This document shows, piece by piece, positions 1-64,000 of a stretch of DNA of 64,000 bases; the stretch's first letter is position 1, and each line of letters starts with the position of its first letter. The translations under genes were made by a program, and so were the position numbers. Location: NCBI GenBank assembly GCA_021904315.1, contig CM038910.1, positions 16,244,001 to 16,308,000 of the forward strand. Reading direction: 5' to 3'. Below the pieces are notes generated by a model. It had not been told where the DNA came from and made no database searches. It was given only the letters and a program-made list of their open reading frames with translations. Origin of the DNA: Sphagnum magellanicum (Eukaryota > Streptophyta > Sphagnopsida > Sphagnales > Sphagnaceae).

Positions 1-3000
1 TCATCCAAGCAATTGTTGGTACAGGCCTCACCTTATCATTTGAAACATTTGTGGGGAGATTTTTGCACCACAACATTCAATCATTAAAGGATGCTCTCTT
101 TACACATTATAAGAAAAGCATGCTATAATAGTTGAACAATGTTAGTCACAAACCAAGCATTTGCTTCTTCTATGGGAAATTTGTGCACTTTTTAAATTAG
201 TGTAAGGAGCATGAGGTTGACATTCATAAATCGGAACAAGATCACCATTAGAAATGGGAGCATTACAATGTGAAAGCAATGGAAGACACACTTGTCAATC
301 AACTCTAGCCAAACAACTCAAATTTGTAAGAATTGTTTGAAAAAACTATAACAAGTCTAAAAGGAAAGATCGACTATAAGCAATATTTAAATTCAGGTGC
401 TTCAGCCCATGTTATTGGGATGGTTCAATTTTGACTAATGTAAAACCACATCCCCACACCCCAAACGTGAAAACAACAAGGGGCTAATCCCATGATATTG
501 TTGGTAAAGGAAGTGTGACTATTGAAACATTGTCAAGTGGAATAAAGGGCATTGCCAACATTTTATATGTACCTAGATTAGAAAAAAATTTATTGAACAT
601 TGGAAAGATAACAAGTTAAGGTTACATCATAGTGTTTAATGTGAAGCAATGTCTTGTGATCCATAAGCAAGATTGTCGAATGACTATTACAAACATACAA
701 GACCTTATAATGGTCTTTATCACTTTGATACGAAAACTTTAATTGAATCATCACAAGTCAATGTGACTGATTGTTTGTCAAATGCGAAGTTGTGGCATCG
801 CAAGTTGGGCCACTTGAATTATCAAAGCTTAAAATTTTTGTTTGAAAATCAAATGGCCACAAGGTTGTAAAAAATAATAAATCCAACATGTATAAATACA
901 AAGAAATAAAATTTGAAGAAAGTGTGAAAAATGTTTCTTTACTAAAATGATTCAACAATAATATACAACTTTACATATCATATAAAACCTAAAAACAAAA
1001 GTGATATTATTTTATTACATTATCCATTATACATATTATGTTACAATACATCTTAGATTCACAAAGTAAAGCAACTAATCAAGTTTGTGTTTGCTTCAAT
1101 ACTAAAAATGATATTTTATAAGAAATTCAAATATAATGATGTGCACATTCACATTTGTGCATGGTCAGTGCATGTTTTGATAATTGACACCCTAGATAAA
1201 ATGTTAATTTGAAACAAGAAAACTTATTTCAAAATGATGTTAAAAAAAATCATCTACTAATTGGATCACACTTTTGTTTTTTACAATGAAGGTTACTAGC
1301 AAACTTGTTGACAATTGAAAAGGTGTGTCATGGTTGCCAATTAGGGAAGCAAATTAGGGAAATTTTTCCAACAATCAAACTCAAGCAACAAAACTAATGT
1401 AATTGGTACGTTCTAACCTATGTGTCCCTTTTCAATCAAGTCATTAGTTGGTTCATCATATTTTATGAATAGGGTTGTCAATTGAAGATGAATCATTCCC
1501 TTTTAAACAATGTTAAATCAATGATATTTGAAAATGATACATCAAACTATTTTTAGGCTAATGTAATTAGTCCTACAACATATTTACTAAATAGGTGTCC
1601 AACAAAATCAAACCACAAAATTACACCAAAACAATTGTTTTCAAGAGTGAAACATGATTTAAATCATTTAAAAATATTCGAATGTCATGTGATACATTCA
1701 TGTCTTAAAAAAAGAAGACAAAAACAAACTAAATGAGCATGTTTTAAAAGGAATTTTTGTAGGGTATGATGCCCACTCCAAAACATACAAGTGTTCAAGT
1801 CTCAACGTAAAAAAATCATTATCAATATAGATGTAAGATTTGATTGAAATGTTAGTTGTTACACTTGAAACAATGAAACTTGATCCAATGTTATGCCAAT
1901 ACATGACCATTGATTTTACACCATTGAGACAAACACACATAGACATACATGCTTTTGATGAGGTGTGGACCAATATTCTATTGTGCATCTCACTTCAAAC
2001 TTGTGTTCCCAAAGAGATTGAAGAAAATTGGACACCAAGAACCAGTGATTTGAAAGATCATTTGCCAATAATTTTCACCAAAGGAACTAGAACACCATCG
2101 AAGAGTACATCCAACTCACCTTCAACACATGTTTTGGTGAAACATGGAATAAAAATTGCAATTGAACAATCTCCTACACCAAGAGCACAACTAGTTAAAA
2201 ACCAATGGCCCCCAATTGATTATTGGGGAGCATTAACATCATCTGATCCTTGTGAATTTTCTAAAAAGGAAAATTATCTTCTTGTTGTGATGTTTCATTC
2301 GAAACTTCATAATTATCTAAAGGCATTTAGTTTAAAAGGATGGAATCATGAAGTGGTTCAAAAAATGGATTCTATTTTGAAAGATAAGACATGGAGTCTT
2401 GTTGACCTCCCATTGGGAAAGAAGCATGATGGGTCTACAAACTAAAGCCAACATTTGATAGAAAATTTGTCAAGCTCACAATGAGATTAATGGGGAGTCA
2501 TGAAAAGATATGAAAAAAAAACACAAATTGATTTTGACGAAACTTTTGCACTGGTTAATAAATGGAACATAGTGAGATTGGTCATGGCCTTCACAATTCA
2601 TATGAAATGGGAGTTACTACACTTGGATGCAAAGATGACTTTTTAATGGTGATTTGAAGGAAAACATTTTCATGATGAAACCAAAAGGTTTTGAAGTCAA
2701 AGGGTAAGAATAGGTGTGCAAGCTTCATAAAGCCTTGTACAAGCTACAACAAACACCAAAAGATTAGTATGAGAAAATAAACCAATATGTGCAAAACCAA
2801 GGCTTGACCAAAAATGATGCCAGTCACAACTTGTATCACTTGCTTGAAGACAAAAAAAACTATTCATCATGGTGTTCTATGTGGATGATTTTCTAAATAC
2901 AAGAGACCACACCAAATATTACTTACCTAGTTTGAAATGACTAAAGTTGGACTTCTAAAGTTTTTTTCTAGGTGTAAAGTTTTTATTTTTATCAACATGC

Positions 3001-3780
3001 ATCTTTATGTATCAATGTGCCTATGTTACAAACATTCTTGACAAGTTTAAATGACTAACTGTAACCCAATCCCCACACTCTTCCAAAAAAATGCCAAGTT
3101 TAGAAAGGATGAACATGGGGAGGATGTTGATTCAACCTTGTATTGTCGAATTATTAACAAGTTGATTTATTTCACCAATAATGTCATGATCTCACATGTA
3201 TGCAATGGGGATATTTAGCAAATGAACATGCCCAAATAGACACATTTGGAAAGGGCCCTTTCATATTATGAGGCATTTTAAAGGTATTTAGGATAACAAT
3301 ATCCTTTACCAACATTGGGATGGAAATGAAGTTCAAGGGTTTACTAATGTAAACTAGGCGTGATAATGATAAAAGGAAGTTTACTTCTAATTACTTATTA
3401 AAGCTTGGAGGAAGCTTCATAACTTGGTGCTAAAAAAAACCCCAATTATTGCATTCAACTCAATTGAGGTAGAATATTGAGTAGTGTCTAAAGGTGCTAA
3501 AAAAACAGCATGGTTGAAATTGTTTTTTATGCAACTTAATGTGTTTTCAACCAAGTACCCCATTGTATGTTAACAACTAGAGTTGTATGAAGATTGCAAA
3601 AGACCTAATTTATCACACTCACACCAAACATTTTAAAATGCATTACCATTGTATTAAATAAAAAAATATGTCAAGAAAGATAAAATTGAATTATGTGGTC
3701 ACAAATGATTAAAGAGTTATCATATTTAACAAAGCCTCTAGACTAAAGTAAATTTTTATATTTTAAAATAAAGATGGAAG
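1..3780 (+). mobile_element. Degraded Ty1/copia LTR retrotransposon (pol remnants)
   Basis: Domains appear in copia order with many stops and frameshifts. Protease: an NSGASAH motif at about 389-409, the catalytic Asp replaced by Asn. Then the GKGSV...YVPRLEKNLL region at about 505-600, the GAG-pre-integrase LWHRKLGHLNY at about 789-821, and integrase zinc-finger cysteines in VCHGCQLGKQ at 1323-1352. Integrase C-terminal remnants (LLNRCPTKS, FVGYDAHSKTYK) lie at about 1580-1840. A linker frame at 1843-2445 runs into reverse transcriptase (KDKTWSLVDLP; VCKLHKALYKL near 2715), with the active-site YVDD at 2878-2889. RNase H remnants (KTPIIAFNSIEVEY) lie at about 3420-3760. No LTR can be paired, because the 5' end lies outside the window. 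Inactive. Confidence 0.85.
865..1286. mobile_element. 422-bp insertion splitting the copia integrase region
   Basis: The copia reading breaks after NQMA at about 864 and resumes at 1290 with VTSKLVDN, exactly where family members read on without a gap. The inserted DNA is AT-rich and bounded by inverted TTGTAAAAAA (865-874) and TTTTTTACAA (1277-1286). No clear target duplication and no coding content. Probably a small non-autonomous DNA element. Confidence 0.55.
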
Positions 3781-5600
3781 TTCAAAGCCTTTCTTAACTT
3801 AAATAAGTGCCAAATGGATAAAGGAATTACAAGGTTTCCATCAAGACACATATGAGCTCACCAATATTTCTATTGAAGCTTGAATATGATCAAAAGAAAT
3901 TGATGAGAAGAAGGAAAAGTGTTAATATTTTATTCTCAAGAGTTACATGTGATAGATCTTATTTTAGGTGTTTAATCTTTAAGAATCACATGCAATGAAA
4001 GTAGCCAAACGAATATCTACCAATCAATTCATGTTTTTTGGACTATTGGTTGTATAATATTACCTTACATAGGTTGTTAAGGTATCACCATTATTTTTTG
4101 TATGAACATGGAAAAATCTTCAATTCCTTGGGGGATAGATTGCACAAGCTAAATTAACCCCAAACCTTAAACCTTGATTCACTAATTGCTTATCTTCCTT
4201 AACACCAAATCAAGCTACTTTCATCTCAATATGGAGTTTGGGTACGTTTTAAAACTTTGTGGCATTATGAAAGGAAAAGTGTTAAATAAGCTTGTGCACA
4301 TTGTACCCATTACACTTTGAAATGTCATTTTGCCACATCTTGCAACCCAATTTTCATGTTACATGTGGCATTTTATAATATTTGAATATTTGGATTTTGA
4401 AAAATAACAAGGGTCTAAAGAAGGTAGGTAGTGGAAAGGTAGGTTTAAAGGTAGATATAAAATAGGATTGGGTAGATATGTAAATAGGTATGTAGCCAAG
4501 TGTAGATGACTTAGATAAACAAACAATAATATTTTTATAACTATATGAAAAAATCTTCATATGATTTTTTTAAAAATGTTGGTCAATTTGATCAATTTGG
4601 TTTTAAGACATAAACACAAAATTTAAGTTTTTTTAATTAAAAAAACACAATTAATGATAGATGATGTATGAAAGGATTGAATGTAATGAAATAACATAAA
4701 TAATGTGTCATAACCCTATCTCTTAATATGAGGAATAAAACCTATGACTAAAATTTTTTTGTGTAGAAATTTTTTCAAAAAAAACTCCTTGTAATTTTCA
4801 TGTCATCTTCCTGCAAGATGTAATTATTAATTCGTTAAATTTTTTTCTTAAAACTATTCAAGGCTCCAATTTTAACAATCTTATTAATCACAAAAAAAAT
4901 TCCACAAAAGGACAACCTTATGATGTTATTTACCTATAACATTTAAGTCCCAATTTATTGAAGTTGACTCCTCTAAAACAATTCAAAGCTTGCATTTTAA
5001 CAATTTAATTAATCATATAAGTTTTCTTTTCATCCATAAACACAAGGCGATTCTAAAGACCTCTATATTTGTGTGTATTTTCTACATTAATCTTATAACC
5101 TTTGTTTCCATTAATGTTTTTTTTGGTGAATTTTTTTGTCAAAATGTGAAAAATAGAAATAAAAAGGAAATATTCTCATTTTATCTGAATGTTTTTGGTC
5201 ACATTTGGACTTTGATTTTCATATTCCAACATTTTTTTAACTAATTTTTTTCAATTTAGTATATATTTTTAATATTTTTTAAATGTTAAAAATTTGTCAC
5301 CAATTAATGTTAAGTTCCTATTGGGATGCTAGCCAATGATGCAAAATAAAAAAATTGAGAAAAATATATCATTAGTCCATAACATTGTTGTGCGTGTGAA
5401 TGGTTTAGGATTTACACTTTGTGTGAGTGCAAAACTATTTAAATTTATATTATGTCATGTAAAACAATGTAAGTGTAAGTGTAAAAATAAATACATTTAT
5501 ATGATTTTACATAGTTGTGTAAAACAAATACACTTATATGGTTTTAAGTGTAAAACAATCTAAAAAATGTTATTTATATTTGAGGAGGGGGGGAATTCCA
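3781..5600. other. Intergenic AT-rich stretch, possible copia 3' remainder
   Basis: The first few hundred bases may be the 3' end or LTR of the copia element, but no partner LTR is in the window. The remaining open frames are short, AT-biased and start at arbitrary codons; I see no gene. Confidence 0.4.
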
Positions 5601-5611
5601 TAATGTTTTTG

Positions 5612-5958
5612 GTGATAAGCCAACCAAATGGCCCATAGCAAAAAAAAAACACTCATGTAAACATTTGTGCTTTGGGATGCATCACAACTAATTAAATTAA
5701 TCAATATGAATCACACTAAGCACCTAAGATTTTGTAAAGGCTTAAGCCAGAAATGGTGATGAATAACATTTCTATTTAAGCAATGAAGTGGAGCAAAATG
5801 TGCATTCAAGATAGCTCCACCATAATCCCATATTGGTAGAATATGCTAATGTCTAAGGAATATCATGACTTTTTGTGAAAGGCAAATCAAAGTGACCCAT
5901 TGCAAAAAAAATTTAAAAATGAGCTTTGAGATGCACTCACAACTAATTAATATGGATT
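5612..5958 (+). repeat. Two direct copies of a foldback-family terminus
   Basis: Segments starting GTGATAAGCCAACCAAATGG (5612) and GTGAAAGGCAAATCAAAG (5875) run in parallel: each is followed by a CCCAT..GCAAAAAA tract, then a GATGCA..CACAACTAATTAA segment. The same terminus appears at both ends, inverted, of the 11422-11640 element. Here only left-type ends are visible. Confidence 0.55.
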
Positions 5959-7724
5959 TGCAAGAAGGTATGGTTATTAAGGGTATATAATATATACACT
6001 TACAGGCCTGAAAACATTTACATTGGGCCATATAAATCTATTTGACAAATATTTACATTGGTCTTGTGTAAATGTATTTTAAAAAATACACAACAACAAT
6101 ATAAGTGTAAACATAAAAAGTTTAGATGTGTAAATGTAAATGACTTACATTTACACACCATATATACGTCTATTGCCATGTAGATAACACTAGTCTATAT
6201 GTAGACATTGTTAAGAAAGAAGGCATAAATTAATTTGCCCTTATTTCCATGTGGCATTCAATAAGAGGTTGGATATATTGTGTCCATATGTTGTAAAACA
6301 TTCTAGTTTAGATGTCATGATAACATGTTGACCTTTTCCATTTAGGTTGTGTAAATTGATTAGTAAACTAAATTATATCACAAATGAGATCTTTTAAATT
6401 TTGTATTGTGATGTCCATTTTACCGGTTATTAAAATTCTTCATAAATCAAGATTTTTTTCATATCATGATGCCAACCAAGATTGGGTTTGCATAATTTCA
6501 GATGTGCCATATGTTATCAATTAGTAATGTAAATGTGTTCAAATGTTCAATCAAATATGTAATATTTTCAATGATTTCATGCCAAATATTTAGTAAATCT
6601 TCTCCTAAGATTTGGCATAACAATTTAAAAAATTATTAAGATGCACTTTTTACTCATTAAACACAAAGCATAATTTTGATTTATGAAGTATTTTTAAATA
6701 ATTTCTCAAACAAAAATAGATTTTTTTACTCATAATTATTTAATGCCAAACTTGCTAGGTTACTAAGGTAATTTAGCGAAATTCCTGTGTTGCATACATT
6801 GTAGCCTAAGGTCAGTTTCCACATTGACGAAACAAATAAATTATTTTTTATCAAAAATTAATTCGTTTTTAAAATTTAAAATTATTGAATTTTCCATGAA
6901 CTATTATAATATTGTCACATGAGTAGTGAAATTATTCAGGTTGTATGTAGCCTATGATAATTATGATGATTTTCAACATGTCAACGCCATATTTTCACAA
7001 AAATTCATTTCACTATTTTTAGGATTATTTAATGATAAACTTGACCTTAGGGGTAAGGTAGTTTGAATATTTGAGAAACATTAAGGACTTAACAAACATA
7101 TTGTGAATTCTATTAAATAATTGTGAGGTCCCATTCAAAGTTCTTTTTTTGTGAGGACCCACTTTCATTGGTCCATCATCATAAATGAATTATTGGAGCA
7201 TTGGACATTTTCAAAAAAATAGAGTCATGGTAAAAATTTCCCTCTTGTCTAGCTTTACAAGAGCAGCTCCACCGGTGCTCGGTAGGTACGTGGCCTAGCA
7301 AAAGAGAAATTGGATGACGAGAAAGTGAAAAACGTGTTGGTTACTAAAATGATTTTGGCCCAACATTTTTCCACAAGATGCTGAGAGGCTAGTAAACTGC
7401 AAAAAGGCACATCAGAGCCTTAGCACCTGTTGTGAATTGACTTTATAGTTTGGGTGGTCGAGATGCCCTCCCTAAAACGCAAAAAACGCAACCCATCCAG
7501 TGGACAGAACGGCCAACTGGTGCATTGGTGGCTGTTAATTCACTCTGGCCCTCCCTAACACATGCTCTACTTGGGTAGACAGTTTGATTCGTCCAAGTGG
7601 TTTGCTATTACCAGTCTCCCACATCTTTGCAGTCACAGTTTTAGTTTAGGGTCTAATGGATTCAAAGGTAGAATAACAAGAAGATTGTGCCTTGAACACA
7701 CACTTCATTTATGTATTAAGGAAG
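5959..7724. other. Intergenic, no gene seen
   Basis: AT-rich up to about 7130, then more balanced from 7240 to 7720. The balanced part has short open frames only, none resembling a known protein. Confidence 0.4.
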
Positions 7725-7732
7725 GTAGTTTG

Positions 7733-8870
7733 CAGCGTTGGGCGGGTATCATAATTTTATAATGCCCTCCGGGTCCGGTTCTCACAAAGTAATTTACAAA
7801 AGGGTCCGGTTCTCCCTCTCCCCTGCCCACCCCAAAAAAATTTCAAAACTTTTTACACTGGGCAAAGGTATCAACATTTTAAAAAAATTGACACCGGTTC
7901 TCAAAAATTTAAGAACAACCGATTATCTTTTGCCAGTTCTCACAAATCGGGTATTTTCTTTTTATTTTTTAAAAAATTAATAATTAATTAAAAAATAAAA
8001 CTAAGATAAAATAATTATTGATTTCTTTTCTTTTTCTTAACGACAGCTCTGGCTTTTTGAAAAAATTCAGAATCAAAGGACCTATGGTTCAAGGTTTAAA
8101 GATAGAAAAAGAGAAAAGATAGAACAATGTTTTGCTTTTGGCAAATGTTTTTTTGTCAAAATGGCAAAAATTCAGGATTTAAAAAAATTTCAGTCGTCAA
8201 ATTTAGAAAAAATATTTAAATATTTATAAAAATTCGCCAAATTTTATTAATTCTAAGTTTTAGTACATAGTAAAAAATATAATTAAATTTCTTTTTCAGA
8301 TACTTGTTTTTTTATTGTCATATCTGGCTAAATAGTCACTTCAGCTACATCACAAAATTGAAAAAAAAAAAAAAAAACACTCATTTAAAAATTGAAAAAA
8401 CAGTCCAATAATAATGTTAAGTCTCCAAACTTCATTACCATCTGACTTGCCCTACCACCGTTAATAAGTACCTACCACCAAATATTAGCCCTTCCTTGGA
8501 TCTCTCCCATCTCCCAAAGCAAATTAAACCTGACAAGCAAATTTTGATGTGAGTTTAGTAAAAAAGGTGTCTTTCTTTTAGCCCTAATTAAATTAGGCTG
8601 ACTGAACATCGTACCAGCAATGGACCCTCATAACTTCTTTCTCATTGCTTGTACTAATTTTTGGCGGCGGCTAAACCTTGAGACCTTGACCCGGGTAATG
8701 GGCCAAACCTTACCCGGTTCTCACATCTGGTTCTCACGCACGTGAGAACCGGTAGTTCAGTTTTCAATCCGGATATCACTCGTGACGATGGCCCGGGGGG
8801 GCTCAGACTGGGATGCTCGGGTGATATCCGGGTGATGCCCGAAAACAGTTTTGATACCCGCTCAACACTG
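7733..8870. mobile_element. Non-autonomous hAT element with exact 8-bp target duplication
   Basis: Left end CAGCGTTGGGCGGGTATCA (7733) matches the reverse complement of the right end, CAGTGTTGAGCGGGTATCA (ending 8870), at 17 of 19 bases. It is flanked by the identical octamer GTAGTTTG at 7725-7732 and 8871-8878. An 8-bp duplication is the hAT hallmark. Length 1138 bp. The interior is AT-rich with repeated GGTTCTCAC motifs and carries no transposase. Intact ends and a perfect duplication suggest a recent insertion. Confidence 0.9.
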
Positions 8871-9239
8871 GTAGTTTGTTCATTTTGTTTGTTTTATTTG
8901 TCACATTGAGAACTCCCAAATCATGGATGGGGCCTATCCATTGTGCTTTCTTGGTGCTGTTGAAAAGCCCTTGATGGGTAAAGAAAGGTTCATCAAGTGG
9001 TTTGGTAGTGCAAGAATTTATTGAATATTGAATAATTTTTGTCAAAATGTTTTTTAATGAAAATTATTTTAAAGAATTGGCACAAGCTCATAATATTATT
9101 GAAAAGCCCTTGGTGATTGGTATTTCTTGAATATGAGTTCATAATTTTTAAAGATAGGGTGAGAGATATTGAATTTTGAAAATTAATTTTAAATTTAAAA
9201 AGTTAATTTTGTCAAAAGAACTATGAAGTTAAGTGCACT

Positions 9240-10490
9240 TCAATCAAAATAGTGTTGGGATAGGTGACCTTGCAAAAGGTTTAATATATACTTGGGCCAC
9301 CAATGGCAAAGGGGGCAAATGGGCAAAGTAGGTATTGCAACTAGAATGTCAATGGAAAAATTGCTTCAATTTTTGGAGAAAAGACTTCCCATTTGGGCGG
9401 AATGGGCACATACGCAAAATTTACCTCCAACATAGGTAGTCTTGTACCAACAAGAAGGTCAATGGAAGAAACTTCATACCAAGAAAGACTTGGGTTGAGG
9501 GCCCATCCAAAAGTTGAGGACAATAAAACTTGCTTCACTTTACTTGTTTGCATTCCTTGGAAACGACTCATTAGTTGATCCATATGTTTTGATTGTGTAA
9601 CAAAAGAGGCATGTGAAGTAGGAAGCTCAAAAATTCCTCAAATGGAATGTCCCATGGCTTGCAATGCATTACACAACCTCTACTTAATCGTTGCTTGCCT
9701 TCAAGTACCAAGTATTTCTCACTTCAAATGAATTGTATTTTGATCATTATCTAGCAACCCAACTATTCTTACCTTGGGTTTGCACACGATATGAAAATTG
9801 TGCATCAAATTTTTCAAGCCTTTCCCAATTGCACGGGCCATAAACTTTTGGGAGCCCCCAAGTATACTACGAAAAAAATTGATTCGGTTGAACGGACGGA
9901 TTGACGGTAGAGTGGTGGGGTATGAATCACTCCCGAGCAAAGTCCAATTATTAGGTAATGGCACCCCATCTATCCAATCCATTCGGTTGTGGGGACCGAC
10001 ATTCCAACCCTTTTGAGGGGGGTCATGCCTTTGTATAATTTAAAAGCTTCCACAACGTAGGATTTTATTTTCTTGGGTAGATCCATATTTTGCGTAGTAT
10101 TCAATTCAATTAGAATAAATTTGTTGGGTTTTGTGCATTAAAAACGTGAGTAAATTCTATTGCTCAATGGGTGGGGCGGATCATTTGTGGCAATTGGGGA
10201 AAGGCAAATTGTTAACAAAGTGTCGGGCAAACATTCCTCCAAAATTTTCCACTTGAAGACACTTTTGCAATTTTGAAGAGTTGCAAAAAATGTGTGGATC
10301 TTTGGAAAGTGTGGACCTTTCTTCCTTTCAAAAAATCATATGGATGAACTTCTTTCCAAAAAGAAATGAAAAAAAAGTTCCGTCCATCAACTTCCTTTCA
10401 CCCTTTTGTTCACACAACCGACAATCTTCTTTTGTGGGTTCAACACAAGAGCTTTTAGACTTTTGTTGTAACTTAGCCTAGTGGAAAACA
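9240..10490 (-). pseudogene. Decayed coding-like region, family unknown
   Basis: On the minus strand two frames with unusually protein-like composition occur at about 9583-9341 and 9982-9719. Upstream, near 10440-10370, is a third stretch with Cys at CRLC spacing. Stops and frame changes separate them. Possible remnant of a transposon protein or an old host gene. I do not recognise it and offer no function. Confidence 0.25.
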
Positions 10491-11421
10491 CTATTATTGC
10501 TTGCTTGTGTCCAAAAGGGATCCACTAAAAGTTTTCCGTAATGACATTGCACATAATTTCTTTTAAGAAAAAGAATGCCTTCCTCCAAACAACTCTCCCC
10601 TCCCCACCTAAAAAAGCCTAAACCCACACAAAAATATAGAGAGGCAAAGGGGGGAGGGGGGAGGGAGGGGGGATGTGAATTTTTTCCTTTTTATTTTGGG
10701 CAAGAGTTGTGAATGTTTTTACTTTTCTAGGTCATGGGTGGCTATTTGTGTCATGACACTTTTTTTTTTTTGGGTTTATTTTGCAATGTGGGTGTGAAGG
10801 TCCAAAAGTAGTTATCTATATTCTTTTCACTTACATGGGTAAGCCCCATGGAGAAACTTTTGTTGGCCTTGCCTACCAAGGCAAGGATATTGTGATTACA
10901 TTCATGATAGTGTATGGCAGCTTAAGGGATTTTGGCCCCTACTAGGTAATAATAATAGGTCTATTTTTATATGAGGATTTTTGAAAGATGATATTTTGGC
11001 TTTGTGTTGAAACTTGAGATTAGTTATAGAGTTATAATACATTGAAGGAGTTTGGTCTCTTTTAGAGGATTTTTTGAAGATTGGTATATTTTTGCTATGG
11101 TGAAATATTTGAGTTTCCATAATTCTTCATTTGTCTTAAGATACTTTTTAATGTAAATGGCAAGGCCACATTGTGACACATCCTTTGTTCTTTTTTAATT
11201 TCTTATTGCTTCTCCTTCTTTGTGTTGTTATGGAGAGACAAGAGAGTTCCATGCTTAGTGTAAATAGAACTTGTCTTTTGCATAGAGATTTACAAAAAGT
11301 TTCAATTTTTTTTCACTTAAATCAGTGCCAATTAATGGGCTATTTGGACAATTTTTATTTTAGGAGTGTGTCAGTGTGTCAAGAGTGGGGGGGTTTTTTT
11401 TTTTAATAATTTAATTTTATA
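10491..11421. other. Intergenic, low-complexity tracts
   Basis: Contains a purine-rich G tract near 10635-10672 and poly-T tracts. The short frames on both strands show no domain. Confidence 0.4.
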
Positions 11422-11640
11422 GTGATAAACCAACCAAAAAAAAGGGGGGGATCTATCACCCAAAAAACTAAAATTTTTTGTCAAGCTTGTCCCCCTAAAT
11501 TAATTAATATGAATCACATTATAAACTAACATAGATAGTGATATATTCAAGTGTGACTCATATTAATTAGTTGTGGGGACACCCAAATTTATTTTTTTCT
11601 TTATTTCTTTCGTGATGGGCACTATTGATTGGCTTGTCAC
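11422..11640. mobile_element. Foldback-type MITE, about 219 bp
   Basis: The left half begins GTGATAAACCAACCAA and the reverse complement of the right half begins GTGACAAGCCAATCAA. Further in, AATTAATATGAATCACA on the left pairs with TGACTCATATTAATTAG on the right, so the whole unit can fold into one imperfect stem. Related termini lie at 5612 and 5875. Target duplication not clear. Confidence 0.6.
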
Positions 11641-12174
11641 AAAAAAAAAAATTTAATCAAGCTTTGGACAGTCCCAAAATAAATATATTTGCAGGTCTCC
11701 TCCTTTTGGGCTGCTTATAAAGGTTATTGGAGTAGCCTCAAAATAATAATAATAATAATAATAATAAAACAAACTGGGTCCCTTAGATGCATGTTAGCTC
11801 ACCTCATTGGTTGCAAGAATTTATTTATTTATTTATTTATTTATTTTTGGCTACTAGTGTTCTTTGCATTTTGGGCCGAGACATAAAGCACTCTCATGAG
11901 AAGGGGGTAGTCGCTGAACGGTGAAAAGGCCTCTCTTATTGGCATTTGTCCATCTTCTTTATCGTATTACAGCTTCAGCACATGTCTGTTGAATAATTAA
12001 TTAATTTTCAATATTTCGTTTGCAAAAATTGAATTTTTTTAAAAAATATTTTTCATTTTTCCATCACAAAAATTTGTTCTTAATATTCTTTTGGAAATTT
12101 TCAGCATTTAAAAATATATATAATTCATGTAGAAGTCATCAAGATATTAGAGTAGTGTATCTCTCTCATTTTGT

Positions 12175-12206
<32 letters not shown>

Positions 12207-13600
12207 GCATGTTGCTCCAAAAGTGGCGATCAGTCCTAAGAGGATCCATTCAAATTTGGCTACAAGACAAATAGAGAAATAAAAACTCTAGGAATCCAAT
12301 TACAAATCACTAGAACTTATTAGTTAAATATGGCAATTTCAAAATAAGAAAGTTAAAAATCTGCCCAAATCTTTTTTTTTTAATGTAGATGATTTGGTGT
12401 AAAAAAATTCAAATGTGCTGATTTTTTGAACAAATTTCAAAATTTTCCCTTCACCAGGTTGCTTGAGACTTTTTGTTTTAGCAAAATGGTGAATTCTCAC
12501 CCAAAATAAATAAATAAATCACTCCTTTGGAAATGGAGAAAAATGTTATAATTGGGTATTAAAAAAAAAAGCATTTTATTCGCCACAACAAAAGATCAGA
12601 GAATTTTTTTTAAAAAAATCTATTTATTCATTGAAAAAAAGGAGAAGAACATTTACTAGAGACAAATATATATATATATATATATACATGAAATTTCTAT
12701 GGGTTGCATGAACCAAAACAAAATATGGTCTAAATTCTAAACAATTTTTATTTTGAAAACTAACATAGGCTACCTATTTGAGACCCTAAAGCGACCCCAG
12801 GCTTTGGGTCCTACTTTCATCCCCCAAAACCCCTCTTCAACCTCTCAACAACAGTGTTATTATCCACAAAATAATGAAATTTTATTAAATAGATATGGGA
12901 ATAAAATGATTGGAAACTCAAGATTAAATGCGCAAAGTTCGAAAATATTTATAGTTACAGTACAGAGCAACAACAGGGGGGAGTGATTGGTTGAATGCAC
13001 CCAGGAACAAAAAGGACAGGGTCAAATTCAAATTAATATCAATTTTGGTGGTAAACTGAGTTTCAGTGCGCCTTTAAGCTCCAGTGTACTTTTTTCACTG
13101 GGTTAATTTTTTTTATAGAAATCTCACCCCCTTTATGACCAAACAAGGGTACTGGTGCTGTGATTTCCTTACTTTGCGGATACCTCTCAGGAAAGACTTC
13201 ACAATGCTGGTCAATGGTTTTGTAATATCATTGAGCCTAGTGCCACATTTAATTAAATTTAGTACACATGTTTAATGTCACATTTAATCACTTGTTTAAT
13301 GTTATAAAAGAAAATCAATGATTTTTCACTTGGGAAAAAACACACACACACACACAAATACCTATTTTAAAAAGCTCCTCCAATATTAAAAAAAAAAATT
13401 TCAAGTCTACAAAAAGCCTTAAAAAATCAGATGAAAATTCCAAGTCCAAAAAGTAAGTCTGGAGTCTCCCCCCTTGGGAAACCCTCCCCCCACAAAACCC
13501 CAAAAAAAAAAAAAAAAAAAAAAAAACCAATAAACCAATAAATAAATAAATAAATAAATGTCAATCCAAGAAGTATAAAGAAAATTTGGAAAGAAAAGAT
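11641..13600. other. Intergenic with many simple repeats
   Basis: Simple tracts: (AAT)n at about 11742-11767, (TTTA)n at about 11820-11846, poly-T 12181-12206, (AT)n 12666-12686, (AC)n near 13340, poly-A 13502-13526 followed by (AAAT)n to 13559. No gene supported. Confidence 0.6.
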
Positions 13601-13721
13601 CTGTGTATGTACAAATTCCATATACGCAAGTGATACAATACATATGTACGTATTTCATTAGGCACAGATGTTTAAGTACGAAAATACGTATTGTACATAA
13701 TGACGGTATGTACGTATTTTG

Positions 13722-13728
13722 TATATAT
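13722..13728 (+). promoter_or_regulatory. Candidate TATA element upstream of the CpG-rich gene
   Basis: TATATAT within a degenerate TGTA/TATG-rich stretch (about 13600-13760), immediately before base composition switches abruptly to GC/CpG-rich at about 13770. The position would suit a transcript starting near 13755-13765. Weak evidence, because the surrounding DNA is itself TA-rich. Confidence 0.25.
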
Positions 13729-13769
13729 CTATGTATGTATTTTGTATGTATGTATGGGTACATTCAAAG

Positions 13770-14311
13770 GTGCGCGGGGGAGGGAAGAAGGCAACCGCCG
13801 CCGTCGTCATCGTCCTCGCGAGATGTAACAACGATCGCAGGTGCTGCTCCCGCGCGCAATTCGCTGTTGCACGCAGTCGCTAGGCTTGGAGTTCGCCTTC
13901 TGGAAATTGGGTTGTGTTCGGAAGGGTTATTGTCTATGTTTGTTTTTTCTTTGGTGAGTTTCTTTCTTTGTTGAGCAAAGAAGGTGGAAGAAGAAGATCC
14001 GGCAACAATCCAATACCAAAAACCCATAGCAGTATCGCTCGGTGTCGCACAACTGCTGCTGCTGAATGTAGATTCTCGCAGAAATGCTGAGATTCTTGCC
14101 TTCTTTACCCCCAAAGTCTCAATCCGAAGTGATAGAGAATTTGAAGGGGTTGCCGAGTTCGTTCCAGAGTTTTGGGTTTGTGGAATTCTTCTTCGTTCGG
14201 GTTCCACCAAAGCTTTGAAATCAGTGATGGGTTGTGCACAATAGGGGGGGGGGGAAACACGGACTAGGGTTCTTCTTCTTCCTCCCCTGTGACTGCAAAT
14301 ATTTTGAAGGC
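13770..14311 (+). other. CpG-rich island, likely 5' leader of the 258-aa gene
   Basis: A sudden run of CG-containing sequence (CCGCCGCCGTCGTC-type and CGCGCGC) in an otherwise AT-rich window. It contains open frames on both strands but those start at GTG or TTG, and none begins with a convincing ATG. Best read as promoter/leader DNA of the plus-strand gene that follows. Confidence 0.45.
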
Positions 14312-15088
14312 ATGATGGAGGAGGAGGAGGAGCACCTTGCAGCAGCAGCAGCAGCAGGAACTTGCCGTGCGGAGTCCGAGTCGTCGCCGCACCACCAGGA
14401 GGTCCGAGAGGGTATTATTGGAGGACACTACTACTGGTCGTCTGAAGAGCTTCTCTTCCAAGAACTCGTCACCCAGTTGCTACTGAGCAGCAGCATCAAG
14501 CAGCAGCAGCAGTTGCAAGGGAATAATGATTCTCCTCCTCCTCCTCCTCGGTTGGGTTCAGGTGAGCTGGTGCAATTGCGCAAGCTGTTTCAAGAAACAA
14601 CCAGAACCACCAGGTTGTTCAAGCTCCTGGACGTGCAGGTGCAGGAGGTGAAGGACTTGGAAGCGGAGATGCGAGAGTTGAAGTTGCAAGGGACGACGAC
14701 GGAGGGAAGAGGAGGAGAAGGAGGACACACCACCACCCAGACAAAGGCATGGAATGGAAGCCTGATGATGATGATGCGGTACTCGGAAGACGAAGAAGTA
14801 GAAGACACTGCTGTCGAAGACGATGTTGTGGTGGGTGGTGCAAAAGACCTGGAAACTAAGATGATGCAACTCGGCGACATGGAGCTGGAACAACAACACG
14901 GGGATGATACTAGACTGGAAGAAGCTGCTGCTGCTGAGTCTCAAAAGCAGCAGCAGCACAACAGCGGTAAACGACGCACTTGCTTCGGTGTTGCAATCTC
15001 CAAGTTCGACGTTAAGAAAAGTAGGCTTGATCATCTCCCCAGTTTCACAAAACCAAAACCCATTCTCAAAGAAGAAGAAGCCCAATGA
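14312..15088 (+). CDS. Unrecognised 258-aa acidic, coiled-coil-like protein
   Basis: Single-exon frame from ATG 14312 (a second ATG follows at once) to TGA 15086-15088. The frame is closed upstream by TGA at 14225-14227, so 14312 is the first in-frame ATG. Seen in the protein: Met-Glu-rich start with a run of Ala (2-15), Gln runs near 64-69 and 212-215, Pro run 75-79, a helical heptad-like segment rich in Leu/Glu/Lys at about 84-126, acidic stretches at 158-171 and 186-205, and a basic C-terminal part with GKRRT near 219-223 that could be a nuclear signal. I recognise no family. Support for a real gene: codon-like composition over 777 nt, a CpG-rich leader, a TATA-like site at 13722 and a 3' flank with a long (TC)n tract. 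Against: many triplet repeats, which can hold open frames by chance. A 5-codon upstream frame (14227-14244) precedes it. Confidence 0.55.
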   Translation: MMEEEEEHLAAAAAAGTCRAESESSPHHQEVREGIIGGHYYWSSEELLFQELVTQLLLSSSIKQQQQLQGNNDSPPPPPRLGSGELVQLRKLFQETTRTTRLFKLLDVQVQEVKDLEAEMRELKLQGTTTEGRGGEGGHTTTQTKAWNGSLMMMMRYSEDEEVEDTAVEDDVVVGGAKDLETKMMQLGDMELEQQHGDDTRLEEAAAAESQKQQQHNSGKRRTCFGVAISKFDVKKSRLDHLPSFTKPKPILKEEEAQ

Positions 15089-15105
15089 AGAGCTTTCCAC
15101 ACACC

Positions 15106-15110
<5 letters not shown>

Positions 15111-15149
<39 letters not shown>
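15111..15149. repeat. (TC)n microsatellite in the 3' flank of the 258-aa gene
   Basis: Thirty-nine bases of pure TC, 22 bases after the stop codon. It creates long shadow frames of Ser/Leu or Arg/Glu on either strand, which I do not annotate as genes. Confidence 0.92.
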
Positions 15150-15156
<7 letters not shown>

Positions 15157-15483
15157 CATTCCACAGTCTCTGAGAAAACCCTAAAAAGGGCCCTAAATTC
15201 ATGGAATTCTGCTGCTTCCCTGCAATTCCATAGATACGCTTGTTTGCTGCTGCTTCTTCTTCTCTGCAATTCTATACATATGGCTTCTTCCGCATGTAAT
15301 TCTTCTCTTTGGAGCAAGTGCTTTTGTCTCTCTAGAAAAAGGGCCCGAGCAGTCCTATTCCTATTGCTGCAATCAAATCTCCCATCGTTGGTGGCTGTTT
15401 GTTGTGCTAGAGTTTTTTTGTGACAGATACCAACCAGCCGAGTGATGGGTATCTCTCTGGTCTGGCTGGAAACTGACACAGAA

Positions 15484-15691
15484 AGAGCTTGAATCCTTCC
15501 TTCCTTGTCTGTTTTGGTTTTTGTCCCGTTTTTGCCATGTTTCTTTCTTTCTGCCCTTTAGGATTTCAATCCCTTTGTCCATTTGTTGGTCTTGTTCTTT
15601 GCCATGTTTCTTTCTTTCTGCCCATTAGAACTTGAATCCCTTTCTCCATTTGTTTTGTCCCTTCTTTCCATGTCTCTTTCTGCCCATGCAG
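15484..15691 (+). repeat. 67-bp tandem repeat, pyrimidine-rich
   Basis: Copies beginning with TTTGCCATGTTTCTTTC occur at 15531 and 15598, with a shortened third copy starting near 15666 and a diverged partial copy before 15531. Period 67. It lies in the non-coding stretch downstream of the 258-aa gene (15089-16260), in which I see no other gene. Confidence 0.75.
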
Positions 15692-16260
15692 AGGGTTATC
15701 CTCTTAAGAACCCCAGAAACCATAAATTTTGTTGCTGGACCTGAATTTCTTTGTTTCATTCTTGAGAATGGGTCTCCTCTGTACTCAGTCCAGAAATTAC
15801 TACTCTCCCTAAGCTTTTTTTTTTCTCCTCTGACAGTGTTTTGCTCAACCCCTTCTAAAGCTTACCCTAGAGAAGACCCAGAAGAAGAACTGTCTCTCTG
15901 TTTTGCTGAGACCCATCTGATAAGAACCCAAGTGCATCATCTGTCCTTTTGTTGCTGTCTAATTTCATCCTATCTCCATTCTTTTTTGCCTCCAGCAAAA
16001 ATTTGTACAACAAATCAGCCTCTAGAGCTGGCAGTGAATCCTCATTAATTTTCTCAAAAACTTCCAGTCTGGCAGTAGTAGTACAATGATTTTTGTTGTT
16101 GTTGTTGAGAATTCGTTTCAACAAGTATCCCCAGAAAATGCCAAGTTCACAATCCTGCCAAGTTCTTTCAACTCTGGCAATGGAAGAAGAAGCATACCTA
16201 GTTAGTGGTGGTGGTGGTGTATGGGTGCCATGCATGTAGTAGTACTAGTGTTTGTAACAT

Positions 16261-17085
16261 AGTGAAAACATTTTGAAGCTTGACTTTTTGAGAGAATAAA
16301 AGGGGCAGACGACAACACAAGATGATGCAGTGGAAAACATAGGATGATGTGAAAGAGTCAGTCAGAGGGTTCCAGTATCAAGAGCATGTAGGAAGCCATA
16401 AGCAATCTGTACAATACCAAAATTTTGAGCTAAAATCAAATGTTCTGTGAAGAAGAGTTAAATCCAGGTGTGGGTTTGAGGCAGCACAGTTTGTGGCATA
16501 TAAAGTGAATGGGTTGCTGTTTGAAAGTGTTCATCAAGCTGATGGATCTTTGAACAATCTATAAGATCTATATTGTCTATAAGATCCTACGTTTTCAGGA
16601 TTTTCTGAAAATATTTAGATGTATTTGTAGATGTATTTCCAAGTATTTATATGTGGGTGTTTGGATGGAGCTGTTCTTTGTTATTACCTTGACAATCATC
16701 TGTGCTAAACCAATCAAACATATCTGCAGTACCTTGTGATGTTATGTCTTCTTGTGATGCTACCACTTTATACAGGGACCATAGCTTCTGTTGTAGATCA
16801 AAGATCCATTTTCTGTAGAGTGTGCTGGCTGAGAAATTAGTACATAATAGTAGTAGTACTTGATCTTTGATGCAGGATTATGAGATTGTGAAGATCAGCA
16901 GATTTTACTCGCATATTTTACAGAGAGCAACAATCAATGACGGGACAGAAAACTTCGAGGGGGTTGGATCTTCACTAACTAAGACGAGGAGGAAATTAAT
17001 TTGTTTTTTCCAAAGGTTCTGTGATGGATGATCAGTTCCCAGTTTTGCAGAAGAATGCAGTCATAGAAGAAGAGAATCAGCTATC
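16261..17085. other. Flank between the 258-aa gene and the P450 pseudogene
   Basis: Moderate GC, short frames only. It should include the former 3' untranslated region of the P450 pseudogene (minus strand). No other signal recognised. Confidence 0.35.
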
Positions 17086-19117
17086 TCAGCAGGCACTGGG
17101 TGGTGGGTCAGATTTGATACGCTTGTGGACATTTATTTGAAGTCCCTTGCTCAGCTTCGGCAATGGGAAGTAGGACTCCACATCTCCACCACAGAGCTCC
17201 CACTGGAATTTAGTAACAAGGTGGTGAAGGAAGACTGAAATCTCCAACCATGCCAGATCTGCCCCCAGGCACAGTCGTGCACCTCCTCCAAACCCAAAGA
17301 AGGGAAGTCTGTTGGCTGGATTGAGGTTCTGTTGCAAAGTAGAGAAACAACTTTAGTTCAGTCCAAGTGCAATGGAGTTACAAGAGTGGCAGCACAACAG
17401 AGAACAGAACTTCATGACTCTCTGAAGTATTCAAGCATGGATCTTCTCCCTCTCTAATTTGGCAATCCTTTTTTCTGTCAGTGGAATGATACTTCTAGTC
17501 GATCCTCTGTGCTGTGCTGTGTAAATTTCTTCTTATGGGTTGGCAGAAACTGTGATGCACCTGTCCATGGTGCCAGGGATCGAATTGTTTTGGGTTTTCA
17601 TAATTGGCAGGATCATGCTGGGCTTCTCAAATTGCACAAATCACTTTCCACCCTTTGGGAGCTACATATCCTGAAGAAAAACCAACAACAACAAGCCAGC
17701 TGGTAAGTCAATACAGATGCTGCCAGCTTCCTGAAGCTCATGGGTACATAACTTTGAGCAAACCCAAAGCTTTTATTCATACCAAATTTCCTTCCTGCAT
17801 GTGATAAGTAAGAGCTGGATATGCAATCACAGTTTTTCGTAGTGCTTTTCATGGGTCAAAAGCAAAAGTGCAGCAGTGATTGGTTGTGGCATGCCAATTT
17901 CTCCATCCCTGCTTTGCAGATAGTAATAACAAAAGTGAGAACCAAAAACCTGAAAAGGAGGGAAACAGAGATTCATTACCTTGCATTGGTACATCATCTT
18001 TAGTCTCACACTATAGAAGACCAATTGGGTTGCAGTCTTATTGCCTCTGTTGTAACCTGCAATTTTGAAACGCACACCAGAGCTTCATATTCTTCTTGAC
18101 TCGTGGTCTCTGCGGCAGACTGCATACTTTGACAAGGGTGCCAGGTAGCCAACATTGATACTTTTGCAAACAGTAAAAACTGTGCCTGATTTTTGGATGG
18201 TATATGGAATGGTGGGTTTCCAGTTTGTGAGAGTGAAATGGGAGAGAGCAGCACCTGAGGACTTACATGCTGTATGAGGTCATTTTCCTGAAGTCATCCC
18301 ATGTAAGACCTGATACTGTGTCCTTGTCTTTGGATTCTCGAATCACATTGCGCTCCGCCTGGACATTTGATGATCTTCATTGAGGTTGGTTTCTAATGGC
18401 AGATTGTGTTTTGACAGATTGCATTAAACTATGTGGTGAATTTTCTTTACAATGATGCAAGCTGATGATGAGCAAAAAGGAGGAGCAGCAAGTCAGCTTT
18501 TCTTTTTCTTTGGGTACCTGGAGTGCAGCCAAGACCTCTGGATTCTCAGAGATGTACTTGACAGCAAACAGCATAGTGCTTGCTGTCATCTCATGACCAG
18601 CAAACATCACTGCAAGGACATGACAACAGGTTTGTTCCAGCAATCTTGCCTCTGTGGTGCCTGGCAGATTCTTGTGTCGCATGTGCTCCATGTAGTCAGC
18701 ATATTGGTCTTCGTCATTCTCAGGCCTTGGCTTGCTGACCACTTCTCATTCAAGTGTCTCCACAATCCTTGTTGTTGCCTGCAAAAAAGATACACACACA
18801 CACAAGATTTCAATATATCTGCGTCATGATGATTATAAAGACAGCTCCTCCACAGCTGCAGAATGGATTGATGCTCCTGAACAATTCTTCATGTCTGTAG
18901 AAGTGTGTACCACTTACCTGCAAGGCCTGCAAGGCCTGCAAGGATTTGGTTCCAGGAAGCTTGATAGGCATGGAAAACAGTCCCTCGCTCATGATGTAAA
19001 AGTCTTGTTTCAAGCTCTCATTCACAGGTCCAGGTTGTAGTCGTGATCTCAGAAGAAATTGTGTGATTGCATTGAAAGCCAACTGCCAAGTGATTTGATC
19101 AGCTTGGGCATAAGTAT

Positions 19118-19187
<70 letters not shown>

Positions 19188-20244
19188 GATTCTTGATTGA
19201 TTAATTGATGCATCAATTCTGTGCACAAAAAACCAGGAAGAATGATGCTCTCTAGATGTTGAGCTTTATCAACAGTTAGTTTCTTGATGCTGCACTGAAG
19301 AGGAGGTTCTAAGGAGCTAGAATGATTGTATTACAATTGGGTCGTTTGAAATCTCCAAGTGTTGGTGAGCTGCTGCAGGCGAAGTTTAATATGTTTAGTA
19401 AAAGCTGTACTCACTCTCTTGGTTTCTTCTTGAACATTGATGAGTCCTTTGGTTTCCCAGGAATTGAAGCAAACAAGGACAAGCTACTCAAAGAGGAAGA
19501 CTTGGGCTCAGAGAAGCTCAGTCCGTAAGCTGTTGTTAATGAACCTTCTGGCACTCTTCCACAAGTCCCCAACCACATTCAGAGCTGCAAGCTCTTCAAA
19601 GACTTTCCTGAAGAACTTGGGATAACGTGTGATGAAGAGTCTGCCTTCTTGTGTGAGCACCCACTTGATCATTTCAGGTTTGGTTGGGATGGTGCAGAAG
19701 GCACCCAACAGATTTGACTTGTACAAGTCTCCATACCTGCAGGTGCACAGGCAGGCAAGCAGCAGGATCAAAACTGAAGTTTAGCATTTCAACATCCAAT
19801 GATCGAGTGTACTACTACATGACATCAATTCTTGAACAAGTCTAGCAGAGAGAGAGCTATAATCAGACACAAATTCTGATGTAAAGGGAAGTTGAACTTG
19901 ATCAATCTTAGAGAGGGGGGGATTGGGAAGCTAAGCTCTTTTGCTCTTTCATGAATGTTGGGTTGGCAATACTCATGCTCTTTATGTACTGCAAAGTCTC
20001 ACCCACAACAGGCAGACCCAATGAACCTGGAGGCAACAGGAATCCAAGTTTGTTCTTGCTCTGCTGCTGCTGCTGCTGCTTGCTTGCTTGCTTGCTCTCC
20101 ACAGCAACAAAACCAAAAGGAAGGAACCCAGTAAACATATGAGCAAACTGTGGAGACTTGCAGCAGCAGCAGCAGCAGCAGCAGCTCCTGCTCTCCATGG
20201 GAAGAAGTTGATGTTTCCACACTCAGTACAAATGCTTCTTCCAT
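17086..20244 (-). pseudogene. Cytochrome P450 pseudogene, paralogue of the 33.4-36.4 kb gene
   Basis: Seen: the same exon layout as the intact gene: exon 1 about 20244-19935, then 19736-19415, 19082-18918, 18778-18518, 18358-18267, 18056-17980, 17670-17561 and 17328-17086. Exons 2, 4 and 7 have identical lengths in both copies (322, 261, 110 nt). Disabling changes: in-frame stops TGA 19508-19510, TAG 19484-19486, TGA 18746-18748 and TGA 17627-17629; a 1-nt loss in exon 5; a 2-nt loss in exon 6; no GT donor after exon 1, where reading on meets TAA. Start codon, anchor and proline hinge lie in three different frames. The I-helix reads AGHEMT and the PxRx Arg is His, yet the haem loop FGGGARLCLG keeps its Cys. 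Over 71 aligned residues of exon 8, 54 are identical by hand count. Exon 3 gained 9 nt by repeat of a Gln-Ala-Leu unit. A tandem duplicate that has died. Confidence 0.92.
19121..19182. repeat. (TC)n microsatellite in pseudogene intron 2
   Basis: About 31 uninterrupted TC units between the remains of exons 3 and 2 of the P450 pseudogene. The long pure tract suggests it is young compared with the coding decay around it. Confidence 0.92.
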
Positions 20245-20599
20245 GGGTACTTGACAATTTTGCTCACCCATTTGCCCTTACGGTGGGAACTTTATTTGGT
20301 TGTTCTTGTTCTTCTTCACAAGAGAGAATCTGCCACTGGGTTTGGTTTCCTGAGCTGTAGACTGGTTTGTCAAACTGCTGCAATTTACCAGGAGCTGCAC
20401 AGAATTGTTACAATTACAAGCTTGCCATGTTTGCAGCCCAAACTTGTTTTAAATATGCTACCAGACTCCACAATGCTCCCTTTGCAGGTCAAAAGGAGAA
20501 GAGGCAGGGACGAAGGAAGGAAGGAGAGGCAGGGAGGGAGGGAAAGGAAGAGAAGGAAGAAGAACATGAAAAACATTTGAGAAACATGTAAGAAAATTA

Positions 20600-23500
20600 T
20601 TACAAAATTTTATTTTTTTTCAAAATTGATTAATCTATTTTTTTATAACTAGTTTTTTAAAATTATTGTTTGTTTTCTTGCTCTTTTAATCAAAGTTTTT
20701 ACAGAGGGTTTTTTTTATTGGTGCAAAATTTTGTCAAAATGCAAGAGAAAAAATAAAATTAGAATGGAACATTTTGGAACAATATTTGCATGCTCCCTTT
20801 TTTTTTGTAATTGCCAAATTTCAAAAAGGATTTTTTTTTTTTTTTGGGTGGAATTTTTTTTCCACCACATTTGGACTCTGATTTTAAATTGGGTACCATT
20901 TTTCAAACTGGTTTTTTATACTATTTGGACAGGTTCTAAAAATTCATCACAATTTAATGCAAAATCCCTCTTGAGATGCTAGCCATTGACACAACATCAG
21001 AAATTGAAATATATATTAGATATTATAAATATATGGCAAAATACTATGGCAATATATATATGTATTTTGGCGGATTTGACACATGTGTCCCACACAATTA
21101 ATTAATTTTTAATATTTCATTTCCAAATTTTATTTTATTTTTAAATCTCTAAAACATTTCAAAAGATTTTTCATTTTCCTTCACAAAACTTTGAGAAAAG
21201 TTTTTAGTTTTAGTTGTTCTTTTCCTTTTCTTTTCTTTTCTTTTCTTTTTTGAAGATTTTTGCATTTCTAAAAATAATATAATTTGTGCCCAAAGCTACC
21301 CAATAATATTTCCATAGCTCGGATCCGCGGGTATCAAACCAGTAGAGTGTGCCATGGTGCTTCACCCTTTCAACAGTTTCAAGCATTTTTCCTTTGGTTT
21401 TGGTGTTTGGGGGGGGGGGGGTAAGTAATATGGCTAAATTGGGGAGCTATAAATCACTAAAAAAATTATTCCATTAGTTTTGGACTTTCCACAAATTTTC
21501 CAGCCAAAACCAACTTTGTGTATAAATTGTTCTTTACAATATGGCCATAAAGTTCAGCATTTATTAGTACTTGGGGCAGATTGAAAAGATTTTTTTTTTT
21601 TTTTTTCTATTTCAGCCTTGACTCCTAATGTAAAGCACAAGTTGGGGCTGATTTCAACTTTTGCACCAATAGGAATGCTCGATTTGAAGTTGAACTGAAA
21701 AAATTTATGATACCATTGGGTATATGTAAGATATACCCGCACAATTAGGGTTTTAAAAAAAATTTAAAGTAAAATTCTATTGTATTTGAATTGTACTAAC
21801 CTAATAGTTTCAAAGTGTGAACATTTTTTTTAAAATTCTTACTAAATAATAAATTAAAAGTAGATACTCGTGTTTTTACCCTAACCCTGTGTATATGATA
21901 GGGATTTATTTACCTGCACCCTACCCATCTACCAAAAATTATAATGTTTTATACCCAGAACCTAACATGACGACAAAAAATCGATCCTAATATACCCTTG
22001 AGTGAGTATATATTGAAACACACACAACACCAGTGTTAGGGTTTAGGGTTTTATTCTCAAACCCACTCAACACTAGGCTCTTATTCTCAAAATACCCCAC
22101 CAGGCAGGGTCTTTGTAAAAACACATTCTATGTGACACCAGGTATCAAAGGAAAAAGTGGGGAAAAAAAAAAGACGCAACAATTATGCTCTATAAGCGTT
22201 ACCTCTAAATACACTACAAACTCTTTGTAGGTCATCACGATTATTGAAAAGTCCTCAAGAGAGAGTGCACACAAAAATAGATCTATGTACTAAATTTTGT
22301 CATTACATGTCGTATTAATAATTTTCTTAATGCACATTTCAAATAGGGTTTTTTTATTTCAATTTTATGGCAAATGCACAAGAAGATTTAGCCAAATTTG
22401 TTTATAGACCAAAGATGAAAGTAATTTTTTCTTTTAAGAATCCTTTTATATTTTGGCTACTTGTTTAGGGTGATTTTTTCACAAAAATCTTTGTATGTGT
22501 CGGAATCATTTTTTTTTTCAAGTCAAATTAATGAAAAAAATTACCACCACCACGGCCCTCCCCCCAAAGAATACTATTCATCCAAATCTTCACTATTTGA
22601 ATGGGCAAAGCTCAAACTTCTAGAGGATTTTATTCTCCCCAATTTTCCATTCCTGATTTAGTCATGAATTGGAAATTCTCCTTTTGGGCTAGAATTGAGA
22701 ACTTCAAGTAACATGTGCACTCTTGGTTTCATTAAGCTCAATCTCTGTACTCCCCCAACTTCATCACCTACTTTGTTTTGTCATGTCATTCGTGGATATG
22801 AAGTTCATCCATGAACATCAACATTTCATCCATAAAATACTCCGAAGACTTATATCCCTCTATTCAATTTCCATTGCTTTTGTATATCACTAGCATCAAG
22901 ATCTAAGATGTGTGACCAAATATCTCATTTGGTACTTTCTTCTTATACAAAGATCAAAGGAACCATTAATCGAGAAGTTAGGCCAATTTTTTAGCCAAGG
23001 GACTATTATGCTTAACCCATTTTCAAATGTCAAGTTTGTATAGATTTGATTTAGAGAATTTGGGGTAGAGTGATTGCCACTAAAACCAAAGCTAGGAAAC
23101 ATTTTGATAGTCTATACATAGAAATATTCATCTTGAAACCATTGTCACAAGAGATGTAAAACATGTGAAAGGTGCCAAAACCTTCGGTGTTAGTACAAGG
23201 AGGATGTTGCAAGTTTGAAATTGTATATAGAAATGCTAGGGGTTTGTGCACCCCTAAATACAAAATATATATATATCAAAAAAATTTGTCTTAAAAACTG
23301 AAAATTCTTTGTTAAAAAGTTGTTGTAATTTGCATTTGCTCTGTGCAACATTTAAATACAATTCAATAAAGAAAATATTTAAAGCAATTTAAAGGCACCA
23401 ATTTGAACAATTCATTCATCATATTTGTTTTCTTCACACCTAAATAAAAGCTTATGAGGCTATTACAACATTTAAGTGCAAGTTTATTATACCAAACTCC

Positions 23501-26500
23501 TCAAAACAAATCAAAGTTCTCATCTTAACAATCTCATTGCTCACATAAGCCTTTTTGAGCCTTAAACACATGTCTATTCACACACATTGTACATTTGAAT
23601 ATATTTCCTACCCTAATCTTATAACCCTCAACAACATATAGACAAGGTTAGTCATTCTTGCATGAGTATTTCTTATTTGGGTGTACAAGAGCCCAATACA
23701 ACATACTTAACTATCAAGCAATCTCAAAGATTTTTAAAATTATAGGTCTAACGTGTTGTTATTAGGTGGCGGATTTGAAAGTTGGGTTCATAGTGACATA
23801 TGAACACACTAATACCCAAATTACATTGGTACTCACAACGAAAGGCAAGACAATTTTGGTCACAACAACCTAGCAAACATCAAAATTAAGTTTGTTATAA
23901 GACCCCATTCCATGACTATTTAATCCTAGGACAATTAACTCATGGAAATCTATTGTTGATATTAAGACTACAAACAAGCTAAATAGTACGATTAAACATT
24001 AAAAGAATATTTAATTTTTTTCTCAAGCTTTGTCATTAGAAGAATTGAAATACATGTATTTAACAACTTTTTCAGATACCACACACAATTCTCACACAAA
24101 AACATGCCATATAAGAGTATGTTGATTGTTTCATACTCAACTTGATACTTAAATACTTTTAATACATTCCTTTAACAAAGTTGTTTGTCAAATGTATTGA
24201 TCATACCTTAAACTCTAAACTCTACCCATTTATTGAATTAATGAGGTTGTATTAGGCAACCATCGAATGTCAAGCTACCATTCACATACTTAAATAAATA
24301 AGTAATGCATCTTGTCAATGTCTTGGATAGTATGAAGTATAAAACGTAGATGAGATTCATTGTATCATAATTATGCACCCTTCATGTGTGAAGTTAGGTA
24401 GGCTAGAATAGATGTGTACCTTTTGTCAAATGGCTCCATCAAATGTTATGCAACACATGATGAGGTGATTGCAGGTTATCATGGTTCATTTTTGGTGAAT
24501 AAAACATTTCATAAAAGTTCATTCAATGGTGCTAAAATGGTAGTTTACTATGGTGTTATTGGTGAAGTGGGGGATTACCTGATTTTAATGAACTAAATAA
24601 AGTCCATGTAAACAAAAGTTCAATAAATTTTTCCTTAGCATATATGTCAAGAAAAATTAAAATCCAACAAAAAAAATTATGATATGAACTTTTGGAAATA
24701 AGGCCCATTTTAGGCCATTCAAAATTCATAAATTTTAAAAACAATTAAACAGAAATATATATATATATGTTAGTTAAGTACCAACAAGATGTTGTGAATA
24801 AAAATGATAGGTAAAAATGCATTAATATAGAAATGCAATTACAAAATTAGTCCATAAGATTGGATTAAAGCTCATTACATTACATCGATGGATATTTTTT
24901 ACAATTTAATTTTTTTAAAAATTCAAGTTGACAATCTTAATGCAATTGTAAATTTGGCACATTATGATTTTATGGCATGTCAATGCATTACACTTAGCAA
25001 AAATTGCATTGTGATGCAAAAAGGAATCACCATAATTTGTAATCCACCCAACAATGATTGGCAATAGTTTTATCAATGTATGTCATTCAAATTTGAGGAA
25101 TAATCATAGATGCCACCATGATTTCATTGTGCTGGCATCATATTTAATTACACATACAATCATCATTAGTTTTTTTTTTTTTAAATGATTATTTATCCAT
25201 TTTGGCCTTTTGTGATTGTTTTTATCAAATGAATCAAGAGGCATACTCATTGCTTTCATTCTTTCCTCTTTCCTTTTTTGCACTTTTAGTCATTGCTCTC
25301 CATTTGCTTTATCATGGATTCTCTATTCACTTCTCTCACTTGTTCTCTTGTGTTTTACTTTTCTTACTTTATGTTTTGTTGTGAAAACTTTGGTGTAACT
25401 TGGTCTTGTGTTTTCTACTACTAGGCATAGTGTTTTCACTATTTCATGTTGTGTTTCTACTTGTTACATTTTGATTTTGTAATGAAAATATATTGTCAAT
25501 GTTGTCTCTTTTCCATTGCAACATCAATGATGATGTTACTTGTTACCTCAACATTGTCAAAGCTGCACTTTAAGTTGCATCATTTTAGTTGGTGTTTGGT
25601 TTTAATGTTATTATTTTACTAGAGGAAAGTCAAGGATTAATGATTGGCTTTGGAACTATTAATTAGTTGTAATAAAAAATTTTGATTAAAGTTTAAGTAA
25701 TAACAAATATAAGTTGCAATCATGACCAATTGCAAGCTAATTGACAAGTTGTTGAATGAACTTTTTGACTGTCCTTTATATATACATCCATGATACATGC
25801 ATATATTATCGAAACCCTAGCCTTCAACTCACAACCAATCCTAACCTTTAGTTTGTGACCAAGGCTAGGGCATGAAAATGGGAATAGGTTAGGAGAGTGC
25901 CTGGGATTCAAACACACTTCCACAATTGTGAAAAAATGTAAGGAAAACAATCCTAAACACTTCTAAATGAAAACCACTTTGAAAGTTATAATTGAACATG
26001 AATTGTAAATCTTTGGGACAAAAATGTGAATAGTAAATATAATCCAAATTGGCTTTCAATATATCATTGGAAAGTTTTTGAAGCATAAACTTCAAAAGTG
26101 GGTTGGCATTCTCCATTGGAATTGTGAGGTAGTTAAAGGTAAAGCATAGTTAGGTGGTTCACTTTTGACATTTTGAAAATTTCACATCTTACACTAGCTA
26201 CAATTTTTGCAATTGGGTGAAAGCACACTACAAAACCACTTTAGGCAAGAAAATGTACTCTTTTCTAGGTATATTTTGCTTTATTTTGGGTGCAATTTTT
26301 CTTTGATTTCATCTAGCATTTTGATGAACATATAAAATGGATTTTGATACAAAAGCTTCCAACATAGATCTTGTCATTTTTCAGATGAAAATAATTTTCA
26401 ACAAATTGTTTTTTTTCAACACACTTCTGTTCATTTGAATGAAAAACTTGTCTAAATGCTTTTTGTGAAATCACATGAGTCAAACTTTTCAATTGTAATT

Positions 26501-27470
26501 GAAATGGTACAATCAATTCATATTCAATATATGACTAAATACTTCATCAAGTTTTGCAATTGTTTGAATCATTTTTAGAATATATTTCCACTTTATAGTA
26601 CATCATGACAACATCTAAATTCTCACAATATACTTTTGAATCATTTAATATTAATCAAAAAATGTAGTTTCCTTTGACAATTGCATTATTTGACCATTGA
26701 ACTACCTTATTTTGAATATAATTTATGAAAACCTCTTTTAATATTAGCTTTGTGAAAATTGAAAGTCGCACAATTTCAAAAAACAATATTTGTGACTACA
26801 ATTTTTGGCCACCATAGTGTGCTTTCACCCAATTATCAAACTATAAATCCTATAATTATCCCATACACTTTTGGTCACAAATATTGGTAAGCCACCCAAT
26901 ATATATTCTTAGACATGTGATTGGTCAAAAAATCCATGTGAAAAATTGAAAATTTTCAATGTGAAATGGAAAAATTTGATGAAAATCATGGTGTTTAAAA
27001 TTTTAGATGAATTTCTTTTGTATTGTGAAATTGTTAATGCATCTTATTTTTAATCTTCATTTGATGGTGGCCTATTTCATTTTATTTTTGACATTATTAT
27101 GACATAATTTTGAGTACACATTTTTCACTTTCTTTATGTGACAAATGTAATGTCATCATTTCAAAAATCTAGTATGAGTCTTCTTTTTTCCTTATAACTT
27201 AGTTATAATTTTTAATATGATTCCCATTAAAGTCTATTGCAACATGGATAATTTTATTTTTTTTAAAAATGAATGTTCAATATGGCTTTATATTTAAAGC
27301 TCATTAGCAATTTTTAAAAATTACAATTGTGTTAGTCTAAATTATCCACCTAACTATATTTTCACCCTTAAATGGCCAATCCAAAACCATATTCATATAT
27401 GGATGAAACTATATGGATGAATTTTTGTGCATTGCAATTTTACATCCAAGTAAATTTTTTAAAACTTTCT
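20600..27470. other. AT-rich intergenic stretch between the P450 copies
   Basis: No gene supported. Holds poly-T and CTTTT-type tracts (about 20828-20842, 21225-21249), a G tract near 21410-21421, two TTTAGGG-like units near 22036-22055 and (AT)n near 23263. All frames longer than 60 codons are AT-biased and lack domains. Confidence 0.5.
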
Positions 27471-27479
27471 TAAGCTACC

Positions 27480-28400
27480 TATATACCTAGGTTAAACTAC
27501 CTATTACATAAGTATATATAGGTTTATATTATTTTACCTAATATACCTAACTTACATACTTATGATACTTACTTATATATACCTAGCCTTAAATGACATG
27601 TGATATGTCCTTTAGGTTTAAGCCTAAATGTCATGTGCCCTATGTGGTCTAGGTTTAAGTACCACGTGGCTTAATTGTGGATTTAACATAGGTGCCAATT
27701 AGCCTAACCTAAGCACCATTTAGGTCATTTAGGTCTAAGCCCAAAGTAGGTGGCCTAGGTTTAGGCCTCTAGACTAGGTGCCACATGGTATGGCCTAGGT
27801 TGAAGACTAGCCTAAGTGCCACATGGCATGCTTTAGGTTTAGATTTAGCTTAAATGTGACCTAGGTTTATGTCTAATAGAAATGCCTAACCTAGGCACCA
27901 TGTGGCCTATGTTTAAGCCTAATCTAAGTGCCATATTGCATGGCTTAGGTCTAAAAGTAGCTTAAGTGCCACATTGCATGGCTTAGGTCTAAGTCTAAAT
28001 CTAACTACCACATTGCATGACCTAAGTCTAGAAGTAGCTTAAGTGCCACAATGGCATGGCCTAGGTCTAAATCTAGGTTAGCTATCACATGGCCTGATAT
28101 AAAATGCCATGTGGCCTTTTAAACTTAGTTTAAATGCCATATGGCATAGGTCTAAGCCTAGCCTATGTGACATGTCGCATGGCCTAGGTTTGGTGCCATG
28201 GGGCAATATATGTGGTATAAACATAGGTGCCATGTGGCCTATGTGACACCTAGCCTAGGCTTAAGTGCCATGTGGCATATGTGGTTTGAATATAAATACC
28301 ACATGGCCTAGGTGTCACCTTGCCTAGCCCTATGCCTATGTGCCATGTGGATTAGGTTTAAGCATAACATAGATCAATATCAATAGATGAAATCCATCCA
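27480..28400 (+). repeat. Degenerate minisatellite, CCTAGGTTTAAGCC / GTGCCACATGG type
   Basis: Dozens of diverged units combining a TAGGTYTAAG core with a YTAAGTGCCACATGGCATGG core, unit length about 38-50 bp and irregular. No coding content. The TAGGTTTAA core resembles the repeats at about 46.8-47.7 and 60.2-60.8 kb, but those lack the GTGCCACATGG half. Confidence 0.8.
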
Positions 28401-30250
28401 CCTTAAGTTTATAGTTGAAAACAACTTTCAACTATAGTGGTAAGTGTCATTTGCAACTAAAATAACTTAAAGTGGTATTGACATGGTGTTAACACATGGT
28501 TAATGTTATAATTGAAATGTCATTTTCAAATTGTATTTGTCAACTTTCATGATTTGCAATTGCAAAATAATATATTACAATTGCAAAAACCATTTTTCAA
28601 CTAGGTTTGTTGTTTTCAATATTTTTAGTCGAAAATGTAATTTGCAAATGTGAGGCTTTCCTCCTAATGATATTGTTGGTTGTTCACATTGGCTATTGCC
28701 CCAATTTTCTTTCATCAAACTATATCAGGTTTTCATGTTCTATCCTTTGCTATCAAATAATGCCAATTAAGAACTTTGGTGAGCTTTGTTTCAATTATAG
28801 TGGGACCATTGTAAAATAAATATTTTGAAGTTTATGTTTACTTATGAGCACGTCATTGAGCACATGAAAAATCATCATGATATAGTCAATAGTATTATGC
28901 ATTCCCACAATTTGTAATGACACTCAATTTTGTTTGAAGATTATTTGAGTTATGGTGACAAATTAGTAAAATGAGATTTGAAATGATTTTTACCATTTTC
29001 ATTACGAAACTTTACATTTTTCATTCTATATATTCTTTCAATATCCAAGTTGGAAAATTTTACAAACCTACATACCTTTACCTAATGGATATATTAAACA
29101 AAATATATATATGCCCAACATTTATCACAATTTTATGAAAGATATTTGCAAATGCACAAAAGACAAAACAAGATATCTAGGCAAAATATGATCATGCCAA
29201 TGAAATCATTAGATTTAATATATTTTCTCAACTATTATATCACTACAATAAATCCAATCAATTTATGTTTTGAATGATCTAAATTCCCACCCATTCTTTT
29301 GATTGCATTCCCAAAGATTTGATACTTAGATTTAAAATGAAATTATTTTACATCTATCATCTGAAATGATAAATTTTCATTTGCAAATTCCTAATAAAGC
29401 AACCATGGCCCAATGATTTTATTTTTTCAAATTTCAGATGTTGCATCATTGGGTAGCATCCGAAGAAGGATTTAACATTAAATGGCAACACATTTTAGAA
29501 CTTGTCTAAACACCTTTTTAAAAACTAGTTAAAAAAATACTACCAAACTAAAAGCATAGTCCAAATGTGGCAAATTGTTCTCAAAAAAAATAAAAATCTT
29601 CAAAATTTGGTTTTTTTTCAGAAAAAAAGAAATATTGTGCCAAAATATCCCCTTTTATTTTTATTTCTTACATTTTGGCAAAATTTCATGCAAGAAAAAG
29701 AACATTGCTAGGGCTATATGTTGCCCCAAGAAGGTCACTTCAATTTTTTTAAAACAATGAGCAAAAAAAAGGGTGTAACTAATTCATAAGGAAATAAATT
29801 CTGTAATTTATATAAAAATGTAAATAGGGTGCCTAGAATTCATAATGAAAATCCACCTAAAATATTTACAATTTTAATGAAATATGCTTTCAATAATCCA
29901 TTATTTCATAGCACGCTAGAAAAAAAAAACCCCCCTTTATCTTAGGTGTTTTGGAAAATATAACTTTGCCCTTTGGTGGACTAGATTATTGGAAGATAAG
30001 CAATGAAAATCCATGCATGATATGATGCCATGGATGTTTATAACTTATGTTCATAAAGTAAGACATACATGTAGTGTGCATGGTCAAAATGTGCAAGTGG
30101 TCGAAATGGAAAAAGATTGTATTGTCATCTAGTAGGCGCCCTATACGAGAGGTTTACCACAAAATTCATCATAACTTTGCTTGCTTGTTATGGTAACGTT
30201 CCTTTCATGATGATAGACCTTGTATATACTACATACTTGCAAGGGTGAGG
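28401..30250. other. AT-rich intergenic, no gene seen
   Basis: Short frames only, none with ordered domains or splice-consistent neighbours. Confidence 0.45.
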
Positions 30251-30268
30251 TGGAAGAAAGCAAACAAT

Positions 30269-32109
30269 CTAAGCAAACAATTCAATGGACTTAAAGTACA
30301 CAATATAGATAGATACATAGAAAGTAGTTGAATAGTTTGATTGTCCTTTGGTTGTTGTAGATGGATGGGAGGATTTTTGAAACTTTTCCAAAGCTTCTAG
30401 TTCAATTTCAGGATGGTGGGTGGGTAGCCATGTATGGACCTGTAATCTATCTGCATTCTTGGTCATATTATTTTGTACCCACAAAAACCATGAAGAAGAA
30501 ACCGTAGACAATGAAAAACTTGAAGTTTCATAAGCATAAAATGCAAAGGTTACCTCCAACAATCTAGTCAAAACCAACTCCGTGCTTGAATACAGAAAAT
30601 ACTCAATGAGCTTGCAGCTTTTGGGACCATGACTAGTAGACTCATTGATGCTTGTAGCTTTACAGTCCACCAGCACAGATTGTTATAACAACAGAGCCTA
30701 CCAGCAACAATTTTTGTATGTGAACCCACTTAGTCAAAATAGCATGGCAGCTCCAGAATGTCTGGTTTGCAATTCTGGACCAGAAATTGCTCACTGCAAG
30801 CTCCAACAGAAACCATACATTTCACACAAAATTTGAAAGAAGAAAAAATGAATTAAGGTACCAAATGCAGCAAAAGACTACAAATTAATTTGACCCACAA
30901 CTTTTGATAGTGAAATGGTAGAAAAGAAACAAGGCAAGTGCTTTACTCGCTGAATTTGGGTTTTACCAATACATGAAATTAGTTCAATAATCACCCAGTC
31001 TTTTAGGAGTGCACAGAAACAATCTGGGCACACATACAGAATTGAATCTCCATACCCATTACTAGCCCTCTAACAAAACTTTGTTGACAGGGTACAACAG
31101 ATTATTCAAAGCAGATGATTGAATCTCAGATTTCCAAGATGCAAATGAGATCAATTTGTGCATTGCATTGTCAAAAACCTCAAAATCAAAGCTTTGTGAA
31201 TCAATGCATGAGTCAAAAACCTTAAGCCATTTTGAACTCAAAGAAATGGAAGTGTTGTCATTCATTAGTTGCTGCACGAGATTCTCTTGTATCTTTCAGC
31301 AACAGGGATATCACTGGCAGCAAACCAGTTGTTAGTCCTGTTGTCATCTAAGATCAAGTCTGCAATGTCATCTCCATCATCAAGAGGATGAAACCTAATT
31401 ATCTCAGAGAAATCCATCAATGGCTTTCCCAATAGATCTCCACAACTTGACATATCAAAGAGGATCAAAGCTGATCATGGAGAAAAAATCCATCAACGGT
31501 TTTCCATGTAGATGTCCACAACTTAACATATCAAAGACAAAGTCCACATCTTCAAAGTATATCTTGTGAGAGATCTATATTCTTTATATTCCTCACGGAT
31601 GTTGTTTTCTGCTATTTCCTCTAAGTCTGAATCCAATGCTTCCCTGAATGCATGGTCCATGAAAAGGTCCTTTGCACATCAAGTAAGATGTGCTCAAATG
31701 TGAATAAGAACTGTTGACAAGTTCCCTCAACAGAGATGCTATCTTTTGAAGTAAATTAGTCTAGAGATTTCAAGAAGGAGCACATAACAGAGGCCACTAT
31801 AAAAAAACAGTCTGCTGCTCATGATCTGGATCTATCCACAAATGCAGAGATTCACACAGTCAAGTTACTTCTCCCTCAAATTGGAATTCCTCAATTGGCT
31901 TCTACATTAGCAACCTGAAATAGTGTTTAGGGTTTAGGATAAACCCTATAAACCCAAGTCTTTGGTATCTGTACATCACCCTTCAACTGAAAGGTTCTGT
32001 CAGTCCTCCATGATCCAGCTTTTAGAGCTTTTCCTTGGGAAGGATGCACATCTGAATCAGGTTCTTTCTCCAGAAATTTGGGTTTCACCATTGCAATTTG
32101 CAACAACAT
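30269..32109 (-). pseudogene. Decayed gene-like region of unknown family
   Basis: Reading the minus strand from 32109, protein-like pieces occur at about 32109-31927, 31660-31510 (acidic, Glu/Asp-rich), 31468-31265, 31277-31062 and 30676-30269. They change frame and carry stops between pieces. Two copies of a 76-bp unit lie in tandem near 31382-31533, encoding variants of CG(D/H)L(L/H)GKPLMDF in different frames. This could be a host gene fragment or a multi-exon gene I cannot splice. No function inferred. Confidence 0.3.
31382..31533 (-). repeat. 76-bp tandem duplication inside the decayed coding region
   Basis: AATCCATCAA at 31411 and 31487 mark equivalent points of two units that match along their whole length with scattered changes. 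Because 76 is not a multiple of 3, the duplication shifts the frame. Confidence 0.7.
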
Positions 32110-32330
32110 TTTTAGTGATTTTGAAGTAATTCACCATAGTGAATTTGTAAATAACGACAAGTGAACAACAAGTGCTATGAAATTTACAAAATGCTAACTT
32201 GTCAAGAGATCTCACTACAAGGAACGATGAGTGCAAAACACTACTAAATAGTTCATTCATTTTTGAGTGATTTTGAAGAGAATCACTGTGATGAATTTGT
32301 AAATGACAATAGTGAACAAGAATTGCTACA
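32109..32330. repeat. Direct repeat, about 70-bp units spaced 151 bp
   Basis: A unit starting TTTTTAGTGATTTTGAAG at 32109 recurs, diverged, at 32260, both followed by GAATTTGTAAAT and a GTGAACAA segment. Non-coding as far as I can see. Confidence 0.6.
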
Positions 32331-32399
32331 ATTATTTTTTTCAAGTAATAAAAACTGAGTTTTATTCTCAAGTGTAGAAATGTGGATCAAGAAAATTTC

Positions 32400-33411
32400 T
32401 TAATACTATAAAATTACTTGATATAACTAAATGAAGGTCACATTATTATCTCTCCAATTTGTATGTCAGATTTTTCGTTTTATGTTGACCATGTGGATTT
32501 TGAGGCTTAAATGGGTGGGTTTAGATTTGTGTTAGTTCTCAATTAAAGAATGGGATTTAAATTGTGTTAATCCTAGATGAAAGAGCTTGTGTTTTCTTTA
32601 GAGGATTGACTCTGAAGTCACATGGAACCACCTGTTTCATCTGCCCTGTGTCGGGATTGAAAGACACATCCATCAATTTAACACACAAGAATCATTCGGC
32701 TCCTCCCAGAACCTATTTAGATCCACTTGCAGGAGAATCATCAGAAGGTTGGTAACACAACATCATTTGAATGACAAAAATTAGTTCTGCAAGTGATGAG
32801 TGTTTTGCAGGGTGAGAGATACTCTTTTACAAAGAGGCTTGCTTGCTCAAGTCTCACATAAACGATCATGTGCAGCAGCGCTGCAGATCCACTGATTGCA
32901 GTTTCTCACAAGACCAAAGTCCAAATGTCATACAGTTGAACTTGGCAATCCATTGTTGAAATAAATGAAGTGTTACATAAAGCAGGTCTATCAGCTAACA
33001 ATGTCAGCTGCTCATATATGACTCTCTAAGGGTATCTGAAGAATGTGGGCCAGATCATTGTACTAGTTTAGCTGATCTTCCTTGTGGTCCTTTCTAATAC
33101 TACTAACTGGTCCAGGTGGTGTACAGATCCAGTCTATGTAGCATCAATCAACTACTACTACAGAAGAGGTCAAAAAATTATGTGTCAGTATATTTTACTA
33201 AGTGCTTGGTGATGTTGCAAGTGTACACATACAGAGAGTGCGTCACAAAATATCAGCTAGTTAATTTTAGTGCTGCACCCAGTGTTTTAAATCAAACATC
33301 TGAGGGAAAGTTTGGAGCTCGTCTCTTCATCTTTTGCTAGTCAGAGCCCCCGGGTTCAAAATTAATTTTCCAAACCTGCTTGTGAAATCTTAATGACAGT
33401 TTTGTTTTGAT
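32400..33411. other. 3' flank of the intact P450 gene
   Basis: The part next to 33411 should hold the 3' untranslated region of the minus-strand P450. A plus-strand frame at about 32564-32755 starts at GTG and is not accepted as a gene. Confidence 0.4.
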
Positions 33412-34833
33412 TTATAGAGATGTCTCAAACATGGGGTCTGTTGACTTGACGCATTTCTTCACATGAAGCTGAAGTCCCTTGCTCAGCTTTGGCAATGGGA
33501 AATACGACACTTCATCTCCTCCACATAGCTCCCATTGATATTTTGTAACAAGGTGGTGAAGGAAGATGGATATCTCCAGCTTTGCAAAATCGGCGCCTGG
33601 GCACAAGCGTGGGCCTCCTCCAAATGCCAAGAAGGGAGGTTTGTTTGCTGGATTGACAATCTCCTGTACATAATTACAGAAAGACATATTAAATTTAGTC
33701 AGACTGTCTCGCTGGAGTAAGATTGAGGACATAAGCACAAAGAAATGCGACCAAAAAAACACTCATGACCAAAAGAGAGAATTTTCTTATGTCCATCTTA
33801 TTCTTGCACATCAGATCTCAGTACATAACTTGTTGGCTACTATGATTAGTATGCAAAGACCTGACCAACTAATCAACCCTCCACCCCCCCAGTCTGATCT
33901 CTCACCCAAGTTTCCTTTGATAATCAGCTGCTGGTGATATTCTAGTATTCTGAGTACAATGTTTGTGGGGAATGGGGGATCCAAGTCAGTTTATATATAC
34001 GTACCTTTTGATGGCGCCATGGGTTGAATTGTTTGGGATTTTCATAGAAAGCAGGGTCATGGTGAACTTCCCGAAGTGCACAAGCCAATTTACACCCTTT
34101 TGGAACCACATACCCTGAAGGAGAAAAAAACAAGCAATGCATCAAAGCAATGAGTACCCAATTACACTCCAGGCAAGTTCTAACTTCTTCCTGAATCTCA
34201 ATTGAATCTACTACGCAGACTGAATAATTCTTTTTTGCAGCTTCCAACCTTGTTCATAAATTGCACAATTAGAGTCATTTGTGAGAGAGAGACTGATATA
34301 ATACCATGCAGTGGAACATCTTCGATAGCCTCACGCCACAGAAGAGCAACAGGGGTGCTTAGCCGCAATGTCTCTGTTATAACCTGTAATCCATTCATGC
34401 ATGCACCCAGGAGCCCTGTAATATTAGAGTACTTCCTCAAATACTCAAATCACACAATTATGTACTTGTGGCCCACTGACTGTCTGATGCAGCAGCACCA
34501 GTGCAATGCATTCACCTGACCCATGTGATTCATCATGAGGTCATGTCTTCAAGCAGAGATAAAGACATAGGCTGAGAGAGAGCTTTGAGGTGTTTCTTAC
34601 ATGCTGAGTGAAGTGCATGCTCTTGAAGTCATCCCATGTTAGCCTTGAGTCACTCCCATATTTAGCTGCTTGAATCTTTTCATGCTCAGCCTGGAAGATG
34701 ACAATCAGAGAGATTCAGCCTTCAAAATGTCAGTGACTGACCATGTTGCTTAGGAGGAGAAGCTTCAGGGACAGTGACTGTGTCTTCTGTGACACAGGTC
34801 TACAACTTTTGCAACTGATGATTGATGTTGAGC

Positions 34834-34872
<39 letters not shown>

Positions 34873-36419
34873 AGCTTACCCGGAGCTCAGCCAAGACATC
34901 CGGATGCTCTGAGATGTACTTAACAGCAAAGAGCATGGCACAAGCTGCTGTCTCATGACCAGCAAACATCATCCCAAGCATGTGAGAGCGTGTCTTTTCC
35001 AGCAGTCTCTCTTCTGTCATGCCAGAAAAATTCTCACGTCGTTTATTCTCCATGTAGTCAGCATAATGGTCTTCATCATTCTCAGGCCTGGGCTTGCTCA
35101 CTACATCTCTTTCAAGTGTCTCAATAATCCTTGCCCTTGCCTGCAAATCCCAGAAACAAAAGAAAACCCTTACAAACATAAAAGACCCAACCCTAAGTCC
35201 CTAATGGAAACATGCTGCAACCCTAAGTCCTGAATGGGACCATGCCACTCTTCTCAAGAATTCCTCCAGTTCTATCAATCAAGCACATGAGTGAAGAGTC
35301 AAAACAAGATTTCAATGTATTGAAATTCATTGCAGCTCCTAGTCCTAGACTTGCTGGTTTTTTTGAGTCTTTCCCTACCTGCAGGGCTTTTGAGAATTTG
35401 GTGCCAGGAAGCTTGATGGGTATGGCCAGAAGTCCTTCACACAAAATGTAAAAGTCTTCTCTCAATGCATCATTGACGGGTCCTGACCGCAAGCGTGATC
35501 CCAGAAGAAATTGGGCAATGACGTTGAATGCCAACTGCAGCAGCAGCAGCAGAAGAAGAAGAAGATTCAAGAATGTCAAATTGCTGAAAGAACATGAAGA
35601 AGAAACTGAGTTGCAAAGCTTGGGGTTGAGAGAGAGTGCTACTGCTACTCACACTCTTGGTTTCTTCTCGGACATTGACAATCTGTTTGGTTTCCCAGGA
35701 ATCAAAGCACTCAAGGACCAGATCCTCGACGACAGAGACTCGGCTCCTGAGATGCTCAGTACGAAGACCATTGACGACGAACTTGCGGGTGCTCTTCCAC
35801 TGCTCCCCGACCGTGTTGAGTGCCGTGTCGCTTCCTAAAACATCCTTGAAGGACTTGGGATACCCAGTCACGAATTGTTTGCCATCGCGAGCCAGCACCC
35901 ACTTGATCATGTCAGCTTTTGTCGCTACCACGCACAAGGCGCCCATCAACTTGGTCTTGAACATATCTCCAAATCTGTCAAGAAGAAGAAGAAGCAAAAA
36001 GAATCATTCCAGTGCCCACAGAAAGACTTCTTCATAAGAATCTCAAGAAGAAGAAGAAGAAGAATTGTGTGAGGATTTGTCACTGGGGCTTACTTGATGC
36101 GATGCTGAGCCATGAAAACAGGATTGGAGGTGTTCATGCTCTTCATGTACTCCAAGGTTTCTCCAATCAGAGGCAGACCCAATGAGCCTGGAGGCAACAA
36201 GAATGAAGAAGAAGACTTTGAACTAGTCTCATGTGAGAAGTTCTTCGTCTTCATCTCGTCGGCAGAAGATGATGATGATCTCCGTGACAGCAACACAAAC
36301 AACATGGAACTTGCCAGTAAACATAGCACACATGCTGCTACTACTTCGCTAACAACAAAATGCTGCTGCTGCTGCAACAACAACAACATTTGTAGGGGCG
36401 ACGAAGCCAAAATCTCCAT
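33412..36419 (-). CDS. Cytochrome P450 monooxygenase, CYP85 clan, intact 8-exon gene
   Basis: Seen: eight exons at 36419-36094, 35974-35653, 35534-35379, 35140-34880, 34690-34601, 34383-34305, 34114-34005 and 33663-33412 join without a stop into 531 codons plus TAA; every intron (118-341 nt) has GT..AG ends and the phases match. The ATG at 36417-36419 is the first AUG below the likely promoter: no other CAT occurs on the plus strand from 36420 to 36766. Hydrophobic anchor about residues 22-44; proline hinge PPGSLGLP 76-83; I-helix AGHETA 328-333 with the oxygen-activating Thr; K-helix ETLR 389-392; PWRH 443-446; haem loop FGGGPRLCPG 462-471 with the Cys ligand at 469. Known: CYP85-clan enzymes are ER-anchored haem monooxygenases acting on brassinosteroids, abscisic acid, triterpenes or diterpenes. 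Inference: substrate and subfamily cannot be assigned from sequence alone. It is slightly longer than usual because of a Ser/Gln-rich N-terminal linker. Confidence 0.92.
34839..34868. repeat. (AG)n microsatellite in P450 intron 4
   Basis: Thirty bases of AG dinucleotide on the plus strand, lying about 11 bases from the exon 4 donor site of the intact P450 gene. On the transcribed strand it is a CU-rich tract. The pseudogene paralogue has its own long microsatellite in a different intron, so the two tracts arose independently. Confidence 0.9.
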
Positions 36420-36780
36420 GATGAAATGAATCTGTTGACCCAAGTTTTCAGATCCTACTGGCTGGCTTCTGTGCACAACTCCCAAATCTCTTCCCTGCAA
36501 ATGGAGGGATTCACCGAGCAATTGATTTCTAGCTGGCTGGCTGGCTTGTTTGGCTTAACTGCTTGAATGCTGAAAAAAATTTCCAGCTGAGTGAGAGACA
36601 GATCAGATCAAGTCCACCTAGATCAGCTGCACCTGAAAATATATTCAATACTCTTCAGGCACAGTTACAATCACTCAAGAAAGACTTCTTCACAAGAGCT
36701 ATTGATGTTCAAAATTATTGCAAAACACACACACACCGTGAAAGATTGAGTTTTGAAGAAAACCCACATTCTCAAAACCA

Positions 36781-36788
36781 TTTATACT
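36781..36788 (-). promoter_or_regulatory. Candidate TATA box of the intact P450 gene
   Basis: Read on the minus strand this is TATAAATG, the only good TATA-like site in the 400 bases upstream of the P450 start codon. Transcription starting 25-32 bases downstream would give a leader of about 335 nt that contains no upstream AUG. Inferred from position and consensus only. Confidence 0.35.
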
Positions 36789-37111
36789 AGTGTCTTGCCT
36801 CTCTTCCTTCAACAAGAAGATTTGGAGATGATTGATCATAGCAACTTCCACCACCACCACCACCACCATCACCATGACAGAAACTACTCCATCAATTGGG
36901 GGGGGAAAACAAAAACAAAACAAAACAAAACAAACCTACGTCAATTTTGAAAAAACTTCTGTCATAATTTTACTATGTGCAACCGCGTAGGCCATTCTAC
37001 ACCAATGGGGGGTACCATTCATTCTTTTTTGCATCACACTCTTTTTAGTCCAAATTCTCTGCTTTGACATTCCATGTTGGTTGTTGGTAGTGCGGGATAC
37101 CGAGTAAGGAC

Positions 37112-39315
37112 CAGTGTTTGGGTAAATACCAGGTTGGAACCTTGGCCTATATATAGGTCAGGCCAGGCTAGGCCAAGCTAGGTTAAGCTAGGCTGGTTAT
37201 TGGCCCTGGTTAGTATGAGAGAATCAAACCCAACCTGGTATGACCTGACACAACACCAGCCAGTCCAGTACTTATATTTAGCTACTTTCCGTAGCCACTG
37301 TCCGTCCGGAGTCAAGGGAAGGAACTTTCTTCCTTTACATTATATAATATACCACCTTCCTTCCTGCTGCATGGTAGGGACTTCAGGTAATACCAATTTA
37401 ATATATATATTGGGATTGCTATATCAATCCCAATATCACGTATACTTGGTAAGTAAGTATACCGCAGTACCTTTACCATTCCGGCATAAATTAAATTATT
37501 TTAGTTTATTCGAAATTTTTGAAATTTTATTTCTTATTTGTGCCAAAATTTTAATAAAATCATCCTTTGAGCCTAACACCTTTGAAGACTAGGTTGGTAT
37601 GAAAGTTTTTAGAAACACTTGATATCACTACCATGCCATTAGCAATTTTTTTAAAATATAAATTATATATATATATATCCAATAGGTGTACCAATGGGTG
37701 TGTTCAAAAGTTGATATTCACCAAACATTGGTAAGGATCCAGAAGGGCGGCTGTTATGGCAATGAGGGAGTCAAAGTGCACACCCAAATTCCTTAAAGAG
37801 AACACCTTATGTTCAAACTTGACACTTAATGAGTAAAAGAGGATACTTTTTGAGATATTTTTATGTAAGGGAACATTAATGTTTTTCCCTCTATCATTAT
37901 TATTATTATTATTATTATTATTCACATATTTAAATCACCTTATAATTGATTCATTTTTTGTGTTTTAAGATCATGCTAAATTTTGGATAATAAAAATAAA
38001 AATAATAATTTGTGTTTTGAGTACCTAAGAAAAGAAGCAATGCTTTTCTTTTTGACAAATTTTTTTTGGACTGTCCATAAAAAGGTTAATTCTAATTATA
38101 ATGCAAAATGCAAAAAAATTCAGGTTTCTTAATTGTCAAATTCTGAAGAAAATCAATTGAAATCGGAATATTTCTACATTAGAGTTCCAAACTAGTAGGT
38201 AGCTAACAATATGGAAGGACAATTAATTTTATTTTTTCATATCTCATTTATAGCCAAAATTTGGCTAAATCCTCTTGTGGTTTGATCATCACGTACCAAA
38301 AAAAATTTGACAAAAGAAATAGTGATTGCCACCACATCATGTAGGTGGATCATGAGCCTTACCCCATCATGCTCGTCGTCATGGGAATGAATAATAATAT
38401 ATCTCTGGCTATGGAAAGTTTCCTAATGAAATACAAAGTAGGGGCCAAAGTCCCTTGGCCGCCCCTACCTACTATTATACTCGATAATGGATTTCAACAT
38501 TATATCCCTGAAAGGCACTTTGCTAGGTCCAAGTCTTCTTTGTTCCTTTAGGTCTTTGTGCCCAAGGAAGTTTGAAATTTCATGGTTGGGCGGTTCTTTT
38601 TCTTTTCTGAAGAAGCCGACCCAAACCAATTGTTACCTCAAAATTCAGAAGCTTGCCCACAAATGACATTTGAGTTGGTGGGCAATGGCCATTGTTGGAT
38701 TGGGCATTAGAATTGCACCAAACCCCCAACCAGGTATCAGGCTGGTTCTTAAGGTTCATAACCATGATTCTCAAAGGAAAATCAAATATCCGGTTTGGAT
38801 ACATAACCATGGTTCCCAAAATGTCGAACAAGTCAAATAACCGGCCAGAAAACCAACGGCTCTTTCCAGTTGTTTCACGAAATCTGACGGTTCTTTGTCA
38901 ATTCTGTCATGAAACTCGACAGCTCTTTGCCAGTTCTTTCATGAAACTCGACGGTTCTTAGTCAGTTCTTTGCTAGTTCTTTCATGAAACCCCATGATCC
39001 TTAGTCAGTTCTTTGCCAATTCCTTCAGGAAACCGGACGGTTCTTAGTCAGGTCTTTGCCAGTTCTGTTGTGAAACCTGGCGGTTCTTATCCAGTTCTTT
39101 GCCAGTTCTTGTGTGCAACCTGGCGGTTCTTAGTCAGTGCTTTCATGAAACCCGGCAGTTCTTTGATTCTGCAGAAATGACCAGAACCGGCAATTCCTTG
39201 ATTCTGATATTTTTTTTCTCAAGCACTTGGAACCGGTTGTTCTTCGATTCTGAAGGTTTAAACGCCGGAGCCAATGGGGAAGGAATTACGAAAATCAAAT
39301 ACCCTCCCAACACTG
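37112..39315. mobile_element. Non-autonomous hAT-like element with internal minisatellite
   Basis: The left end CAGTGTTTGGGTAAATACC (37112) resembles the reverse complement of the right end, CAGTGTTGGGAGGGTATTTG (ending 39315). Flanking octamers are GTAAGGAC (37104-37111) and GTGGGGAC (39316-39323), 6 of 8 identical, both differences being A/G transitions, as expected for an aged 8-bp duplication. Length 2204 bp. No transposase. Includes a perfect 12-bp-arm hairpin at 37407-37436 and a five-unit 43-bp minisatellite. Same terminal family as the element at 7733. Confidence 0.7.
38958..39172 (+). repeat. 43-bp minisatellite, five units
   Basis: TTAGTCAG-type unit starts fall at 38958, 39001, 39044, 39087 and 39130, a strict 43-base period; each unit contains TTCTTTGCCAGTTC and GAAACC..CGGTTC. 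Shorter diverged units continue upstream to about 38870. The GGTTCT core resembles the subterminal motif of the hAT termini in this window. Confidence 0.88.
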
Positions 39316-39323
39316 GTGGGGAC

Positions 39324-41598
39324 CCATGGCAGACTTGGCAACGGTTGTGAGTTTAATTGACCCAATAATAAGCCATGTTCGACTTTTGCTTGCTGCTGTC
39401 CTACCCCCTTTGCATGTTACCGAGTTAAAGTGAACACGTGGAATGGGAACGTGGGTACCTTTGGGTCAAACTCCAAGCACTATTTCTTCTTCTTCTTCTT
39501 CTTCTTGCAATAAAAACTTGACCTTACCAAAAAAGTCAGTTACTCCTAGTTTACAACCTAAGAATTTCGTCGTTTCTTTCCCAAATAGCTACATCGGAAA
39601 CCCTACCCTTTGCGCGTAAGTGAGTACGTACTTTGGAAAAAGTTGGGTGGGGACCTAAATTCTAATATGCATGTTGTTGCATGGGTGTAGGATTCAGCGA
39701 GGCAGCTGGGTTACGTAACTATGGAATGGGTCCATCCAATAGGGCCCATTCCACCTAGGAACACGGTGAGCCTCTTAGCGCGCAAGCCATGTTCCAGTAG
39801 GTGGTAACCGGTTGTTCTACCAGGACCTGTTCCAGGATATCACAAATGGGTATTTGTTGAAGACCAAATACCCAAGCACTTATAATCTCAAAAAGTAATA
39901 TTAATTCCAATTAATTCCAACTGAAATACTTTTTTCACTTCCAGTTAACAAAGTCATTGAGAGGCTCCCTCCCAGTTAACAGGGCCCCTGGGCGTGGCCT
40001 CTAAACCTCTAAACCTGAGGTTTGTTGTGTTTAGTGGGAGGGGGTGGAGGCCTTTATCCAATGAGGGGACGGACTCTAGGGCAGCCAGTGTTTATGTAAT
40101 GTGACAATTTGTGAAGAAATCCCCGTTTTTGGAGACTTATTATATCCATGCATGAACAACTTCTGGGTTTGCAGGTCTAAAGAGATCGGTAACCCTAGAG
40201 TAGGGGTGGTCTAAAGGGGTTTCTCCCAGCTTGGACATCCCAGCACCACCGGATAAGTTAAACCTATTTGTCAATTGAACAGACCTCCCATCATTTAAGG
40301 TTAGAAACCCTTTTGTTCTTTACACTTTGGGAAGGCCTCCTCTTGTGGGCCTCCTTCCTTCCTCCCCTAATTTTCGGGTCTACCTCCTCCCATTGGGGGG
40401 GGGGGGGGGGGGTGTGTATTAACTAACTCTCAAATTCGGTGAGTCTCTCATTGGATAAGGCCTTCTTCCCCTGTAGCCTAATGGAGGGATTTCCGGAGCT
40501 TTCGGGTCAATGAAAGTGGACCACAAGTGGGTATGGGTGTTATGTTCACGCACTTACTTGTTCAGGCATTTCCTTGGTGGGACAGGCATCCATAAACCCT
40601 AAACCCTAAAACCCTACACCTAACGGAATGCCGGCTCATAGATGGTTCCTATATAGGCCAGCAAAGGCTGCTTTCACTACCTTCCTTCAAACAACCGACT
40701 TGGGTTATTAGTAGGTAGGCTATAAAGAAAACAACTTATCTAACCATGATGGTTTGCACAACATTAGTTTTCACCCATGTGAGAATTGGTCCTGAAAACC
40801 ATCCCACCCCTCCCCCCCCCCCCCTTTTTTTAAATCATGAAAACTGAATGGGTTTTCTCAAAGAATTCAAATCTAGTTCTCAAGCAATGTAGGGATTAGG
40901 AGGCCATTAGTTTATATTAAGGTGTTGTTAACATAGGTTAGAAATTAAGTTAAAGCATAAAGCTTTGTGCAATTTCTCTTCACGGTACCCACCAAATAAA
41001 AAGCCTCACGACTTCTTCTTTTTCATTTTGAGAATGTTTATTTATTCATGAATGTTTTGTGTTTTCAAGAATGTTCTTCACCATCATTGGGTGTAGTCAC
41101 ACAAACAAGAGCCACACGAAGTGTAATGTTTGTTTAATTTTTCACATTTAGAAGTGATAGTTTAATTTGATGTTGCAAATATAAGATGTTTTTATATTGT
41201 AAGTTGTCTAATATATAATTAAAACATGTGAATTAATTTGAAAAATATCCAATGAATAAAAAAAAATTCAAAAGCATTCATTAAACACTATAATGATTGT
41301 TTTTAAACACAAAAATGACTTGTAAATGGGGTTTTAAACTTTTGAAAATGATTTTTTTTTTTGAAATCTTATATATAAACCTTGATTTAATAGTATTTTT
41401 TTAATTAATATTTTTTAAAAAATTGAAAACTTTTGTGAGAATATTATTAAAAATATACCCCCCAAAAAAATCCCCTAAGCAAGCAAGTGTGGATTGTGTT
41501 ATCTCATTTGCACCCTAAGGAACTTGTTTTGGGCATGCATTTTTAAAATCATGTCAATATGTTACAACAAATCAAAAAGTTTACAAAGGTTTAAAGGA
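39324..41598. other. Low-copy-looking spacer between two hAT elements
   Basis: Balanced GC to about 40860, then AT-rich. Holds a CTT run near 39485-39506, a G tract 40395-40412 and two CCCTAAA units near 40590-40610. No convincing frame on either strand. Confidence 0.45.
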
Positions 41599-41606
41599 TG
41601 TATACA

Positions 41607-44600
41607 TAGTGTTGGGTGGTTCTTACTAAAACCTTCAATTCCTAGATTGATTCTCACATGGAGAACCAACTAGTATCACCAAAAGTGATATCGGTATAAA
41701 AATCAAATCGACAATTTTCACTTGAGTGAAAGCCGAGTACCATTAGAATTTTTTTTGAAAAACCAGGTTGGTCTTATGAAAAAACCAAAACCTCGTTTTC
41801 ATCTTAGATTAGGGTTAATAGTTAATAGGTTGATTAGGTTAGGGTTTAAGATTTAAGTTAAACAGCAATGCCCATTGTATAAAAACCCCACAAGGGTTTT
41901 GCATTTTTAATCAAATTTAGTCTTAATATTACTCCTTGTTTTTCTATTCACATTGCTCATGTTTGCTCTTTGTTATGTTCTTTATTTAACTCCTTTGCAT
42001 TGTTCCTTGTTTAGTTCATTTGCATTGCTCTTGTTTGCTCGTTGTTTTATTTTATTTTGTCGTTCCTTTGTTGGTTCACATTATTGGTTTGTCGTTGGCA
42101 TTACTAGTTCTTTGTGCTACTAGTTTGTCACTGGTGTTACTAGTTTGTTGATGTTGTTGTTTGTTTCTAGTGTTGATGGTTTGCAAGTGCTACTAATTTA
42201 TCGTTGGTGTTACATTTCATTAATGTTGTTAGTTTGCTAGTGTTCATGTTGGTTTGTCATCAATGCTACTATTTGTCACCGATATTGTTGTTTGTCACGT
42301 GCTATTATTTGTTGTTGGTGTTGTTGATTTGTCATGTTGGTGATGGTGCTATTGGTTTTCAAGTACCCACATGAGCCCCCCTATTGTTCTTTTGCATGTT
42401 AATGATAAATTGTTATATTCCCATGTTTTTTAAAATATTACCCCCATTGCCATTGAATGGCAAGCCAATGGTCTTTCACATTGCTTTACGTTTTTGTCAC
42501 TACCAAGTACCCACCATTGCCATTTACCACCCCTCTAGTGTTATTGATAGTTCGTCACGTTGCTGGTGTTGTTAGTTCATTGTGTTGTTTATGCCATGGT
42601 GCAGTACTACCCCCTATTAATGCCTCGTGGAGGTGGTGGTGTCACCAAAAAGAGAGGGTCCAGACAACAACCAGACTCCTCTGACTCTACTGCATTGCTT
42701 GTGACTGATCTAGCATTGAGCATTCACACATCAATAGAGCATGCATAACGACTTTCACTGACCCAAACTCATCTGAGCCTCCTGCAAACACAAACCCTTC
42801 ACAGAGCTCCCAGGATGGAATTTCACAATTCAGATTCACACAAAAAGTCTCCGCCAACACAAACGTCCAAACTCCTAAAACATCAAACAAAGGTCTGACA
42901 TCTATTTGTCTACGATCACACTCTCCTCCAGAAACAGACCACTCAAATCTGTTGATCTCCTTCACTCCTCCCAAAACTGCTCTGTTCTACAACCTCATTC
43001 CTTACTCGATCCGATTCTTTCCAAACTCAGGAGCTAGCTCTTTTCTAGTTTCTAACGCAACGGAAGAAAATCAGTAAAACTAGCCACCAAGCTCTGAGCT
43101 CCTCTACCGAAATTCCTCTCTCTCCCCAAAATTCTCTTGCCTTCCTCCAAAACACCTTCCTACCTTTTCCATCCTCTTGCCTTCCTCCAAAAGTACCCGT
43201 CTTACCATGTCCAACTCCCAGGATCTCACCTTCAATTGCCACTCACCTCCATCATGAATGCCCATTCCGGCGCCGCCATGCCGCCTCAAACCATAAAGGC
43301 CAGTATCTCTGTTGCCGTGATCCCGTGCCGTCCTCCTCAAGTGGTGAGTTTCCATGATCAAACCAAAGCAGCCACCATGCATTGCCTTAGTGATGAGAAG
43401 TAATGCGCCGCCAGCCAAGTGCTGGTGCAAACAAAATCAGGATCTGGATCAGAACGGCAACGTTGTCCGGTCACCCCATGTTCGGTTATAGTGGAACTCC
43501 TCTATGATGAAAAAAAAAGTGCAAAAAAAATTTAACATTTGCATATGCTTCTAATCAAAATTGAATAAAATGTTGAATAATTTGTAATTATTTTTGTAGA
43601 TGTTTGCATTTTAGCTTATTTTCCAAGTCAGGTATTTGGTTTTTCGGTATATCATACATTTGTTTGAATTTTTTTCTTCATTTCAAAGGTGTATTCTCTT
43701 GTGAAAATTACAAATGGTTTAAACTTTTAAAAATGAAAATATGATAAGTGGAAATATGTGTGAAATGTTTATGAATGACGTAATGGAAGAAAAATATGAA
43801 ATAAACTTTAGTCTTCAAATTGAAATTAGTCAAAATCTAGAAAATGAAAAAATATATTAAAAAGTTGCATGCCCAAATAACATTGTGGAAGTCACATGAT
43901 AGAAATATTTTATGTTGGGTTTTTTTGTGTTAATGATAATGACGATGTTGATGTGAAATGCCCACAAACCATGAGATGCATTACTTGTTACAAAATCAAG
44001 TTTTGGTTTATAACCTTAAAATTCAAGCAAGGAAATATCTAATGATATATAATACAACAAATGGAATAACAACATTGAAAAAACATGTGAATGCAAATCA
44101 TTATATTATTGCAAAAATGTTTGAGGAGGAAATAAACAATCAATTGAAATGAGAAGTGCAGAAACAACCTATAGAAAAAATAAAATCAAATACATATAAT
44201 AGTGTAATTGTCAATTTTTTGCTACCAAATAACCTTTCCAAAAGGATCATATGCAACAAAAAATGTTTCTTGAAAATATGGGCTTGTTGATTATTAAAAA
44301 TCATTTGCCCATGCAATTTGTTGAAAGTCATTGGATGAAATGCTTATGTTTGCATTTGTGTCCAAGATTGGTCTTTCCTTCTAAAAGATAGTTTTCACAA
44401 GAAATGTTCTTTAAATTAGTGGAAAAAACTAAATAATTGTATGTAATACCAGCTTTTGCATAATGTGATTTTGCAACATCAAGTTTTAATCTTTGGATGT
44501 CAAAAGGAATGCATGACATGACATATTTGCCTTTGTGATTAGTTTTTCAGGAACTGACTGGTAGCCAAAACATGTTACATTTGGAAAAAACTTTGGCCAA

Positions 44601-46450
44601 AAACTTGATTGAGTTACTATAAAAGTATAATTTGAGAGAAAAATTATTGTTCATGTGAAAAATGAGGAGTTTAACTTGAACACTATGACTTCTACATTAA
44701 AAATAATTATAAGTTGTGACATTTTGGGTTTGGAGGAAATTTATCAAAGCATTTGCTTTGCACATGCATTGTCCAAGGCTTGTCAATATGCTATAACAAA
44801 TGAAAAAGTTTGTAAAGACTTGACATATGTTTCTACTAAAACTACATAAAAAAGAATTGCGTAAATGTATAACTTGGCCAAAAAAATTAGGGAAAGGTTG
44901 ATAAGAATGAACTAGAACATGTGTTGAATATGGTTTAGCCCTAAGGAAATTAAATGCACTAATGAAAACAAGGCAACCTTTTTATCTAATGTATTATTAC
45001 AATGACAAATATCTATGTTTTAATTTTTTATAATTAGTTTCCATTAGTGGGAAGCTCTAACAAATTCATTTTTCTTTTACAAATTTGCAAACAAAATTAT
45101 CCTTTTTCAAGAAGCATTGCATTTTCAGAAAGTAATTATCCTCTATTATAACAAACAAATTGTTGTTTTGATGATTGCACGAATGCCTCCTCCTTTGACA
45201 TGGCATATCTCTCAAATCATTGTTGATGTATTTTCCCCTATTGTGTGTACGTGTGTTTTTAATCAATCTAAAGGTTCTTGGCTGTTAAGTGATTCTTTAA
45301 ATTTTACCATTTCCATTTGTTTGAAATTGATAAAAGAATCTAGAATTTCAATTTCTTTTGATAATGTTATGGAAAATGAGTCTATTGTTGCTCTTAAGTT
45401 AGATTTTTTGTTTTCTAACATCAAAAAAGAGGTTTGTTGTGGTTTAGATTTTTTTCTTTTTTTCTTGAAAAAAAAGGAAGAAAATAAAGCTCATAACATC
45501 ATGTTGTCTTTGATGTTAAATCCTAGGTTTAAAAACTTATGTTTAGTGTCTTCATTCAATTAAACAAGGTCAATATTGAAGAATATGATAGAAAAACCTT
45601 GTATCCCATGTTGTTGAAATGTTACAATCATTTGCATCCCTTGTCTAAAAATGTCAATGTCGACTAAGGTGTTGATCAATATTATAGTTTGAACATTTTT
45701 AAAATGACAACAAGTACAAATGAATTGACAAAGGAGTTTGTCAATAGGGACTACTAATTCTCAAAAAGCTTCAAGTGGATGCAAAACATATCAAATGTCC
45801 TTTTCAATGTTGGGAGAAACATGAATCAATGTTTCTTGCAATTGGATTCCTAGCCCATCAAATCTTAAGCATTATTAGTTCACAAATCGAAATTGAAAAG
45901 ATTTTTTCTTGGTAGGGATACTTACTAATATTAGGAGATGTTGTTTATAATCAGATAATTTAAATAAATAAATTTTTGTGAACAAAAATTGGCCTAATGA
46001 CCCTAAGATTAGTTGTTACAAATCATTTTTTAATTTAGTGGAGCTACTTGAAATTAATGCAAAGATAGAGGATTTAGAAGAATTTGAAAGAACATTTGAA
46101 AGATATGAGATTTTGAAAACATATATTATTATAGGTGTAACATTTTAATCATTCATTAAACAAGCTTGTTTTTATTTATAATTATTTCTTAAATAATTTT
46201 TTTCTAAAAATGAATATAAATTTGAAATTTGGTTTGTGAAAACCAAATATGAAAATCAACTATTATCACATTTGTGAAAATTGCTTGGTTTGAAAACTAG
46301 CTTGGTTTTTAAATTTTTAATTTGATACCCTAGTCGATTATTTTATATCTAAATTTTATTTTTTAAAGAACTAAGTCGGTTCTTTGAAATGTTAGGGGAA
46401 GAACCAGAACTGATGGTTTTTTTTTAAAAGGAGAGGATTACCCAACGCTA
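41607..46450 (+). mobile_element. Degenerate hAT transposon with transposase remnants
   Basis: The left end TAGTGTTGGGT and the reverse complement of the right end TAGCGTTGGGT agree at 10 of 11 bases. Outside lie GTATACAT (41600-41607, overlapping the first T) and GTATATAT (46451-46458), 7 of 8 identical. Inside, on the plus strand: a TTTGTCGTTGGTGTTACTAG-type degenerate minisatellite (41940-42360), a GC-rich segment (42560-43500), a BED-like zinc finger remnant (CITC..LKKHVNANH, about 43970-44110) and a hAT C-terminal dimerisation remnant (SSQIEIEKIFS with PFQCW upstream, about 45790-46030). Stops and frameshifts throughout; inactive. Confidence 0.78.
43958..46140 (+). pseudogene. hAT transposase remnant
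   Basis: The N-terminal part shows a BED-type C2H2 zinc finger with LKKHVNANH. The longest open piece is at about 45117-45563. From 45787 the PFQCWEKHESMF, FLAHQILSIISSQIEIEKIFS and FVNKNWPNDPKIS-like order of the hATC dimerisation domain can be followed through one TAG and several frame changes. The catalytic region between them is too eroded to place residues. A second, independent copy of the same protein lies at 54240-55120. Confidence 0.75.
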
Positions 46451-46489
46451 GTATATATCAAGGTTGCAAAAGTGTTTCACATGGCCCAA

Positions 46490-46830
46490 TTTTTTTTTAA
46501 AAACATACAAAAGTGAAATAAGACGTGTAAATTTTGGTCTACCCCTAAGGAAATTGAATACCCTAATGAAAGTAAGGAATTCATTACAAAACATTTAATT
46601 TTCATTTTCTATTGAAATTTTTGCATGAGATATAATCTAACCTATTCTTTTGCCTTGCAAATTTGCTAATAAAATTGTCCCTTTAAAGGAAGCTTTACAA
46701 TTCAAAGAAATTATTATGCTTTGTTATAAAATAATGTGAGGATGCCTAGAAAAATGCCACCTCCTTCGACATGACACATTACCTAGATTATTGTCGATTA
46801 CCTTGGCCATGAAATCTTCTCTTCTTAAAA
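46490..46830 (+). pseudogene. hAT transposase fragment, truncated by a repeat
   Basis: This matches 44925-45225 of the preceding element in the same orientation: CCCCTAAGGAAATTGAAT, CTTGCAAATTTGCTAA and GCCACCTCCTTCGACATG all have counterparts there in the same order. It ends where the T-rich inverted-repeat family begins (about 46838), implying the repeat inserted into, or was joined to, an older hAT copy. Confidence 0.6.
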
Positions 46831-46837
46831 CTAATAT

Positions 46838-47750
46838 TGAAGTACATTCAAACTAGGTTTGTTTAGGTTTGGCCCTAGTTAGCCTAGGTTTAACTTAAAT
46901 TTAATGTTTAAATCTAGTTTAGGTTTAACATTTAAATGTGGTTTAGGTTTAGTCTATAACTTTAAATTATAACTTTAACCTTTCGGTTTACCTTATGTTT
47001 AAACTAGGTTTAACTTTTACATTAAACTTAAGTTTAACTTAGGTTGAGCTTTTAAATTTAGCCTACGTTTAACCTTTAGGTATAGTGTAGGTTTTAAGTT
47101 TAAATTAAATTTAACCTGGATTAGTTGGGTTTAGCCTAGGTTTAATCTTTAGGTATAGTTTAAATTTAGGCTAAATTTTACCTTTAGGTATAACCTTTAA
47201 GTTTAACCTAAGTTTAGTTTAGGTTACCTAGGTTTAATTCTATTTAACTATATTTAATTAAAATTTAATCTTTAGGGTAAATTTTAATTTAGCATGTGTT
47301 TAATTAAGTTTAGCTTAAGTTTAACCTTTAAGTTTTTCTTAAATTATGCTCAAGTTTAACCTTAGTTTAGCCTTTAACTTTAGGCTTTAAATTTAACCTA
47401 TGTTTAACCCATATTTATCATCTAGGTTTAGCTTGTAGGCTTAACATAATTTTAACTTATGTTTAATGTGTAGGTTTAAATTTTGAGATTTAACATGTAG
47501 GTTTAGTTTTTTAAGTTGAATTTTTAGGTTTAACCTTTAAATTTAACTTTTAGATTTAACTTAAGTTTAACATAGGTTTAGCTTGTAAATTTAACTTTTA
47601 AGTTTAGCTTAGGTTTAGCCTTTAAGTTCAGTTTAGGTTTAACTTAAATAGCCTTAGGTTATGTTACCTGTTAACTTATAATAACATGGGAAGGCTTTAG
47701 TTAGCCTAGGTTAACCTAGGCTAAACTTAGTGGGTGGCCTAAACTAGGTT
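46838..47750 (+). repeat. AGGTTTAACCT-rich repeat, copy 1
   Basis: About 900 bp of degenerate TTTAGGTTTAACCTTTAAG-like units. It starts with CTAATATTGAAGTACATTCA, which is also the outer start of the inverted copy at 60815, and near its inner end has TATAATAACAT..GGCTTTAGTTAGCCT, matched in that copy as well. Thus it is a defined repeat family rather than random low complexity. Confidence 0.75.
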
Positions 47751-50700
47751 TTCATTTAAACTTTCACTATTACTACCCCATGGTTTAGTGAAAAACAATC
47801 CCCTATATTTATGATTATATTACACTACCCCATAGGATATAATCAAGCCCTAAAACCAATAACTCTATTTTTCTTCACTTAAAAACAAATAAACCCCACA
47901 AAATCACAAACCAAAAAAACATGGATTCAAATCAATGGTATGGTCAAAAAATCTTCCAAGAACAAAACCCCTTTCTCATTTTTTGTAATTCCACCACGAT
48001 CTTTTTTTTTCTCAAAAATCACAACCACATATTTTTCTTTGAAACTCCCACAAACAATGAACAATAAACAACAAAATTTGGCAAAATATCCTAAAACACA
48101 AAATCCCAACCAAGGATTTGAACAAAAGATTCACAACATGGTGAAGACAAAAAAACACCCAAAACTTAAACTTAAAATTTCAACCAAATGTTGAATATTA
48201 GATCCTCGGCATGGTCACCAAATGAAAATAGGCCCAAACAAGGGGGCTAGACAATTACCTTCCCACCTTATGGTAATGTCATGGGTGTTAACAAAAAAAT
48301 TTAATTGCAATTAAATTAGTACAATTTTTTTACAACTATTTGAAAACACACTTAGAAAACAATTCTTCAAAGAGATAATAATACTCCTAATTGTGATAGT
48401 TCTACTTTATAATAGAACTACCTTATAAGGGTGAAGGAATATGACCACCTATAGGAATAGAAAAAAGAAAAATAAATAATCAAATGAAAATGGTACTAGG
48501 GGCAATAATACTACCTACCTTTCAAATTTGCCCCCCCCCCCCCCCCCCCCCCCCAAATTAGCTCTTATTAATGGGGCAACCATTTAGTGAATTGCCCCTC
48601 CTAGAAGACTAAGTTGTTGAATTTCTACTTACCCCTTTATAAGGGCTAGTTAAACTATTGAATTTCAAGAACATATAATCCATAGTTAACATGCATGTAC
48701 CTACAAATCCACAATTGACACAAATGTTTAATGGTATGGCATAGTTTCATTGTTGCTTCATTGAGAATTGTGTGTTCATCATGCCCCCCATCACTAAATT
48801 CATGAGGAAGACAAAACCTTTTTTGTGAACCACAAAATGCCAATAAGAATGGGAATTAATTAAATAAAATTAAATAGAAGCACCAATTTTGTTATTCCAA
48901 ACATGTAGGTAAAGTTCCATGCTTATGCATATGCATTGTTACTAACAATATAGATGTAATATTGGCTTAAAACCTAACATGAAACATAGTCAACCTATTG
49001 TTAAAGCCTCATAGTTTGTAAAAGAAATGTTGAGAAACATTGCAATGTCATATGTTTATGTAAACAATGAGCGGTGGAGTGTGGTCAAAATGAAGACACC
49101 TTATGATATTAGATTTTTTGCACTAATTTGAATAATCTACCAAAGAAAGAGAATCTATTATTTTTGTAATAGAAATACAATTACAATTATGAAGGTAGAT
49201 AAGGGAGAACATGTAAATTTGGTAGAAATCATGTTTATGCATTTGGTAAAGGAATTGTATGGATGGATTAAATCTTAGGTTAAGATGCCGGAAGGGAAAG
49301 ATAAGGTGGATGCCAAGGCATGTGCAACTTTGCATTTGTCATAGAAGTTTCGATGTAGAAATAATTCCTTGAAAAAAACTAAAAAAGCCATAACGAGGTG
49401 TAGGTACACACAAAGGAGCTAACTGGATTACTTTACAAAAGGAATGTGAGTCTTTTTTTGTCCTTTTTCATTTTTTCATATGAAAGAATTTTTGAATGAA
49501 ACCTTTTGCAACTTATTATTAAAAATAAATATAGTTGCCCCAATAGATCACATGTTTTTGTGTTAATCATTGTTAAATAAATATGAATTTTTCAAAGTGT
49601 GTAAATTTTACTAGATTTTGCGTTTCATCTTGAAAATTTATCATAATTTTGCATCATACCAAAATATATTAACTACTTTAGGTTTTTGTTTATTGTATCA
49701 TAAACTACAACTTTGTTTTGTATGTCATGCACATTACACACCACTTACATGTGGTAAAAGACTTTTGAAATTTTTAAAATTTTGGAAATACTTTGAATTT
49801 CTAAAATTTTCAAATTCCATATCTTTTAAATTATGAGTGTTTTTTGAACGTGGATAGTAGGTTATTATCATCTAATTTTTTTACCATCAAAATTATGTTA
49901 TTACAATAGTTTTTTGTAAAATTAACCACAATCTAACACATCACCTATTCAAGTTCAAATGTCTTTTTACTAAAACCAAAACCCAAATTTTAATTTAATG
50001 AATTTTAAATTTGAATTCCTCAACATTCATGTTAATCATTTAACACAACTTAGAATGATTAACGTAACTTTAAAATGTCAAGAAAAAAACATATGTAAAA
50101 AAATTCAAAATTTTCACCATTATTCAACATGTTTTTTGACTCCTAGATGTGTATTCGTAGTTAGCCAAGATTTGCATTTAGACCATAGTACACACAACAA
50201 CATTTCGATCAACAATGAAGTTCAAGGGAAAACTTCAAAGGAACAAAAGACCCATAAAAGTTAACCAATTTGTCTTTTAAAACATAACCACAAGGAGAAA
50301 GGATCGAGGAGACAAAAAAACTATACACAACGGTTTACAATTCAATCTAATGTTGTGGAAAAAACTTGGGTGGTACAATCTACAATAAGAAGAAGACAAC
50401 CATGAAAGGAGCTATAGAATAATCCCCACCACCAATTATTCATTTCATCAAGAGCCAACCACAACCACCATGGAAACAAAGAAAGATATCAAAATCACCA
50501 CCATCGTAAGCATGAGCAACATAGAGGGCAAAAATGTGGGCCAAATGTGAGCATTCAAGATTTACAATTCCTAAAGAGCAATTATTGTTTCTTGAACCAT
50601 AAGAAACAACAAAACCATAAGTCTAGGTGGATTTTGAACTTGCAACAACATTTGTATTAAAGGATAGATCATGATCTTCTACAAGATTTTATGAAGGTAA

Positions 50701-52108
50701 ATCACAATTTATGACCTACATAAACTTTGGTCAATTATCTAGAGATAGTTCCATGGAACATATTCCAAGATTTCACACAGCACAAATGGGAAATACTTTT
50801 GGTAGAAAGGTGGAGCAACATAAAAATGTTGTTAATATGTTCCAATAGATGGTGGAATATAACTAACAAATGAATGTGGTGTTGTTGCAAATGTTGGGCT
50901 TGAAATTACAATAAAAACAAGTGGAGGAGGATAAGTGGTAGATGCTACATCAACTACAAGTTGCAACTTAGGAGGTGAGTCAATTTAAACAACAATTAAT
51001 AGTTTAGGAAAACCAAAAGACGCAAAAAATTATAGACAAAATGAAATAAATCAACAAAATGGATATGTATTTCTTCGATGAACATTAAAAGACAATCGAT
51101 ATGGAGTTGTAAGTAAAGGCATTGTTAGAGAATATCAAGGTGGAAAGGGATTTTGTGGGTTTAGGGTTGACATAACTTTTATATAAATGACATGTCTTTT
51201 CTATTTATGTGAAGTACATATAACTTACATTTAAACTAAATTTATGCAATTATCATGATGTAATTTTGCATAAAACTGTGCAATTTTTTTGTGAACCTAT
51301 GAAAATTGAATTTCACACATAATTTGTATGAACCTATAAAGCCTAATAAGTTTGTGATGTAAAAAAAGGTCAAGAAAACACCATCCTTCAATTTCACCAA
51401 TGCAAGTTGTGGCCTTTGTACTTTTAGTTCATCTCCATATATAACCTACATCATGCCTTGTTCAAGCAATAAAACCATTTAATTTTTAATTATTATCAAG
51501 CTCATTGTTTTGTTAATTATTTTAATTTACTCCAAGTTGTGTTTTTGTCTTGTCCTTGACAACATGTGATTATGGGGGGAAAAAAAACATTGTAATCATA
51601 TTGGTTAGGAAACAAACTACATGAATATTATGAACTAAAGATGAAATACACCATACTTCAAATGTTGAAGCAAAAAGCAATGGAATTATAGGAACAAAGG
51701 TGGATAAATGGTGGAATAGCCTTATGTTTTGAATTATGTTTTAGGAAGGAAGATTTTAAATGATTTCCTCTTTCGTTATGTTGTTTTGGTACATTGTACA
51801 TCGTGGAGACTAGAACTTTGGTAAAGTTTTAGGAGATGTATGTGAATTTTGGAACGAGAAGGATTTTTTTTTAAAAATTTGTGTTTTTACATGTTTGTTG
51901 ATTGTGTATGTGTAGAATTAGTTTATGGAAATATAGAATTCAAATTGTTTTCTATAATTTGTTTTAGTTTTGTAAAATGTATTTGTTGACAATACATTTT
52001 AATTTGTAACTATAGTTTGGTATTATTTTCAAAATAAGAATTAATATTTACCATAATGTTATTTCCATTCATCAATCATGGTTATGTAGAAAAAGAGAGC
52101 CTTCTACA
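47751..52108. other. AT-rich intergenic with possible old retroelement debris
   Basis: Poly-C 48531-48554. The stretch at about 50280-51130 reads on the plus strand as broken, His/Gln/Lys-rich, coiled-coil-like pieces that could be a gag remnant, but I cannot identify a family. Nothing else supported. Confidence 0.35.
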
Positions 52109-52659
52109 ATTATGATTAATGTTGGGTAGTTCTCGAATCAATGCAGGTAGTTCTTGATTCAATTTTCACAATGAAAACCAATTAACACCATTACATGTGA
52201 GAATTGGAGTAAAAATTAACCTCATGTTCTCACATGAATGTGAAATGGTCATGAGAATCAATTCTTTTTTATTTTTTATTTTGAAAAACCAAATAAGTTC
52301 TTTCATAGAACCTACATTTAATTCTCAAGGTCATATTCGATTTTAGGGTTTTTAAATAACAGTCACCAACTAGGGAGGTGGAGGTGTTGTTTGGGTTAAA
52401 GTTAAGGGGAAAAATATAAAAAGAGCTTGAGCTTTATTTTTCTCTTCTATGTTAGTTTTTGTTCTTAGTTTTGCTTTTCTTGCGTTGTTATTATTGCACT
52501 ACTATTTTCACATTGGTTGTGTGTTTTTTTTTTTTTTTTTTTTCCCCCGTTTCTTGGTTATGCTCTTCTCACATTGTTATTCTCGTGTTGTTCTTTTTGC
52601 ATTGGCATTACTACCTTGTCGCAAAAATGCAAAAACACAACATCAACAACATAACTAAC

Positions 52660-53060
52660 TGTAAACCCTTCCCACGTTGGTGTTGTTGCCTTTTTGTATT
52701 GGTGCTATTGCTTTCCTACATTAATGGTGGTGTTGTTTTCCCATGTTGGTGTTGGTGGTGCCTTCTTGCATTGGTGGTGTTGCCTTCCCACGTTGGCACT
52801 ATTGTTTGCTTACATTGGTGATGTTGTCTTTCTTGTGTTTGTGTTGTTGTTTTTGTCGCATAGGTACTACTGCCCTTCTTGTGTTGTGTTGTTGCCCTTG
52901 TCACATTGATCTTGTTGTTCTTCACATGTTCTGCTATAATTCTTCTCACATTGGTGTTGTTTTCTTTTTTCGTGTTAGTGTTATCGTTCTTCTCACATTG
53001 ATGTTTAATGCTCATTGGCCCAACCTTTGTTGTTGCTTTTCTCACATTGGTGTTGCTTTT
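52660..53060 (+). repeat. Degenerate TTGGTGTTGTTGCC minisatellite
   Basis: Irregular units of roughly 30-36 bases alternating TTCCCACGTTGGTG and TTGTTG cores; all six frames are open for long runs because of the composition, not because of coding. A sister array of similar composition sits at the equivalent place in the 41607 element (41940-42360). Confidence 0.65.
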
Positions 53061-54239
53061 GTTTCCCTAATTAGTTTCATATTTCCCCCCCTCTTACCTT
53101 GTGTAAGTTAGAACTTAGAGCACCAAACTATCGATAAACCTTGAAATGAATTTTGTTTTTTTTTTTGTTTTTTGTTTCTTTTGCTCATGCTTGGTTTTCT
53201 AATTCTCAAAAAAAATAAAATTATAGGATTTTCCTATACTTTAATTTCCCTACACATTTCATTACAAAACTCCATTACATTTTGTTTTATAAATGTTTGG
53301 GAAATAGATTTCATCTTGTTTCATAAATGCTAAGAAAATGTATTTGATCTTGTAAATGCTTGTAAATGTAGAGGGGGCTAGTGAAGATTATGAAAAATTC
53401 TTGGCATCTAAATATAAAGATTCTAGATTTTGAATGGGTAAGTTTTGAAGAGTTGAGGTTTTTTAGACATAGAAGCTAATGTGGATGATGATGAGTCTTT
53501 TGATGATGTAGAGGAGTAATGTTTCATTTCTCCATATGCATGCACATGACACTAGGTGTATGGACATGTGTGCAATGTATTTTTTATGATTGGGGAATTT
53601 GACTTGTTAATTTGCTTTGGAATGGCATTCAAAAATGTGTTTTTTTTTTCTTTGAATGTGTTCATACAAATTGTGCCTTGATGTCAATGTCCTTTCTAAT
53701 TTGTGAAGGTCGAAGACATGTTTTAGGTGTCCATCTAAAAAATTTAATTATGTACATTTAGGTGCACATTTATGACAATTGAATTTCAACAAGGTGTGGG
53801 TTAAATCCATCTTCATTGCTTACATCTTCAAATAAAATTAAAGTAAATCTATACGTTTTTGCCACATTAAAAAAATCCAACTTGTCCTTTTATATTCATT
53901 ATCTGTGCAAACTAATGGATTTTCTTCATTTTGTAAAACTTACCATTTGAATCTTGGATATATTGGAGACATGAACAAATGGACCATATTTTGCCTCTTT
54001 CAAATCCACTACACTCATTCTCATTTAAATTTTTTTGATAAATCCACCTTATTAAAAACCCCATATGGAAGTAGATTTAAATATTTCAATACTAGAAATG
54101 CCCTAGTATAAAAAAATGAATATCATCCTATGTTATCTCACATCCATTCATTTAATCCAAATCAATGAATGTCATTCATCTATGTTAAAAATTTCATCCA
54201 TTTCTAGGTCAACATTCCAAGCTCGGGCTTAAGCCATCG

Positions 54240-55120
54240 TCTTATATTATTATTGATTCTTTTGGCCTTGTTATGTCTACTTGTATTCTAAACCAGTTGA
54301 AGGGTCGTTGATTGTTAAGCAATGTAGTAAACTTTGCCATATCCATGAATCTAAAATTCAAGGATGAAATTGATTATGCAACCTTTGACAACTTAATGAC
54401 AGAAGATGCAAATGTTGTTTTTATGTTATCATGTTGGGCTTCCAACATAAAAAAAGAAGTTGGGGTTTTGGATTCTTTTTTTCCTTCTCAAACAAATATG
54501 AAAAAAATTCCCATAATATGTTTTTTTGTTGTTGGATCCTAGGTTTAAAAACATTTATCTTGTGTCCTCACTTATTGGTCGTGAGCAAGGTAAGGCAATT
54601 GTTGAAAAATATGATAACTTCTAAAGTGTCATTATCATTTACATCCTTTAGCTAAATTTGAAAAGGGCGTTGTTGATCAAAGGGTTGATGACAACAACAA
54701 TTTGGATATCTTTGAAATGACAACCAACACATTTGAGCCAATAGCAAAAGTGATCAATAGAGAGCTTCTAATTTTCAAGCATTATCGAATGAATGTTAAA
54801 AATATCAAATGTCCATTTCACTGGTGGTAAAAAATGAAAATATGTTTCCTACAACTGGTTTATGTGCTAAACAAATTTTAGGGATAGTTGGATCCCAAAT
54901 TGATATAGGAAGGATCTTTTCCTTAGCTGCAATCTTTAGGAGATGCAGTTTATAATCAAAAAATTTGGACAAAGTGACATTTGTCAACAAAAATTGGCCC
55001 AATGATCTTAAGATAAGTTGTAAATCCCTTTCTAGCTTGGTAGATTTGATTGAGACTAATGTTAATTTAAAAGAGGAGTTTGAAGGAGCTTTTGAAAGGG
55101 ATGAAGTTAGGGAGTTGTAA
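54240..55120 (+). pseudogene. hAT transposase C-terminal remnant
   Basis: Open pieces at 54312-54542 and 54431-54655 are followed by a frame-shifted hATC domain: CPFHWW near 54810, GIVGSQIDIGRIFSLA near 54880-54927, an RRC segment near 54937, then FVNKNWPNDLKIS near 54980-55020 and an acidic end near 55080. It parallels the remnant at 45240-46130 but has different stops, so the two decayed independently. Confidence 0.78.
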
Positions 55121-55689
55121 ATTTTGAATTAAAAAAATTGTCAACAACTTAGAAGTTTTCATCTATTTTTAGTAATTTTTAAAATGAAAAGATTATTTAA
55201 TCAATGAAGCAAGTAAATTATTAATTAACTAATTATTAATTAAAATTTAATTTGTGAAAAATGTAATAACAAGGTTGTGAAAACTGTCTGTTATTATATA
55301 TGAGAGAACTGCCTTATTTGACAACTGGGTGGGTTTGGAAAATTTTTAAAATCTTGATACCCTGATTGATTCTCACCAGCCCAATAAAATATAAAACTAG
55401 AGAACTGATCTTCATAACATGGCGTAAGAACTGGGACAGGCCCGTTCTCACAAAAAAAAGTGGGAACCACCCAACACTGGTTACGACTTTCAAAATAGTG
55501 TAGATAGGAAGGACATAGATGATGATTTGAAGGTGGAGATGATGCTTGAGGCATGGGGAGATGGTTTGAGCCTCTCTCTCTCTCATTGTACTACCATGCT
55601 AGAAGTGAATTATTTTTTTAAAAAGTGTGAGTTGGGACCTGGGAAGGAACCTTCCAGTTGGGGTGAGGAAGGAAGGTCCCCCTTGCAAC

Positions 55690-56410
55690 TCTCATAAAAT
55701 AACATATCCTCACTAGGGGGGGAAAAAGAAAACACCAAAAACATGCAATAATGTGTGGAGGTATGTGCTAAACAGTGATGAAGGGTGTGTGCACTGGGCA
55801 CACCCACTTAGATTTTTTTTCTCCTTCCCAAAGGCAAATTGCCCTAGAGAAAGGGCCATTTGCCTATGGGTCCGCAACTATTCCCAATTTGTGGTACCAT
55901 GTGTCAGGCATTAGTAAAGAATGCATATGGTACCACGTACTGCATAGGAAAAGCAAGGAAACAGGAGAAACATGCACTAATTTGGAGGTCCATGCCCCAA
56001 ACATTGGCTAAGGGTACATACCCTAAATTGTGTTGTTTTCTAGGCAAATGGTACTAGATATAGTGACCCAACTCAAATCAATTGACATTATGCTGTGTCG
56101 AGTAGTTGAGAAGGCACAAAATACCATGTCCTCACTAAGGGGAAAACAAACACCAAAAACAAACAATGACCATGGGGGTTGGTGCGTCACAAAATGGTGA
56201 TGGGTTCTTTGCATTTGGGGTTTTTGCTACATGAACGGCCTTAGAAAGAGTAACCCAATTTGCGCATGGGCCAGAAAAGAACACATCTAATAACATGTCC
56301 TTGGACGTGGGAAGAAAAACACCAAAAACATGCAACAATTTGGAGGTTCGTGCGCCAAACAATAATAGTGAACAGTATGCCCACTTTGCCATTTTGCACC
56401 TGTTTGGTTT
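55690..56410 (+). repeat. Long-unit tandem repeat, about four diverged units
   Basis: Units near 55697, 55937, 56115 and 56285 share ACACCAAAAACATGCAA, then GGAGGTnnGTGCnCCAAAC and TGATGAAGGGTG-type blocks, separated by a GCCCTAGAGAAAGGGCCATT-type block. Unit length roughly 110-240 bp, uneven. Open frames on both strands are by-products. Confidence 0.6.
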
Positions 56411-56557
56411 TCAAAGTTTTTGACATAGGAAATGAAGGCTCAACCACATAGTAGGGTCCATTCTGCGTAGGAACTAGGAATGCCGTGTGTCCAGTAGGCT
56501 AAGCCATGGTAAGGGGTGCTGCTAGGGCTTGTTCTAAAGCACATCAGATTTGCTTGC

Positions 56558-56640
56558 ACCGTGAATTCACATCTCAAGCATGTTCTTGACCATCAATTCA
56601 CATCTCAAGCATGTTCTCCACCATGGATTCACGTTACAAG
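56558..56640 (+). repeat. 31-bp tandem repeat
   Basis: ACC(G/A)T(G/C)AATTCACATC units start at 56558, 56589 and 56620 (third partial), period 31, with CTCAAGCATGTTCT in the first two. Confidence 0.85.
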
Positions 56641-56855
56641 TGAAACTGATGACCTCACCAAAAGTAAGTAGAACCAGCTGGTGGCTGCCCAGTGCATGTC
56701 CCACCTAGGGAAAAGGCCTGAAGGACCGCGTGGATAAGACACCCAAAATGTGTTGGCCGACTCTTTCTTGGAGTCTTGTTCTGATACTTGTGCCGAGGAT
56801 TTTTTCCTAATTGGGATCATCAGCCTTTTCCCTGCTCTGGTGGTGGTCCACTGAT

Positions 56856-57337
56856 CAGGGACCCGTAGTCGATGCAGCTTTTAGTCGATGTACTGACTAT
56901 AGTCTCCAACTATCTACGTAGATAGTCAACTAGACTATTGAGCAATGTAGATAGTCGACTAGACTACCGAGCAACGGTCATAATAGACTAGACTACAGAG
57001 CAACGGTCATAATCGATTAGACTACCGAGCAACGGTCATAATCGACTATTATTCAGTTGTAGTCGGGTCAATAAAAACTCAAACTAAACATAACTTGCTA
57101 CTCGTGACATCCAACAACAGCAGCTTGTGACATTCAACAACAACACGATGCGAATGGGTCTGCCATCGCTCAGAAGAGGGCTCGCAATGAGTAAACGACA
57201 ACAGTCTACAATTGACTAATTCAAGGCCAGAGTAGTCGACTATGTAGTGAACTATAGTCGATTATCGATCTATGGGCTAGAGGATAGATAGTTACAACTA
57301 CGACTATATGTAAATAAAGACCGACTACGGGTCCCTG
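56856..57337. mobile_element. hAT-type MITE, 482 bp, exact 8-bp target duplication
   Basis: Terminal inverted repeats CAGGGACCCGTAGTCG are perfect over 16 bases at 56856-56871 and 57322-57337. The identical octamer CCACTGAT flanks both sides (56848-56855 and 57338-57345). The interior is full of TAGTCGACTA-like palindromic motifs in both orientations and a 29-bp triplicate, with no coding frame. The termini differ from the GTTGGG family elsewhere in the window, so it is a separate hAT family mobilised in trans. Confidence 0.93.
56952..57042 (+). repeat. 29-bp tandem triplicate inside the MITE
   Basis: GCAACGGTCA recurs at 56971, 57000 and 57029, a strict period of 29, each preceded by AGACTAC(C/A)GA. 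Such subterminal repeats commonly act as transposase binding sites in hAT elements; here that role is inferred. Confidence 0.85.
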
Positions 57338-57345
57338 CCACTGAT

Positions 57346-58732
57346 CCTACTCTTTAGGAACTCTACAGACAAAATAAATTATAGCACAAATGCCTAAAAC
57401 AATTTCCTATGTATATGCATGTTATTGTACGTACATTGGAGCAATCCACAACAACTTTTGCTCAAAAATATATACATATTTAATAGAAAAAAAAGAGTTC
57501 CAGCAACCCCAAATTGAATAATTTCACAATTGTGCAGGTCAAGAGTACCTACATAGAGAGTGAATTTCTTTTACCTTTTGCATTTGTAGGAGTAATGTAT
57601 GTATGGCTTTAACCTACGTGGGAATGTACAAGTACTCTACTGGCTGGAAGACAAGATCTCTTGTAGATTGTAAGCTTGATTCTCACATATTGTGACAAAC
57701 ACCTTTTTTTAATTCAACCAAACCTTTTAAGAATTATTTAACACTGAACATTAGTCATAGGTTGGTATGATATTCGATAATCTGAATCATCAGTTATGCT
57801 TTATGAAGAGACCCGGATATAGAGATGTTGTCGTTACTAGCTAGCCGTATTCATAGGTGGAAGGTGCCTTACCACTCACTATGTTAATAGGTGGAACATG
57901 GCGTACTAGCTCACTCGGTGTTGAGAGGTGGAACAGGCCCCCCAAGTACTAAAGTTTGTGCCTACTGCCAATCAACATGGGCGTTTTAGCAGCACCGCAA
58001 AAGCACCTTGCTCTTGAGAGTCCTTCTAGTGATAGATGGGTTTTATCTTTACTTTTGCTGTAGCAAGAACAGTAAGGGCTTGGACAAACCTCCATTGTGC
58101 ATTTTGTTTTGTGCTTTTGGGTGTTGTCTTTTGTTTGAACTTTGATCCTTTTTTCTTTTTTTTTCCCTTGATGGGTGTTTTTCCTTTATTTATTAATTAA
58201 TTAATTAAAAAGCTATGTAATCAGCTACTGGAATTCCACACCAGGGATGACAAACACCTCCTGAGCTTATCAAGTTCTGCTACATGTTAACTTAGTACAA
58301 GTGACCCACTTCATATGTGTCCTTTCTAGCTGCCATTTATAATTTCTCACTACAATGATCAGCCTCAGACACCTATGACTACTGAGTTATTGATGGACCA
58401 CCACTGAGTTACCAAGGTAAGCTATCCTGTGTATAGCCTCCTATTTCCACCTCACACTACCTAGGTAACTACATATAGAGTAAAGCCCCGCCCCACAATG
58501 GCATTTGCCACATTAGGGGCCTAGGATGAGGTGATAGCCTAGTCTCGCCTTGCATTTTGGGAATGTTCCTCACATGAGAGTTATCCATAAAGTAATCCTT
58601 ACTTTGACCCTCACTTTGGTCCTCACTATCTCACTCATCCATCCTTTGATTGTGGGTTTTAGCTAGAGTGAGGCCAATGTTATCATGATGAAGTTAAGTG
58701 GATCACAAGGTGTACTCAAAGGGTTCTTACAC
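57346..58732. other. Intergenic, no gene seen
   Basis: Balanced composition; (TTAA)n near 58188-58207. No frame above 60 codons with protein-like content. Confidence 0.45.
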
Positions 58733-58806
58733 CTACTCCTTAAGAGTGGGACGGATCTTACACCTACAGGTAAGCATTATTTTTCCATCCCACTCTTAAG
58801 GAGTAG
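58733..58806. repeat. Near-perfect hairpin, 23-base arms, 28-base loop
   Basis: Arm 58733-58755 pairs with 58784-58806 at 22 of 23 positions around loop 58756-58783; arm core CTTAAGAGTGGG. The motif CTTACACCTAC occurs twice, just before the arm and in the loop. Could be a tiny foldback element or, less likely, a small-RNA precursor. Confidence 0.8.
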
Positions 58807-60140
58807 TTGTCCAATCACTCCTCCTTCCTAGGAGGGATATTTATGGATATAAGGTGCTTTTCAAATACACAAGTAAATTTATTTGAGTGTTTTATCATAT
58901 GTGAATATGTAAGTGTTACAAGCAAGTAGATAAGGTATGTAAATGGTTACTATGTATGTAGCTAAAACACTTGGTGGTTATTAAGTAGGTAGATGAATGT
59001 GGATGGTTAGTTCAAGTAACCATCATAGTTAACTATGGGACATGAAGACAACTAAAAAGTGTTTCCTATCCATATAACATTCATCCTTATGGGGAGATGG
59101 CGGGTGTCAGCTAACTATGGCCACTAAAAACACACTAAATGAATCAATACCTAAAAGTCTTTTAAGGGCATTTTTAATGTGCCTTGGTGCTCTTTGCAAT
59201 GTAACTTTTGATGGATGGTCACACATTTATCATATATTGTATAGACCTAGCAAAATTTCTTTAGTAATAGAATATAACCCTTCCATGGTGGAATGGGGTC
59301 ATTGGGAGCATGGCACCTTATGTTGAAAGTTCCAAATTTTTGGGTGGGTGGGGCCTCCCAATTTCATAAGGTGCATTTTATTTCCATCATGCAATGTGTG
59401 TGAATAAAAACATGCAGTAATTTGATGCATGGGCTTAATAAACACATGTCACAATTATGTTTACCATTGACCATAGTGTTATGTAACATTTTGCATGCCC
59501 ATTCATAGATGGGATGTTAACTAAATAATAATTATGATTATTTCCATTCTGGGGTCTTTTAGCCTAGCTTACACTATGCCAAAAGATGGCATCTTTGACT
59601 TCATCCATGATTAGAAATTTTTGTTGTATATGCCTTAGTTATTAGATGATTACATAATCAATTCAAACTTGTCACTTATGTCATTTAGTTGTAACTATGA
59701 TTGTAGTTGTTTATGTCATGATGGTAATCATTTATGCCATTCCATATCATTTTTCATGACTATAATCCTAGATGGATGATCACAATTTCGAATGATTGTG
59801 CAATCATGGTTCAAATTTTGTAATATTACATTGAATAATAACCATGAAAGATGCTTCCAATAATTGATATTTAATTTTTAAAATAAAAATTACAAATTTC
59901 TTGTTGCTAAGTGATAACCTAGGTTAAATTTGAGAATTTATTGTTCATTTATGAATTACCACATGACAACCTATTCCAAATTAAAGGGTGTAGTGACCAC
60001 TTATGGGTTGCCACATGGAAACCAAGGCCTAGGAAACCTAAGTTAAGGAGCCTAATCTAGGCCACCTAGACTAAAAAAACAAACTTAAAGTAAATTAAGT
60101 AAGCTACCTAAGCAAAAAGGTTAGTTAATCCTAGGTTACA
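58807..60140. other. Intergenic, no gene seen
   Basis: A 69-codon frame at 59117-59326 is open but isolated, without domain or splice context. The rest is AT-rich with TTAGGTTA-type fragments after 59915. Confidence 0.4.
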
Positions 60141-60212
60141 AGTGTGAGGACTTGAACCCCTCAACCTCCACTTTGAAGGTTCAAATCTTTCACCATTGCA
60201 CCACAAATTTTT
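60140..60212 (-). repeat. tRNA-like SINE head fragment
   Basis: On the minus strand an A-box-like TGGTGCAATGGTGAAAG is followed, at tRNA-like spacing, by a B-box-like GAGGGGTTCAAGTCCTC that forms a T-arm-like stem. The anticodon arm and acceptor do not fold as a functional tRNA, so this is a tRNA-derived SINE piece rather than a tRNA gene. Confidence 0.5.
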
Positions 60213-60244
60213 ATTTACAACATAATTAGTCAACTCAAAGCTAT

Positions 60245-60815
60245 AAACATTAACATATTTTAGCCTAGGTTAACCTATGCCACCCTACATTGACCTAGGT
60301 TTACTTAGGTTAACCTAAACTACCCACCAAATCTAGCCAAGGCTAATGTAAGCCTCCTTAGGTTATTATAGATTAACCTAGTATAACTTTAAACTACTTA
60401 AATTAAAATGCGCTAAATTTAGAGGTTAAATTCAAAGGCTTAATTTAGAGGTTAACTCTAAGCTAAACATAAAGATTAAACATAAACTCAATGTAAAGGT
60501 TAAACCTAGAAGCTAAACTTAACTCAACATGGCTAAACGTAATTAAACATGATTAAACTTAACTAATTTAAACTGAATGTAAATTGAATTTAAAGTTAAC
60601 CTAGAGGTTAAACTTAAAGGTTATAACTAAGTTAAACCTATAAGTTGAACCTAGACTAAACATAAAAATTAAATTTAAGCTAAACATAAGTTAAACATAA
60701 AGATTAAACCTATGTTAAATTTAGGCTAATGTAAAGGGTAAATGTAGGTTAAATTATGTTAACCAAGGCCAAACTTAAGCAAAACCTAATGTGAATGTAC
60801 TTTAGTATTGGCTCC
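60245..60815 (-). repeat. AGGTTTAACCT-rich repeat, copy 2 (inverted)
   Basis: Read on the minus strand it begins CCAATACTAAAGTACATTCA and continues with TTTGGCCTTGGTTAAC, parallel to copy 1 at 46838. It ends with TATAATAACCTAAGGAGGC and GGTGGGTAGTTTAGG, parallel to the copy 1 inner end. Shorter than copy 1 (about 570 against 900 bp), so internal units were lost or gained. Confidence 0.72.
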
Positions 60816-63760
60816 AATAAAGAAAAATTCAATGTCATGATGTTGGATTAAGTCTACTTTTCTAATTCATGTGCAAAATCACAATATTTAAAATCATTCA
60901 CAATTGTTTTTTGTTAAAGCTAACTTTGGAAAATCTCTAAATTATACATATAATTTTTTTTCCTAATGGTAATTATGAACATATTACTTTTAAGTCCATG
61001 CATTAATCAACAAATTATTTTCATATAAAAATTTCCTAACTTCTTGATGCATCCAATATGTTTTGTTACTTAATCAAACATAAATTTCAAATCAAACTAT
61101 GTGTTTTAATCATGTAATTATGAGCTTCATGACATGACCTAGTCATGTAGCCATAAACATGACTAAAACTCAATCATAGTCACAAAATTGTTCAAGTCAT
61201 GGATGTTGCCTTTTGATATAATGCTAAGTTTTTAGCCTAAGTGCCTAGATTAGGTTAGGTTTACCTACTCATTTACCTATTTGACTAAACTTTTAGTCTA
61301 ATTTGATTAGACCTTTGGTTTTTTTATGAAAAATGTCCATTTTGTTTTCTATTTGATTAAATGTCACATTTGATTAAATAATCAAAAAGGTGATTTTAAT
61401 CGATTGAACCACTCAAAATAGACATGTTGTTTGAAGAATTAAGGCCTATAATCAAATTGACCAAATCTTTAGTCAAAATGAATAAGGTAGTTTAATTAAA
61501 TGGCATTATGAAAAAAATTGTTTTCTAAAATCACATTGCCCTTCAACTAAAGCTCAAAAAACAACTCATATACAAATATTGTGTAACTAACCCTTGGGTA
61601 TTAAAACTATTATGCAATTATCCCTTGGAAAGATGAAAAATTAATAAATGAATTGACATGTTTAAAAATCAATTAATTGTATTATAACTACAAGTGAGTT
61701 GAAAACGGGTCTTCTATACATGAATTTGTATGCACTATACATACATTCACAATCAATTATGTTTGATTTTTTATGCATTTGACAACTATTTTAAAATTGT
61801 TGTAAATGTGCCACTTACACAACAACTAGTGTACAATGTACATACATGCGATCATGCCACGTGTCCACATTTCCACAATCCATTATGGAATACATTTGCA
61901 ACTAATTTTCAATTACGATTCCCATTAAAACAATTAGTAAGGCCATTAGTGCGCCATTATTGAATTTTTAATGTTCAACTATGTTGTGGCTATTATGTAA
62001 CAACTTATAACTTAATAAGGATATAAATTCATATGTAATATTTTAGAAAACATTATTGTTTCAATAATTTGACTATTGAATATTAATTTCATTTAATACA
62101 TTTAATTATTATGAACTTATTAATTATATTAAATAATTTATTGTTAATCTGAATAAATAAGTGTAATGCATATACTTAATTTTAAAGTAACTAACTAACA
62201 AATTATGTTAATTAACTACATAATATGAATGTATAGGACCAATAATTATTCATCAAATAATAATAAGATAAATATTTATATGAGTTGGGGATATTTAATA
62301 ATGAATTAAACCGATTAATTAAGGTATTTATTATTTCATCAATAATTATTATATTTTTAGTAATTTAAATTCACTAACAAACTAATTATTTAGATACACA
62401 TAATTAATTCAAATGTGACACTAAAAGTAATGTGTATATTATATTAAAACTTCAATTTAGGTGTACATATGGATATGCCTATTTATACTTTAATGTTTTT
62501 AACCAAAATTCATATATGTATTAAAATTTTTAGTAATGAAATATTTTTCAAGAATGGATTAATTACTATGTAATTTAATTAATTATTATGAATTTATTAC
62601 TTAAACTGAATATTTAACAATTAATATGAATTATAAATCAGTTTAATTCAAAAAATTAATTTTTTATTTAATTCGAATAACTTATATATATTTTTTGAAA
62701 TTTTAGATTAAAACATTATTAATTATAGGATGATTACCATTTTAACAACATTGCAAAAATAAATAAATAAATAGAACTTAATCATATTGAAAAAATAAAA
62801 CTTGCAATTCTACAAAAAATTAGACATATTTTATGTAATGAAAATAAATTTGTAAAAGACTTAATGAATGCATTTTTTAATTGACATTCAATTTACAAAG
62901 ATCCTGGGTCAATTTAAACAAAAAGAAATTTGTAGATTTATTCATGACATGCAATTTCAAGTTTTTTTTAACCTTTTAAATTTAATTTTTATAAATTCTA
63001 ATTTTTTGGAATACTTTATTGATTAAAATATTTGTATGTTTTGATTACAAATTGTAGAATTATATCATTTTTTCAAAATTAAAAATTATATATATATATA
63101 TATATATATAATCCTTTGTTGATGTTTATAACCATTTTTATGTTTGCAAAATGGTGGAAATTCATTAAAAAAAAACCTTTCATTCCATTATTAATATTTA
63201 CTTTAAATTTTCAAAAAAATTGGACAAGGTTTATGATGATCTAAAAGATTGAGCTTAAATATTTTCAAATAAATTTGATGTTGGAATTGTTTATGTGTTG
63301 AAAAGTGGAATTATTAGAATTACTTTTAAGTTTTTACTCATGACAAGTTTTTTTTTAAAAAAATCCAAATCCCAATTTTTTGGCAAATTTTTTGTTGTTT
63401 ATATTTTTCCTTGAGTTTTTTTTCCATTTTTTTCCAAACAAGATTTGCCAAGTTAAAAAATTTGAAACAAAAAAAACATGAATACACATTGAATTTACAA
63501 ATATTTTAGGTCAATTTAAACAAAAAAAAAATTGTTGATTAATTTATGAAATGTTATTTTAAGTTTTTTTTTAACATTGCAAAATTATTTATTTTTTATT
63601 ATAATAATTTTAAAAAATACATTATTGAATGAACTTTAAAATCATATTTTCATTTGTAACATTTGAATAAAATTTGCAAAAGAAAATGTATGTTAAAGTT
63701 TGAATTTCCTAAACAATTTGATGCTAAACATAATAAACTTTTTCATGATTATTAATAAAG
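60816..63760. other. Very AT-rich intergenic stretch
   Basis: Dense in TAATTAA and TAAATTT words; (AT)n at about 63087-63110; no gene, RNA or element ends recognised. Confidence 0.5.
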
Positions 63761-63763
63761 TTT

Positions 63764-63962
63764 TGAAATGGTTTGGTGGTTAAGACCTTAATGTGTTCCA
63801 TGAAGCCTTGGGTTCAATCCTTGATGGATGCATGCTTCAATGTATTTTGTACAAATGCAATTTACATACATATACATCATGGTGAATACACAAACATGTA
63901 CATCATGTTAAATGGTGTCAAGACATTTTTGTTGACAAAATGCAAAAAAAAACAAAAAAAAA
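63764..63962 (+). mobile_element. Putative tRNA-derived SINE
   Basis: A-box-like TGGTTTGGTGGTTAAGAC near 63769 is followed about 40 bases on by B-box-like TTGGGTTCAATCCTTG near 63818. The unit ends in an A-rich tail (63942-63962). These are the internal pol III promoter and tail expected of a SINE about 200 bp long. Target duplication not resolved. Confidence 0.5.
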
Positions 63963-64000
63963 CTTTAAATTTTTTTCATGGCATGTAAATTTGTCATGGA

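Follow-up and report, generated by a model that had tools for sequence, protein, structure and literature searches.

An intact cytochrome P450 gene of a peat moss, its decayed tandem paralogue and the recurrence of one of its segments inside Helitron-like elements

Helitrons are recognized by a 5′ TC, a 3′ CTRR, a hairpin about 10–12 nt before the 3′ end and insertion between A and T, with neither target duplication nor terminal inverted repeats; one family of them, Mothra, has rice as its host. Cytochrome P450s are diagnosed by a heme-binding Cys loop, an I-helix motif and ExxR. The gene-capturing Helitrons of maize, and those of the Mothra family as described in PMC4683698, have TC...CTAG ends, a 3′ hairpin (in Mothra 13 bp before the element end) and insertion between A and T, and are non-autonomous, a gene fragment having been fixed in the family before its spread. 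Here we describe elements that share these properties in the peat moss Sphagnum magellanicum, together with a tandem pair of P450 copies, A and B, located in a 64-kb window (the whole stretch of DNA analyzed, 64,000 nt). The moss elements differ from those of maize and Mothra in their host, in that the donor gene still exists, only 0.8% from the consensus of the copies, and in the existence of a sibling element with other cargo, from a peroxidase.

Gene A has only GT-AG introns and no internal stop, in agreement with a preliminary description of the window that had presented it as the intact member of the pair. It matches PF00067 with an E value of 1.1e-66 and 226 bits (cut-off 22.8), which identifies it as a cytochrome P450, and its translation contains the heme-loop sequence FGGGPRLCPG, AGHET in the I-helix and ETLR as the ExxR motif; heme-loop, AGHET and ExxR motifs also occur in CYP90 and CYP85-clan P450s. 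The top match in the PDB is the brassinosteroid enzyme CYP90B1 (6a17; E 2.5e-86, residues 71–519), followed by CYP120 and taxadiene 5-alpha hydroxylase; judged by these best PDB matches, the gene may lie near the CYP85 clan. Like some Selaginella CYP90 genes described in PMC3862569, it has eight exons. Its identity to CYP90B1, the sole CYP90 member compared, is nevertheless 35.6% (157/441), under the 40% rule for P450 families given in PMC3862569, and membership of CYP90 was rejected on this ground. With so distant a closest solved relative, the earlier proposal that the locus records the loss of a specialized-metabolism step is doubtful. Pfam returned nothing at E 0.01 for the seven other open frames of the window, nor did tRNA and Rfam scans of it.

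Table 1. Coordinates of the P450 features within the window
Feature	Position	Strand	Basis or remark
Gene A, intact P450	33412..36419	minus	8 exons, 531 aa/codons, open frame
Gene A, exons 1–4	36419-36094, 35974-35653, 35534-35379, 35140-34880	minus	exon limits
Gene A, exons 5–8	34690-34601, 34383-34305, 34114-34005, 33663-33412	minus	exon limits
Donor segment of gene A	34185..35689	minus	recurs at 10 other places (DNA search)
Pseudogene B, tandem paralogue of A	17086..20244	minus	exon-by-exon alignment; 5′ limit approximate, from the preliminary description
B, exon 1 remnant	end ~19930	minus	donor lost
B, exons 2–5	19736-19415, 19082-18918, 18778-18518, 18358-18267	minus	exon limits
B, exons 6–8	18056-17980, 17670-17561, 17328-17086	minus	exon limits
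B, exon 2, two in-frame stops	19415..19736	minus	comparison with A and D
B, exon 5, 92 nt, broken frame	18267..18358	minus	alignment, exon limits
B, exon 6, 77 nt, broken frame, stop at Trp site of A and D	17980..18056	minus	alignment

B has the layout and strand of A, and exons 2, 4 and 7 are of equal length in the two copies (322, 261 and 110 nt), as had been noted before. Also borne out is the loss of the exon-1 splice donor, which reads GTAAG in A and in D, an intact copy on contig C15, and lacks a GT at the homologous site in B. The damage had been undercounted at four stops and two frameshifts: over the 424 codons compared, B has five stops in the A-homologous frame (two in exon 2 and a single one in each of exons 4, 6 and 7) and at least three frameshifts. 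The stop sites correspond to AGG, GAT, AGA, TGG and CGG in A and to AGA, GAT, AGA, TGG and CGA in D, so that Arg stands in A at three of five sites and not at two of four. Frameshifts were found in exon 5 (90 nt in A, 96 nt in D) and exon 6 (79 nt in A and D), and at least one more is deduced for exon 1, because its anchor-like and PPG stretches lie in different frames. Exon 3 carries 9 additional nucleotides in frame (165 versus 156 in A), located at a tandem repeat. With its introns kept, disabling lesions and an intact paralogue nearby, B has the defining properties of a duplicated pseudogene, and the introns rule out a processed retrocopy. In its tandem position, retained introns, stops and frameshifts it resembles ordinary unprocessed (duplicated) plant P450 pseudogenes, from which it differs in nothing notable except its apparent age. 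In 22 flanking loci, which together span 110 kb to either side of the pair, tblastn at E 1 detected no other P450 copies.

The likeness of A and B is too strong for a chance resemblance, which the best exon alignment (E 2e-62) excludes. Comparison of the two copies yielded an NG86 dS of 0.82 (0.64–1.08) and a dN of 0.215 over 419 codons, values that give no support to the earlier view of B as freshly broken. Ten codon blocks are 63–82% identical, and blastn at E 0.001 found no matches between the introns save one 26-base simple-repeat stretch; a recent duplication is refuted by this intron divergence together with the dS. Between A and D, dS is 0.71. A is nearer D (364 of 518 residues identical) than B (269 of 424 codons compared), and dS was higher for A–B than for A–D in only 862 of 1000 bootstraps, too few to settle the order of the two splits. 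As judged against the published Ks peaks of 0.406 and 0.643 for Sphagnum (PMC9946827), which we pair with its two whole-genome duplications, the A/B duplication seems no younger than roughly the older of these events, and the A–D divergence would fall near it. In our proposal, a P450 near the CYP85 clan would have been duplicated in tandem long ago to give A and B, probably at or before the older whole-genome duplication, which would also have given rise to D. The branch omega (bootstrap medians) is 0.21 for A and D together and 0.32 for B, and B was higher in 938 of 1000 bootstraps. From its low branch dN/dS we judge that A is retained and constrained, and both A and D would have been kept under purifying selection.

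A DNA search with gene A returned ten matches, all of which span query positions 1312–2816 at 95–97%. Nine contigs carry them, at ten places other than A itself; their identities are 94.6–96.9%, and the two junctions are identical in 10 of 10 fetched copies. The recurring segment comprises the final 37 nt of exon 2, exons 3–6 with their introns and part of intron 6, and its exons do not include the heme cysteine. Each of the ten copies is located inside a Helitron-like element of 2.65–2.68 kb, which begins with TC after a host A and is directly followed by a host T in every case, and which ends in CTAG in nine elements and in TTAG in one. A hairpin, GTGACC-AAA-GGTCAC, with a 6-bp stem and a 3-nt loop, lies 9 nt before the CTAG and hence 13 nt before the end; it is perfect in nine elements and one base off in the tenth (L035), and an equally good fold arises in 2 of 200 shuffles. 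These elements thus display the 5′ TC, the 3′ CTRR, the 3′ hairpin and the A/T insertion of Helitrons, and their two ends, read by eye along with the flanks, are not inverted repeats. When up to two mismatches were allowed, the 5′ end had 86 occurrences and the 3′ end had 48, compared with 0 for the reversed controls. Both ends occur within 7 kb in 28 distinct elements, 10 of which carry the A fragment, while 57 of the 86 5′ ends and 20 of the 48 3′ ends are unpaired. The sibling element shares both ends and contains a peroxidase segment as its other interior.

Because the ten same-junction copies all lie inside Helitron-like elements, we take A to have donated its segment in a single recent capture. 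That the sequence passed from A to the element is suggested by three observations: exons 1–2 and 7–8 adjoin the segment in A only, the matches of D and B to A run along the gene, and no Helitron ends were found in the window with up to 3 mismatches. A non-autonomous Helitron would have acquired the segment once, at the level of genomic DNA and with its introns, after which the composite element would have multiplied to ten or more places, presumably through rolling-circle transposition. A differs from the consensus of the copies at 12 of 1489 sites; the copies themselves differ from it by 1.0% on average (0.2 to 2.3% for single copies), and one element (L034) deviates from its consensus at 5 of 2666 sites. 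With a rate for which we ourselves matched the Ks peaks to the whole-genome duplication ages in PMC9946827, the capture would date to roughly 2–8 Myr ago. The most diverged copy, at 2.3%, would have a raw age of about 11–18 Myr, a value that is probably inflated by the excess of C-to-T among changes in the copies (179 of 267). The split of S. divinum and S. angustifolium is put at about 16 Ma in PMC9946827.

That the pair is young and that B died only recently, next to a copy that has been kept, would agree with the tandem position, the common strand and the common exon layout, and the dN excess on the B branch (0.064, 95% −0.017 to 0.125) is compatible with zero; we nonetheless consider this very unlikely in view of the dS, the unalignable introns, the lesions of B (five stops, no fewer than three frameshifts) and the closer relation of A to a copy on another contig. 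In a neutral simulation, moreover, the probability of at least five stops over 424 codons was 0.001 for a dead-branch distance of 0.02 and 0.021 for one of 0.04. The dN excess and the five stops argue for a death of B that probably lies tens of Myr back, with a wide error since the dN interval includes zero; as a clock on its own, the dN excess was rejected for the width of that interval. The retained P450 beside a dead tandem paralogue of shared exon architecture thus stands, and the freshness of the death does not. Methylation-type decay of B was also dismissed, its mutation spectrum not being distinctive (C-to-T over T-to-C rate 1.44, versus 0.90 for A and 1.70 for D). Segmental duplication, retrocopying or Pack-MULE capture, instead of carriage by Helitrons, is a hardly credible source of the ten dispersed copies: although these are partial genes on nine contigs, their introns exclude processed retrocopies, and the Helitron-type ends between host A and T in all ten, the lack of inverted repeats on inspection by eye and the sibling with another interior are at odds with such origins.

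A further alternative holds that the amplification is regulatory, the fragment copies acting on A in trans through small RNAs or chimeric transcripts. Ten copies of 1.5 kb with about 96% identity to A could serve in this way, and methylation of the copies is suggested by their C-to-T decay; a methylated element, however, does not require such a role, and the captured exons look neutral, a crude subtraction leaving an excess of some 32 nonsynonymous against 9 synonymous changes, with no purifying selection seen on them. A regulatory amplification hence appears decidedly improbable. Improbable, too, is the combined reading in which a recently active moss Helitron lineage, as a serial sampler of genes, would have taken up the P450 segment and, separately, the peroxidase segment, and in which methylated P450 copies, about 96% identical to A, would feed small RNAs that tune A in trans. 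With high confidence, we favor an old A/B pair in which B has long been dead and a recent single Helitron capture from A was followed by spread. B would have lost its function long ago and would be decaying as an unprocessed pseudogene, and the capture would have come much later, within roughly the last 2–8 Myr. The capture, which the preliminary description had missed, is more tightly dated than the death of B.

A two-copy P450 pair with one dead copy is ordinary, and Helitron gene capture is of a kind already known; the sampling of A by a Helitron is the unexpected part. Among titles and abstract openings of the Helitron literature on Sphagnum, mosses and bryophytes, we found no published report of gene capture by a peat-moss Helitron, and the main text of PMC9946827 contains no word beginning with "helitron". 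The locus offers a clean case of recent Helitron gene capture, in which the donor is still present and ten full-length copies share their junctions.

Gene A, the intact eight-exon P450 gene of the window, matches Pfam PF00067 at 226 bits, and its closest solved relative is CYP90B1 (6a17; E 2.5e-86), with 157 identical residues among 441 aligned. This identity lies under the 40% rule for P450 families quoted in PMC3862569; from its protein sequence we would therefore place A near the CYP85 clan rather than in CYP90. Six exon-8-like matches with 42–44% identity to A lie within 225 kb at C9:1562233-1787559, which suggests that related P450 genes form a tandem cluster of their own there; comparable matches occur on C3, C11, C13 (two), C16, and C18.

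Features of the P450 genes, the mobile elements, and the window (C, contigs of the same genome)
Feature	Coordinates or loci	Strand	Description
Gene A	window 36419 to 33412	minus	8 exons, all GT-AG, 531 codons
Copy B	window 17086 to ~20244	minus	dead tandem copy of A
Gene D	C15:3115716-3111994	minus	intact paralogue of A, 525 aa, eight exons, phases as in A
P450-cargo elements	L031, L033-L041		2652-2680 bp each; all ten sequences retrieved
Sibling element	C4:25757487-25764282		6.8 kb; peroxidase sequence, PF00141
Open frame	window 1837-2445		202 aa

The window spans C4:16244001-16308000 of a genome of 438,994,042 bases in 31 contigs. When this genome was searched with the protein of A, ten further places beyond A, B, and D matched exons 3, 4, and 5 at 70–96% amino-acid identity, the low values reflecting matches that run into an intron. 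A DNA search with window positions 33000-37000, with 21 of 21 first-look candidates scored, revealed at least ten places, a lower bound, with one common segment at 95–97% identity. All ten elements begin with TC and end with CTAG (TTAG in one), are preceded by a host A and followed by a host T, and carry a 6-bp hairpin 9 nt upstream of CTAG, perfect in nine; PMC4683698 gives these features as marks of Helitrons. The segment limits are the same throughout, at positions 35689 and 34185 of A, and both cargo junctions are common to all ten elements, which argues for a single capture before spread, while the retained introns indicate capture as DNA. Thus, a segment of A would have been taken up once, introns included, and the cargo-bearing element would then have spread to the ten places.

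Of 1489 sites compared between gene A and the copy consensus, 12 differ (exons 6/623, introns 6/866). The cargo copies differ from the consensus at 0 to 30 sites (none in L034), and whole elements diverge from it by a mean of 1.0% (0.2 to 2.3%). Our rate of 1.3–2.0e-9 per site per year is our own arithmetic, pairing Ks peaks with published ages, and has two calibration points, so that dates are given as wide ranges; it places capture and mean spread at roughly 2–8 Myr, later than the 16-Ma split of two Sphagnum reference species reported in PMC9946827. Changes from C to T or G to A make up 179 of 267, versus 37 of the reverse kind, an excess suggesting that the ten copies are methylated. L039, the most diverged, has a raw date of about 11–18 Myr, with 51 of its 61 changes of the C-to-T kind. 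Together, L039 with 51 and L041 with 38 hold half of the 179 such changes, as though these two copies had been methylated more heavily or for longer. Beyond the consensus, copy exons show about 32 nonsynonymous versus 9 synonymous changes by crude subtraction, and one cargo copy, L041, bears a stop, a pattern that fits neutral drift. The cargo lacks exon 8 and hence the heme cysteine, so it cannot yield a P450.

Allowing up to two mismatches, the genome holds 86 copies of the 5′ end and 48 of the 3′ end, with no matches for reversed-sequence controls of either. Pairing gave 29 pairs, one of which was dropped because its 3′ end was common with another pair, so that 28 distinct elements shorter than 7 kb remain, and ten of these carry the P450 segment. 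No partner lay within 20 kb for 57 of the 5′ ends or for 20 of the 3′ ends. The similarity of L042, a sibling-element locus on C6, to the P450-cargo elements covers 84 bp (95%) at its 5′ end and 326 bp (98%) at its 3′ end, and its interior is unrelated to theirs.

In the C4 sibling element, continuity between both ends is assumed from 2.5 kb read (L043, C4:25759800-25762300), and PF00141 was found in two of three frames scanned; we take this peroxidase to be class III. Positions 545-2501 of this query are 99% identical to C12:11765184-11767139, which lies among further matches in a C12 cluster at 11.55–11.80 Mb. The first 431 bases of the query have matches scattered over several contigs. The peroxidase segment is likely a second recent capture by the same Helitron family.

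Elsewhere in the window, the 202-aa open frame appears, by motif, to encode the beginning of a copia-type reverse transcriptase; it has no Pfam match at E 0.01. Positions 45210-46108 and 54240-55104 are diverged copies of one repeat (65% over 920 columns), and AT-rich repeat arrays at 46810-47713 and 60334-60831 match each other in opposite orientation.

Copy B had been described as freshly broken, with four stops, two frameshifts, and a lost splice donor. Exons 2, 4, and 7 are indeed equal in length in A and B, and the exon-1 donor is lost, but the damage is heavier than described: five stops interrupt the A-homologous frame, at codons that read AGG, GAT, AGA, TGG, and CGG in A and encode Arg, Asp, Arg, Trp, and Arg in D, and the frame is broken in exons 5 and 6 and, by inference, at least once more in exon 1. 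A and B are 63–82% identical across ten codon blocks, and their introns do not align except for one 26-base simple-repeat match.

NG86 dS is 0.824 for A-B, 0.709 for A-D, and 0.846 for B-D (dN 0.215, 0.145, and 0.239). The A-D interval, 0.58–0.89, includes the older and excludes the younger of the Sphagnum Ks peaks (0.643 and 0.406), which PMC9946827 describes as consistent with duplications at 189–247 and 102–122 Ma; the same paper derives chromosomes 4 and 15, assumed here to be C4 and C15, from ancestral chromosome C. Copy B is probably no younger than the A-D split, although dS is larger for A-B than for A-D in just 862 of 1000 bootstraps. Median bootstrap omega is 0.32 on the B branch versus 0.21 for A and D, implying a dead stretch that, in substitutions per site, amounts to 0.064 (95% −0.017 to 0.125). 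In neutral simulations, at least five stops in 424 codons arose with P 0.021 for a dead-branch distance of 0.04 and with P 0.163 for one of 0.08. The mutation spectrum of B is unremarkable. At our rate, 0.04 to 0.064 would correspond to some 20–50 Myr, which B may have spent dead; this is a weak estimate, but a fresh death is not supported.

The A/B pair is ordinary and older than had been claimed, and the Helitron capture from A adds a tidy, recent, and testable case to a kind already known.
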